From positions 39,421,264 to 39,485,263 of the forward strand of contig OY987242.1 of assembly GCA_963920765.1 (NCBI GenBank): a DNA stretch of 64,000 nucleotides, given 5' to 3'. This document shows, one piece after another, positions 1 to 64,000 of this stretch. The notes below the pieces were generated by a model that searched no databases, had not been told where the DNA came from, and saw only the letters and a list, made by a program, of their open reading frames with translations. This DNA comes from Ulota crispa. Taxonomy: Eukaryota > Streptophyta > Bryopsida > Orthotrichales > Orthotrichaceae. The first letter of the stretch is position 1; every line of letters starts with the position of its first letter. The position numbers and the translations under genes were made by a program.

Positions 1-1
1 G

Positions 2-667
2 TTGTCCCGTCGGGAGATGCGCAGTCCGACGCACCACTCGAAGGTCTTCGACGTCCACTCCGCGGCGATGCAGCAACAGCTGAAGTCGATGCGAGGAGAG
101 CGGCCTCCGAAGCACCTGCACCAGCTCAAGCTTGTCTTCGTCCGGCATTGTCTGCAGGCGCTTCGGCTTCCCCCCCGAATGGACGAGCCCGCGTCTTTTT
201 CAAATTTAGTTACTTCCGTTCCCGCTCCCGCCCCCGCCACACCCGTCGACGTCCTTCCCGTTTTCAAAAGTGCCGCGCGATCGGAATTAGGGTTGTATGT
301 CTCCAGGAGGCAGGAGTTTTACCTTCGGCGAGCGCGGCGACGCCGCAAGGTCGTGTGGAAACCCGTGTTGCAGAGCATTTCCGAGATGGCGCCCGTCGTC
401 GAGTTTTACTTGCCGGGGGCTCAGCAAGACGACGAGTCCGAATCTGCGTCCGAAGCGCGATTCTCGCCACCAGCTCCTCCTCCTCCTCCGCGGAAGAATA
501 TCTCTCCCCCTCGGCAGCCGATGATCGCCGTTGCTGCTGCAGCGCCGAAGATCATCTCTCCACCTCGGCTGCAACCGGGTGTTGCGACATACTCTGGTGT
601 TGTTGCACCGCACCAAAAACGACAACGACGACCTCGCGGGAACAGCAGATCTCTCTACACGGCGTAA
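2..667 (+). CDS. Putative Pro/Arg-rich protein, C-terminal exon (open at window edge)
   Basis: This frame is open from the first base to a TAA at 665-667, in a stretch clearly richer in G+C and CpG than the next 60 kb. The first ATG in this frame is at 17. The predicted protein has an Arg-rich patch near residues 109-116 (RRARRRRK), an acidic/Ser run (DDESESASE) and a polyproline stretch (PPAPPPPPRK). I recognise no family. A second frame (frame 1) is also open from base 1 to 975, so frame choice is uncertain. I prefer this frame because its composition resembles a disordered plant nuclear or cytoskeletal protein and it stops where the GC-rich block ends. It may be the last exon of a gene that begins before the window, or a CpG-rich first exon. 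Splice evidence is absent. Confidence 0.35.
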   Translation: MSRREMRSPTHHSKVFDVHSAAMQQQLKSMRGERPPKHLHQLKLVFVRHCLQALRLPPRMDEPASFSNLVTSVPAPAPATPVDVLPVFKSAARSELGLYVSRRQEFYLRRARRRRKVVWKPVLQSISEMAPVVEFYLPGAQQDDESESASEARFSPPAPPPPPRKNISPPRQPMIAVAAAAPKIISPPRLQPGVATYSGVVAPHQKRQRRPRGNSRSLYTA

Positions 668-1250
668 GCTCATTGAAATCTTTCGTCCCTTGGAGCCAGC
701 TTTTCCATGATCGTGCACACCGATCCTCATTCCTCTTCACGCAAGACCTAATCTACTCCTGTGTTGCTCTGTATCCCGCTTGCTTGCGACTTTTCCTACT
801 GATTTTGCAACAGAGGAGGTTCAGTGTTAGACATTCCACATGCTTCATGAAGAGTTGTCTATTAAACGTGTTGAGCAAGGGTTTAAGGTCCGACGATTGT
901 AAGACATTCCAACTTTGCTACGGTGTCATCTTGGCTATGAAGAAATTCTTTGTTGATTTTGTGGAGCCTTTTTGATGATTGACAGCATATGTACCATAGT
1001 TTAGAAAGACAAAACTAATTTATATATTGTCTACTAGTTCTTTTCCTAGAAGACATGATCTGATGTGTTCATCGACATGTCACCGTAGGTCAAGTGTACC
1101 TCCGCTCATATTTCATGAAGAGAATGGCAGTGCAAGCCTTCCTTTTTGCAAAGACCTTGTTACTTCAACGTAGCATTCGAAATATTTTCTGGTTTGCAAC
1201 TACTTGATATGATGTTTTTGAGTTCAATGGCTCTAGAGATTACAGGCTTG
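668..1250. other. Flank of the GC-rich exon, no gene seen
   Basis: G+C falls gradually from the left block into AT-rich DNA. It could hold a 3' UTR of the preceding open frame. I see no conserved protein fragment, RNA gene or repeat here. Confidence 0.4.
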
Positions 1251-1252
1251 AT

Positions 1253-1438
1253 GGAATGCTATTTGCATGTTCGGTGTGAATAAGAGCAAACCTCCACATG
1301 CTGGCCATGTAGTTTGAAAATCCTGGAATGACTAGCAATTTTTGGTTGAAATTGCTCGTTGTTTCGCGGTTATCAAACTGTATGGCCAGCATGTGGAGGT
1401 TTGCTCTTATTCATACCAAACATGCAAATAGCATTTCC
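1253..1438. repeat. Foldback with ~70-bp arms and ~45-bp loop
   Basis: The arm at 1253-1322 and the arm at 1368-1438 are near-perfect reverse complements. Both contain the core GAGCAAACCTCCACATGCTGG (or its complement) and the outer GGAA(A)TGCTATTTGCATG. Only a handful of mismatches are visible over 70 bp, so the transcript would form a long hairpin. It is either a MITE-type foldback or a young microRNA/siRNA precursor. Related single-arm sequences occur at 1458-1513 and 16567-16619, which favours a repeat family. Confidence 0.75.
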
Positions 1439-1513
1439 ATAAATTTTATACTTAAAACTTGCTTGTTGTTTCTGAGTTTTTTTGATTGCAAGGTCAGCAT
1501 GGAAGTTTTATAA
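1349..1513 (+). repeat. Two diverged direct copies of a ~60-bp unit
   Basis: The unit begins TTGCTCGTTGTTTC and ends GGCCAGCATGTGGAGGTTTGC. It occurs at 1349-1410, again more diverged at 1458-1513, and a third copy lies far away at 16567-16619. The first copy overlaps the right arm of the foldback. Confidence 0.5.
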
Positions 1514-1730
1514 GGATATAGTGACAGTGTGCAGCTGCTCCAACTCAAGGAGATAGTTTCATTGTTGTTGAGAAGGTTTGTGCTGGAATCCTAATGCGTG
1601 GTGGCAAAGGTAACTTAGATTCTTTCTCTTTCCATAGTGGGAGTTAAGTAAGTTTTGGTGACAAAATGTGCCAGTATTGAAGGCCAGCCACACCAACACC
1701 AAACTGGCTTGTCATAACAGCATTTTGTAG

Positions 1731-2155
1731 TAAGGTAGGCGCACCCATGGGCGTGACTTGTTGTTTTAACCAACTTTGCTGTGGTTTCATCTAACTTTGG
1801 TGTTGTTTGTTCTTTATTAGTCAGAATAAGGTCAAAATAGGGAAATGTGCCAGTGCCTGGTGGGTTTAGATTGACCAATTTGTGGGTATCAAGGCTTTGG
1901 TTTTTATAACAATTAAAGGTAGTAAGAGGTTCCATGATGCATGGTTTAAGCTCACTATGTCAACACCCATGGATAAGAAAATATTTAGCACTTTGAATAA
2001 ATTGCACAAATAAATGGTTGTGTAAACAAGTTTTTTATCATATCCAATATTTTTTACTTCCATTTCCTAACCTAAGAATATTAATTTCAAACCTATCTCA
2101 TAACCTCAGATATCCTGAAATAGAAAGTTTCTTGGTTATGGGTGCTCCTACCTTA
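1731..2155. mobile_element. MITE family A, copy 1 (425 bp)
   Basis: The left end reads TAAGGTAGGCGCACCCATGG and the right end, on the other strand, TAAGGTAGGAGCACCCATAA, giving an imperfect ~18-bp terminal inverted repeat. No transposase is encoded. At least three other elements in the window share these ends, and copy 2 at 2528-2954 has nearly the same length. A 'TA' on each side would fit a Tc1/mariner-like duplication, but a longer duplication cannot be excluded. Confidence 0.6.
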
Positions 2156-2527
2156 AACAAGTGGTGGCACTCACTTCTTTGTGTAAGAACATATTTTGTG
2201 AATTTCTTTACTCATCTTTGTGTTTGGTTCCAAATGGATGTTAATGGATTTTGCAAACTATTATCTTCAAAATATTGTCCTTGAATGGTGGACAAGTTAT
2301 CTTTATTAAAATCAGCTTATGGAACCTTGAACGCATCGGTTATCCCCAAATACTACTATAGAAAATAAAATTTTACTTCTCCTTCCGTTCCTAATTGATT
2401 GCTGTGACGTGTATGGCCTTGGCATGAGGGAGTTGGGAAGAGGAGGATCAATAAACTCGAGCCACAGTGTTTAATATATAGAACTCTCTGTTCTTTCTTT
2501 TGTTTAGAGTTTGATGAGTTTTCCTAC
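2156..2527. other. AT-rich spacer, no gene seen
   Basis: This separates two MITE family A copies. The short open frames have no recognisable domain and show no coding-like composition. Confidence 0.4.
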
Positions 2528-2954
2528 TATGTAGGAGCACCCATAAGCGTGAAACTAAGGGTTTTTGGGGGTAGGGAAATCAGTTGATGAACTTTGAAAA
2601 AAAATAGTGTTAAGTTGAAGAGGAAATCAAAAATATTGGTATCAATTTGAAAGTTTCAATTGCAAGTATTTGTTCACAAAGATTTTTCAAAGTCCTAAAT
2701 CACTAAAATTGTATAGTTTTGTATAGGTGAAGTTTTTGGTGTGCTCAGATGTTCATAATATTAACTTGAGGAGTTCTTAAATAGTGAGATGGGGCACTCA
2801 AAACTGTTATGCCAGTCACCCAAAACCATCATTTTGTCATCCATAACTATCACTTTATCACCCACAACCATTTTTTTTATAAATTGTCAATCACTAACAT
2901 CACTGACACAAGTAGGTATTGGGGTGGGGAATGGTGAGGGGTACTCCTACCTTA
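2528..2954. mobile_element. MITE family A, copy 2 (427 bp)
   Basis: The left end is TATGTAGGAGCACCCATAA and the right end (complement) is TAAGGTAGGAGTACCCCTCA. It has the same terminal motif and length class as the copies at 1731, 14119 and 27583. The interior is AT-rich and non-coding. Confidence 0.5.
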
Positions 2955-3330
2955 ATGGCAATGTGAAAATAGGACTCTTATCACAATGTATATAAAAGCT
3001 ACTTTCAATTGTGGTATCCATTACCTACTTCCTTGACGTGGAAGTCGTTGTTGAAAATTGTGATGTCTAGTGCTTGCCAAAAAGATTGTTGCCTCTCCTT
3101 TTTTTTTCACCTTTTTCAAAGTTATCTTTAGCAACAAAATAAGACAATATGTTGTTTTTTACTTTAACAAGTTGCTTGTTGAGAAGGATTGTAACCATAG
3201 CGGTGGTTTGGTGCATGTATTCTTAATCCTAGAGCTACTCTATGCTACAAAAGGAGGTTGATAAAAATAAAAAAAACAACACTCTTTTTGGTAGGCCACA
3301 ATACATATCTTTTGACCCAACTAAACACTA

Positions 3331-3614
3331 TCCTACTACTAAAATCACAAGGACTTTTGTAGTATCACATATCCACCTCTAATATTGCATGTTCGCTTTT
3401 GTAATATCACAAAGATTGGAGATGTTAGATGCAATATGAACACTTACTGAAATTTTTACTTTGCATTTTATCTAACTTATGAAAATCCCAATCAAGTTCT
3501 AATGGTGATCTATAATATCACATCTTACCTCTGTAACATCACATCTTCAATCAATTTTGAAATTTATAACAATTTTAATGGTGAATGTGTAGTTGAGCAA
3601 GTGCCAACTGCTAG
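3331..3614 (+). mobile_element. Non-autonomous Helitron-like element, copy 1
   Basis: The element starts TCCTACTACTAAAATCAC after an A and ends GTGCCAACTGCTAG before a T. These match the Helitron rules (5' TC, 3' CTRR, insertion between A and T) and resemble plant Helitron ends (TCtnTACTAnnAAAA and CTAGT). A second copy at 15987-16192 shares both ends and much of the interior. The 3' part has a short stem (AGCA/TGCT) just before the terminus rather than the classical GC-rich hairpin, so the assignment is probable, not certain. No Rep/helicase is encoded. Confidence 0.55.
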
Positions 3615-5039
3615 TATGTATGAAAAGAACATATGACATGTGAAAATGTCACAAGTGATATCTTTGCAAATTTCAGTTTAGTATCATCACTAGTACGTAC
3701 TTGCACTCAATATCTTTTGTTGCTTATAGATGCTATTGTGAGAATGGCAATAACAAGTGCATGGAAATGATGAAACTACTTTTGTAAAGGCAATTCCATG
3801 TTATTGTTCACTAGGTCACTAATATTGAAACTAAAAAAGATTATTGCTTGTAATATTCAAAATCCTCACCCACACCTAAGGAAAATTTACATTGTACGTG
3901 AGGAACTTATTTCATGGGTGTAACTTGAAGTTTGATTGGCCTTACAAAAATATCATATGTCAGTTTGACATTTTCACAAATATAACGTTAATGAAAGGAT
4001 TTTCTTTTGTAGATCTTGTAAGCTTAGGTAAAAGAAACGTCTTAGTGCCCATAAATTTTGACAATTTAAGTAAAAGATTGAGAGAAAGACATAACTTTTC
4101 CAACAACGGAAATGGTTATTAAAAAACCCACTAATGTCATTTATTTTCAACTGCTGCAAGCATACAAGATATTGTGTATCCATTATAACATTTGTGTGTA
4201 ATTATTTATTTATTGTGGAATTGATTTTTTAGACGCGTCTGGCATATCATTTTGTTGTTATCAAAAAGTTAAATTTTGATCAAATATCAAAAGTTCAATA
4301 GTTTTAGTGTTTGCTAGACCTACAACTCATGAAGTCCTTTTTTAGTGGTATTACATGTTTTCAAATTATGGAGGTGCAATTTTGTATATTTTTTCATAAA
4401 GAAACTATGGTGTATAACACAATAATTTGTTTTATGTTCTATATGAAATTTTATTGAACTAGTTGAGTGGTGTCCAGAAGTGTCCAAAATCAACAAGAAA
4501 CTATTGATTTTTTGTTGTTTTGGTCATCACTAAAAGAAACTTGGGTCTCTGTATTAATTTGATTGTGTTCATTGAGTTCACTTTATTGTTGACTTACACA
4601 AAAATCTATTAGTCTAAACAACAATCTATTGATCTCAACAACAAAGTGAATTCAATTAACACAGCCCAAACAACAAAAAAAACAAGTTTGCAATAACATG
4701 CATTTGTTTAGTACACTTCAAAGTCTACTAATTACAAAAAATATCAAATTGTGAAAAGAGAAAAAAAAAACATTAGATATACAACAAAAACTCCAGAGGA
4801 TTTTAAAAAAATTTGAAAGATTCCAATTTTTTTTATTCATTAGACTTCAATGAAGTTTTGGAAGATTCTAAAAAGATTCCAAAAACAACCACTAGTAGAA
4901 AACTCCGTCCAAAACAACAAAATATCAACTTCTTGTTATTTTGAATACTTGCCCACACTATTTGACTAATTTTACAAAATTTTGAAAAAAACTATTTATG
5001 TTCTATAATTTAAACACTATTGACTAAATCAAAAAATTG
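3615..5039. other. AT-rich intergenic DNA, no gene seen
   Basis: Long A/T runs and short open frames without recognisable domains. Nothing coding or structured can be supported. Confidence 0.5.
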
Positions 5040-5560
5040 GAATCTTCTTGGAATCTCTTTGGAATCTTCTTGGAATCTCTTTGGAATCTTTTGGAATCTT
5101 TGACAATCTTTCTATAATCTTTAAAAATCTTAGAGAATCTTTCCAAAATCTTTGAAAATCTTCTTGAAATCTATGAGAATCTATGAGAACATTATTGGAA
5201 TCTTTGAAAATCTTAATGGACTCTTTGCAATCTTTGAGAATGATTTTGAAATCTTTAACAGTCTTTGAGAATCTTTGAAAATCTTATTGGAATCTTTGAG
5301 AACCTTTGAGAGTCTTTGAGAATCTTTGAGAGTGCTTGGAGTCTTTATGGAATCCTCTTGAATCTTTATGGAATTTTTGAGAATCTTTTAGATTGTTTTT
5401 TAAATCTTTTAGAATCTTCTATGAAATCTTCAAGAATCTTTTGAAATAGTTTTGGAAATCATTGGAAATACTCCAATTTTTTTATAAAAATCAAATCTTT
5501 TGGAATCTCTTCTAAAATCATTTAGAGTTCTCTAGAATCTTCTTGAAATTCATTAAAATA
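5040..5560 (+). repeat. Degenerate minisatellite of 'GGAATCTTTGAGAATC' type
   Basis: About 520 bp consist almost entirely of variants of TCTTTGGAA, TCTTTGAGAA and TCTTGGAATC, with an irregular period of about 9 to 12 bp, sometimes doubled. The array decays gradually to the right; scattered AGAATCTT words continue to about 5,700. It looks like an old slippage-expanded array. Confidence 0.8.
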
Positions 5561-8394
5561 AATCAAAATCCTTTATATGTAGAAAAACTTTTAGAATATT
5601 TTTGGATTGTTTTTGGAATCTTTTTAACATACTTTTGGACTTTATTGAAATAATTTGAAAATTTAAAAAACAAAAGAATCTTTCAAAAAAAACTTAGAAT
5701 CTTTTACAATTTCTATTGTGTATTAGTTGTTTTCTTTCTTCACTTTTCACAAATTGTTATACTTTGAACTTAATAGATTTTGAAAGTCTACTACAAACAT
5801 GACCTAAACAACAGAAAATCATCATTTTTTGTTAATTTGCACACTTTTGGATATAATTTCACTTATTTAACAAAATTCTAAACAAAAAGTACAACCTTAT
5901 ATTGTTTGAGGTACCACAATTCATTTATGAAAAAATATAGAAATAGCCCCTCAATTCTTTGAAAACAACAAATCATCCCTCAAAGATTTGAATTATTAAA
6001 AATACTCTATGTTTTAAAAAAAAACATCAATTATATCCCTAATATTTTTAGAAAATATGAAAAATGTCCCCAAACTAATTTGAATTATCAAATCTATTTG
6101 TTATTTGAAAACTATTTTTTACCATTGATTTTGTGTAAAATGCCAATTAATCTTTATTCTTGGATTTCAGAAATACCATACATACCTCTCTATTTTTTGT
6201 GCCTTTCTCTTGCAATTCTATCTGAAATATATACAAAAAACAACAATAAACACTATGCAGTTGATGCAATAGTGTTTGCAATGACAAATCTATATTCAAA
6301 AATCCTTCAAAGGATTGAAGTACTTGTGTATAAGAGTGGCTTTGCATTCAACCTGATCAAGTTTTTGTGATTTTCATTTTCATTGTAGTATTGACAATAA
6401 ATTGTAAAAGAAAAAAGCAAATGACAAGAACTTCCAATATCCTTAAAAATAACAAAGAGATAGTTTAATTGAAATTCTTACACAAATCAAAGGTAATTTT
6501 TATTTTTCAAATCACACAAGAGTATATTATATATTTCAAAACAAAAGAACATTTTTGATATTATCTACAAAATACTAGAAGTACAATTGATACTCTAGCA
6601 AAAAACAAGAGTATTTTTTACACTTTAAATCATTAAGTGAGAAATTTAATATTTTGAAAGAATTGAAGAGAATTTTTTATATTTTCCCTTCTTTTATTAT
6701 CTAGATCAACAAAAAAAATTAAAATCTCACAAAATATCTTTTGAATCTATAAAAAAGATTAAAAGATCTTCAAAATATAATAGAATATATTTTAATCTTT
6801 TGGATGCTTTGAAATTTGGATTGTATAATTGCAAAGTCTCAATTTTATAACTACTATGAAATTGATGTTTTTGAAAGCTAGCAAACTATGGAGGCTATTT
6901 TCACCTAATAAGAATTCTATATTTCAAAAAATCACAATTAATTTTTTCATAAAAATGAAGCCAACCCTCGGTCTTAATCAAAATCTCTCTACTCATACGG
7001 ATAGGAATATTCATAAATTTTCCACTTATACATTGTGATGTTGTATATAACAATCATATTGTGCTTGGTGTGAACCTTGAATGTGATTATACCATCCACA
7101 CTAGAGCATTCATAAGGAAGTAGTGCTTCATCTTTGGTGGAGACCAATCTTTGGTAGAATAAACTAAGCATGACTCCATAAGGCACTTTCTTGTACACGC
7201 CTGTAAGGGTGCCGTCAGTTTACAACTCTACTTCAACAAGCCATATGATCGTCTAATGCTGATTGAAAAATTAATTTTTAGATTTATGTATTTCAATGAA
7301 AAATTATAAGTAACAATCAAAGGGGTGTTAATTTAAAAAAAAGAATAATTTATGAACATCTTCTTTAACCCCTAAAGGACCGAGGGCCCTTTTGAGGGAC
7401 AAACAGGATTTTGGGCATGTACCTATGGCTAATTTACTTTGCAAGATTTTTTGAAATTTTCATTGAAGGTGAGGAATTCAAAGATCTACGTGGAAATGTG
7501 ATTCTTTCTTCATTCCAACATTCATTGAAGAAGTTAAAAATGAAAATCTAGAAAAAGGTCTAGATAGGGCAGCCCAAAAAATTCTTAAAAATTGGATTTA
7601 AAAAACATAAAAATCTGAAATAGGTTCTTTAGACTTATATAGATGTGGAAGCATTGAATCATTCAATTTTGATAGATGAGATGAAGGTTATTAGAAGTTT
7701 TAGTTTGCAGGTAGGTGCAAAACCACATAAATTGTATGTAACATAAAGGTTTGATGGACAATAATCGGCCCAAGCAACAGCAAAGGTTCCCCTACAATTT
7801 ACATATTGATTTTGACTAAACTTGTACCTTTCTACATACTATTGTGTTTACTTGGTCAAAACTAGATATCATATGAAATTAGAAATTTTCCAAAGCATGA
7901 GAATGTTCTAGAGGTCCCTAAACCACGTCCTTGAAGGTGTTTGCTTAGCATGGAAGATGTGCATATGGATGCTTTCCTATAGTAACATGCAATCAAATCT
8001 TAGAAATTCATCACCAATGGTGGTTTTTATCAATTTTGAATTTTGACACAGAATTGCTTATAAAAAACTAGAATCTATTTTTTTGTAGTTGAATATTGAT
8101 ATGCTTGTCTAGGATTGGGGATGGGAAATAAACCAAAAAATCGGAAGACAAAATTTTAATTACCATGCAAACATGGGAAAAAGTATAGGACATTTGAAAT
8201 TGTTGGACAGGTTTTGTTTGCCAACTTGCATGTATATAAGATGCTTGAAATTGTTTGTGTTGGTTGGTACAATTTGAATTTATCCACTCAATTACCGTGG
8301 AAGAGGCATTTCTATTAAGAACAAGGTATGTTTTTGAATATTTAAGACTCCATATATTCTCGAATACTCCATATTCATCCAATATCCTGTTTCA
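5561..8394. other. AT-rich intergenic DNA, one isolated MITE-like end
   Basis: No gene is recognisable. At 7365-7392 the sequence CTTTAACCCCTAAAGGACCGAGGGC resembles the left end of the family B elements at 11205 and 23972 (consensus about CTTAANCCCTAAANG), but I could not find a matching right end nearby. The rest is featureless by eye. Confidence 0.4.
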
Positions 8395-8559
8395 AGTTAT
8401 TTAGATAGCTAACATTTGCAATTTCTATGCAAATGTTACAACATTATGCTTTGATGTATCACTTATGGAAGTAGATCTTTTCAAGGCCACGTAGGTACTT
8501 GGTTATATCTAAGGTTATTTTGATAACCTAGCTTTTTTCTTTCTACTTGAGTTTTTGAT

Positions 8560-9984
8560 TAGAGCTTCTTCCAAATTGTTTCAACAGAGGCGAGGTTTAT
8601 CAAAATTTCAAGTTTATGAACAAATATGCAAGTGCGTGCAACAAGGAAAAAAAAAGTGGTTTGACCTTTGCCAAGAAGCTGGCTTTTCACCAGCCACAAT
8701 GTTGGAAATCAATTACTCAAAATCAAAAATTGAAGAAGCTATGAATGAGCCTCTTGGACATGGACTCAACAAGTTTGGGCTTGTTCTGGTTCAGTATGGT
8801 CATCATGTTAGGCATTTACCTCTTCTATGTGTTCTTTTGTCATTGCTTGAAACTACTTTGATTCTAGAAGTAATCAAATTTGTCACATGATTTGGGGTGG
8901 CGTAGTGATCTATACTTTCAACATAGTGTGGAGAAACGCTTTTGAAACCCAATCATTCTTGTTCTAGTGCTTAATCACTGGGATTGTTGTTTTTTGCTGG
9001 TGTAGGTCACTGATGTTCATGGCTTGTTATATAATACAATGATGGCTTGTGGGATTACACCACATGAAATGTTTTGTTCCCCTATTAGGTTGCCACCAAA
9101 TCAGGTTCATAAGAAGCCACTAGCTTCAAAGAAAGCTCTCCTAAATTTGAAGCCAAATATTGAATCCAAGAGAGTGGCATCTACTGATGTTCCTTCTTCT
9201 GGAAATGGGCTTCCCAATGTAAAGCTTACGTCTACTGATAAAAGTCCTAATCTAGAAGAAACACACACAAAGAAGACGCCAAAGAGGCTGACTCAAAAGC
9301 ACATGCTGCAATGGATGACCAACAAAAACCGCGTAAAAAATACCGCATTTATTATGAAAAAGCTACATTGCCATGTTTCTTTGTTACTTTCATGTAATTC
9401 CAAAGTTTTTTTTAGTCATTTTAGTCCGTAACGGGAAAATATGGTCAAGCTAATGTCTTGATCTTCATCACGATTTGATTTACACCAATTGATTCTAATC
9501 TATCACGCAAAAGTCATGACTTTTTCAACCTGAAGGACCTATTGCTAGTGCTCTCTTGGTTTGCATCATGTATGTTGAAGTAGATTTTGTGGTTGTCAAC
9601 CTGTATTGTAAGTGTGTTATAGTGTCCCAATTATAGGGCTGTTCAAAAATCTAGGTTTGTTATTTGTATCCTGGTGACCCAAACATCTAGTTATTTTTCC
9701 AAATACAAGAATAGCTATCTCTTGTATTTTTAATATACATCTTCTGCCATTTGGTCAAACAATTGGTGTACGTAATCCACTTAGACTTGTAAAGTGTTTG
9801 ATTTTTGATGCAAGGATTCTTGTTGTTTCTCTAGGTAACATTAATGGAGCTTGTTTAGGAGTTTCAAGGTTATAACAAGTGTCAGCTTATGCAATTTATC
9901 TTATTGCTGGAGAGGAAAAAGCTTATTCAACTGAGTAAGGACATTTTCACAGTGACTTCACTGGGTGAAGAGCAAACTATATAA
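8560..9984 (+). pseudogene. Three-exon gene remnant, arm A copy, family unassigned
   Basis: Three coding blocks can be read. Block 1 (about 8560-8790) has the string FQVYEQICKCVQQG and then FDLCQEAGFSPATML. Block 2 (about 9007-9336) follows a TGTAG acceptor, begins VTDVHGLLYNTMMACG, has a Lys/Ser-rich linker and ends TPKRLTQKHMLQWM. Block 3 (about 9838-9984) contains FQGYNKCQLMQFILLLE and a TAA stop, with one in-frame TAG (position 9859). The last block and the end of block 2 together look like a small winged-helix domain, as found at the ends of DNA-repair or replication proteins, but I cannot name the family. The same three blocks occur in arm B, where block 1 is broken and block 3 is open. 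That agreement in two copies is the main evidence of former coding function. Confidence 0.5.
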
Positions 9985-11204
9985 GATGTAAGCCTTGATG
10001 TAGTTGAATTAGACGGTATGTTGATACACAGTCACGACTAAATATACATTCTCATCTGTACTCCTTGATCTAAGAGACGCGCGACAGCCATGTTGAATGA
10101 GTCTTGCAAAACACCTCATATTTCTTTATTACCGGTAGAGCCAAGATAGGGTATGATTCTCACTCATTTTGCAATCTCAATATAGTTGCTTTCTATTGTG
10201 CCTCATATGCTTCACTACGCCTAGATGCAACAAATTAATCAAATTGACCTGAAAACCATGATGTACAGCCACCCATCTATAGAGCTCTTGTTGAGACTGC
10301 AAAGTAATACTTTTGACAAAATCACTAACATTGTATAAACAGATAGATACAATATGATGCTGGCAAAGAAACTTCAAGAGAAATACTTCAACTAGGGCCT
10401 GAATAGTGCAGTGCCTAAATTTATTTCAGCTCAATGCCTCACCAAAGGCGGGCAACCAGCAAAGAAGAAGGTTTGGTTCTAATGCTTTCTAATCTTGCAA
10501 ACACATGGTAGACTTTGATGATTGCTAACAGCAAGTTATATGAAAAAGAGTGCTATGTGACCCCAATAAAATTGGCCATATAATTACCAAAATAGAAACT
10601 TTCACTTCATCCATACAAGCCTTCTTCCTCCCATATGTCTACCAAAAAGTCCACCATTTCCTGTGACAAGCAAAAACATTGCTCAACCAATTTCCCATGC
10701 TAGTCACTAGCAAGAGTCAAGACTAGAATTTTGTCTAAGGAAGAAAACTAAAAAAGAACTTTGATGCCCATGCTTTTAACTACATATAAGTATGTCTTCT
10801 TTTCTTTGATAAGAGGAAAGGCTCAATAACAGGAATTTTAAACATTTGCAAGATTCTCAAATTTTAACACCTCTCCATGATAGTTTAGAATAATTAGAAG
10901 AAGAAATCTCCAACGCTAAAGTTGGTTACCCAAGATTTCAAGCATATTTTTGAAAATCTAGGTTTTTATATCTTCCAGCAATTTTTTTGATCTTGACAAC
11001 CCTTATTGTCTACAAGTGTAGAACATTCTAGAACATTCTAGAGATTTCTTTCCTTGGGCTTTCTACTATATCCCAAACAAAGAATAGAATGTTTTCCTTG
11101 AAGTACTTAGGGAGGAATTATATTTGTTGTTACACCTTGCAAATGTGAAACTTCACAACACAAGTTTCACAACACAAAAATTGTCACATTTTTATGACTA
11201 TAAC

Positions 11205-11575
11205 TAAACATTTAAGCCCTAAATGCCCGGCTAGTTACTTTGATTATCCCTTTACAATACCTCTATAGGGCTTTACAATGATGTGGCAAGTGCCCACCCA
11301 TTATGATACTATTTCTAATAGTTGCAGAAGTCAAGAATGCATGGTGTCCTCATGAAAATTGCAAGAAGGGCAGCATAGGATTTAACACCATGTTTATGAA
11401 TCTCACAATTTGGGTTACCTAAACAAAATATGAGTACATTTGATGGGATTGTTTATTACTTTTCATGATGGACCATGTGTTTAGAATCACTTCTGAAAAA
11501 ACTAGATGAAAACAACTTTTTTTCAACTTACAAAAGAATTTTTTTTGTTATACACCTCTAGGCGTTTAAGAGTTA
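11205..11575. mobile_element. MITE family B, copy 1, absent from arm B
   Basis: The left end has TTTAAGCCCTAAATGCCCGGC and the right end (complement) CTCTTAAACGCCTAGAGG, an imperfect inverted repeat. Interior similarity to 23972-24353 is clear (for example CACAATTTGGGTT near the middle and ATGATGGA further on). The corresponding point of the inverted duplicate, about 47110, lacks the element: sequence matching 11200 is followed almost at once by sequence matching 11580. No coding capacity is seen. Confidence 0.65.
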
Positions 11576-12149
11576 TCAAGTGACGCTTGTGAAGAGTGGT
11601 TACATAACACCCTAACAAATAGTCTGCCATACATGTTACAATGCAATCATGTCCTTTTTTTTAGAGAAGCCTTATTAATAAGACTTCACAAACAAGACCC
11701 TATTTTGGACCATGGTACAACTAATTAATAATGTTATGACATGTCACAAGCAAAAAAAAAGAGGCTTGAGAGTGTGTAAAAATGGGGAATCCTTGAGTAG
11801 CATATTCAAGCTGGATACTCAAGGAAAAAACATTGTAGACAAGGGAACCAATTGTAAAAAATTCCTCAGTAGAAACCCTATAAACAATTGGGTGGGAGTA
11901 AAGACACCAATTTTGTAACTTAGGAGTTAGAAAAAAGGTGAGAAAGAGTAAGACATATAGTGAGTGGTACAAGCTTTGTGAAGGGACGACTAATGCCAAG
12001 TAGCTCCTCATAAGTTGCACTCCATTTGGAACTCAACAATCACCACATTCAAACAATTGAGCAAATCCATCCAAACAAAACAACATTGGCATAACAAAAA
12101 GACTGCACTTTAATAAGAAAATTGTAGATTCTTGTCTATATGTATAATA

Positions 12150-12400
12150 AACTTGGTTTGTATTAGTTGTATTTGTTGGTCAAGTGAAATATGTTTTAAA
12201 AATTTGTGATTGGCTGTTGGATTAATTATGTTTGTCTGTCAAGCAAAGTATGATTTTAAAATTCATGATTGGTCAAGACTTGGTTTGCATTAGTTTTGCT
12301 TGACCAAGAAAGTATGATTAGCATCTCATTTAAAAATTTGTGAATGGACAAAGGCCAAGAAGCAAAGTGAAAAATTTGTGATTGGTTGAGGGCCAAGGGG
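12150..12400 (+). repeat. Diverged tandem copies of a ~70-95-bp unit
   Basis: The unit runs ACTTGGTTTGCATTAGTT...AAAAATTTGTGATTGG. It appears at about 12150, 12220 and 12277, with a partial copy ending near 12380. Arm B keeps a similar copy at 45715-45800. Confidence 0.55.
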
Positions 12401-12682
12401 CAAAGTGATGAACATGGGTGTTGAGTGTGAAATGGCATCTTTGGTAGAACCCATTGAATCTTTTTCTAACTTGAATTTGAAATTCAAATACAAAAGGGTG
12501 GAGAGGGAGATGAAGAGGCAAACTGATTTGAATCTAAAATTGAATTTGAAAATACTACTTGAGGTAAGCATCCTAAGCTTTGTATAAGATTTCACATGGC
12601 TCACAAACACAAACCAAGGTCACCTCATGGCTTTTTTCCAAAATGTGTCCATAGGACATAAAGGTATACTAGTTTTGGTAAT

Positions 12683-12989
12683 TAGATAGCAACACCCATA
12701 AGTGTGAGCGTTCCCATAACCATCACCTCTAAAATCTTGGAAAATCTATAGAAGTGAATAGATGTAATTACAAGGATGTACAACATGTGAACAAGAAACC
12801 TTAGTGTTGGTATTAGGTGCAATCGTAGTCGGCTCTTTAAAAATTCACAACTTACTCTCACAAATACTACATTCAAAACGGAAAACTCATTGTTTTTCTC
12901 TTGCTAACAAGATCTTATAATGTGCTAGATGTTTATTAATAATCATGTTCAAAACCCTTAATTTGATGGTGATAGGTGCTGCTACCTTA
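12683..12989. mobile_element. MITE family A, copy 3 (307 bp, shorter)
   Basis: The left end reads TAGATAGCAACACCCATAAG and the right end (complement) TAAGGTAGCAGCACCTATCA. The terminal motif agrees with family A but the element is about 120 bp shorter than the others. It lies just outside the inverted-duplication arm. Confidence 0.5.
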
Positions 12990-13257
12990 AAATTATTAAG
13001 AAAGGTGAAAGAGAAGCAAACATTTGCAGGCATATGGGCAGAGAAAGGTCAGGCACCTCAATACAAGTTTTTGCAGTTGTTGAGGTTGAGGCTTTTGAAG
13101 GCCAATCCATTCGTGTCTTTGTTTGTGCCAATGGGCTAATGCTGTTGTAACCCAAGCATTTACCACCAACCCCTTGCACATTTTAGCAATCAAACATGAA
13201 TAGACATCTAAGTGGCACTAATACATTGATCCTTGGATAAGGTCAATCCATTAGGTG

Positions 13258-13480
13258 AGAAAAAAAGTTGTAGACCATATTCAAGCATTGTAAACAAACA
13301 CCCCATTTAATTGGGCCTAGAACACAAAAAAAGAAGGAAAAAATGTTGATCATATCCAAGCATTGACCGTAAACAACCACTTCATTTAACTAGGCTAGAA
13401 CACAAAAAAGAGAAGGAGACCTTAACACTATCCAAGCATTTCTCTTAAAAATGTTGACATTATCCAAGCATCATTGTATC
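13258..13480 (+). repeat. ~80-bp tandem duplication plus partial third unit
   Basis: The unit contains TCCAAGCATTG, a CA-rich stretch, then CTAGAACACAAAAAA and GAAGGA. Two units are nearly complete (from about 13263 and 13340) and partial units with TCCAAGCAT follow to about 13475. Confidence 0.65.
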
Positions 13481-14118
13481 TGAAAATTTTATAAATTTGA
13501 ATTTCAACTAAAAAGTAGAATTTTTCATGACAAATGGGATTTGAAATTTTGATGTTGAAGAAAATCAAGTCCATATCACATAAATGTTGTATTCTATATT
13601 CTTCATAGATACTCTACAAAAGTAAGAAGCTACAATATTTGCAAAAAATGGGTTGCACTTTAAGTTTTTAAACCAAATTTTGTTGATTCCAAGTTTTCAT
13701 GGATTTTTTGTATTTGTCAAATTTCACATTTCTAGATGAATAGACTTTTGCAAAAAAGCAGAGATATTGAGGGTGAAGAGTTAGTTACCATAGTTTTCAA
13801 AAGGAAAGTTGTCATTGTTAATATCGGATGAGCCAGGTCGTTGGAGAGACATTGAAAAACTCCAAAGCCCTTCAGAATTGAGAGCAAGCAAGCTAGCCCC
13901 GGAGCTCTTGGTTGGACCTTCTCTTGAATGGTTTGTTTACTTGCTTTGGCAACATGGCAGTAAGAGGTGGCTGCACGTACCCTGCTAAACAACCATTGAT
14001 GCCAAATAGAGCAAAATAACCAATGATCGGAAAAAAACAAAAAAACAACCCATTTTTACCACAAATTTACATGAACCTTTTTGCTCTTGTAAGCGTGCAC
14101 CTTTGTACGTTCAGCATA
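13481..14118. other. AT-rich spacer, no gene seen
   Basis: The minus-strand open frame at 13732-14040 shows no recognisable domain and I do not regard it as a gene. Confidence 0.4.
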
Positions 14119-14523
14119 TAAGGTAGAACCACCTATTCTTGATCATATAAGCTCCTGCAAGATAGCACATTAGAGCAACAATGTGGCGCAAATTTTTCTT
14201 TGGCGGCTTCATACAAAATATTGCGACACAATTTTTTTTTGAATTTTTTTCATGCAAAACTAACTTGTATACAAATTTTGGAGTGCATAAGTTGTTTTGA
14301 ATCCATAGACAATCACTGGACTCTCCTAATCCTGGTCATAGCCAAACTACTTCTTGCTCACTATTTCCTACTTTCTTTTGGGATACATGTCATGACCTCA
14401 TTAGTCTTAATTTTGAAAAGGAAAAAAATATGCATTCCTAGGCTTGGAAATAGGCCGGTTGGAAATAGCACACCCTACAAGTTGGGTTTGGATCCCTGGT
14501 CGGGAATGGATGGTCCTACCTTA
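14119..14523 (+). mobile_element. MITE family A, copy 4 (405 bp)
   Basis: It begins TAAGGTAGAACCACCTATTC and ends GGATGGTCCTACCTTA. The whole element is the reverse complement of 27583-28009, including GTTGGGTTTGGATCCCTGG near the right end and a poly-A/T tract in the middle. This full-length match between two separate sites establishes it as a repeat family. Part of the interior is also found at 23640-23870. Confidence 0.75.
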
Positions 14524-15069
14524 GAATGATAACTAACTTGCTTTCTAAACATGAATTCTATCTAAGAATTTTTATATTCATTCCCATACAGCTCCTCTTT
14601 GCTTTATTCCTACGTATTAAATAGCAAGTCAACATACAATTCTTTAGCAAAGAAAACAAGAGAAAAGATTGCAAAACTTGAGCTTATTCTAGGGAGGTGC
14701 AAAGATGTGTCCATGGTTGGGGTTGAAACAACCAATCATTGACATAATTTCCACGACAAACAAAGAAAAATTGAGGTGGAAAAAAAAAACCGAATTGTTT
14801 TTTTATTAATCCTTAAACATCCCATAGGGATAGTAGATATGTTGCTGTATAATTGACATTTCAGTTTTATTTTGGGATCTCAAACAACTCACTAGAATCG
14901 CATTGATCTATATTCCAACTAATTTTGTTGACCTCAAATGTAGTAAAAAGGTGATTCCATTCCAAACACACAAAAAAAGTACCTTGTATTGTACTGTCAG
15001 CAAAAGGGTTTTTCAGATGTTTAAGGGTTAAGTTGGATTTGAGAAAATCAAAATGATGGATCTGCATTG
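14524..15069. other. AT-rich spacer, no gene seen
   Basis: Nothing beyond short chance frames is visible. Confidence 0.4.
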
Positions 15070-15359
15070 AATATTGCATTTAGGTTGCCCACATTAATTT
15101 ATTGACATTTTACACTATATAAATCTTTATTATTACCATAATGATTTTTTTAATTGATTTTTGTCATAATCAAAATTTAAGGACTTGTCAACAACAATAA
15201 AGCTGCAAAAAAAAAACTAGCTATGTGAATCATTTGAAATCCTAATATTTAGAGAATTAAATCACTTGCATGCGCCTCCAAGTGGCCAAGTAATGAATCC
15301 TTAGGTAACTTTCTAAGGGAAGGCAACCTATATATTTAGATAACCTAAATGCTATATTT
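15070..15359 (+). mobile_element. MITE family C, copy 1 (~290 bp)
   Basis: The left end AATATTGCATTTAGGTTGCCC pairs with the right end, whose complement is AATATAGCATTTAGGTTATC. The element recurs in direct orientation at 52253-52535 with the same ends and an interior block containing TGCATGC and AGTGGYCAAGT. No protein is encoded. Confidence 0.7.
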
Positions 15360-15986
15360 AGTGTAGATTTTTTGAGTGTAGCACAAGACTACTACAAAAT
15401 GCAATGGATGCTTTCACACGGTCAGCAAATGATCAAGCACTTGCAAAAAAACAAATATTAATTAATTAAAATGGGGATTTAAAGTAAAAGGGAGGACAAA
15501 ATGCACCCCATGCATGTGTTTTTCCTTTGCAACTAAAAGGCAGGAATCCTATAAATCCAAGTACAATGGCGTAGATGTTGCATATAAATGTAATCCTTGC
15601 TCTAATAAACCCTTTGGAAACATACACATTAAAATCAATTCAACATTTTCAAGTATTTGACTTCTTTTCTCCACCTCCACCTACCATCCACCTTTTGAAA
15701 AAGAGCCACACCTTCAAAAACTAGGTACCAACAAACATGTGTCAAATTGGAATAAAGGTGCATAACACTTATAACCAACAACTACTGCTGCAACAAGAAA
15801 TATTAAAGCGCAAAACATATACCTTTGGTTTAAAAGCAATTCTACCACTAAAAAGAACAAAACCTAAACCTCATCCTAGTGATTTCAAAATTTTGATAGC
15901 TTTTCTTTTGACAAAGTAGTAAAATGACCATTTGAAATTGGAAGTTGTTGGTTATAAGTGTCATGTACCATATGAGCACAATACTA
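15360..15986. other. AT-rich spacer, no gene seen
   Basis: A short open frame at 15737-15919 has no recognised domain. No RNA gene is seen. Confidence 0.4.
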
Positions 15987-16192
15987 TCATACTACTAAAA
16001 TCATAGTGACCTCTATAATATCACATATGTCCTTTTGTAATATCACACATCCAATCTTTGTGACATTATCACATATATACAATTTGAATTTGAAGACTTA
16101 CTGAAATTTTTAGCTTGCAAATTATCTAACATATGAAAATCCTAATAAAATGCTAATGGTGAATGCGTAGCGTAGCAAGTGCCAACTGCTAG
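15987..16192 (+). mobile_element. Non-autonomous Helitron-like element, copy 2
   Basis: It starts TCATACTACTAAAATCAT after an A and ends GTGCCAACTGCTAG before a T, matching the ends of 3331-3614. A 5-bp stem TAGCA/TGCTA sits at the 3' end. It is about 80 bp shorter than copy 1, mostly by loss of interior sequence. Confidence 0.55.
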
Positions 16193-16866
16193 TAGAAAAC
16201 TATAAAGAAACAAGAAAACATGCATTTGGCTGCAAATCTAGAGTATCATATTTAGAGGATCATTACATACAATGCTGCTATCAATTGTAGTAAGTTAGTA
16301 TAGTTAAACCTCTGTAAATGCATACAATCGGAACTAGGGTAGGATATGAACTTAGATGGATTAGTCAAAAATGGACGTTACTTTTATTATGGATCTTGAA
16401 GTTGGTACCAAGAGATTTTGCTACTTATGCAAGGTATTGAATTAGAAAGATTCTACTATATTACAAGCTTGACCATTTCAAATAGCTCTTAACTTTAAGA
16501 GTGAACTTCCATCTAATACCGCAATTGAAAAATGCCAAAAGCAATAAACAAATTTACACTAGAAACTTGTTTGTTGTTTTTGTATTTTCCCATTTGAGAC
16601 AAACATGGAGGTTTGCCCTAAAAAGAAGTGAAATGCACATATTCTCCAATTATACATATCTATGAATTTCAAGCTAACTTCAATAAATCTGATGATCCAT
16701 AAAAACAAAGCATTTCATTCAAAAAAATTAGACATAGCCTGATGAAGACATCTTAGAGGGGGGGCACAAGGTTATCTATACTAGAAAGAGAAACTTGCTA
16801 AATCATAGCACAAAAATATTTAGAAACACTTTGTAGAAGACTAACTAAACTTCTATGAATGTTGTT
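16193..16866. other. AT-rich DNA with a copy of the GGAGGTTTGC repeat
   Basis: The 16567-16619 segment is a third copy of the unit found at 1349-1410. Otherwise nothing is seen. Confidence 0.4.
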
Positions 16867-17416
16867 GCACTTTTTCCAAAAATATTCAAAAGCTTCAACT
16901 GCAAATTCCAAGACGAGAATTACATTGTACGACATTTCAAGAAAGAATTATGTGCCACTAAAACTGAGCAGGTATGGCAGTATCACTAAAACCTAGGCAA
17001 ATTTGGCAAAAAATGGTAAAACTCTAAGAACTAAGCAAGAGAGTAAGCAACTAAACATTTTCAAAAAAAATTCAAGAGCTTGAATTGCAATTTCCAAGAC
17101 AAAGATTGCATTGTATGACATTTCAAGAAAGAGTTGGGTGCATTGAAATTGAGCAAGTATGGCAGAATCACTAAAACCCAAGAAAATTTGACAAAATGAT
17201 AAAACTTTGAGAACTAAGCATGAGAGTAAGCAATTGCACTTTTTCAAAAAAAAGTTCAAAAGCTTAAACCGCAAATTCCAAGACAAAGATTGCATTGTAT
17301 GCCAATTTAGGAAAAAATTGGATGCCTTTGAAATTGAGCAAGTACGGTGGCTAAATCACTCAAATCCAAGAAAATTTGGCAAATATGGTAAAACTCTAAG
17401 AACTAAGTAGGAGATT
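16867..17416 (+). repeat. Three tandem copies of a ~184-bp unit
   Basis: Copies begin near 16867, 17053 and 17236, each with an A-rich start, then TTCAAAAGCTT, AATTCCAAGACAAAGATTG, GAGCAAGTATGG and AAAACTCTAAGAACTAAG. In one frame the units read like charged coiled-coil sequence (the third keeps KFQDKDCIV and QFRKKLDAFEIEQV without stops), so the array may be an amplified exon. The other copies have stops, so no protein is claimed. Confidence 0.8.
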
Positions 17417-17589
17417 TAGCATCTTTGACCAAAAAATGCAGCAACAACAAAACCAAGATTGCAAGGAAAATATGAGCTTGGTACTAATCCAAATACCATA
17501 TGAACCAATTTTGATGATCTCCGTGTTGAGAGCAGGACCCACATCCAAGTTTGCGCAGCAAGTTGTGATTCCACCACTCTAGCTAGCGC

Positions 17590-17755
17590 ATGCTCTAGAG
17601 AAAATGGCACAGTAATGGAGGAGGAGCAGAAAAGCTTAGTTGGGTTGGAGCAGTTCAAATTATTGTGTAGGCTTTAGAAAAAATGGCACAGTAATGAAGG
17701 AGGAGCAGTAAAGTTTAGTTGAGTTGGAGCAATTCAAGTGATTGTGCAGATTGTG
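17590..17755 (+). repeat. Tandem duplication of a ~80-bp unit
   Basis: AAAATGGCACAGTAATG..GGAGGAGCAG..AAG.TTAGTTG.GTTGGAGCA occurs twice, from about 17601 and 17682. The two copies differ at only a few positions, so this is younger than most repeats here. Confidence 0.75.
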
Positions 17756-19149
17756 AGCTTTGCAAGGTGGAAGGGATTTGCTTTGAAATGCTAGGTATGG
17801 AGATTATTGGCATTGTAAGTTTATTGGTGGAATGGGCTGCGCCCCGGAAAGAGATGAGGCTAGAAAAAACCTCTCTTTTTGCAATTTGTCTTGGTTGACC
17901 AGAACACAACTTTATGTAAGGTAGATAGAACCATACCCGACCATTTAACCCTTGAGCTCCCAGGCCACTTTTACCCAAATGAGGGTTTTGGGGACCTACA
18001 ACTTTGATGCATCATATCTCAATCAGTGAGGATTACCTTGACAAAAGTCAATATATTTGAACCCTTGCTAGTGAATTCTTTGCTACCACAAAACACATTG
18101 CAAGGAAGCTTGTAAAGGATATTGACCGATTGCAGCGTGTAATATGCTCCTTGCCATCTTGCCAAGTATGGTGTTCCATGCAATCAAGACTTCCTAGGTA
18201 CTTGTACAATATTTGACTTGGCTTGTCATTACTCCACTTGCATGGACCACTTGAATACCTTGATAATTGCAATTTATAAGAAAGTCAAAAAGTTAGATCT
18301 AATCCTCAAAGCGCCCCATGATATCCTAAGCAACAGGATCCTATCATTGTGGCACTTAGGGGTTAAGGATCTAGGCGTCCTCAAGGTTTGAGAAAATCCA
18401 TGCTAAAAATCAATAGGGTTAGTCTTTCAACAAGCAATCATGAAATGTAAATTTTGTGGAAAAAATATGGTATATTATTTTATATTAAAGGGCAAAGTTG
18501 CAACTCATAGGGTCCCTATTAGCAACTCTAGACTAATCTTGAAACTCCTTGGATGTGTTCCTATACCTACACTAGATGGTTCCTCACCTAATTGTCCGAA
18601 AGTAGCGTAGCAATTGACATGTGACAGATTTGCTTGTGCAAGTGGCATTCATTGCCCCACTATAAGTTTGGATGAGTTGTCCAAAAAAATTGGTCATATT
18701 TTCAAGAAATGGCTACTTTTTGAGGATTGTGCATCAATTATCAAGGACTACTAGACAACATCAAACAACAACATTGTAGAATGTCTATTGGGGTTTGAAC
18801 TGTAAAATTTAATGAGTAACTCCAAACCATTATATTGTTTAAGTTTAATTGGTTGGTTTAAAAGTCTCAATTAGGTCATGGAGATAGGAAAGATGCCAAA
18901 TAGGACAAGAGTAAAAAGGATGCATTGAAAAGACAAAGGAAGAGATCCAAATAGGTAAAAAAATACTATAAAAGAAAGAGGAATCTAATAAGAATGGACC
19001 CACAACGTTGGAGAGCGTGAGAGTCTCAGCCTACTTGGCCGTGTAAGTGCTTTTTACTTGTTTTTGCTTGTCTATAATATAGTAATATGTTACTACTTGT
19101 GTTGTGTGTCATTGTATGATTGTTTGTGTGTTGTCTTTGGAGTGGATTG
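17756..19149. other. No gene; possible LTR-like promoter near 18960
   Basis: A TATAAAAG at 18967-18974 is followed by GAGAGCGTGAGAGTCTC near 19011, an arrangement like a retroelement LTR transcription start, but I found no partner LTR. The rest is AT-rich and unassigned. A segment at 18355-18385 (CTTAGGGGTTAAGGATCTAGG) resembles a right end of MITE family B. Confidence 0.25.
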
Positions 19150-20080
19150 TGAGAAGTGTTTATGTGTGTGCATGAGATTGAAGTTGTATTCCTATTGAGA
19201 ATTGGATCAAAGTGTTCTAATTGTGTGAGGAAATTAATCCCAAGTTGGAGAGTTTCTGATTCAAGAAATGTTTTGATTTCTTATAGCATGTGTGTGAAAT
19301 TTTCTATTTGAGTGTGTTATCAAATTGGATTGAATGTGATTGCATGAGTGCATATGGAATTCTACTTGGATTGAATTTGTTGAGTAGGATAGAATCTTGA
19401 GAGATGTTTGTTTGGTTAAATTTGCTTATTTTGGTGTCGTTGTAGTGTGTTTGTACCAATTGGGTGCATGAGAGATTTCACAAGTGGAATGCTAAATGCT
19501 TAAGTGTTTTAAATTTGAGTGGGTGGGATGAACCTAATAGCTTGAAAATTGGGAATGATATGAATAAAGTGAGAAGCTGAAAATGTTAAATAAATTAAAT
19601 CCTAGTCGGTGAGATAACTTCAAGTGGCTTATAAGAGAGAAAATATCATAACTAACTTGAAGAGTGATCAAGAGTTTGATTAGAGCCAAATTGGAAAGAA
19701 AAAGAGAGAACAAGGAATAGAAAATTCCGAGTTGAATTGGTGAGAGATTGAAAGAATAAAAGAGGCTTTGAGAGTGACATAAATCCAATTTGGAATGATT
19801 GAGTGAACAAGCCAAGTCAGAGTGAAATTAGAGAGTACAAGAAGTGAATATTCCAAGTGGGTAAGTTGAATGAATAGAGAGGAATGATTCCAAATTGGAG
19901 TAAAAGCCAAAAGGAATTTGAAGAGAAATTCCCAAGTTGTATGTGAGAAGTTGAGAGAAAATGAGAGACCAATTTGGAAGTGATTGCTTGAGTGTTTGAA
20001 AGAATGATTAATTCCTGCTTGGAATCAAAATAAAAGAATGTTGTGAAGCCGATTCAAAAGATTGTTGCAAACTGGAAAAG
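19150..20080 (+). repeat. Degenerate periodic region with CCAAGTTGGA words
   Basis: AATTCCAAGTTGGA-like words recur irregularly every 40 to 110 bp (near 19230, 19600, 19725, 19785, 19855, 19890, 19930, 19970 and 20015), separated by GAGAGA-rich purine stretches. It looks like a very old tandem array. The long minus-strand open frames here are a by-product of that purine bias. Confidence 0.45.
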
Positions 20081-22181
20081 ATAAAGAAAAGATGGAGCTG
20101 GAGAAAGAAAGCTCAAAGAAAGTTGATGATAAAAGATGCAAAAACCAGATTTGACCTACTATAACTCTACTTGGGTGTTCATTAAGAGTGAAAGGCATAA
20201 CAAATAGTAATTAGACTTAAGTCTAATAGCCATGATCCAAATTATGAAGAAATGTCCTACTCAAGTTTCTTATAGTAAATTAGAACGAGTGTAGCAACCT
20301 ATGCAAGATAATCTCTCCAAACAAACTCGTCCCTAGATTAGGATTATAAATAAGTAATCCAAATTACTAATCTACAAACATCAAGCAACAAGATCAAACA
20401 AAAACACATGTTGCGCTTTGTGATTTCAGTGTCAAATAGCACTTTTAGTGCTAAAATTGGAGTTGTATTGTATTGCTTGTTTCAACAAAAGTTGGATCAA
20501 GTTGTTTGTTTAATTGAAGTTGGATCATTACATGTGTTGAAATTGAAATTGAAACTCAAGTGGGAACACATTAAGTGTCAAAATTGACTTTGCATTATAC
20601 AACTTGTTAACTTGTCAAAAGTGACATTAATCCCAAGTTATTCTTGGTCATGGACAAGTCAAAGGAGACATAGGGAGTGATAGAAAGTGACCCTTTGAAA
20701 ATGTGCAAATAAATTTGTTTGGGTTTTTTAATAAAGGGTATTTTAATGGAGAAAATATTGGAAGGGCCAAACATCAATTAGTGAGGCAACAAAACTAGTG
20801 GCTATTTATAACTTTTAGTTGGTGAATTCTAGGCAACTCTTGTTTTAGTGACTTGTCATAATGTTTAATGTGATTTGTAGATTATAATAGCACCTTTCTT
20901 AAAGCTTATAGTATAGAGCTAAACAAGTGGTGTTGGATCTTACGTAGAAACTAGCTTGGAACCTAAACTCTAATCTGATTTTTATTTGGTATTGTACAAA
21001 CTTTTTTTATAATCCATTTTGGCACACTCACAAATGATGTGAAATGAAGTTTTATTTGCTATCAAAAACATTTTAGTTAGGTTCATTTGTGTTCTTTTTT
21101 ATAATAGAGGAAGTGATGCACAATGGTCTACCCAATGCATTGTTTGTTTAATAACAAAAAGAAGTTAATTGGAAGGATCTTAGGCCCACATTTGGTAAAG
21201 GGTAGGCGTGTGTTTGATTCTTGCTAAGGGCGGTATGAAAATGAGTATTTTAAATTCTTACACCAACAATTTCATGTCAAGAAAAGACTCAAATAAGTGA
21301 AATTTTAAGGTAATGAGATAGTAGGTAAAAGATTTTGGAATTAAGTGGATGAAATTGGTGATAGTTGAAACAAAAACTAGTGTATTCTTAGAAAAGGACA
21401 AAAGTTATTGGAGAGAGTTTGAAAAACACTTAGAAGAACCTACAAAGCTACCAAGTGCTTTTCATCTATTTTTTATGTATCCATTTATTGTAGTCTTGCC
21501 GGGTGGATCAATTGTTATCTTACAAGTTATGCTATGCCTCTTTTTCATTTTGGCATTTCTACTTTTATATTTTAATATAAAATGCATTTTAATTCATATT
21601 TAGTTAGTAATGATTTTGGAATGACAGCATGGCAAAAATGCGTGCAGTCTAATCATGCCCAATTATTTGCCTCTGTATTGAAGCATTGGTGCAACTATTG
21701 TAAAACTGGGTTGCAAAAAGGAACAAAGTTGACCACTTCTAGTTGTTTGGATTTTTGAAATTGCAAATAGAACCTTGCTTGTTTGATGTAGTCATTGTTT
21801 ACAACCAAATATTGAACTTAAAATGTTTATTCTTGAGGTAAATTGTACTTGTTCTCCTTAGAGTACAAAAATATTGAATATCACTTTAGAAAAGCTAAAA
21901 TAACTAGAACGGTATTTTACAAAATATAAAAAACGTACATGAATTCTATTGAAAACTTTTGGTTTTGTATTCATAATCAATTTCAAAGATTTGAAGTTAT
22001 TTTTGGTGTCAAATCCCATTGATAAATGTTGGTACATGCAATGGAAGATCATAGTGTGTGGACATGCTTGGTTTATAGTCTAAATTGTTTCATTTGCAAT
22101 CATCATGTAATTGGTAATCCTAATAGCACTTTGTAACTCACGATAGTAAACTCAAGTTGAAAATCTAGAAAATCTCACACT
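20081..22181. other. AT-rich intergenic DNA, no gene seen
   Basis: The plus-strand frame at 21349-21603 ends in a hydrophobic segment (LQVMLCLFFILAFLLLYF) but has no recognisable family and no splice context; I treat it as chance. Confidence 0.35.
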
Positions 22182-22967
22182 TCTTAATCCCTAAAGACCA
22201 AAGAGCCCAATATGGCCAAACAAGGTTTTTTGAGGTGCAAAAAGTAGAAAAAAAGGCATTGCATGCTCAAGTTTTGGTCTACCACTCAACTCCAAATGGC
22301 ATTGCAAGTCCAACAAAACTTTTGGATTGGCTTGTTGTTCCTTGAAGCGCCTACTTTGCTCTAGATTCTACAAGGAATATGGAGAATATTCTATGTTTTC
22401 AACAATTAGGAGAAGAATGTCTTTGGACAATCAAAGGAAGCAGCTTAGAGAACGAATGGGATGGACGCTCCCATGTTTTATATTGCACAAGGGAGAAGTT
22501 TGGTGATGTGTCACTTCTTTTCTCTCGATTGGGCAAGGTTTTTGTAGCTCTGAGGTAGTGAGCCAGCTAGATCTAGTTACTTTGACTGACCATATGTTTT
22601 GGAGTTTTTACCTATTTAAGGAGTTTTTTTTTCATCAAGTACATTTAGACACGGTCTCATGGGATCAACCATTAGGAATTTTTTTTTTGAGGAAAAAGTC
22701 TTACCAAAGTCCACAATCCATATTGTGGACTGCTATTCAAATTAACAAATATGAGATTCTCAATGGTGGGGATTTTGCAAATTTACTTGGATTTGAAACA
22801 AGATTGGCATTAAACATTTGATTTATAGTTGGGGATAGAATGACTAGTTTGGGTTGTGTGAATAGTTGTTCAACTTCCTAAAAACTTAGGGAATGTGCTG
22901 AAGGTTTCATACTAGAGGCATGATAAATTTTCTTAGCAAGATGCTTAGGGTTTAAGAAGCCAAGAAG
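22182..22967. mobile_element. Possible TIR element with family B-like ends (~785 bp)
   Basis: CTTCTTAATCCCTAAAGACC at the left and the complement CTTCTTAAACCCTAAGCATC at the right form an imperfect inverted repeat close to that of family B. Only the ends support the call. Confidence 0.3.
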
Positions 22968-23441
22968 AGATTTCTATTGTGATGAAAACCTCTTAAGTAT
23001 TGGTTTTGATGAAATCTTGATATTGAAACATTTGTTAAATTCAAAATGTAAATAACCATGATTTCAAAAAATAGTAAGCAAATTAAAAAATAAAAAATAA
23101 ACACAAAAATATACTACTTCCTTCATTTCTATGATTTTTCTAATTGTCAAGCAAGTTTTTTTATTACTAAGATTTTAATAGTTTTGCAAAAAACTTGACC
23201 AAAACTAGAAGTCCTAAAGGTCCACCTCATGAGCATTTTTGGAAATCATTTCTAAGAAAAAACTGGTTTATGTCAAATATTGAAAAAATTCATAAAAACA
23301 TTTTGGAATATGTTAAACCATGTGCATTCTACAAATATAAACAAACTTCTTCATGAGTTTGTTAAACACTATTGCCCAATCATGAAATGCCACGTGACAC
23401 TTTCACATTCAAAAACAATATTACTATGCTATGCTATAAGA

Positions 23442-24392
23442 AAGGTGAAAGCACCCATTGCCATTGATGCCCCATACCCAACCAATTGGGTCACTACAAG
23501 GGAGCAGTGTTAATTTGAACATTTTTTGTCAATTAGGTCATCTTAATTGGGACATTTTTTCTTTCAATTTGGACATGTCTTTGTCAAATTTTTGTCAATT
23601 TGGAGATTTTAGTCAATTTGGATGTTTCAATTCAGTCCTTGTTTCTTTGTAGTGAGTGTGCCATTTCCAACATTAGCATGGATGAGTGCTTTGGAATGCG
23701 TTCTTTTGTCTTTTTCAAGGTTTGTACCATTTAAGTCATGCCATGTGTCCCAAAGTGAAGTAGGAAGTAATGAGCTGAAATTAGTTTGGCTATTGGTGAA
23801 ATTGCATGAGTCTAGACATTAGCCATGGGCTCAAAACACTTCTGACTCTCAAAACATAGTAATTTTAGTTTTGCACATATAATTTAAAAAAAAAATTGCA
23901 ATCTCAGATTTCTTATCTTCCTACATGAAAAAAATATTTGTTAATTCAAACTCTTTATAGATTGTTGCAGAATCTCTTAACCCTCAAATGTTGGGCTAGT
24001 CACCGCAACTAGCTTGTTACAGTGACTTCTACAGTGGTTTTGAGAAATTTTAGTACTATGATTGGTGCAACAAGTGCCCAATTCTTATAATATTGTTTTC
24101 AAAAGTTGAAAAAGTGGACAAGACAAGCCGACCTCACAAAAATTGCACGAAAGATAGTATGAATCTTCTCACAATTTGGGTTCTCTAAAAAGACGAGTGT
24201 ACTTGATGAGGGTGTTTTTGCCTTGCATGATGGAATATGTGTTTATGATCACTTTTGGAAAAGAATAAGATGAAAATTGGTGTTTTTCTGTCATATAGAA
24301 TGTTTTTTCATAAGCAAAGGACAAAAAAAGTCCTTTGGATGTTTAGGGATTAGGTTATTGGGTATGGCTGCTTCCACCTTAGAAGTCAAGTA
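23442..24392. mobile_element. Composite MITE family A element carrying a nested family B copy
   Basis: The left end AAGGTGAAAGCACCCATTGCC and the right end (complement) TAAGGTGGAAGCAGCCATACC match family A. The segment 23640-23870 matches the family A interior, with TGTGTCCCAAAGTGAAGTAGGAA paralleling 27724 onward. A family B element at 23972-24353 lies inside, which explains the length. Confidence 0.45.
23972..24353. mobile_element. MITE family B, copy 2 (~380 bp)
   Basis: The left end is ATCTCTTAACCCTCAAATG and the right end (complement) is CTAATCCCTAAACATCC. Interior words are shared with 11205-11575, including CAAGTGCCCA, CACAATTTGGGTT and CATGATGGA. It is nested in a family A element. 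Confidence 0.6.
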
Positions 24393-26069
24393 ATTTGAGA
24401 AGGAAAACCAGTACTATTGGAACCTCAAGAAGCTAGGGTCTCAAGTTTAGTCACTACAAACATCCGAGGTCCCAATATTTGTCACTTCAATCAACCTCAC
24501 AATATGCTAGGCAAGATTAGGATTTAGATCAGGGGCAGAGCTTATTGAGACTGAACCTCCACAGCACTTCCCCTTTTTTGAATCTTCATTGCCACAGCCG
24601 CGCTCCTCTGCAAGCATGACCTCTCTCTCACCATAGGTACGCACCTCTCTTTGTCTATTGGCAGAGTCCATGTCGTGCACCTGCTTGTTTCATTAGTCCG
24701 TTATCAAAAAACAAATTCAAAAAAAATCTATTGCATTGAGAGACAAGTTTGTTGGAATGATTTTACAGGTGCATACAAGTACACTGAGGAGTTGTGGAGG
24801 AAGAAGCAATACGATGTGCTACGTTTCTTGCTTTGTGTGCGTTGCTAAGAGTTCAAGCAGCTGCTCGACATTGTTTGTGTTACCCGCCCCAGCCGCCCTG
24901 ACAAGGCTTGCTGTCTAGGGTATAAGGCCAAGCAGGTTAGTTTACAAAGTCCACATTCACCTCTTTGCTATTTACAATTCTATCTCATTGTTTGTTTTTG
25001 TCGAGGGGTCACATACAAATCTTTGCATTCAGGCTTGGTTAAGTATAGTAGAACTTGGTTGGGACTAAATGTTTTGTATTAGTTTAATAGGTCATTGATT
25101 AGGTCTATGGATGTGTAATTAGAATAACTTTGAGGGTCGTGTTGGCTTGTCAAGGATAGCATTGAGAAACATGATAGATGCTTAATGAATTATTTTGGTC
25201 CATGAGTGACATCTATTTTTTTGTGCCTTCTTACATAGTTTTGTATTTAAATATTATAGAGCTCACATTGAGATCAGGGGATATTAGTTTAGACAATATT
25301 AGCTTACAAAAGTTCTTTTGTATTGTGAACTGCTGCACATATCGTCTACTTCCTTGACCAAGTTGGATTCTTTTATGATCATTTTTGTGAGTTTATCTGA
25401 ATACTAATTTAGGCCAAACTACTTCTAAACCACACTTATGCCATTTCTGCTCTTTTGTGATGACCTGTTTTATTCTTGATTGTAGGGATACATTGTCTAC
25501 CGTGTGCACGTCTGTTGTAGAGGCAAGAAGAGGCCAATGGCCAAGGGTATTGTGTATGGAAAGCCGAAGAACCAAGGTATCATGCAACTCAGGTTCTAGC
25601 AAAATTTGAGGTCTATTGCTGAGGAGCGTGCTAGATGCAAACTTGGAGGCTTTAGGGTTTTGAACTTGTACTAGATCAATCAGGTTTGTCCTCCATTTTT
25701 TTTGTTGATTTTTTATTGTCAATGTTTTTGTTTTACTCAAACTAGATATGTTATTTAACCTTCCAAAACTACTTCAAAATTACAATTGCTTTCATTGTTT
25801 TGTAAGCTATTGTACTCTATTAACTACGTTCCATAAATTGCTCAATTACACACCCCTTAATGCTTACTACTTCACTCTATAAAGTTGAGCTTTTTTTCTA
25901 CAAGTGGCTGTTTGTTTGGCAGTCATGTTTGTCAGCTTGGTGTTTAGTTACAAAGTATTCTCCTAGTGATGTTATGAATCAAGCAGTTTCTAGATCATTG
26001 TATGTGCGGCTCTAGCTGGAGTCTATTTGGCACACTTCATGTTTGCTAATTATTGCAAATACTTTGTAT

Positions 26070-26154
26070 GGAAAAATTCATGGATACCCTTGAAGGTTGC
26101 TATATTTGCATACATATCCCTGCTTTTTCCAAAATTGCACAAATACTCTTGGAC
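26070..26154 (-). repeat. Inverted single copy of the intronic 130-bp unit
   Basis: The reverse complement reads GTCCAAGAGTATTTGTGCA..GGAAAAAGCAGGGATATG..GGGTATCCATGAA. It is about 85 bp of the unit tandemly repeated at 26312-26880, in opposite orientation, so intron RNA could fold here. Confidence 0.7.
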
Positions 26155-26311
26155 TAAAATTTTCAAGCGTTTGCATTGTTGTGCATGCCACACTTCCCTT
26201 CTTCCTTTTGTGTGCACACATTGCTTCTATTTTTGTTTCATTACACTCCCTACTTCAACATTGGTCATACAAGAAGTACAAGCACAATAAATAAATGGCT
26301 AAACATTATGG

Positions 26312-26880
26312 TCCAAGGATATTTGTATAATTTCTGAAAAAAGAAGGGGTATCTATGCAAATATTACAAACTCTAGGGGTATCCATGAAACTTTCCGTAG
26401 TTTTTAACAATGTCTTCAGCTTTTTGTTGCATTTTAATTATGGTCCAAGGGTACTTGTGCAGTTTCTGAAATAGCAGAGGTATCTATGCAAATATTGCAA
26501 ACCTTAGGGATATCCATGAAGTTTTTCCTCCTTTTTTATATTGTCTTTAGCTTTTTTGTTGTTTTTGAAGTACAATCCAAGGGTATTGAAAATGCAAGGG
26601 TATCTATGCAAATATCGCAAACTTCAGGGGTATCCATGAAATTCTCCCTATTGTTCTTATAGGGTTTTCAGCATTTTTGTTGTTCATGAAAATTTCCTTA
26701 CTTTTTTATAATGTCTTCAACATTTTTGTTGTTTTTGAATTACAATCCAAGGGTACTTGTGCAGTTTTTGAAAAAGCAGGGGTATCTATGCAAGTATTGC
26801 AAAGTTCAGAGATAGCCATGAAATTTTTCCTACTTTTTTAATAATGTCTTCAGCTTTTTTGTAGTTTTGGGCTATTAAAG
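26312..26880 (+). repeat. Four tandem copies of a ~130-bp unit in the RPL15 intron
   Basis: Units start near 26312, 26442, 26577 and 26749 with TCCAAGGGTA. Each has GGGGTATCTATGCAAATATTGCAAAC, GGTATCCATGAA, TTTTTATAATGTCTTCAGC and TTTTTGTTG. The third is about 40 bp longer by an internal repeat of its 3' half. The array lies in intron 3 of the pseudogene and was probably added after duplication. Confidence 0.85.
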
Positions 26881-27582
26881 GCTTGTACTAAAAGCAATTT
26901 CTTCTTCTTTTGCAAATTTCCACCTACATGTACTTTGAAATCATCTTGGTGGACCCACAACACACCATTATCCGTAAGGACCCGTGCATTAGCTGGATTG
27001 CGAATCCGATGCACAAACATTGTGAGTTGCATGGACTGACCTCGACAGGCAAGAAATACAAGGTCTTTGTGGCAAAGGACACTTGTACACCAAGGCTTGC
27101 CCTTCAGCCCGTGCCATGTGGAAGTGCAATAACACCTTGTCTCTCAAGTGTTACCAATGAAGATCTTAGAATTTTGGCTGGAGTTCTTGCTATCATGTTG
27201 GTCAGCATCTATTCCTTAATGTAGTGGCCTAGTATGATTTTGAGAATGCACATCTCTATCATCTACCTTGGCTCTTACGTCCAAGTTGAATATGATGAAT
27301 GATGTCACTTGGTCAGGTATTCCTACCTGCAAAATGTGGAGCTGTTAACATTATGTCCCACACCTTTCTCAAATCTAAGAATTTGGTTGGTTTGGAGCCT
27401 CTTTGGGTTTGGGCAATTCACACTATATCATACGTTCCGGGTTGCTGAAGATTTTGGGTCAACCAGTTTGCTGAACCAAACTTTCAATCCAAATTCCATT
27501 AGTTTTTTGCCTAAAATATCCATGATCTTCTTTAGTATTCCTTTTTGCCTGTACTAAGCCAACAAAGGTGGGAGGTTGGACA

Positions 27583-28009
27583 TAAAGTAGGATCACCCAT
27601 TCCCAACCAGGGATCCAAACCCAACCTATAAGGTGTGCTATTTCCAACCAGCCTGTTTCCAAGCTTTGGAATACGTTTTTTTTTCTTTTCTTTTCAAGAT
27701 TAAGACTAACAAGGTCATAACATGTGTCCCAATAGAAAGTAGGAAATATTGAGCACGAAATAGTTTGGCTATGACTGGGATTAGGAGAGTTTAGTGATTG
27801 TCTATGGGTTCAAAACACTTCATGCACTCCAAAATTTTTATACAACTCTATTTTTGAGTGAAAAATTTTGAAAAAAAATTATGTTGCAATATTTTGTATG
27901 AAGCCACCAAAGAAAAATTTGCGCTACATTGTTGCTCTAACATGCTGTCTTGCAAGAGCTTAAATAATGGAGAATGGGTAAATGATCGGGAATGGGTGGT
28001 CTTACCTTA
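27583..28009 (-). mobile_element. MITE family A, copy 5 (427 bp)
   Basis: It is the reverse complement of 14119-14523 across its length and ends TAAAGTAGGATCACCCATTC and GGGTGGTCTTACCTTA. It sits about 420 bp after the end of the RPL15 pseudogene. Confidence 0.75.
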
Positions 28010-28879
28010 GTGTGAATTGCTCCTTGTTTGTATTTTTGGGAATTCTTTTGGAAATGATTTGAGTATGGATGTTTTGTCATACACTTGCCGCAGTATGGCG
28101 TGGACTATCAATCTTCACTTTGCTATTGTGTAGAATGCGTAGTTCATTTACAATTGAAATTGTTGATCTCTAGGGAAGTCATCCATTAGATTAATTGCTT
28201 CAGCAAATAGCTTGTTGACACCTCTTTATCATCATGGCAATCCCAATTCTTCTATATCATACCATGTGGCGACCTAGAATTTGGTGGAAGAGCTATTTCC
28301 AGTAAAATCATGTTAGAAAATCCATATTGGATTAATTTTTTTGCTTTTATAGAACAAGAGTGAACTAATTTTCAAATGTATGGATTTATTAATTACCAGG
28401 TTTCTCAAATTATTAAATAGGTTAAGGAGAGATTGTAAATTTCCTCCATAACCGGAAATCGGAACCAAGAACAGCAAACCAAGATCAGAAGAAGGTGGCA
28501 TTGCCATTGGGAAAGGTTATAGGAAGCAATCCGGAAATTGGCCAAAATCTAAACCGGAACCTAAATTGAAACCCAACAAAAACTTAGCAGAACTTAACGG
28601 AAACCTAAACGGGAAAAAAGACAGAGTTAGGGTAATCCACAAATTAGGGCAACAGTCGCAACAGTCTGACCAGTGCCGTTCTAGGATTAGGGAAAGAAGG
28701 AAAGTTGTCCATCTTCCTCATTTGCACCATTTTGCTCCTAGAATTTTCCTTGTGCAAGTTTTGAGTTTGCTGATTGAGGTTTAGCAAGTGAGGTTGCAAA
28801 GTTGTAGTTTTCGGTTTTTAGATCCACCCAAAACAGTGGAGAAGGTAGAGAAAAGAGGGAATCAGCACCTCTTCGGTCA
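28010..28879. other. Spacer and Asn/Lys-rich leader-like region
   Basis: Between 28435 and 28700 there are repeated CCGGAAAT, AAACCGGAACC and AACGGAAACC words, giving Asn-rich peptides in two frames. It may be an upstream part of the ORF at 28880. No known domain is seen. Confidence 0.3.
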
Positions 28880-29506
28880 ATGAATCTAGGTATTCCAAAA
28901 GATTTGAGGGAGAAGGAGTTGTTGGAGGATGACCTAAAGCAGATGGGGTGCTAAGGACTGATTGGAGTGCTGTGGAGCCTGAAGAATGAGGCTATGGTGG
29001 GAGAGCTAATGGCGGATCCATCCAACGAGTGGACTGGAATGAAGAGAGCGGATCTGGAGAAGTGGTCAACCTTGTTGTGGTGCAAAGTTCACAAATTCTC
29101 TCCAAAAGGAAAAGGTATGGCTTTCCGGATGCCCAAGAGATGTGAGGGTAAGTTTGCTCACCGCAACCACCCTAAAAATGATTATGCAATTTTGGATTGC
29201 ATAAACATCCAAGAAAAGAGAGTGTTAGAGGAAGAGATAGTGGTTAATTGGGGGCACATAATCAAGGAGCTAGTGCTCAAGATAATAGAGTTGCTCAGAA
29301 ACACCAAACCTTCCGGGCTCAGCCTTTTTCTCTTCCATCTTTATAGTCATTTAGAAATTTTGAGAGAAGGGAAGCTTTCCAAGTATGAGATTGGAGAGAC
29401 CATGTTGGAGAATGACATTCCCTCAAGTGCGGAATTGGTACATGAGTATGATGAGTCCAAAAATGATTCTCTGGAACCCATGAGAGTGAAACATACGCTG
29501 TCCTGA
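28880..29506 (+). pseudogene. Degenerate ORF of unknown repeat-associated family
   Basis: From an ATG at 28880 the frame runs to the TGA at 29504-29506 with a single internal TAA at 28952-28954. It reads GIPKDLREKELLEDDLKQM before the stop, then NEWTGMKRADLEKWSTLLW, KGMAFRMPKRCEGKFAHR and an acidic tail with EYDESKNDSLEP. The single break in over 200 codons, plus charged, structured-looking composition, argues for former coding use. I do not recognise a named domain. It might belong to a large retroelement or to a multi-copy plant gene family. It is followed within 50 bp by a small hairpin and then a SINE. Confidence 0.45.
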
Positions 29507-29553
29507 TGGAGATATCTCCATCATGTAGATGCTTGTTATATATTTATGTTTGT

Positions 29554-29573
29554 GTTGATTTCAATAAATCAAC
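29554..29573. repeat. Perfect 8-bp-stem hairpin
   Basis: GTTGATTTCAATAAATCAAC has an 8-bp stem and a 4-nt loop. It lies 50 bp after the stop of the 28880 ORF and next to the 3' end of the SINE; its role is unknown. Confidence 0.6.
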
Positions 29574-29574
29574 A

Positions 29575-29838
29575 GTTGAGGCAAAAGGGGTGGTCGTGGT
29601 GAGGACCACGGTTTGGTGACAGCGCAGCGGCCATAGATTCCAGTGCGCTGCGCCGTCTTGTCACATGCATAGCTCAGGGGGGTAGGTAGCGGGTTGGCTG
29701 GGCCAATTTCCTGCCTCACTAGCTGCCAAGCCGTGAGCCGCCATCACCGCTCGACGAGTCCGATGGGATTCGAACCTGGACCGGCGGGCGACCAGAGACG
29801 ACCGCTTCTCCAGCCAACCAAGTCCACGACTTGGCGAC
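29575..29838 (-). mobile_element. tRNA-derived SINE
   Basis: On the minus strand the element begins about GTCGCCAAGTCGTGGAC and has RNA polymerase III box A TGGTTGGCTGG (29810-29820) and a perfect box B GGTTCGAATCC (29766-29776), 33 bp apart. The acceptor and T stems do not pair, so it is not a working tRNA. The body is strongly GC-rich against AT-rich surroundings and has two hairpins: TGACAGCGCAGCG against CGCTGCGCCGTCTTGTCA, and GTGGTC against GACCAC. No clear target-site duplication was found. Confidence 0.7.
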
Positions 29839-29939
29839 TGAAAACAAGTGTTTGACGCTATTATATGCTCGCTAGGGCACGTGGCCACTTTACGATGGCA
29901 TTTATTTTGTAATTTAATCATTTTCATATGTTTATTTAG

Positions 29940-30206
29940 ATGTTTTGGAAGGCTCATATATTTTGCCTTTATTTGAATAAAAATACTAAGGGTTTAGAAG
30001 TCAATAGGAAAGGTGTGAAAGGAAAAGGGTTTGGCATCTATGGTGGGGTTAGGATAGGGAGGGCTAGGATAGGGAGGGCATGGGCTGATGTGCCCCACCT
30101 CCCTACCTTAGATAGGGACAAAATTATGGAGGAAAGATCCCTTAATTGTTGGAAGTTAGTGTATGAGTGTTGGTGGGAAGAAGGAAAAAAAATCCCGAAA
30201 CTTTGA
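29940..30206 (+). CDS. Short open frame, unknown
   Basis: An 88-codon frame in a locally GC-richer block includes KGVKGKGFGIYGG, a short repeat GRARIGRA and WADVPHLPTLDRDKI. The GGATAGGGAGGGC duplication (30052-30080) makes the repeated residues. It may be a fragment of the same unit as the 28880 ORF. No family is recognised. Confidence 0.25.
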   Translation: MFWKAHIFCLYLNKNTKGLEVNRKGVKGKGFGIYGGVRIGRARIGRAWADVPHLPTLDRDKIMEERSLNCWKLVYECWWEEGKKIPKL

Positions 30207-31080
30207 TGTGAGATTTTTTCTGTGTATACATGATTTTGAATTGAAATTTGAAGAGGTTGTTCCTTGTGTGATTAACTTTTCAAAATGAGTTTGCAAGTTT
30301 GATTTGGAGTTGTGATGCAAAAGTTATGAGTGTTTGAATTTTGGAGTCAAAAAGCCAAACTATGAAGAAAGGCTGAGACTTTGACAAGCCATAACTTATG
30401 ATCTGTATATTATTTTGCAACAAGATTTGAAGGGAGTGTTTATCTTAGTCTTGGCTTTCTAGAAAGTCCTTAAACTTGAGGTTTGAAGCTTGGACGAGAA
30501 AATTATAGAAGTGTGAAGGTTTAGAGGTGGCTGCCCTTTTGTTAGGAGAAGGCCGAAACTTTGAAGAACTACAACTTTTGGACAGTATGAAATTTTCTTT
30601 TCAGATTTTTAGAAGTGATAGTTTGTTGTCATAGCTTTTTGAATTGTCTTTAATCATTTCATTTGGAGTTTTATTGAAGAAGTTATAGTGGGTAGAAGTT
30701 GGAGGTTTGGATGCTCTCTAAAAAATTGAGACCCTTACTTTGATTGACTAGAGCTTTCGGACAGAGTTTTATTTTGAAGTGAAAATTTTATGAGTTGTAG
30801 TCAATGATATCATCTTTCTAAATTGATATCACGTTTCTATGGGTGATGTATAGAACAAAAGTTACAAAGGTTTATAGAGGCAGTGTTTAGTTTGTAAGAA
30901 GAAAGAAGAGCCTCTACTTTGAACCCGCATAACTTTTGAACAATATCTCAGATTGAGTTGAAATTTGAAGAGATGTTAGAAGGTTAGAAGAGCTTTTCAA
31001 ATTGCTATTATACTTAGCATTTGAATCTTTGAGCCATCTGTGGCACTAAATAGAAGGTTGCTGCTTTTCTAGGACTTGTT
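30195..31080 (+). repeat. Five diverged tandem units of ~178 bp
   Basis: An anchor like GAAACTTTGA..ACAACTTTTGGACAGTAT..TTGAAATTTGAAGAG recurs near 30198, 30380, 30556, 30732 and 30911, with spacings of about 176 to 182 bp. Units are strongly diverged from each other. The period is close to that of nucleosome-phased plant satellites, although only five units are present. Confidence 0.6.
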
Positions 31081-31112
31081 ATTTGTGATTTTCCTCATTG
31101 TTTTTATTAAAA

Positions 31113-31190
31113 CATGAAGACTTGAAGACTTGAAGACATGAAGACTTGAAGACATGAAGACTTGAAGATCTGAAGATATGAAGATTTCAA
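31113..31190 (+). repeat. 10-bp minisatellite GAAGACTTGA/GAAGACATGA
   Basis: About eight units alternate GAAGACTTGA and GAAGACATGA, the last two degenerating to GAAGATATGA. Related GAAGACT words reappear at 31570-31610. Confidence 0.9.
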
Positions 31191-31611
31191 GAGGAATGTT
31201 TTGGGTTTATTTTTTATGTATGTGTGGGATGTGGCTTTGTTATTCCTAGCCGGTTTTGGAGGCTCGTTTGTCAATTCATTTCCATTCTGTTTTGTAAACC
31301 TTGTTGCGGGCAGTTTGGGTTAAACCAAATTTAACCCCATTTATTGTTGTGGTGACGAAGTGGGATTGATCACCCACATGGTTGAGACTTGCTCTGTTCT
31401 CACAATCTGGAGTTTTGGCCAACAGATCGTGAATTTGATTTTAGGATCCCGTCATACGGATGGCAGCTCGTGTCTGCTGTTCCGATCTACCCGTCCCGTA
31501 TCCAGTGGACTCTTATCCCTACCTTAACCCTTATACCCTTAGAGCCAGTCACAGGATAGGCCAACGAAAGACTGAAGACTAAAGATTTGAAGAAAAGATC
31601 AAGATTGAAGA
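31191..31611. other. Moderately GC-richer stretch, no gene seen
   Basis: It contains a near-palindrome GGGTTAAACCAAATTTAACCCC at 31317-31338. It could be untranslated leader of the frame beginning about 31612. No protein fragment is recognisable. Confidence 0.3.
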
Positions 31612-32814
31612 CGATTTTAGTCGGCAACGCACAATCGCAGCAAGACACCCTGCGTGTTCCCAAAGCGCGCTCCTCTCAACCCGACAACGCGACAAAAAGG
31701 GAAGGGACGAGTTGATTCAAAGGAGAGAATAGAGAGATTGGAAAGAGCCAAAGGGACCAATCTTGTATGGGGAGGAAAGACGGAAGATGATCCGGTCACC
31801 AAGGTGATCAAGGAGCTCAAGGAGATCCAGGAATTGATCCTATTTCAACAAGATGTTCTCCGAAAACTTTGTATAGTGTTGGGGGTACTTTTGTCGCAGA
31901 TTGTGGGCAAGGTGATGGACCTCTATCATTTGAAGGACTTGAAGGAAACAAAGGAGGAGTACCGCAAGCCAATGTGAAGGAGCTTCAAGAAGAGTTGCTA
32001 ATGTAAGCAAAACATAAGAAATTGGCTAAAGAAGCAATAATCCACATTGCGGATCTCCAAAAGTTTTTGGGGAATCCAGGCAATGTGGTGGCTACAACAA
32101 AGCTCTGTGATGCTGAGGTGATGAATGGAAGGAGCAGCGCTAGTAGGGCCCAATATAGTCAAGGTGTTGGTGGAGTACAGTCAGAGGATTGAAGCAATGC
32201 TGGTCAAAATGAGGATTCTCACTCACGCAAAGACACCGGAACTGGAAACATTGAGAGGATCCAATTCGGTAAAGGAGGCAACACTTGCCCAAAAAGACGC
32301 CCCATTCCTTTCTTCCAAGTTGCCAATGCCAAAAAAGAAGGACAAATTAGAAACTCTTGATTCCGAGCATCTTCTGCCCAAGCTAGATTTTAGACCAACA
32401 AAAACATCTATCCAATGCTTGCTCAAAAGTCAATCCTAGAGACCAACAAAGGATCCAAGTATGAAGAAGGATTCAGATACATTGAAAGAACATAGTATAA
32501 GAATTGATCCGGGCACAACAGAAAATCTAAGTCCAGCCAAGATACCAAGTCTGGTAAAGCAAAAGACAACAAAGGTAAACAAAAGGGCGTCAGCTTCACC
32601 AAGTAAGGAGAAGATTATCCTCACCATTGAGGAAGACTCCTTTCTAACTAAGTCTGATACTAATAGCAGGTTCGGAACCTCTCGAGATAAATCAAAATAC
32701 TCGGATCTAGATGTTTATAATCTAGCACTTGGAGGGAAGCGGAAATTGTCAACCAAGAGGGCGCAACAGACTTCCGCTAAGAAGAAGAAGATTGGAAGGA
32801 TTTTGAAGGCCTAG
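31612..32814 (+). pseudogene. Coiled-coil/Lys-Ser-rich protein remnant, unknown family
   Basis: The reading shifts between frames but stays protein-like throughout. Frame 1 (31654 to about 31880) gives SKERIERLERAKG and KVIKELKEIQELILFQQDV. Frame 3 (about 31884-32300) gives GDGPLSFEGLEGNKGGVPQ, VKELQEELL and IIHIADLQKFLGNPGNVV, with stops at two points. Frame 1 again (32560-32814) gives a basic, Ser-rich tail ending KRAQQTSAKKKKIGRILKA and a stop. The order coiled coil, linker, basic C-terminus suggests a DNA-binding or gag-like protein. It ends 230 bp before the 5' LTR of Copia-1. Confidence 0.5.
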
Positions 32815-33044
32815 AAAGCGCAAACAACTACTAAACCTAATAGATAGGTTCACCACATAGTAGCAGTAATAGGTGGAATATATAACTTAGAATAAATAGC
32901 TTGAGTATTTGGAAAGTTGAAATTTAGTCACTTTCTAGTTACAATAAATTTGAATGTCCACATTAGATAAAATCAGATTTGAGATCTTTTTTTTGTGGAG
33001 CTTTGCGGTAGGTAATTAGATTCACAATTTTTGGATAAGGAAAT
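32815..33044. other. AT-rich left flank of Copia-1
   Basis: Nothing coding. The five bases before the LTR (GAAAT) do not match those after the 3' LTR (ATATT), so no target-site duplication survives. Confidence 0.5.
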
Positions 33045-33324
33045 TGTTCAAAGGTTGGAATAGGGCATTAGGAGTTTGTTCTAAGCCAAAGGAGATATAC
33101 TAGTTGAGGCACTTAACATTGGAGAGAGAGCATGTGGTAGAAAGCACCTCATATAGAGGATTAGACCATGGGTGTGGTTATCTCATATGGTTAGGTGAAA
33201 AGAGAGTGGTTGAGAGAGTATATAGATGAGAGAGTTTGGGAACACTCACATCTCTTCCATTTGTATTTGAAACATTTAAAAATACCATGTGTGCCTTTAC
33301 TCTTTTATCTTCCCTATGTTTTCA
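33045..33324 (+). repeat. Copia-1 5' LTR (280 bp)
   Basis: It starts TGTTCAAAGGTTGG and ends TATGTTTTCA, so it has TG...CA ends. It aligns end to end with 38424-38700. Counting by eye, roughly one position in five differs, which implies an old insertion. Confidence 0.9.
33219..33225 (+). promoter_or_regulatory. TATA box of the Copia-1 5' LTR
   Basis: TATATAG lies about 100 bp before the LTR end. The 3' LTR has the mutated form TACATAG and Copia-2 keeps TATATAG (59634-59640, minus), which supports its role as the ancestral promoter. Confidence 0.55.
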
Positions 33325-34357
33325 GTAGGTTATGGGCCCACTTCTTAGAGTTTGGAGGTGCATTGTGATGAATGGAGATCACATTTGAGGTAGATCAGCC
33401 TTTAGATTTTGACCTTGTGCACTTAGAGGACTTCTTTAGCTACTTTTGGATGTTATGGGTGGTTTTGTAGTAAAAGTGCTGGTCGTTTGAGCTACTTCAG
33501 CACTAGTCCTAGTTTGTGGAGCTTTTGGAGGACTTGTTGTGCTTGTTTTTTATGTTGGAGGTGCATTGTGGTGAGAAAGGACTTTTGAGGAACTTCATCT
33601 CTCTTTGCATGCCCTTTAGAGTCTTTGGAAATCTTGTTTTGCCTCTTGGAGAGTGGCTGATCCTCATTTAGCTTGGTGGAACACCAAATTCAAATTTGTG
33701 GAGTTGTAGAGCTTGTTGGAGCTTGTTGGAGGATATGATCTATCATATTGGAGGAATTGATCCACTTTGGAACTTATTTAGAGGTCTATTTGGTATTGCA
33801 TAAGCTTTTGGAGGAGTGGAGTTGCTAAGGGTGGAGTTGCACCATCAAAGTGCTTATCTAAAGTACAAAGAGGTGATTTGTGAGTTTGTACTTGCTTTAG
33901 TTGGTTTCTATTCTTGCTTGAGGTTGTTTGCTCAAGTGGATGCATAGTATTTGCTCAAAGGGGGCTGAAATTGCAAGGAGTGAGTTTGAGGGTAAGGTTT
34001 GAGTGATAACCTCACATTTTAAATAGATTTTGTGCTCTTTTGAGGATTGGGTTGTATACTTCAACCCCTTGTATTTGGAAAGATCTATTATTTGCTTGGA
34101 AAATGGTTAAGTTGCATATTTCAACTCTTTGTATGTGTAGTGAACTAGAACTTTACTTGAAAGGTGGTTGGTTTACATACTTTCAACCCTTGTTTTTGGA
34201 GCTAGCTAGCTAGCATTGAGAGTGGTTGAGTAGCATACTTTATCCTTTTATGTGTGGCAAGAGCTAGGGTTTGCTTGTTTGGTGGTTGAACTCTTTATTT
34301 CAATTCCTTGCTATCTTCTTATAACATTGAGAGAGCTTTGAGTTGCATACTCTAGCC
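33325..34357 (+). repeat. Copia-1 leader with ~60-bp tandem repeats
   Basis: The untranslated leader is about 1 kb. Its last part (34046-34310) holds five copies of a ~60-bp unit with GGTTGANTTGCATACTTTCAACCC, at about 34046, 34106, 34168, 34228 and 34283. Each has a short inverted repeat GGTTGA/TCAACC. The end of Copia-2 in the window (63961-63996, minus) has the same unit. Confidence 0.7.
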
Positions 34358-35369
34358 ATGGCCACTTATGAAGGTGAGACACCCTGTGTTGTGGACAAGT
34401 TCAATGGAGACAACTTTTCCTTGTTCAAATTCAAGATGGAGATGGTCTTTAATGAGAAGGATCTTTGGGACATTATAGAGAGCAATCATGAGGTTCCTTC
34501 AAGTGATAGAGACTCCAAGGTCATCTTGGCCTTCAAAAAGCGTAAAAAAACAACGTTTTGCATCTTGTGCACTCACATGGTGGATGCACAAATTCAACAC
34601 GTCAAGTCATGCAAGGGAGCTGCGGAAACATGGAAGACTCTACAAGACATCCATAAGATCAAGGACTTGGCCCATGTGTTGTTCTTGAGGTGTAAGTTCT
34701 TCACCATGAAGATACAAGAGATGGATGACCTCTTGCATCATATTAATAAGATGAAAACTCTTGTGGATCAAGTCGAGGCTCTTGATGTGCCCGTGACGGA
34801 AGGGGACATTGTCATGATGATTTTTGAAAGCTCGCTACCTTCTTTTGAGAATTTGATTGTGGCAATGGAGATCAAGGACGTCAAGGAGCTCACCTTCACA
34901 TAGGTAATGTTGCGGTTGATGCATGAAGTTATAAAGGATGCAAGAGCATCACATTGTAGCTATGGAGAATGCAGCGTTAGTTGCTTGCCACAAGAATGGT
35001 GGAGATTCAACCAAGGTTCAAAGTGAGCCCCTTTTATGCTTCCATTGCGGTAAACCGGGCCATTTTGTTTGTAATTGTTACAAACGCAAGAGTGGCGAAG
35101 GTGAAAAGGCCAACAAGACCAAGGAGGATGAGAGTGGTGAGGACTATGCATTCATGGCCTCTTATGATGGTCCATTGAGTTTGGTAAGTGATTGGATTAT
35201 GAATTCAAGGGCTACCATCTACATGTCACCCCATAGAGTTCATTTTGACACCTTTGAGGCCATTTCAGCAAAAAAGATGTTCATGGGTGATGATTTGGTA
35301 CTCCAAGCCATTAAAAGAGGCTCTGTTTTGGTGGACTCCCTTGTTGAGAGATGCACCAAGGGCATTTGA
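34358..35369 (+). pseudogene. gag: Copia-1 gag and protease
   Basis: Translation probably began at ATG 34358 (MATYEG). The gag part (UBN2-like, residues with KFNGDNFSLFKFKMEM and ETWKTLQDIHKI) runs to a TAG at 34901-34903. After a frame change the zinc knuckle CFHCGKPGHFVCNC (CX2CX4HX4C, 35037-35078) follows. The protease site, normally DSGAT in this family, reads NSRAT near 35200, so the catalytic Asp and the Gly are both replaced. The nucleocapsid binds RNA and the protease would cut the polyprotein; neither can be made intact here. Confidence 0.9.
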
Positions 35370-35582
35370 TTCAAGAATGTGTTGTTTATGCCCAAGTTGC
35401 AAAGCATCATCCTTTCCATGAGCAAGATAGTAGAGGGAGGGGTGAATGTACAATTTGGAAGCCTTGAATGTATTGTGAGGTCTTCTAATGGAGTCACCCA
35501 AGCCATGGCATCATGTGAAGGCAACTTATATTATTTGTGATGCAAAATTGTGTATGGAAGATAGAGTGCCAAAGTTGCTACT

Positions 35583-36780
35583 TCAAAGAAAGACGGGTAG
35601 ATTTTGTGACATCAACGCGTAAGGCACATGAATGTGCAAAGTTTGAGGGTTCTTCCAAACTTGGTGAGTGGCCTTGACCTTATCAAATCCCATGGTGATA
35701 GTTTGCTTAATTGCTTGTGAGGATTGTATTGAAGGCATACAATTACGGCACTTGTTTCCAAAAGATGGTGTCATACATGGCACCAAAGTGTTGGGCATTG
35801 TGGAATCAGATGTGTGTGGCCTCATGAAGATCACGTCTTTGGGTAGAGCAAGGTACTTTTTGACTTTCATTGACGAGTTTTCAAGAAAGATGTGGGTGTA
35901 CCTTCTCAAGGTCAAAAGCAAGTTTTTTGAGCGGTTCAAGGAGTTCAAGGCTTTGGTGGAGAAAGAAGTCGAATACTCCATAAAGATATTGCGGTCAAAC
36001 AACTGGGGGGAGTACACATCTAATCTGTTTGAAGCCTACTTGAAAGCCCAAGGTATTGTGCACCGAACCTCAATTCTACATTTACTACAATAAAATGGAG
36101 TAGCTGAGAGAGCCAATCGTACCATTGTGGAGATAGCTAGGAGCATGATTCATGGCCAAATGCTTGAGTTGGAGTATTTGGCCAGGCGGTGAGCAATGTG
36201 GTGTACATTTGCAATCGATGCCTGAGTAGTGCGGTGCATGACAAGACCTCAGAAGAAGAGTAGAGTTGGAGAAGACCTTTGGTGAAATATGTTAGGGTTA
36301 TTAGGTGTGCTGCATATGCCAAGATTCCCGACGCTTCAAGAACCAAGCTTAATGCGAAGGCGGTGAAATGTTTAATTGGGATATTTTGAGGGTTCCAAAG
36401 CATACATGCTAATTTGTTTGGAGTCTAAGAAGATAATTTGGTGTTGTGATGTGACATTTTGGGAGCTTAAAGATTTGCAAAGAGAGTTGGAATTGGGACC
36501 TTGTGGGAGTAGTGGTGACCTTGTTGTAGATACATCTCCAATGCCTTTGCATGATGATGATGGTGATGATGGAATTGATGAGAACCAACTTTGTGAGAAT
36601 GGAGATTGTGACATTGTGGAGGATACAAATGCAAGCCAAGATGATGAAGGCTGCAAGCTCAAAAAGGTCGCAAAGAAGAAAGAAATACAAGGTATTGTTC
36701 CAAGCGTTGAAGTCAGAGGTAGCCAACATTTGGAAGGCGTGCAGTGGTCTACAAGGATAAGCAAGCCTTCGGAAGAGTGG
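35583..36780 (+). pseudogene. int: Copia-1 integrase
   Basis: A GAG-pre-integrase region with RHMNVQSL and CEDCIEG represents the HHCC zinc motif. The catalytic core is readable: the first Asp in ESDVCGLM, the second in FIDEFSRKMWVYLL, and the Glu in NGVAERANRTIVE. Several stops (for example TAA just before NGVAE) and a frameshift near 36180 interrupt it. The C-terminal acidic linker (HDDDGDDGIDENQ) precedes the RT. The integrase would insert the cDNA in the host genome. Confidence 0.88.
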
Positions 36781-38447
36781 TAGAAGAACCACTTCTTTCC
36801 TTACCAACTTTCTTTTTGGATCATATTAGTGTGGCGCTTATTTATGATCCAATTGCACTTGGGGAGGCTTTGGAGTCTCGCGCTGCAAGCAAGTGGGAGG
36901 CAGCCATAGAGGAAGAGTACCACTCTTTTCATGCAAACGGCACGTGGGAATTGACTACCTTTCCATCTTCTCACAAAGCGGTGGAATACAAATGGGTGTT
37001 CAAGACCAAGAGAGATGCTATGGAGGAGATTGTGCGCCACAGGGTAAGGTTGGTGGCAAGAGGATTCTTTCAAATCCAAAGAGTGGACTTCAACGAGATA
37101 TTTGCTCTTGTGGCCAAGTTCACCACCATACGGTGTATTGTGGCCCTTGGAGCATCATTGGACTTAGAGATGCACCAAATGGATGTGAAGACGGCTTTTT
37201 TCAATGGTTACATGGAAGAAGACATCTACATGGAGTAATGTAAGGAATTTGTGCAACGTAGTTACAAGCACCTTGTTTGCAAGCTTACAAAGTCTTTGTA
37301 TGAGCTTATGCAAGTATGAAGGGCATGGTACCAAAAGATTGATACAAGTCTTTTGGGGTCCTGGTTTTGAAAAGAATGTGGCAGACCATAGCTTGTATTT
37401 TGCACAAGTAGGAGCTCATGTTATGCTTGTGCTTGTAGATGTTGATGATTTGGTCATTCTCTCTAGCAAAGTGGAGACCATGGGTGCATTAAAAGCCAAG
37501 TTGGAAGCGAAGTACAAGATGACGGATTTGGAAGAGTTGCACTATTGCCTTGGAGTGGAGTTTTGGAGAGATTGAAGTGCAAAGACTATCACCATGAGTC
37601 AAATCAAGTATGTAGAAGAAGTGCTGAAGCAGTTTGGCATGGGAGATTCCAAACCCATCGGCACTCCGTTAGACACCAAGGTGAAGTTGGTGAAATTTAG
37701 CATGGAGGAGTATGATGCAGATGCCTTGAGGATGATGAGTGTGCCTTACAAATTAGCTATTAGATCCTTGATATATGCCATGGTAGCTACAAGGGCTGAT
37801 TTGGCCTTTACCATTAGCACGGTGAGCCAACCTATGGCAAAGCCAGAATATAGTCATTGGATGGCAGTAAAGAGGATCATGAGATATCTCAAGGGCATCT
37901 CTCATATGAAATTGTAATTGGAAGGGGGGCACATGTGCTTGGTGGGGTACTGTAATGCAGATTGGGCTGGCGACGTCAACAATAGGAAGTCTACTACAGG
38001 TCATGTATTTAGCCTTGGAGAGGGCATGGTGTCATAAAGTAGCAAAAAGCAACCCACGGTGGCTTTATTCACAACGAAGGCAGAATACATGGCCGCGAGC
38101 CTTTGTACAAGAGAGGCAATGTGGCTAAGACAACTCTTAGAGGATGTGGGGTGTGAGGACATGGAAGGCACCTTGATCTTGTGTGACAATGAAAGTGCCA
38201 TAGCTCTTGCCAAATATCTGATGCACCATGCGAGGACAAAGTACATTGAGGCGCAACACCATTTTGTGAGGGAGAAAGTAGAGTAGGGAAGCATCACATT
38301 GGAGTATTGTCCAATAGAAGATTTGTTGGAGGATGTGATAACAAAGGTGTTGGCAAAAGATAGACATGAGTGTTTGGTAAGAGGCATGGGCATTGGAGAC
38401 TTTGGCCATTTGCAAAGTGGGAGTATTAAAAGGTTGGAATATAGCAT
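36781..38447 (+). pseudogene. pol: Copia-1 reverse transcriptase and RNase H
   Basis: RT blocks: KWVFKTKRDAMEEIVRHRVR, RLVARGFFQ, MDVKTAFFNG (36960-37240), then VLVDVDDLVIL where YVDD is usual, so the two catalytic Asp remain but the Tyr is lost. LEELHYCLGVEF, SVPYKLAIRSLIYAMVATR and MRYLKGIS follow. RNase H has NADWAGD, ALFTTKAEYMAAS and CDNESAIALAK, up to 38286. At least four stops and one frameshift near 37250-37330 prevent expression. Confidence 0.92.
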
Positions 38448-38700
38448 TAGGAATTTGCTCTAGGCCAAAGGAGATATGCTAATTGGGCTATTTAACATTG
38501 GAGCAAGAGCATGTGATAAGTACTTCATTGAGAGCATTAGACAATGGGCGTGGTTATCCTATATGATTAAGCAAAGAGATAGTGGTTGCAAGAGTACATA
38601 GATAAGAGGGTTTGACAACACTCACATCTTTTCTATTTGTATTTTGTACATTTGAGTATACCATGAGTGCTTTTGCTCTTCTATCATCTCTTTGTTTTCA
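38424..38700 (+). repeat. Copia-1 3' LTR (277 bp)
   Basis: It begins TATTAAAAGGTTGG (the TG has become TA) directly after the polypurine tract and ends TTTGTTTTCA. It aligns throughout with 33045-33324. Confidence 0.9.
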
Positions 38701-38858
38701 ATATTAAAGACATGGAAAATGGTACTAACATTCATAAATTCAAACAATTGCATAAGATGACAACACCCACTAACACTGCAACTTAAACCAGAGAATCTGA
38801 AATTGGAATAATTTAACTCAAATTTTGTTGAAACTAATGATTTCTTTGTTTATTACAG

Positions 38859-40344
38859 TGATGGCAGAGAATCGAATTTCCAAAGTTGCTAAATAAGTAA
38901 GGGCAAAACAAAAGAAGAAACTCTTATCCCATTTTGACTAGATAAAGCTGACGGAAGAAAATGTCAGCAAATATAGAGATAAATTTGTTGTTGGTGTATG
39001 TTGGGAACCAAAGGCGTCCCACAATATTGAGTATTGGAAACTTACACTAGTGCCTATGAAGACTGAGCTCAATTTCATGTCAAAATTCAAAACCTGCAAA
39101 CTCAGAGCTTCTCGTGTCACTTGAGGAGAAGGTGACATGGCTTAGCAATGGGTCAAGTGATGTTGTCCTCACCTCTAGCATAACTATCTAACCAAGAGGT
39201 ACAATGAATCAACATAACTTCACGTACGCCATCCTCAGCCAAATGACAACATTTTTTCTATCAGCACAGTGGATGAATTTGACAAACAATGACTCCAACG
39301 GTATCCAAGCAGAACTAGACCAACGGATTGAAAGTGGTTACTATCTAGGTAAGGACGGAGCCCAATTACCTCCAAAGACTCTAGTATCAAGGTGCAACGG
39401 ACTTGTAAAGGATTTCCAACACTTGAAAGAAACAATTATGCTAAATAAACAGAGCTTGGAACCTTTATCCCTAACTCGTGATTACAACAATCAAGGTGGA
39501 CAAAGCTGTGGTTTGCTGGTTATTGAGACTCTAGGTTTACTCTAGAGCAGAACAAAGAGGAAGACAATACGGATCAAAGGTAGGGCTGCACCAGCCAAAG
39601 GACTAACATCGGCTAGTAAAGAAAGACAATAATCAGCAAAGAAGCTAATAGAGAAGTCTAATCTTGCAAAGAGTAGCATTGCCTCTAAAGCTGTCAGTGT
39701 TTCCAAGGATGTTGGAATAAACCAAGAGGATATTGACAACAAAAAGTTGTGCCAGATACATAAGAAGTATTTGGCGAAGTGCATGGACTCATATATCCCA
39801 TTGGTCAAAAACAAGTATTCCAACAGTATAGACCAGCTAGAGACTCTACCACCTCATCTATACATTTGCTGCCTCAAGGAAGCTGGAGTTGGAAAGCCCA
39901 GAACTTCCTTATCCACATGCTTGATCCAAACAATGGGATGACTTTCTACGTAATGCCAAAAGCCCTAATGCAGAAATTGACATCATTTGCTAAAGTGAGG
40001 GATGGGGAGTTTTGGATAATTAATGGGCAATACATGGTGGAGGCTTCAAAGAGAATCTAGACCATGAAGCAGATAGAGGACAAAGCCAATATTTTCAGAA
40101 CCTAGGATTGCTTTGTTCTGTGCAATAAGAAACAAAAGATCATTCACAAAATCTCCGCGTTCTACAACTGAACCAACCACTTCCAAATTTTCTTGCCAGT
40201 ATGGGCCACAATTATTATTGGGGCCCAACACCTAGACCAGTCTTGGGACCCACCTCCCCCAAAAGATGTAAACCGTTGGGTAGGCCAGCATTCAACAATA
40301 GGAAGTTGACCGCAAAGGACATGGTTAATATGGCAAAATACAAG
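38859..40344 (+). pseudogene. Degenerate gene, N-terminal part with ParB/sulfiredoxin-like motif
   Basis: A TTTATTACAG acceptor (38849-38858) precedes ATGGCAGAG at 38861. After a first block (KLTEENVSKYRDKFVVGV) the frame shifts. One frame is then coherent from 39204 to about 39905 with only two stops: NDSNGIQAELDQRIESGYYL, SNLAKSSIASKAVSVSK and ECMDSY-like KCMDSYIPLVKNKYSNS. Another shift leads into GEFWIINGQYMVEASKRI (39995-40058), which matches the ParB/Srx signature DGQHR..AA, then KIIHKISAFYN and TNHFQIFLPVWA. ParB-family domains bind nucleotides and DNA or act as nucleases. The block ends at a consensus donor (CAAG|GTAAGA, 40345). At least six breaks show it is dead. The ParB call rests on one motif and its context. 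Confidence 0.5.
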
Positions 40345-40488
40345 GTAAGAATTAATTTAATCCAAGTTAAACTTCTCTTTCATGAATGTAATCTGGTTTT
40401 ATCAAGGATGCACAGTAGGCCTTGATTTAACTTGACTGGAGTTAAATTACACTTCTCACTCACTACAAATCTTTGTATGAATCTATAG
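40345..40488 (+). other. Intron 1 of the ParB/methyltransferase-like locus
   Basis: GTAAGA donor and ATCTATAG acceptor bound 144 bp of T-rich sequence. It carries the palindrome ATTTAACTTGACTGGAGTTAAAT at 40425-40447 and a half copy near 40366. Confidence 0.6.
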
Positions 40489-42480
40489 GAGTTTGAGAAC
40501 GTAGTTTTTCTTCATTTTGCCATGATTGACATCAAGAAGAACTAGAACGCGTTGAAGAAGAAGAAAAATGTTGACATCCACAATGAGATCAAGATCATAA
40601 CTACACCTCAATTGGTTTACAATTTGTGGAAGGAAGTCATCTTTAGCAACTCAAGGGGGGACCTCATCAACCCCAACACTTGTACAAAATTTAATGCCAA
40701 CAAATTTTGGAATGCCAAAAAAGATGGCGTGATTAGCGGCAAGTTCTTCAAGGGGATGGGAATGTCTCAATGGACAACTTCAAGAAGCTTGCCACACATT
40801 TGTTGAACCGCATCCATAAACGCAACCTTTTGTATCCAAAGGTAGTTATGAAGAAGCCTTTGGATTGTATTCTAGACTGCTACACAACCAAGGATTGGCT
40901 TGAACTGTATAAAAAGAAGTTGCCGGTGCGATGGCAACTCCACAACCTCAACAACAACTTTCATTTGTTCAGTCATAAAGGCGTGTTGAGGGTGGAAGAG
41001 TGGAAGGCTTTCAAGAGAAACTACAACATCACTTTGATTACAATGAACACCCTTGTTACAAGCCCAAGGGAGGAATTTTGTGGCAAAGTGAAGAAAACCT
41101 GCAACAAGAACAAGCCGATTCACACTTTGTCTCCCTACACAAAGGAGTTCTTCTAGCTCTTCTTGAATAGCAAGGGCAAATTCTAGAAACTAGAGGCAAC
41201 TACCTTCCTCAAATCATACGGCATGGCAAATGGCAAACTTGGAGAATGGTCAAACAAAGGCAGGGATGAGTTGCAAGAATTCAAATGTAACTTTGCGCTA
41301 ATTGACTTTTGCAATATTCCAAGAATCATCAGCAAGGGGATATCCTCGGCCCCTTATTTCACAATTTTTCTAGAGGAGTTGGGCAGACAAGCCAAACCTT
41401 GACTGATGGATTTTAATGTCTGGTTCTGGATTGCCAATGACCACAAAACCAAATTGCTGCTGAGGTCGTACATGTGTGCCAAATTAGTTGCATAGTGCAA
41501 TCTACCCCCTTGTCAGAACAAGCTCTTTAAAGATCTACTTGAATGGATAGCAAAGTAAAAGGCTCCTTTGTAATTGATGTTCCTCATCAAGAAGGGCTTG
41601 GGGTTTAAAAAAGGTCAAATCCCCAACTAATTCAACCCACTAGTAGCCAACGCCTGACAAGTTTCTCTAGTTGGGACAATACAACGAGCTGCTATATAGG
41701 ATCTACAACATTGAATTGAGAATGGAGTTCTATTTGAAGATGTTAGATATGTTTTGCAAATCAAATGATGGAGTTGTCTCCATTTTTGGTGGAGGGGAGA
41801 TCATCTGCGTTGCTTGGGTGAGTGTCCTTTAACTTGACCCAAGTTAAATCCATGCTGCTCCTTCACGCATCTCCACTAGATTGCCATGTGCTGATTTTTT
41901 TCTTTAGGATCTCCTTGCTGTCTGCGTTAGTTCCATTTAACTCAACCGAGTTAAATCCTTTCAACCCTTCTAACTAGTTTATGCCATCTACTCAAATGAG
42001 TTCCTTGAAGCATTTTGTCATAATGGACAAAGAATACAAGGAGAGGTTCCTTGAGCTCACATTTGGGTCAAGAAATATAGACAAGGACAATTTCCTTGAG
42101 TCCAAATATTTGCTTGACCAAAGCAAATACGCCAAGAAAGAGGAGGCAAAAAGATCATTGTCATTTGTGCGTAAGAACACAAGCATTGACAAGGAAAAAC
42201 AGAAGATCTACAAGGAGGAGGAGCAGAAGGAGGAAAGAAACAAAAGAGATAATCCTATAAACCATGACTCAGATGAGTTGAATTGTTGGAACAACATTCC
42301 CCAAGAGCAACCTACACCAAATCCATCAACACCTCTAGTTTCTAATGCAGATTTTGATTCAAGTGATTCCTCAAGTTCATTGGATGTGTAGGAAACAAGT
42401 CCAATTCCAACTCTTCGGCGTAGCAAGAGGAAACAAGTTGTCTCTTCAATGGTTTCAAAAGAGCAAAAGGTGATTATGAA
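40489..42480 (+). pseudogene. DNA methyltransferase-like part of the same degenerate locus
   Basis: Blocks in order: IITTPQLVYNLWKEVIFSN and FKGMGMSQ (40489-40770); LELYKKKLPVRWQL, FSHKGVLRVEEWKAF and KRNYNITLITMNTLV (40770-41156); then, past stops, NFALIDFCNIPR and FTIFLEELGRQAKP; and YNELLYRIYNIELRMEF, DMFCKSNDGVVSIFGGGE (41740-41805). The last string has the shape of SAM-binding motif I of N4/N6 methyltransferases (D.V.D.F.G.G), and the ALID/ICN region could correspond to a degraded DPPY. An intron follows at 41818. After it DKEYKERFLELTFGSRNID and a Lys/Glu-rich stretch lead to an acidic Ser tail. I rate the methyltransferase assignment as tentative. Six or more stops are present. Confidence 0.4.
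41818..41907 (+). other. Intron 2 of the ParB/methyltransferase-like locus
   Basis: GTGAGT donor and TTCTTTAG acceptor, 90 bp. It holds the palindrome TTTAACTTGACCCAAGTTAAA at 41828-41848. A third palindrome ATTTAACTCAACCGAGTTAAAT (41935-41956) follows 28 bp into the next block, perhaps in a very short further intron. Confidence 0.55.
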
Positions 42481-43574
42481 CTTTGTGTAGGAGGCTATGG
42501 ATAAATACAACTCACAAATCAAGAAGAGAACAAGCGAGCCTGAAAAGACACGCAAAAGTTCATGACAAATATGGCAGAGGCCTTATTGAAGACTATCCCA
42601 GCAATGGTTCAAAGTATTGTTGCCAATATAATGGCAGGCACGCCTCTACAAATTTCTATTCCTCGTGGCAATTCAAGCCCTTTCATAATCAAAAACCGTG
42701 CCCATGGAACTGTCGACAGTGCTTGCAGAGATCTTTTAGAGTTGCTTACTTGGTCGCAATTGCAGAATACCCTGCAGCCAATGCCGTCTCAACCGTCCTC
42801 GACAACTCATCCTATTAAATAGCTTGTAGGTGTTTGCTCAGTTTAATTAGAGACTGCGACCACCACACCTGCAAAAACCAATCCTTTATCAAACAAACTA
42901 GCCAAGGACATTTCTTTAGTGGATGTCGCAATTAGCACAAACAAAGCGCCATAGGCAAAAGAGCAAAAGCATCCAGAGCAGTCACTAGGCCCTGTGACTG
43001 CTACTCCTCTAGGTTGTTCCCAGCGATTCTTTATCTATCAATTCAACTCAAATTGAATTGAATGGTCTTCCATTCAATCTTGCTAGTTAGAGTTTTAGCA
43101 TACTGAAACTTCTTAAGCAGATTCATTGACCGTGTACACATCTATTAATATTTTCCCCTTGGGGGCTATAATAAATGCATATTTTTCACACATATCTTGT
43201 CACTTATAATGTCCATATTGGCAAGGCCACTCAATATCAAACTTGAAACTCCATATCCTCCCATGGATGAAGTTCAGTTCTTCCCCACATCTAATTCCCC
43301 ATAGCGTTGTCTCCAAGAATCTGCTGCCCCATCAAATTCAGTGGATCAAGTAGGAGCTAATCCCTCTAAAGCCATAGATTACAGTTCTGATGAACATGAT
43401 AGTCCCTCTAGAAATGAAGTTTGGATCATTCAAGGTGAGGACTTTGAGTTTGAGATGGATGGTGGTGTTTGTGATGTAGAATTTCTAGAGAGTTCATCAA
43501 CGCTTATGAAGATTGATGATGTCAAAGACTCACCTATTGAAGATGAAGGGCCATTGAATCGCGTAGACTCCTAA
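42481..43574 (+). pseudogene. C-terminal part of the ParB/methyltransferase-like locus
   Basis: A frame at 42562-42822 reads EALLKTIPAMVQSIVANIMAG and FIIKNRAHGTVDSACRDLLE. After several frame changes a clean acidic tail at 43341-43574 has DYSSDEHDSPSRNEVWI and GEDFEFEMDGGVCDVEF and ends with TAA. It is probably the C-terminus of the gene that begins near 38859, but exon junctions are not certain. No catalytic motif is seen. Confidence 0.35.
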
Positions 43575-43794
43575 ATTGTTATGATTTACATGGGGTGATT
43601 TAGCATGTTTGATAGTCATGTCTTGTGCTCTATATCTGTTTGTTGTGTGTAGAGTACTTCTTGGTTAGGGTCAATAAAACTCTTGCAAGCATTCATTTAA
43701 TATTTGTCTGCACATTCTTTTGTATTTGTGAATAAGATTGTAGATGGAATGCAAGCATTACACTAGGTAAACGAGTTCCTTCAGCAATCTGGTC

Positions 43795-44420
43795 CACTGT
43801 GAGACTAAAATGGCTTCATGTGTTCTTTGGTATCAATAGGGTCCTTTGAGTGGTTGAGAATAAGAGATATCTCTACATGGAAAATATATATAGTTACACA
43901 TTCAATGTGCACCCTAATCTGGAGCAACTCAATCTTCCTGTACGCCAAGTAGTTATCCATCCACATTACAAAGAGTTCTTGAAAGAATTACTAAGCATAT
44001 CAATCGTGTGGATATGGGCCACCATGCGTGTGCATACAGCCGTACTTATTTGCAAGTACCTATTCAAGGACCTGCCCTTCCCAAGTCTTGTTCATGGTCA
44101 AAAGCATTGCGACCAGCTACCATGTAGTACATTGAGCAAGAATCATGTTATGTCTAGGGTTCCAAGAAGTAGGAAGAACTTGTTTTTCAAGGATCTTTAT
44201 AAGTGGTACTTTTAGAACAAACTCCTCTTCCTCTCCAAAAAAACACAATGTTTGTGGATGACTCTTTGGCTCAGCATGTACAGAACACTCCAGAGAATGT
44301 GGAGCTGCAGAAGAGGTGGATCCACAAGTTGGATGGCGTACACAATAGGTTCCTTGTGGAAAATCTTTTGCCTTCAATTCTATGCCTTGAATTGACGGGG
44401 AGAGATAGTCTAGTGTCTTT
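43795..44420 (+). pseudogene. FCP1/NIF-type HAD phosphatase remnant
   Basis: Three family landmarks are seen in order. Motif I, normally DLNG(I/V)LC, appears as D-stop-NGFMC near 43804-43825. The middle part reads HPHYKEFLKELLSISIVWIWATMRVHTAV in part (43955-44045), matching the 'RP..KEFLE..' and 'IWS..' strings of FCP1-like domains. Motif III appears as NTMFVDDSLAQHVQNTPENV (44245-44305), matching the VDDSP loop. A YLFKDLPFPSLVHGQKHCDQ block lies between. Such enzymes are Mg-dependent phosphatases of the DxDx(T/V) class. Stops and a frameshift near 44216 make it inactive. Confidence 0.55.
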
Positions 44421-45284
44421 TAGGAGTTCAGACAATTTAGGTTGTAAATTGAGAAAAATTGGCCCTAACACTTTTGACTACAACAATGATCTAAATGCTG
44501 TGAAGGAAATGAATACTATGTTCCTCCAATGCTTTGATCAACATGGAAATTGGGTTACATAAGCTTAAGTTGGCATGTAGTTTCTTGGTTCCCTTTTATC
44601 TCACATTAACTGCCATATTTGTGGACTATGAACAGTTTGCTACTTTGCAACAGGATGTGCGGTGCATCATGTTCTTGGCAGCCATTGCGCAATCATCAAT
44701 GGAGTATTCCACCATGCCTGTGGATGACAATGTTGTTGATAGTCCTCCCAGTGGTGGGAAATGTCCTCTGTCTATGAGCTCTCCTTTGCCACTAAGGTGC
44801 CGTCATTGGTTGTGTTTACTTAAAATTCTAATTGAGAAGAATTCCGTACCTCAAAGGCAGCTCTATGGCAAAGATGAAGATACAATTATTGTTGCTACTT
44901 TGGATCGAAAGATTTTTGTTCTTGGAATTTTCAATTTTGTTTGTTTATGTGCTTGATGAATATTCTAGAATGCAATTAATTGTCTAATGTTGCTTGTTTT
45001 TATAGTGCCCAAATTTTTTGTCAAACTACGGTGCAATCAATCTAAGACAACCCACATTGTCCAAGGATTGTCAACATCCTTTACCACAATCTTGGTTAAG
45101 GGCTGTTGGACAACGTCTTTGCATGACTCATAATAGGCATTTTCCTCTTCCTATTGGCAAGCGTCCTTGGAACGCATGGGAAGAAAAGTCCTTGAAGATG
45201 CAAGTACTAGAACAAAATTGGCACTCACAAGGAAACAATTCTGGATATAGTTGTGGACCCAAAATAATGAAGACTTTAGAATAG
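44421..45284 (+). pseudogene. Two-exon remnant, unknown
   Basis: Readable blocks are LTAIFVDYEQFATLQQDVRC and IMFLAAIAQSSMEYS (44600-44712), SVPQRQLYGKDEDTIIVATL (44845-44905), then, after a possible intron ending TTTTTATAG near 45005, RPWNAWEEKSLKMQVLEQNW (45165-45225) to TAG at 45282-45284. It may be the downstream part of the phosphatase gene. I do not recognise the family. Confidence 0.3.
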
Positions 45285-45714
45285 CTAAAAAATAGGTCAC
45301 ATTCATAGGTTTGAGATTACAACATTGAATACTCTCTCAATTTAAGAATGTATAGTATCCAGTTTGTAGTGATGCTACTAGCTCTATCTTTCAATGGCAT
45401 GTACCTTACTACCAAAATTTGCAATACCGTATGCCTTAGAGCGTTCTAAGGCATTTTCAAATTACATTCAATAGTTTATCTCATAGTCTTTATTATGTTT
45501 GTGTTACTCATAGCTTGTTTCATAGTAATGAGTTTAATTCTATAGGAGAATGCAAAATATTTTAAATTCTTTCAATTTTTAACTACTTCTATGTGAACGC
45601 AATGATTCATTTATGTTCACATACAACTTATTATGATGAATATGTTATGTGTACGGCTTCTAGAATCTCTCATTTCACTACAAAACTCTCATTTTAGTGA
45701 ATATGGTGTTTTTG
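45285..45714. other. AT-rich spacer, no gene seen
   Basis: It lies between the degenerate gene cluster and arm B. Nothing can be supported. Confidence 0.4.
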
Positions 45715-45829
45715 GCCCTTGGCCATTCACAAATTTTTAAATCAAATGCTAACCATACTTTCTTAATCAAGCAAAACTAATGCTAACCAAGTCTATTATA
45801 TTAGTGGACCCATGCACTTGCCATTCCAA

Positions 45830-46120
45830 CAGAGGGCTATGGTATCTCCCATCTTTCCATTTTGTTTCCCCCATTCTTCCATCCCATGCCCACCATCCCA
45901 TGTCCTCGTCTCATGCCCCCATTCTCCCATTGCATAAACCTATCCTATGTATTTCCATCCCATGTGGCATTTCACACTTACAATGACATTTTACAATTTA
46001 GTGCAAATGACTATTCACTTTCCAATAACCTTTCATAATTCCAATGCCTTTTCCTTCACAATTTCCAATAACTTTTTACCTTCCAATGTCTTTTCACCCT
46101 CCATTTGGATTGAAGTAGAG
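45830..46120 (+). repeat. Pyrimidine-rich degenerate repeats within arm B
   Basis: CCCATGCCCACC and CCCATGTCCTCG variants are followed by TTTCCAATAACCTTT and TTTCCAATAACTTTT variants. The block has no counterpart in arm A. Confidence 0.45.
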
Positions 46121-48346
46121 GCTCTTTTTCAGACAATGGATGGGAGGACAACATGACATAACCACCACTACATTCTATTATTATATAGAAGATAAGAACA
46201 CTAGTATACCCTATGCACCCATTGTACCAACAAAGTGATGCCCTCCATTGCCCCTGATTCACATTAAAAAATATCCATGGAATAATAAAAATTCAAATTC
46301 TATTTTAGATTCAAATCAATTTGTCTCTTCATCTCCCTCTCCATCCCTCTTATATCTGAATTTCAAATTCAAGTTGGAAAAAGATTCAATGGATTCCACC
46401 AAAGATATCCTTTCACACCCAGCCCATGTTCATCACTTTGCTCCTTGCCCTTGGCCAATCAAAAAAATTTAAATCATATGTTGTGAACTACTTAACTATT
46501 GCAGACAAATACACACCTCACTCTTTGATAGAAAGAAGACAAGGAAGTCTTGTAATTTTTATTAAAGTGCAATTTTCTCATGTTATGCCAATGTTGTTGT
46601 TTGGATGGATTTGCTCAACTATTTGAATGTGGTGATTGCTAAGTTCTAGATGGAGCGCAACTTACAAAGAGCCACTTGGCACTAGTCACCTCTTTACAGA
46701 GCCTACACCACTCACTATATGTCTTACTCTTTTCTCACTTTTTTTCTAACTCCAAAGTTACAAAATTGGCGTCTTTGCCCCTATCCAATTGCTTTTGGGG
46801 TTTCTACAAGTGAATTTTCTACAGTTGGGTCCTTTGTCTACAATTTTTTCTTCCTTAATTAACTAGCCTAAATATGCTACTCAAGGATTCCCTGTATTTA
46901 CATGTTCTCAAATATTTTTGCTTATGACTTGTCATAACACTAATAATCAATTGTACCAAGATCCAAAATAGGGTCTTGCTTGTGAAGTCTTAATTAGGGA
47001 GGCCTCTAAAAAAATGACATGATTGTATTGTAATATGTGTGGGAGACTTTGTTTGTAAGGTTGCTACGTAACCACTCCTCACAAGCATTAGCTGTTTAGC
47101 GTGTAGTAGTAGTTATAAAAATTTGACACTTTCATGTTGTGAAGTATCACATTTGCAACAATAATTGTAATTCCTCCATAAGTAACTCAAAGAAAACATT
47201 TTGTCCTAAGTTGGAGTATTGTAGAAAGTTTAAAGAAAGAAATCTCTAGAATGTTTTAGAAAGTTCTAGAATGTTTTGCACTTATAGACAATTGAAGGTG
47301 TCAAAATTGAAATGCTTTTTGGAAGATATAAAAGCTCAGATATTTAAAAGTATGCTTGAAATCTTGGGTAACCAACCACATTATTAGAGATTTCTTCTTC
47401 TAATTATTCTAAAATGTCATGGGGAGGGGTTGAAATTCAAAAATCTTGCAAATGTTGGAATCCCTATTATTGAGCCTTTCTCCATGTCAAAAAAAGAGGC
47501 AAATTTATATGTAGTTAAAGCATAGGCATCAAAGTTCTTTTTTAGTTTCCTTCTTTAATGCCCCATGTGTACTAGCCTAAAGTTCTAGGCAATATCTAGT
47601 CTTGAGTCCTGTTAACAATTGGTATAGAAGAATGGTTGAGCAAATTTTTGCTTGTCACAAGAAATGGTGGACTTTTTGGTAGACGTATGGGAGCAAGAAG
47701 GCTTGTATGGATGAAGTGAAAGTTTTTTTTTTTCTAATTGTACACGATGGCCAATTTTGTTGGGGCCACATAGCACTATGTTTCATATAACTTGCTTTTA
47801 GCAATTATCAAAACCTACCATATGTTTGCAAGACTAGAAAGCATTAGAACCAAACCTTCTTCTTTGCTAGTTGCCCTCCTTTGGTGAGGAATTTGAGCTG
47901 AAATAAACTTAGGCATTGCACAGTTTAGGCCCTAGCAAGTTGAGGTATTTCTCTTGAAGTTTCCTTGGCAACATCATGTTGTATCTATCTGTTTATACAA
48001 TGTTGGTGATTTTGTCAAAAGTATTACTTTGCAGTCTCAACAAGAGCTCTATAGATGGGTGGCTGTACATCATGGTTTTCAGGTCAATTTGATTAATTTG
48101 TTGCATCTAGGCGTAGTGAAGCATATGAGGCACAATAGAAAGCAACTATATTGAGATTGCAAAATGAGTGAGAATCATACCCTATCTTGGCTCTACCGGT
48201 AATAAAGAAATATGAGGTGTTTTGCAAGACTCATTCAACATGGTTGTCATGTGTCTTTTAGATCAAGGAGTACAAATGAGAATGTATTTTTAGTTGTGAA
48301 TGTGTATCAACATATTGTCTTACTCAACTACATCAAGGCTTACATC

Positions 48347-50130
48347 TTATATAGTTTGCTCTTCACCTGGTGAAATCACTGTGAAAATGCCCTTACTCAA
48401 TTGAATAAGCTTCTTCCTTTCTAGCAATAGGATAAGCTGCATAAGCTGACATTTGTTATAACCTTGAAACTCTTGAATGAGCTCCAATACTGTTACTTGG
48501 AGAAAACAACAAAAATCCTTGCATCAAAAATTGAACACTGCACAAGTTTGAGTGGATGATGTACACTAACCGTCTAACCAAATGGCAAAAGTTGTATATT
48601 AAAAAAACAAGAGGTAGCTATTCTTATGTTTGAAAAAATAACTAGATGTTTGGGTCACCAGGATACAAATAACAAAACCTAGATTTTTGAATAGCCCTAT
48701 AATTGGGACACTATAACACACTTACAATAGAGGTTGACAACACAAAATCTACTTCAACACACATGATACAAATTGAGAGAGCACTAGCAATAGGTCCTTT
48801 ACATTGAAAAAGTCATGATTTTTGCATGATAGACAAGATTCAACTAGTGTAAATCAAATTGTGATTAAGACCAAGACATCAACTTGACTGTATTTTCCCA
48901 TTATGGATTGAAATGACTAAAAAAACTTTGGAATTAAATGAAAGTAACAAAATAATATAACAATGTCACTCATTCATGATAAATGCAGTTTTCTTATGCC
49001 GTTTCTATTGATCATCCACTGTAGCATGTGTTTTTGAATTAGCCTCTTTGGCGTCTGCTTTATGTCTGCTTCTTTCCAACCAAGACTTTTGTCAGTAGAC
49101 ATAAGCTTTACATAGGGAAGCCCATTTCTAGAAGAAGGAACATGATTAGATGCTCTTCCTTTGGATTCAATACTTGGCTTTGAATTTAGGAAAGCTTACT
49201 TTGAAGCTAGTGGCTTTTGAGGAACTTGACTTGGTGACAACTCCATAGAGGAACAAAACATCTAATGTGGCATAATCCCACAAGCCATCATCTTTGTGTA
49301 TAACAAGACATGAACATCAGTGGCTTGCACCGGCAAAAAGAACCCTCAATGATTAAGCATTGGAACAAGAATGAATGGGTTTCAAAAGCGTTTCTCCATG
49401 CTATGCTAAAATTATATACTACCATGGTTGTCTTCCCCAACATTATAATAACTCAACAAACTTGACGTCACAGACGGACAAGAGACCCTCTGTCCATCTA
49501 GTAAAGTCAACTTTAAGGTTGACTTTTAAATAAAGCATTTTCTATTTCACATCTTGACATATTAATGTTTCATTTTATTAAAGTATCTCAATTTTTTATA
49601 CACTTATTAAAACCTACAATTTGGATCATATTTAAAGTAAATTGAAATGATTACCTCATCTATTAAAAAGGGCCTTATTAGACAAAATTATCACTCATAC
49701 TTGACACTTGTCATGTGCAACATTAGACGTCAGACAGACAACACAACAACCAAACCCCAAAACATGTCCGACAAGACAACTTTGTACACTACTATACCCA
49801 CCCCAAATCATGTGACGGATTTGAGTACATCCAAGATCAAGGTAGCTTTTAGTAATGAAAAAAACAAGCAAAGAAGAGGTAAATGCCTAACATGATGACC
49901 ACACTAAACTAGAACAAGCCCAAACTTGTCAAGTTGATGTCCAAGAGGCTCATTTATAGCTTTTTCAGCTCTTATTTTTGCGTCATTGATTTCCAACATT
50001 ATGGCTAGTGAAAAGCCAACTTCTTGGAAAAAGTCAAACTAGTCTATTATTTTTCCTTATTGCATGCAATTGCATATTTGTTCATGAATTTGAAGTTTTG
50101 ATAAACCTTGCCTCTGCTAAAATAATTCAA
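48347..50130 (-). pseudogene. Three-exon gene remnant, arm B copy
   Basis: The blocks correspond to those at 8560-9984. Block 1 (about 50125-49900) has GLSKLQIHEQIC and MLEINDAKIRAEKAINEPL but at least two stops. Block 2 (about 49325-48990) has VHVLLYTKMMACGIMPH, then a stop, and ends TPKRLIQKHMLQWM. Block 3 (about 48495-48347) reads EFQGYNKCQLMQLILLLE without the in-frame stop of arm A and ends with the same TAA. The damaged positions differ between the arms, so each decayed after the duplication. Confidence 0.5.
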
Positions 50131-50310
50131 GAGAAGCTCTAATTAGAAACTCAAGTAAAAAAGAAAAAACTAGGCTATCAACATAACCTTGGACATAATT
50201 GGGTACCTTTGTGGCCTTGAAAAGATCTACTTCCATAAGTGATACATCAAAGCATAATATTGTAACATTCTCATAGAAACAGCAGACATTAGCTATCTAA
50301 ATAACTTAAG

Positions 50311-52097
50311 CTTTTGACCTTTGCAAACACTCTTGAAGCAGTTGCTACTTACACCACTCTCCTTAACACTATGATTCATTGTATGCCATAGCTTCCAACT
50401 TTCCAAAAGATCATTTGTGCTATTCCAACATTTTTGTACCACATAACAAAATTGAATACACCTAGTATGAACCCTATCATTTATCATTGAATTTCAGCAA
50501 CTTTTGAGAAACTCACAAACTATGCAAAATTCCACAACAACTATGCCACAAGCTTCTCAAATAACATGCTAGCCGCAATTTGCGCTACCTCAAATAGAAA
50601 TGTATAATTTTCAAATGCGTCTTCAAATAATCCACACCAATTTCAAAATTGTGCTCAACAATCTCAAAATGACACTATTCATAGAACTAAATATCACAAT
50701 TTTCCTTAGATAATGGGCCATAACATGCTACTACTGCTAAAAATGCATGTCTCATTCTCATTGGACATCATAACTTTGTACAAAGCTTTTATTTAGGAAT
50801 TAGGGTTTAGCGTACAAAAAAACTTAGTAAAAAGAGAGATCAGTCACATACTTGGACCAATTACATTGGGCAAAAGTCACCTCATGTTTTGTTGTCATTT
50901 GCATATTCACTTCAAATGGTCAAATTGTTGATATCTTGAAATTGGAAATTAGTAACGCTTTTTAAAGTTATTGGAAAAGAGAATTTTCTCCAAAAACAAG
51001 GAAAACTAACACTTACTTTAAACCAAGAGATGCCGTGTCTTTGAATCAAAGCATTGCCAAACATTTTTAAAACAGGCTGCATAGATATGTACATCCAATG
51101 TGATTTTTATCACAATCAAGAATGGGAGAATCAAATAATGCTGGATTTGCAACTAACCTAATTTAGCCCTAAAGGATACAAAATCCACAATTATTCCCTT
51201 GTGTCACGACTGATTCAAAATGAGTTGCAAGTGATCATTATAATTACATTTGACTACTCTCTTTTGCCTACTAACAATAAGTTCTAAAACAAAAGTACAA
51301 CTATATAATTGCTATACATACCTAAAAAGCAGCGCTAAAATTCTTATACGCTGACATTGAGAATATCCATCACCTTAGCAACGGATTTGTGATGATTTTA
51401 GGTCATCTCTAGACAAAACTTTGAACTCTTGTTATTGCTCTGCATACAATAGCCATAGAAAGCATATTCCAAGGCATCAAATTGCCTATAAACAATTTGA
51501 TTAGTTCAATAACAAGAACTATACTCATTGTTTATTGCTTTAAAGTCTAGTTAAGATAGATACGCTACCTACCAATGAATTACGAGGGGGAAATAATGTT
51601 GTCATTAAGCCGTCAAAACTCTATAGAGGTGGATGAAAGATGATTGATGCAGTAAATCACTTGAAACAAAAATAAATAGAGTTACCAACACTAGATAGAT
51701 AGAGTGGAGTTTTAAAAATTTCAAAAATGCAACTATATGTGTCTACTTGACCAATTATTTTAAGAACTAGAGTTATAGACTTGCATCTATTGGAAGAATT
51801 CAATCATCTAAAAATGTGTGAAAACTTTATACCGGCTAAGGCAAAATTTTGACATGGTGATGGTGCTGGAGCTTTGGGATACTCAATTTGTTTAAATGGT
51901 GCTTCTTGATGTAAAGCTCTGACCCAACCTAAAACTTCTTCCAAAATGCTCAAAACTTTGCCTCCCTGACAAGATGCGCGTGTGCAAGTTCATGGCTCAT
52001 GAAAACCCCCAAAAGCTTGATTCCTTCAAAACCTCAAGACTCCGCAATTCAAACACGCTGCTTTTTTGAGTGCTTCCTAGAGATTGGGCTCATGTAT
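50311..52097. other. AT-rich intergenic DNA, no gene seen
   Basis: The small minus-strand frames at 50293-50487 and 50912-51094 are without recognised domains. The first overlaps the arm B boundary and could be an upstream exon of the duplicated gene, but nothing comparable exists beside arm A. Confidence 0.35.
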
Positions 52098-52215
52098 GGT
52101 TCTCAATGTTGAAAACCTGTCAAGAACTTGTTGAGAACATGTCAAGAACCAATTAAGAACATATTGAGAACGTGTCAAGAACATGTTGAGAATTTGTCAA
52201 GAACCTATTGTGAGC
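52098..52215 (+). repeat. Minisatellite of GTCAAGAACATGTTGAGAAC type
   Basis: Units of about 16-20 bp alternate TGTCAAGAAC and TGTTGAGAAC over some 115 bp. Because GTTCTTGAC and GTTGAGAAC partly complement each other the array could also fold. Confidence 0.8.
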
Positions 52216-52252
52216 TTATTTGTTCTCCTTCACTGAGTTTAATGGTACACTA

Positions 52253-52535
52253 AATATTGCGTTTAGGTTGCCCCACACTAATTTCTTGACATTTTAGAGT
52301 ATGTAATAATTTATTGTTGTTGTAGTGATTTTCATCATCAACAAACATTAAAGGGCCTAAAAACAACAACAAAGTTACTAAAAAACAAACTATTGACGTC
52401 AAGTTGTAAACCATGTGAAATTCAAGTGTTTAGAAAGTTGCATGCACCTTTAAGTGGTCAAGTGATGAATCATGAGATAACTTTTCAAGGCAAGGCAAGG
52501 CAACTTAATTTTTGAGGCAACCTACATGCAATATT
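52253..52535 (+). mobile_element. MITE family C, copy 2 (~283 bp)
   Basis: The left end AATATTGCGTTTAGGTTGCCCC and the right end (complement) AATATTGCATGTAGGTTGCC are better paired than in copy 1 at 15070. Interior AAGGCAAGGCAAGGCAAC is a local slippage. A 'TGAATATTGCA' context is common to both copies. Confidence 0.7.
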
Positions 52536-53408
52536 CAATGTAGTGAGCTTTCAAATGCAATTTTTAATGTTGACAATCTTTTGAGAGCTTTTAATTTGAG
52601 CTCATAAAGTAAGTTGAAATGCGGTTCCCTTAGAGCATCTCTTTTGTTGCACTTTGAACTTGACATGTCAAGAGATATTATTTTTGAAAGGCCTTCAAAA
52701 CTCTTGTTTTCCACCTTGCACTTCAAACATGGCCTTTGCACTTCAAAGATGTCACATAAATAATCATTTGACCATTCACTAAGAGGAATACAAGATAAAC
52801 TCACTAAATTTAGGGTGAATAATATTTTGAAAAGACAATGTTTTGACACACAAGGATAGAGTGTCATGAATATTTTGAGAAGCCCTAAAAGCTTATCATC
52901 CATGCTTCAAGTGCATCAGATTCTACAATATAGCAATGCTAGAGCTGTTTTTACATCAATTACAATGGGTCCATGTTTGAGATGTTTGACTATGGCAAAG
53001 TAGTAGTGGTTTTTGCCAACCAATTCCAACTCAAACTAACTTCTTCTTTTGGGGATAATTTTGGTTTGGTGCCACTTTTGATGTTGGATCAAGGTAATTT
53101 CTTTTGCTTCTAAGCTTTCTTATCATCATTTTGTTTAATGTAGGTTATAAATTAATATTAGAGGTACCTTTAGAATAATTCTATTGGTAAGATAAAGTCT
53201 TTTCAATCACTTTCAAGACCATGTGAGCAAGAAAAGATAAGGGGAGAAGTAAGATAGGCTTATTGTTACATAAATATGACATTTATTGAAATTCACAATA
53301 TGTTATTATCATCAATATAACAAACTTCCAAAGAAGGATACTTTTCCAAACCAAATTGGAAACATGCTTTATCATTAGAAAGCTACTATAACTAGAGAAA
53401 AGGCACAA
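52536..53408. other. AT-rich spacer, no gene supported
   Basis: The minus-strand frame at 52535-52903 is long (122 codons) but overlaps the MITE end and has no recognisable domain. Confidence 0.35.
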
Positions 53409-54935
53409 CATAAACCTTAGATATCTCAAAACTTGAAGGTATGGTTTGGAGAACAATTAGCTTGTAAGCTTAGGCCTACACAAATTTTGAAGCGACATTC
53501 ACCAGTAGTGAAAGCCAAAGTTCATAAAGATGGTGAGGAGAGTATATCACAAGATGATTGCTTAAATACAAAAGGTGTATTGAATTTGGCTTGGATGTGG
53601 TACAAAAGATTGTATCAAAAACACATTTTAGACACTATAAGTGTTAGAATGTGGGTTATTGAAAATCCAAGTTCAGTTTTCTTCTACCAAGAGGATTTGA
53701 GTACATGTGATCAATCTTGTGTTTTAGGTATTCAATTAACTTGGCAACAAAAAAAATGTTTGATTTTCAACATGATAGAATTAGTGCTTGCGATGCTACA
53801 TTTGGCACTAACAAGTATAAAGTGGTAATCTAAGCTTTAGAATTATTAAATTACTTACAAGCATGCAATTTATAAATTTTTGTGGGCTTTTATTTACAAA
53901 TGTCTTTGTTGGAATTTATGCAATATCATCTATTTACTATTATGGTTTTTGATTTGTTTTCAAATGGCATTCTAGTTGCGTAGATCATAACAAGTAGTGC
54001 TAAGGCAATAGACATAGCAGTATGGTTGAAAGCGGCAAATGCAATAACACAAGAACATGACTCTACATGGAAGCCTAATGCATTTATAGTTGATAATGCT
54101 GATGCAAAGATTAATGCTATTTGGTGAGTTATTATTATTCCTGATATATGTTTTTTTTTTAAATTTTTATAATTTGCATATGTTTTATATATAGTATACT
54201 ATAGTGCTTATACTTTCATAAATTTGTAATAGTAATGTAGGTTGTTAACATAAAAATCAAGTAATCATAACAACTTTACATGTTTATGAAAGACTTGACA
54301 CTCAAACCATTTTTATGTATATTTTTACAAGATGGTATAGAGGGACTCTATTGCCACAATTCTTTGTTTATGGCATGTTTGAAGGTGTTGGCTGAATCAT
54401 CTTCTTAAAAAATATCAAGCAAAGAAATTCAACAAGATATTATGCATAGACTTGGTGAAATAATGTACATGGATACATTTGGAAAATTGGTTGTTCAAAC
54501 AGTAGCAGAAGCAACTGCTAAATTGAATCAAATATTTTTGGATTATGTATAAAAAGTTAAGTTTTGTAATTACTTCAAAACAACTTGGATGAGAAAACTT
54601 GGTAAGTGATTCTCACCTCTTTTTTTATTGATTTTGTCTTTTTTTTGCTTGCATATAGTTAAATTTTATACACTTTACGTGTATATTTTTTACTAATATG
54701 TGGATAAAAGTTACACATTAGTTTTTCCATGCAAGCCAAGATACTAATGCAATAATAGAATCATATCATAACTTTATGAAAACAAGACAAGCACTGAGCA
54801 AAAAAACTTTATTGCCAAAAAGATTGAATTAATTGGTATGGACGATTACAAAAGATTTGGCACAACATTATTGGTACATGGACCTATTAAAAAGACATGG
54901 TCATATTTCAAACATTTATCAAGATGACCAAGGTT
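53409..54935 (+). pseudogene. MULE-type transposase-like gene remnant with introns
   Basis: Exon 1 (to about 53825) reads SVRMWVIENPSSVFFYQED and VLGIQLTWQQKKCL, then after a frameshift ACDATFGTNKYK with the first catalytic Asp. Exon 2 (about 53925-54125) gives YHLFTIMVFDLFSNGILVA, a stop for an expected Trp, then IITSSAKAIDIAVWLKAA and TWKPNAFIVDNADAKINAI with the second Asp region. Exon 3 (about 54316-54602) has ILCLWHV and EIQQDIMHRLGEIMYMDTF; its donor is G|GTAAGT at 54603. Exon 4 (about 54728-54935) has ASQDTNAIIESYHNFMKT with the putative third acidic residue and WLVWTITKDL-like sequence. This is the order of Mutator-like transposase domains found in multi-copy plant proteins. The zinc-finger (SWIM) tail is missing or lost. 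Confidence 0.7.
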
Positions 54936-55139
54936 GTCTTATCTGACACATTTTGGGCTTTACTCATTGTGTTGTCTGTTTGACATCGCATGTTGTGTAT
55001 GACAATTGTTGAGTGTTATAAACAACATCATCAGATAAGGTTTTAGGGTTGGGAGCTTTTTTTACCCCTTGGTAAATAGGTTTTGTCCTATGTGGCTGCT
55101 TGCAAAGGTTGATGTGGAATTGCCAACGTCACCAAAGAC
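54936..55139. other. Spacer, no gene seen
   Basis: Nothing recognisable; G+C rises towards the minisatellite. Confidence 0.35.
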
Positions 55140-55430
55140 AACCTTGGGTCAAGGCGCGTGCAGGATTTGATTTGTCGACCGTATTTCCAATACTAAGGAT
55201 GATTTCAGGTTCCAAGACCAGGGCAACCATGGGTCTTGGGTTAAGGCGACCGCGGATATGAGGGCCAAAGCAATTATGGTTTTCAGGGTCCAGCTCAACT
55301 ACAGGTTCCATGGGAGGGCGACTTTGGGTTTCATGGAAAGGGCAGTTGCGGGTCTCTTGAGAGTAGTAGCTTCTGGTATGATTTGAGGGGCGACTGCAGG
55401 TCTTATGGGAGGGGCGTGTGTGGGAATTAT
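55140..55430 (+). repeat. GC-richer degenerate minisatellite (~28-bp units)
   Basis: Units resemble GGGCGACTGCGGGTCTTATGGGAG, clearest at 55316-55425 and weaker to the left. The base composition differs from the surrounding AT-rich DNA. The overlapping 103-codon minus-strand frame is explained by the repeat and is not called a gene. Confidence 0.6.
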
Positions 55431-56137
55431 TGCCAAGCAAAGTATGACCCCTGCACGCTCAATGTAGCACAAGTTGGTGTGGAGAACAACATGAAGTTCA
55501 ATAAAAATAAACTAAGCTACGATTTTTAGTAGTTTGAGCATGAAAACTTTGATGTTGAAAATTATTTATTGTAAATTTTGTATTACAAATTATGTGCCTG
55601 GAGTCCTTTGTAATGTTCACTTTCTTATATGAGAGCTTATGAAAATGAGCCTAGCTCCATATATTCCAAATTTCCAACTATAAAAATCCACAAGTTTGGT
55701 GCCCCAAATTTGTATACTTTTTGCATGATCATATTCATGAAGTTTAGAAAATGTAAAATTCTTTTTCATATACATGGTTTAGCTTGAAACTAAATTAACG
55801 ATGAAGATCAATAATAGAAACAGAGATTTCAGAGATAGAAAAATTCACATGTCTAAAAACTTACATACTCCTACGTATTAGCAAGAGGTGGGGAGGTGCC
55901 TTGAATAATTGCAGAAATTTTCAGCATATTTGTTGCATTCAACACTCATAGGTTTGTAGAATTGCACACACAAAAATTTAATCAATGCTATTTAATTAAG
56001 ACATTGCAATGCTTAGGGAAACACAACAAAAACCCAACCTATGCTATTTGCTTGTGTACTTTAGTTACATATATTAGCATTGACAAATAAATTTGTTGAT
56101 GCTAACAACTATACTTATTGCCTGCACATGTAAAATG
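55431..56137. other. AT-rich spacer, no gene seen
   Basis: Nothing can be supported. It may include the 3' flank of the hAT element. Confidence 0.35.
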
Positions 56138-57191
56138 CTATAATTCTACTAAATATAGCATGAACGTATCATTGCTAGGTTCTTCATTTGCATCAAGATC
56201 TGTGTTGTCACGCAATGAATATGTATGCTCATCATTGCTAGAACTCTGGTTCTCATCCTCCCCTCTAGACCTTGGTACTCGCTTTAGCTCTCCTTCCACC
56301 GCAGAGTTCAGGTTCCGCACCTCAGTGTCTACATTTTCTGCTATTGTAGTGCAAACTAAATGTTTTTTTACCCCTATTGTATCATTGATTCTATCAATGT
56401 TGGATCTTGGGTGTCTTGTAGCTCCTCCGCTTGATTGTCCAAGGTTTATGGTGGAATTACTACCATCCATGATAAATTGTTGGATAATCCAATTGGGAAG
56501 TCTACAATTTATACTAGGTCATGTCATCTGTTTTTCTAATACGTTTCTTTGATATACGGCCATGTGCTCCCATTGAAAATTCTCCAAAGACAGACCTCTA
56601 TGACTATTAAGTGGGTTGAGGGGCAAAGTTGCTTACTTTGTCATCAATGGTCTGCACAAGACTATCATTCCTCTTTGGCGCTATCGAGATTGTTGGAAAA
56701 AACTTTCAAACGCTAGCAACGGCTCTGATTACTCCCCCTAGATTGGAAGATGAGTTTTGCTGCTTCTGCATCATGTTCCGCAAAGTTCCCAATGGCAAAT
56801 GGTCATTGTCATCTGTTCTTACTGTTGTTGAAGTGCTATGTACAACAATGACTAGAAAACTTGCATGCGTAATCACTTCTTCTTCTAGTATTGCCTCCAC
56901 TTGCCTTCCAATTTCAACAATAACTGGCATGGCAATTGTTGTTTTGTTTAGGTGAGTCACTTATATAATTGTGGACGGAAGATTTGGGGTGGAAGATATG
57001 GCATGGTCCTCTACTAGAGACACTAAAGCGTTTGTTGCTTCTATGTTCAACTCTAGACGTCTTGCCCTTAATGGTGGAGAATTTATGATCGGAAATGCAT
57101 CCCAAGCATAGATGTGGGGTTGGTTGTTTGTGTGGTGCTCTTCCTCCTCTAATGAACTGTTCTCATGAACGCCACCAACAAATGTGTTCAC
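56138..57191 (-). pseudogene. C-terminal tail of the hAT transposase or adjacent ORF
   Basis: On the minus strand, frames at 56961-57191 (HENSSLEEEEHHTNNQP) and 56138-56470 (MDGSNSTINLGQSS..., EDENQSSSNDEHTYSL) are acidic and Ser/Asn-rich. They continue in the direction of the hAT transposase and resemble the disordered tails such proteins often carry. Frames are broken between them. Confidence 0.35.
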
Positions 57192-57199
57192 ATACTGTT

Positions 57200-59437
57200 G
57201 TTCATGACGTACATGTCTCTCTAGTATTGGGTCCAGTCAAGCCCATATACTTCAGTCTAGACATTCTTGCACGCCCCTATTATAATCCAACTCTTGTGCA
57301 AAGGTCCCCACTAAATCATCATCAAATCTTGAGGACATTGGCTCCTTGTTCTCTTCATCTATATCTGTTTCCTCCAAATACTTCTCGTAAAATTAGCTAG
57401 ATTTTTTCCACGTGTCTCCCTATCCAGTTTGTTGTTGGCATAAATATACACCAAAGCCTTTGCCTTTAGTGCAGTCAAGCGGTTTTGCACTTTATTGTGC
57501 ACAAACAAGCACATGCTCCAATTCCTTTTGCATGAGGATGTGGAACATGTCAAAGACAAAATCCTCCTAGCAATTTTTGTGACAGCAATCTCGTTGACAC
57601 AATTCCACCAGTGATGAGGCAATAGTTTACAATGGGTGATACTTGGTGCCTGTTGCAATGGATCAAACGAGCTTGTCTTTTCTTCAAAATCCGTCAACTT
57701 GCTCATAGCATCGTCTTCTGACACTCCCAATGGCCCGCTCAATTTTTGGATTACTCAATTCAAGGTAGGTTTGCCCTGGCCATTGTGATGAATGATAAGT
57801 ATGTCAACCAAATACGGATTGAATAGTGCTGCGGCAAAGCGGAGGTTGTTGTGCATCAATTTCCATTGAACGTCAAATTGCTTCTCAAATTTTGTTGTTT
57901 TTTTATCATCTAGGAAAAAAAGCTCATTTTTGAGAGAGTAAACATAAAGCTTCAGTTGGTGCATAACTATCCAAGCTTGGGGCATTGCTGGAACTTTTCC
58001 ATCAAACATTCAAAGGTCTAATATAGCAAGTTTCATTATGTACAAAAATTAGCACATTCTAGCCAAAACATATTTGAATGGATGTCCTATTGAGCTCTTT
58101 GTGCATGCAATTGGACACTACAACCATTACTCCAATAAAACAAATGACTCTCAAATTCATCATATGGGGGTTTGTAATCACAAATAACAATGCTTGCTTA
58201 CGTTCCACCAGATGGTCTATCATGAGAAAGTTCATTGCAAAATGTATTTGTGAAGGAAATTGCAATGACAATTTTGGTGAATACTTCCAAAAAAGAGCCA
58301 ATGTATGATGGTATTCTTTGATGAACCTCACAATAGCTTGGCACCTCAATACCAGTTTTGAAACTCGCTTCTCCTTTTTCCAATCCTCCATAAACAAGTC
58401 CATACTGTGAATAGCACATCCTTGTCTTAATATGTGTGGGTGTTTATCTACCAATTTTGTGAGGGTCCTTGTCATCACTGCCGCATTGTCAGTACATAGT
58501 TGGACCACGTTTGGAGGGCCAACTTCCTCTAAGTATTTTGGCATCATACTTGTTGTACACGCAATGTCCTTTTTTGCTCTGATGGTGTCAACAGATCCCA
58601 AAAATACATCACCGGCTGGATATACAAGCATTAGGTTTAATAACGAGCATAAGTTGGTATCAAACCCTTTGTCCAAACAAATGGTTGCTCCATACAACTC
58701 AATACTCTACTTCGTTTGCTCCGACACCATTTTTGAAACTGCATCTTTCTTTGTATCTATCATTTTAGTGCGCATAGCATTATATGGTGGTGGTTGATAC
58801 ATCAAACCGGATGCCGTTGTTTCTTTTATTGCCTTCATGAAAGCTAGATGTTGCACATCGTTGAAAGCAATGTTTGCCTTGTAGAAAAAAAAGGCCCCAT
58901 CATATCCAACTTCTACCTGACACCCACCTGTAATGCTTTATCCATGCTCATATGGTAAGAACTAGAAGGAGTAAACCTCCTTTTTGCAACTGATGCTAGA
59001 ATAAAATCCACTGAATCTAGATTAGAAGGGCGTACTTCCTCTATACTTATAAGATTTGCAGATTCTTCCTGTGACAAAGCCACCACATGGTTTGCTGAGG
59101 GCTTGGCCGCTGACTCAGCAATACCATCACTTTCTTCATTCAACCAAAACATGTCCATGTAGAACATTTTTTTTTAAACAACCCCTTGACAATTCTTGAA
59201 TTTCTCCACCACCAACCTTGGAGCACGTTTAGAACAATAAAAAGAAGGGTTGTTGCCATATTCAAAGTGCATGAGAGCCCTTTTCCGTATAAAGACACAA
59301 TTCCAGCTGCAAAAAACACATGTTCTTGAATTCACACTTTTACTATAATCAGTCTCTAAAGTCAACCAAGAGTTCCATTTTTTTGTGGCCCTCCATGTAT
59401 TGTTGGCAGTAGCCCTTCCAACAGGTTGTGCAGCCAT
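57200..59437 (-). pseudogene. hAT-family transposase pseudogene
   Basis: The start is probably ATG 59437 (MAAQPVG). A BED-like zinc finger follows: CVFC, then HFEYGNNPSFYC (59350-59230). The DUF659 part at 58697-58059 is open for 212 codons: VVQLCTDNAAVMTRTL and CAIHSMDLFMEDW match the conserved 'DNA.N..A' and 'CAAH.LNL' strings, with A-I-H for A-A-H. At 58009-57755 DVQWKLMHNNLRFAAALFNP continues the helical part. The dimerisation domain at 57742-57400 has WWNCVNEIAVTKIARRILSL, CKRNWSMCLFVHNKVQNRL and LVYIYANNKL, the diagnostic hAT C-terminus. Stops occur near 59170 and 58050. A transposase of this class would cut and paste an element with short TIRs and 8-bp duplications; I did not locate the TIRs. 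Confidence 0.9.
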
Positions 59438-59523
59438 GCTGTTCAATGTCCACAAGGTCTTACACTCAAAATCAGAGAATCCAACAATGTAAAGTATGGA
59501 AAGGAATAGAGATAAAACAACTA

Positions 59524-59804
59524 TGGAAACCATAGGGAAGATAGGAGAGCAAAGGCACACATGGATTCTTCAAATGCATAACATACAAATGAAAGAGATG
59601 AGAGTGTTCTTTAACACTCTTATCTATATACTCATCTATGGTTTCACCTCTTCATCAAACTACATGGAATAAAACCGCCCATATGATTTTTCCTCCCTGA
59701 GAGGTGGTTTCTACCACATGCTTCATTTTTAATGCTAGACTCATTTCTAGCAATCTACTTTGGCCTAGAGCAAACTCCACAAGCCTTAATTTAAACTTTC
59801 AACA
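59524..59804 (-). repeat. Copia-2 3' LTR (281 bp)
   Basis: On the minus strand it runs TGTTGAAAGTTTAAATT to GGTTTCCA, directly after the polypurine tract AAAGTGGGAG (59805-59814). It aligns with both Copia-1 LTRs, sharing CTCTAGGCCAAAG, the TATA box and CATGTGTGCCTTTGCTCT. It ends 87 bp from the start of the hAT transposase. Confidence 0.85.
59634..59640 (-). promoter_or_regulatory. TATA box of the Copia-2 LTR
   Basis: TATATAG on the minus strand, at the same LTR position as 33219-33225. Confidence 0.5.
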
Positions 59805-59830
59805 CTCCCACTTTGCAAATGGCCAGAGTC

Positions 59831-61380
59831 TCACATGCCCATGACTCTCATCAAATGCTCATGCCTATTCTTTGCCAAAGTCCTTATTATCACATCCACC
59901 AATATGTCCTCCATTAGACAATACTTCAATGTGATGGTTTTCCTCACAACCATCCTTGGTATAAAGTGGTATTGTACTTTCATCTGCTTTGTCCTTGCAT
60001 GATGCATTGAGTTCTTGGCAAGAGCTATGGCACTTTGATTTCCACACAAAATCAAGGTGCCTTCCATGTCTTCATACCCTACATCCTCTAATAATTACTT
60101 TAGCCATATGGCCTCTCTTGTGCAATAGCTAGCTGCCATGTATTCCACCTCCATTGTCAATAAAGCCACCATGAGTTGCTTTAGCTATTCCACAAAACCA
60201 TGCCCTCTCCAAAGCGCAATGCGTATTTTGTAGTGGATTTCCTATTATTTGCATCTCCAACCCAATTTACATCACAATATCCCATTAAACGTATGTGTTG
60301 TTTCCCCAATTGCAACTTCAAGTAGGAAGTGCCTTTGAAGTACCTCATGATTTTCTTCATTGCCATCTAATGGCTCCACCCCGGCCTTGCCATGTGTTGG
60401 CTCACCATATTAATGGCCAAAGCCAAATCAGCTTTTATTGCCACCATGGCATACATCAAGGATCCAACCGTTGATTTGTAAGGCACACTCATCATTCTTG
60501 AAGCATCCGCATTGTAATTCTCTGTGCTAAGCTTCTCTAACTTCACCTTGATATCTAACGGAGTGCCAATGAATTTGCAATCTTCCATGCTAAACTACTT
60601 GAGCACCTCCTCCATATACTTGACTTGACTCATAGTGATGCTCTTTGCGCTTTTATCTCTTGCAAACTCAACTCCAAGTCAATAGTGCAACTCCTCCAAG
60701 TCTGTTATATCATACTCTGCCTCCACCTTGGCCTTCAATGCATCCATGGTCTTTACAATGCTTGAGAAAATGATCAAATCATGAACATATACAAGTACAA
60801 GTATTACATAGGCTCCTACTTGTGCAAAATACAAACTATGGTCCGCCACACTCATCACAAATCCAAAACCCAAAACCCAAAAGATTTACATCAATTTTTT
60901 GGTATCATGTCCTTGATGCATGTTTTAGCTCATATAAGGATTTTGTAAGCTTGCAAACAAGGTGTTCATAACTCCGTTGCACAAAACCCTTGGATTGCTC
61001 CATGTAGATGTCTTCCTCCAAATCTCAATTGAGGAAGGCCGTCTCCACGTCCATTTGGTGCATCTCCAAGTCAAATGAAGCTCCAAGCACCACAATGCAC
61101 CGTATAGTGGTGAACTTGGTCACAAAAACAAATGTCTCTTTAAAGTCTACTCCTTGCATTTGAAAGAATCTTCTGGCCACCAACCTTGTCTTGTGGAGCA
61201 CAATCTCTTCTGTAGCATCTCTCTTGGTTTTGAACACCCACTTGCATCCCACGGCTTTGCGAGATGAAAGAAGGATGGTCAACTCTCACGTACCGTTGGC
61301 ATGGAGGAAATGATATTCCCTCTTCATAGCCGCCTCTCACTTGTTTGCATCCCAAGATTCCAAAGCCTCTCCAAATGTAG
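59831..61380 (-). pseudogene. pol: Copia-2 reverse transcriptase and RNase H
   Basis: RT: KWVFKTKRDATEEIVLHKTR, RLVARRFFQ and MDVETAFLN (61282-61025), then VLVYVHDLIIFSS (60873-60679), where the second catalytic Asp position of YVDD has become His. SVPYKSTVGSLMYAMVAIK follows at 60588-60367, YFKGTSYLKLQLG and NWVGDANNRKSTT at 60366-60181, and CGNQSAIALAKNSMHHAR at 60067-59831. Stops separate each block. Confidence 0.9.
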
Positions 61381-62847
61381 TGGGGTCATGCACAAGAGTC
61401 ACATTAACATAGTCTAAATTTGAATATGGTTAGGAAAAGATATGGTTCCTCACCACTCCTCCAATGGCTTGCTTACTTTTGTAGACCGCCGCATGCCTAT
61501 CACATACAAATTGCTTCTCACTTGAGCACGTGAAACAATTCTTTGTGCATTCTTGGGCTTGGAGCCTTCATCATTTTGGCTTACTAATATATCCTCTGCA
61601 TAACTACCATCTCCATCATCAAAAGGCTGGTTGTCTTTCTCTCCATCCTCTTTGCCATCCTCCAAAGGCGCAGAAGATGTATCTACAACATTAAAGTCTC
61701 CACCACTCTTTTGGACACAATTCCAACTCCTTTTGCAATTCTCCATGCTCTTAAAAGGTCACATCACAACATCAAATGATTTTCTTGGACTCCAAACACA
61801 TCAGCCTAGAAGCCTTGGAGACTTTACAATATTTTAAAAACAAACAGCTCATCAACTTGACATTAAGCTTGGTCCTTGATGCATCAGGGACCTTGGCATA
61901 GGAAACACATCCAAATATTAATGTGTACTACCTATGGCTTCCTTCCACTCCACGCCTCTTATGAAGTCTTACCATCTACCGCACTCATTGTACACTGATT
62001 GCGGATGTATATTGCATTATTCACCTCTTTGGCCCAGTACTCTAGGCCAAGCTTTTGGCCATACATCATGCTCATTGCCATCTCTACAATGGTTTGATTG
62101 GCTCTTTTTGCCACTCCATTTTGTTGTGGAGTGTGAGGGATGGAAATTTGGTGCACAATACTTTGAGTCTTCAAATAGGCCCCAAATTGGTTAAAGCTGT
62201 ACTCTCTACCAATCTCCAATTGTAACATTTTTATGGAACAATCCGCATCATTCTCCGCCAATGTCTCAAACTCTTTAAACAGCTCAAAACACTTGTTCTT
62301 GACCTTGAGGAGGTACATCTACACCTTTTTCAAAAAGTTGTTGATGAAGATCAAGAAGTACATTGCTTCACTCAAAGACAAGGTTTTCATAGGGCCACAC
62401 ACATAGAAGTGCACAATGCCCAATACCTTGGTGGCCCGTATTGCACCATTTTTTGGAAATGAGTGTTGTTGTGGCTTGCCTTCAATGCAACTCCCACAAG
62501 CATTAGACAAACTATCACCATGCATTTTTGGAAAGCTCAAGGCCATTCACCAAGCTTGGAAAAGCCTTCAAGCTTTGCACATACAAGTGCCCTATACACC
62601 GTTGCCACAAAATCAGTCTCTCCTTGCTTGAAGTGGCAACTTGTGCACATTCACCCCTAAGCACAATTTTCCACTGCAAAAGATACAAGTTGCTTTCATG
62701 TAATGCCAATGCCTGCGCTTTTCCGTTGGATGATTTGACAAGGCATCCATTACCTCCAAATTGCACACTCACTTCTCCCTCCACTATCTTGCTCACCAAA
62801 AAAAAGTTGCTTTGTAACTTGGGCACAAACAACATGTTCCTGAACAA
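61381..62847 (-). pseudogene. int: Copia-2 integrase
   Basis: HLYVQSL and CGSCIEGK represent the zinc region. In the core the first Asp is replaced (HFYVCGPMKTL where Copia-1 has SDVCGL), the second lies in FINNFLKKV where Asp has become Asn, and the Glu region reads NGVAKRANQTIVEMA with Lys for Glu. The block at 62318-61959 is otherwise open for 119 codons and keeps HTPQQNGVA. The acidic linker (EDGEKDNQPFDDGDG) precedes the RT. Confidence 0.88.
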
Positions 62848-63853
62848 AATCCTCTTGGTGCACTCTTTTACTATGGTATCTATTAAAATGAAACCATACT
62901 AATGACTTAGAACACCAAATCATTACTCATGAGCTCTTTCCTTACCAAAATAGCTTTGAAGGGGTCAAAGTGGTCTCTATGAAGTGACATGTGGATGGTG
63001 GCTCCCAAATCCATGATCCAATCACCATCCAAACTCAATGGACCTTCATGAGAAGCCATGAAAGCATAATCATCACCACTCTCATCCTCCTTAACCTTTT
63101 GAACCTTCTCTCGTTGTTCACCTTTGCATTTGAAACAATTGCAAATATAATGGTCCGGTTTGCCACAATAGAAGCAAATAAGAGGCTCACCTTGTGTATT
63201 GTTTGTGTCTCTACTACTCTTGTGGCGTATCACCAATGCCCATTTTTTGTGGCCACCACTTGATGCTCCTTCTTCCTTATCATTTCATGCATCAATCAAA
63301 AGGTCATGTAAGTAAAGGTGAGCTCTTTCATGTCATAAGTCTTCATAGCCACAATCAAGTTCTCAAAGGACAATGGCAAGCTCTCCAAGATGAGTATGAT
63401 GATGTTTCCTTCTATCACGAGCACATTAAGCGCATCGAATTGGTCCGCAAGAGTATTTACTTTATTCATGTGTTGGAAGAGGTTGTTCATCTTTTGCATC
63501 TTCATGGTGAAGAACTTGTGCTTCAAAAACAATACGTTGACCAAATCCTTGGTCTTGTAAATGCCACAAAGGGTCTTTTATGCTTCTGCAGCTCTTTTGC
63601 AAGACTTGACGTGTTGGATTTAAGCATCCACTATGTGAGTGCACAAGATGCAAAACGTCATCTTCTCATGTTTTTTGAAGATCAAGATGACATTGGAGTC
63701 ATTGTCACTTGAAGAAGTGCTCTTGATGCCTTTTACAAAGTTCCAAAGATCCTTCTCGTCAAGAATCATCTCTATCTTGAAATTGAACAAGGAAAAGTTG
63801 TCTCCATTGAACTTGTCCAAAACACAAGGGGTGTCACCCTCATAGGTAGCCAT
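62848..63853 (-). pseudogene. gag: Copia-2 gag and protease
   Basis: ATG at 63853 starts MATYEGDTPCVLDKFNGDNF. Gag continues with breaks to about 63300 (FLKHKFFTMKMQKMNNLFQ). The zinc knuckle CFYCGKPDHYICNC is at 63174-63133. The protease site reads DLGAT instead of DSGAT: the Asp is kept, the Ser is not. Confidence 0.9.
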
Positions 63854-64000
63854 GGCTAAAGTGTGTAACACAAACTCTCTCAAAACTCTCACCAAATTCA
63901 AAAGGGCTGAAATGCACAACTCAAATCACCTCCAAGGTAAATTATACCTCTCTCCATACATTCAAAGGTTGAAGTATGCTATTCAACCACTCTCAAAGCT

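Follow-up and report, generated by a model that had tools for sequence, protein, structure and literature searches.

A decayed gene with predicted ParB-like and pseudo-methyltransferase domains, from a putative palindrome-associated two-gene module of a plant-like genome

What kind of gene combines likenesses to a bacterial partition protein and to a DNA methyltransferase, yet lies behind plant-type introns beside the LTR element Copia-1? This question is raised by a stretch of 64,000 nucleotides (the window) from an assembly of 274.8 Mb in 157 contigs, eleven of which make up 98.6%; with ten of these large and one small, the source would be a plant and perhaps a moss. In bacteria and in the "polyvalent proteins" of phages, ParB occurs fused to an adenine methylase, according to the excerpted text of PMC5512222. 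On the evidence below, we consider it likely that the window gene is a decayed copy of a multi-copy two-gene module, probably transposon-borne, whose product would bind the module's own palindromes.

A decayed gene and its family

The gene was predicted to be multi-exon, degenerate and adjacent to Copia-1, and alignment by tblastn to the open reading frames (ORFs) of the paralogues L061 and, for the N-terminal piece, L063 bears this out: seven pieces align, spread over all three forward frames and containing 16 in-frame stops altogether, and the first piece starts 134 bases after Copia-1 ends; the LTRs of that element are approximately 80% alike in a blastn self-match, and introns of the GT-AG type can be read in the gene (Table 1). 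The window copy is dead. Its exon 2 relic aligns to the L061 ORF over 40711-41829 in two frames with eight stops, and its ParB-like relic retains 59% identity to the same ORF across 39893-40228. Across 30 family loci, the aligned parts contain 125 TAG, 58 TGA and 32 TAA stops, with TAG mostly opposite Gln (39) or Trp (30) and TGA opposite Arg (16), a spectrum that would be compatible with methylated cytosines having been lost (CAG to TAG, CGA to TGA).

Table 1. Coordinates of the decayed gene, its neighbours and its palindromes in the window
Feature	Position	Strand	Basis
Copia-1 5' LTR (neighbour, outside gene)	33047..33327	+	blastn self-match, 80%
Copia-1 3' LTR (neighbour, outside gene)	38426..38703	+	blastn self-match, 80%
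Degenerate palindrome upstream of gene	38812..38832	.	pattern scan, up to 4 mismatches
N-terminal domain relic, fold not assigned	38837..39341	+	tblastn with L063 N-terminal piece, two frames, 3 stops
Linker and predicted ParB/Srx-like domain relic	39522..40228	+	tblastn with L061 ORF; fold prediction; alignment A4
Intron 1, GTAAG...TATAG	40345..40488	+	read from sequence; GT-AG intron at matching place in L076/L077
Palindrome, intron 1	40426..40446	.	palindrome search and pattern scan
Exon 2, predicted beta-class methyltransferase-like domain relic	40489..41817	+	tblastn with L061 ORF; fold prediction; alignment A6
Motif IV position, ALIDFCN	41295-41315	+	within exon 2
Motif I position	within 41761-41799	+	within exon 2
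Intron 2, donor 41818, end approximate	41818..41979	+	read from sequence; two palindromes inside
Palindrome, intron 2	41828..41848	.	palindrome search and pattern scan
Palindrome one base shorter, intron 2	41936..41955	.	palindrome search
C-terminal charged and low-complexity relic, limits approximate (43574 is the end point set in the original prediction)	41978..43574	+	ORFs; C-terminal exon of L076/L077 is long and charged
Degenerate palindrome outside aligned exon blocks	43042..43062	.	pattern scan, up to 4 mismatches
Relic of FCP1/NIF-type HAD phosphatase-like gene	43793..44523	+	tblastn with L063:2152-2913, 37% and 48%, two pieces

The gene belongs to a multi-copy family, as had been anticipated. 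The exon-2 ORF matched at least 49 genome places, with paralogue identity running from 85% down to 31%, an exon-1 ORF at least 28, and the ParB-like ORF taken from L062, a divergent copy, at least 59; a stop falls within 35 of the 49 stretches matched by the exon-2 ORF. Family places lie on ten contigs, and 16 of 45 merged loci are on C11, which holds 2.3% of the genome (one of the 49 exon-2 places was left out of this count and of the palindrome-neighbourhood count). The copies L059 and L060 match the window through the 3' part of Copia-1 and the downstream sequence, for almost 10 kb and with 88-90% identity. The one genome place of a KDZ transposase (PF18758) is not near the copies; it is on contig C152, for which the family has no listed place.

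Two relatives, L076 and L077, emerged from 23 pattern matches when 84,980 prokaryote species genomes were scanned with the ParB alignment, a scan that rests on one peptide pattern. Both come from a single metagenome bin labelled Synechococcales (AVDCRST_MAG81), and in both the ParB-like and methyltransferase-like exons are consecutive and stop-free. The predicted plant-type introns are seen not only in the window gene but also in these two copies, which, on account of their stop-free ORFs and GT-AG introns, we took for eukaryotic DNA in that bin; their contigs are probably mis-binned. Their ParB domains match at 35-36% identity over residues 10-167. A comparison of the two copies with each other gives dN/dS values of 0.145 in the ParB exon and 0.12 in exon 2, which indicates that both domains are kept by selection; for L061 against L006, dN/dS was saturated. 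Pattern-based scans of viral contigs returned no relative. A tblastn search of phages with the L061 domain gave five records, the best at E 0.3 and the rest worse; four, from Staphylococcus phages, were matches of 20 residues with E 4, and two of these four records are annotated ParB-like. The ancient transfer suggested in the original prediction stays a conjecture, L076 and L077 being the only relatives that turned up among prokaryote genomes.

Predicted folds and degenerate motifs

Both motifs of the original prediction lie on the forward strand where it had placed them, WIINGQYMVEASKRI at 40013-40057 and SNDGVVSIFGGGE at 41761-41799. Patterns for the two, written after the motifs had been seen, had one match each in a six-frame search of the window; in 50 shuffles the mean numbers of matches were 0.12 and 0.0. 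On their own the motifs are weak evidence. Their recurrence across the family speaks against chance, since in the motif column of alignment A4 (31 rows) GQH occurs in 18 rows, RQH, EQH and GQY in three each and four other forms once each. Accordingly, the GQY found in the window seems to be GQH in decayed form, and GQH takes its place in the less decayed copies L062 (FYIINGQHSIAVSK) and L061 (FWMINGQHTVEALK); "motif I" in such copies reads VVSVFAGSK or VLSVYAGSK. The residue after GQH is mostly Ser or Thr in the rows shown, whereas in ParB an Arg follows the G-x-[HR] motif, and the bacterial ParB motif differs from the GQH[ST] of this family.

The original prediction had named profile searches with PF02195 (ParB_N) and PF01555 as its own check, empty searches counting as refutation, and on that reckoning it would have been rejected: no ParB or methylase match exceeded the cut-off. 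The window's ORF pieces and read-through frames gave no ParB or methylase match in Pfam, PHROGs or NCBIfam (six read-through frames in the latter two). ParB_N matched none of 28 family members and nothing in the entire genome, with a control that was positive in 10 of 14 genomes, and PDB sequence searches with alignments A1 and A2 returned no relative. What stands of the ParB claim is the fold, as modelling of the family exon predicts the alpha+beta arrangement of ParB/Srx proteins (this and the following fold comparison used the VIA-align mode of Foldseek). AIPR was matched by 2 of the 28 A1 members (best 4.6e-5) and DUF6551 by 4 of 28 (best 0.046); neither was taken as proof. AIPR reached 0.038, in one member, when ten members were rescanned, and Rad33 equally matched 2 of 28, at 4.2e-5.

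The methylase claim likewise survives as a fold and not as a profile match or a catalytic motif. Exon 2, which follows the ParB exon, is predicted to adopt a permuted beta-class DNA methyltransferase fold with motif IV before motif I, in a model of moderate confidence, and structures of MTA1 and METTL3 complexes occur in the fold comparison. PF01555 was matched in L077 only, one of the two intact exon-2 copies, at E 0.033 and 14.6 bits against a cut-off of 26.7; no match was obtained in L076 or in the L061 ORF. The Pro-Pro of motif IV and the residues of motif I define methyltransferase activity, [DNS]PP[YFW] (motif IV, DPPY) being the catalytic motif of beta-class N6A/N4C methyltransferases. 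This motif occurs in none of the 27 rows of alignment A6 that cover the position, and no Pro-Pro is found in any of them; in the motif I of L076 and L077 (VYAGSK), the acidic residue is replaced by Ser and the last Gly by Lys. With the "SAM motif" degenerate and DPPY absent, "methylase" therefore denotes a fold here and implies no activity. METTL14/MTA9-type proteins, the non-catalytic partners of METTL3/MTA1, resemble the predicted domain in having a methyltransferase fold with a lost catalytic motif.

A phosphatase-like neighbour and repeated palindromes

Downstream of the family gene in L063 lies an ORF that matches PF03031 (NIF, FCP1-type phosphatase) at 3.3e-8, with 33.8 bits against a cut-off of 21.8; the window retains a relic of it, whose own pieces have no Pfam match of this kind. 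The L063 protein matched 76 genome places. Such a place lies downstream, on the same strand and within 12 kb, at 46 of 58 merged family loci, at none only upstream or on the opposite strand, and is absent near 12; the chance of a neighbour of this type is approximately 0.13% per locus. The 58 loci are merged places of the exon-2 ORF and the L062 ParB-like ORF with second pieces omitted, and the pair count omitted 4 of 49, 4 of 59 and 15 of 76 places, nearly all of them second pieces of copies already listed. The gene pair is also kept in a divergent subfamily (e.g. C7:442498 with C7:436540). The catalytic motif expected in FCP1/NIF phosphatases is DLDxT. Despite its profile match to these HAD phosphatases, the neighbour has DLNG instead in all four of the examined copies whose motif is readable, so the protein is perhaps inactive. 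An assignment of 39192-39542 and 44203-45281 to Ulp1/C48 proteases was rejected, as Pfam gave no such match; the former is part of the N-terminal region of the ParB protein, and a PDB search with it yielded nothing relevant, and the start of the latter is part of the NIF relic. Rfam found nothing in the window.

Three TTTAACT...AGTTAAA palindromes (gap up to 12) occur in the window, all inside the introns of the gene. An idealised 21-base site, with up to 4 mismatches, was found four times, always between 38812 and 43062, against two in the reversed window and two in all in 20 shuffles. Across nine stretches, namely part of the window, six copies from the genome and two from the metagenome bin, a total of 78,253 bases contains 73 sites, with none in the reversed controls and none in the aligned exon blocks, which comprise 28,094 bases and do not cover the low-complexity C-terminal part. 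Palindromes of 21-25 bp are repeated in introns and flanks of the family genes, in L061 as groups of three and four with spacings of approximately 75 and 105 bp, and in L076 and L077 as near-perfect 25-bp palindromes at upstream and intron positions.

Genome-wide, this first type has 189 places against 12 in the control, and among the first 50 places listed (on C1 to C6), 43 have a family place no more than 25 kb away, a neighbourhood that makes up 0.80% of the genome. Another palindrome type, TTCAGCTN7AGCTGAA, was found at 80 places, with 1 for its control, and is mostly dispersed, some pairs lying 72 bp apart; 6 of 50 among the places listed are near family genes (zone 1.0% of the genome). 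For a third palindrome, TGTACNTGATCANGTACA (134 against 0 in the control, with three in an intron of L071), a link to the family was dropped, because 0 of 50 among the places listed are near family genes and none occurs in L065, L070 or L073. The divergent copies L065 and L070, as far as short pieces of them show, have no repeated palindrome.

A possible self-binding module

The product of the first gene would comprise the N-terminal domain, the ParB/Srx-fold domain and a beta-class methyltransferase fold lacking its catalytic motif, and the second gene, downstream on the same strand, would encode the FCP1/NIF-type HAD phosphatase-like protein. By analogy with ParB at parS, the ParB/pseudo-methyltransferase protein may bind the palindromes and thereby mark, regulate or assemble its own element, with the dead methyltransferase fold reading DNA instead of methylating it and the FCP1-like partner possibly acting together with it; the module itself is presumably mobile. 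More specifically, it might form a eukaryotic ParB-parS-like system, in which a transposon-encoded protein recognises palindrome arrays within its introns and flanks and, with its FCP1-like partner, marks, silences, assembles or segregates the element, a proposal that we put forward tentatively and at less than an even chance. Bacterial ParB-parS is similar in placing a ParB/Srx fold beside repeated palindromic DNA sites, the binding of which is putative here, but in this family the sites are in introns and ParB_N does not match. Bacterial and phage ParB-methylase fusions, as excerpts of PMC5512222 present them, also have both domain kinds in one protein; the present family differs in its eukaryotic introns and in the poor phage matches of its L061 domain.

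The palindromes could instead be ends or hairpins of small introner- or MITE-like elements that made the introns, the ParB-like protein being unconnected with them. Their location in introns and their spacing in L061 would suit this origin, as would the dispersed second type with its pairs, but the concentration of window-type sites around family genes would not; moreover, sites also occur upstream of the coding part and between both genes, and the same core recurs in L076 and L077 despite the low identity of their ParB domains, and we regard this explanation as somewhat unlikely. Unlikely, too, is an ordinary host gene family that was multiplied by segmental duplication and then decayed with no part played by a transposon: block duplication fits the long segment shared by the window, L059 and L060, and no transposase was found, but the spread over ten contigs, the excess on C11, the stops in most matched stretches and, in the excerpted text of PMC12477816, the report of ParB-methyltransferase genes within algal transposons all argue against it.

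Activity as an N6-adenine or N4-cytosine methyltransferase, with motif IV in an unusual form, would agree with the predicted beta-class fold and the partly kept motif I position in L076 and L077, but it is made improbable by the lack of Pro-Pro in every covering row and by the Ser and Lys in motif I of the intact copies. That the motifs arose by chance in an unrelated retroelement gag, as the lack of any above-cut-off Pfam match in the window's own frames might suggest, is scarcely credible in view of the family alignments, the two fold matches and the conserved neighbour gene.

The proposed self-binding protein may have a counterpart in the alga Ectocarpus. A ParB-like and methyltransferase protein of Ectocarpus Sola1 is described in the excerpted text of PMC12477816, whose authors suggest, citing two works, one by Iyer and others, that proteins of this sort may attach to the DNA of their own transposon and mark it. 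That source has already noted ParB-methyltransferase proteins in eukaryotic transposons as possible self-binding and self-marking factors. Like the present and presumably mobile family, the eukaryotic element Sola1-1 encodes a large protein in which ParB-like and N4C/N6A methyltransferase-type domains are combined; compared by description only, as given in those excerpts, the present family differs in its lost motif IV, its intron palindrome arrays and its NIF-type phosphatase-like gene. Our literature search, which covered few subscription papers, found no report of target sites or of a phosphatase partner. The present family offers a concrete candidate target site, a partner gene that is conserved, and copies free of stops, which together make binding testable at once. 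If the sites are bound, a bacterial-style partition protein would have become a factor of a plant transposon and would read DNA through its dead methyltransferase.

Arrays of the first palindrome type also occur far upstream of family genes: C1:32352795-32353354 holds five places, to which L078 adds a weaker sixth, and C4:5362486-5363437 holds four. Within a ParB-parS-like reading, the palindrome array 12-18 kb upstream may mark the end of the element.

Spread of the family gene with Copia-1

The 3' part of Copia-1, the retroelement adjoining the family gene upstream, lies with that gene inside a block of nearly 10 kb (37065-46728 in the window) that is shared, at 88-90% identity, with L059 and L060, two other stretches of the same genome. 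Because the Copia-1 3' part is common to the copies in L059, L060 and the window, this compound unit of Copia-1 3' part and family gene spread after the Copia insertion. Another repeat is present in the window as two inverted copies (8394-12550 and 46292-50307; 82-87% identity in pieces), and pieces of it also match L064, a further stretch of this genome, as well as L059 and L060 at their downstream ends. The window ORF at 58062-58706 (-) may encode a hAT-type transposase, judging by its appearance.

Genomic distribution and relatives

Contig C11 (6.3 Mb, 2.3% of the genome) holds 16 of the 45 merged family loci (binomial p 2e-15); it is possibly a sex chromosome or an accessory one. A distinct second ParB-like family, with the sequences FYYIIGGQHRVKAH and HYYIISGQHIIEAHK, was found at 36 genome places, one copy being located downstream of the main-family copy in L061. 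Two long ORFs lie behind the divergent relative in L072. The 18-bp palindrome TGTACATGATCATGTACA, which contains GATC, occurs 134 times in the genome (C1 and other contigs) versus 0 for the control, and its places are dispersed.

Metagenome relatives

The presence of introns in the L076 and L077 genes, within a Synechococcales-labelled bin, suggests that AVDCRST_MAG81 is contaminated with eukaryotic DNA.

ParB-like family members and relatives in the Ulota crispa genome and in a metagenome bin
Feature	Location	Strand	Remark
Second ParB-like family member	L061:4215-4571	-	
Second ParB-like family member	L067:603-1799	-	
Further divergent relative	L072:64-597	+	with MIIDGQHSFQAAK; close to C10 start
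Intron-bearing gene	L076 (CADCWO010000269.1)		bin labelled Synechococcales
Intron-bearing gene	L077 (CADCWO010000243.1)		bin labelled Synechococcales
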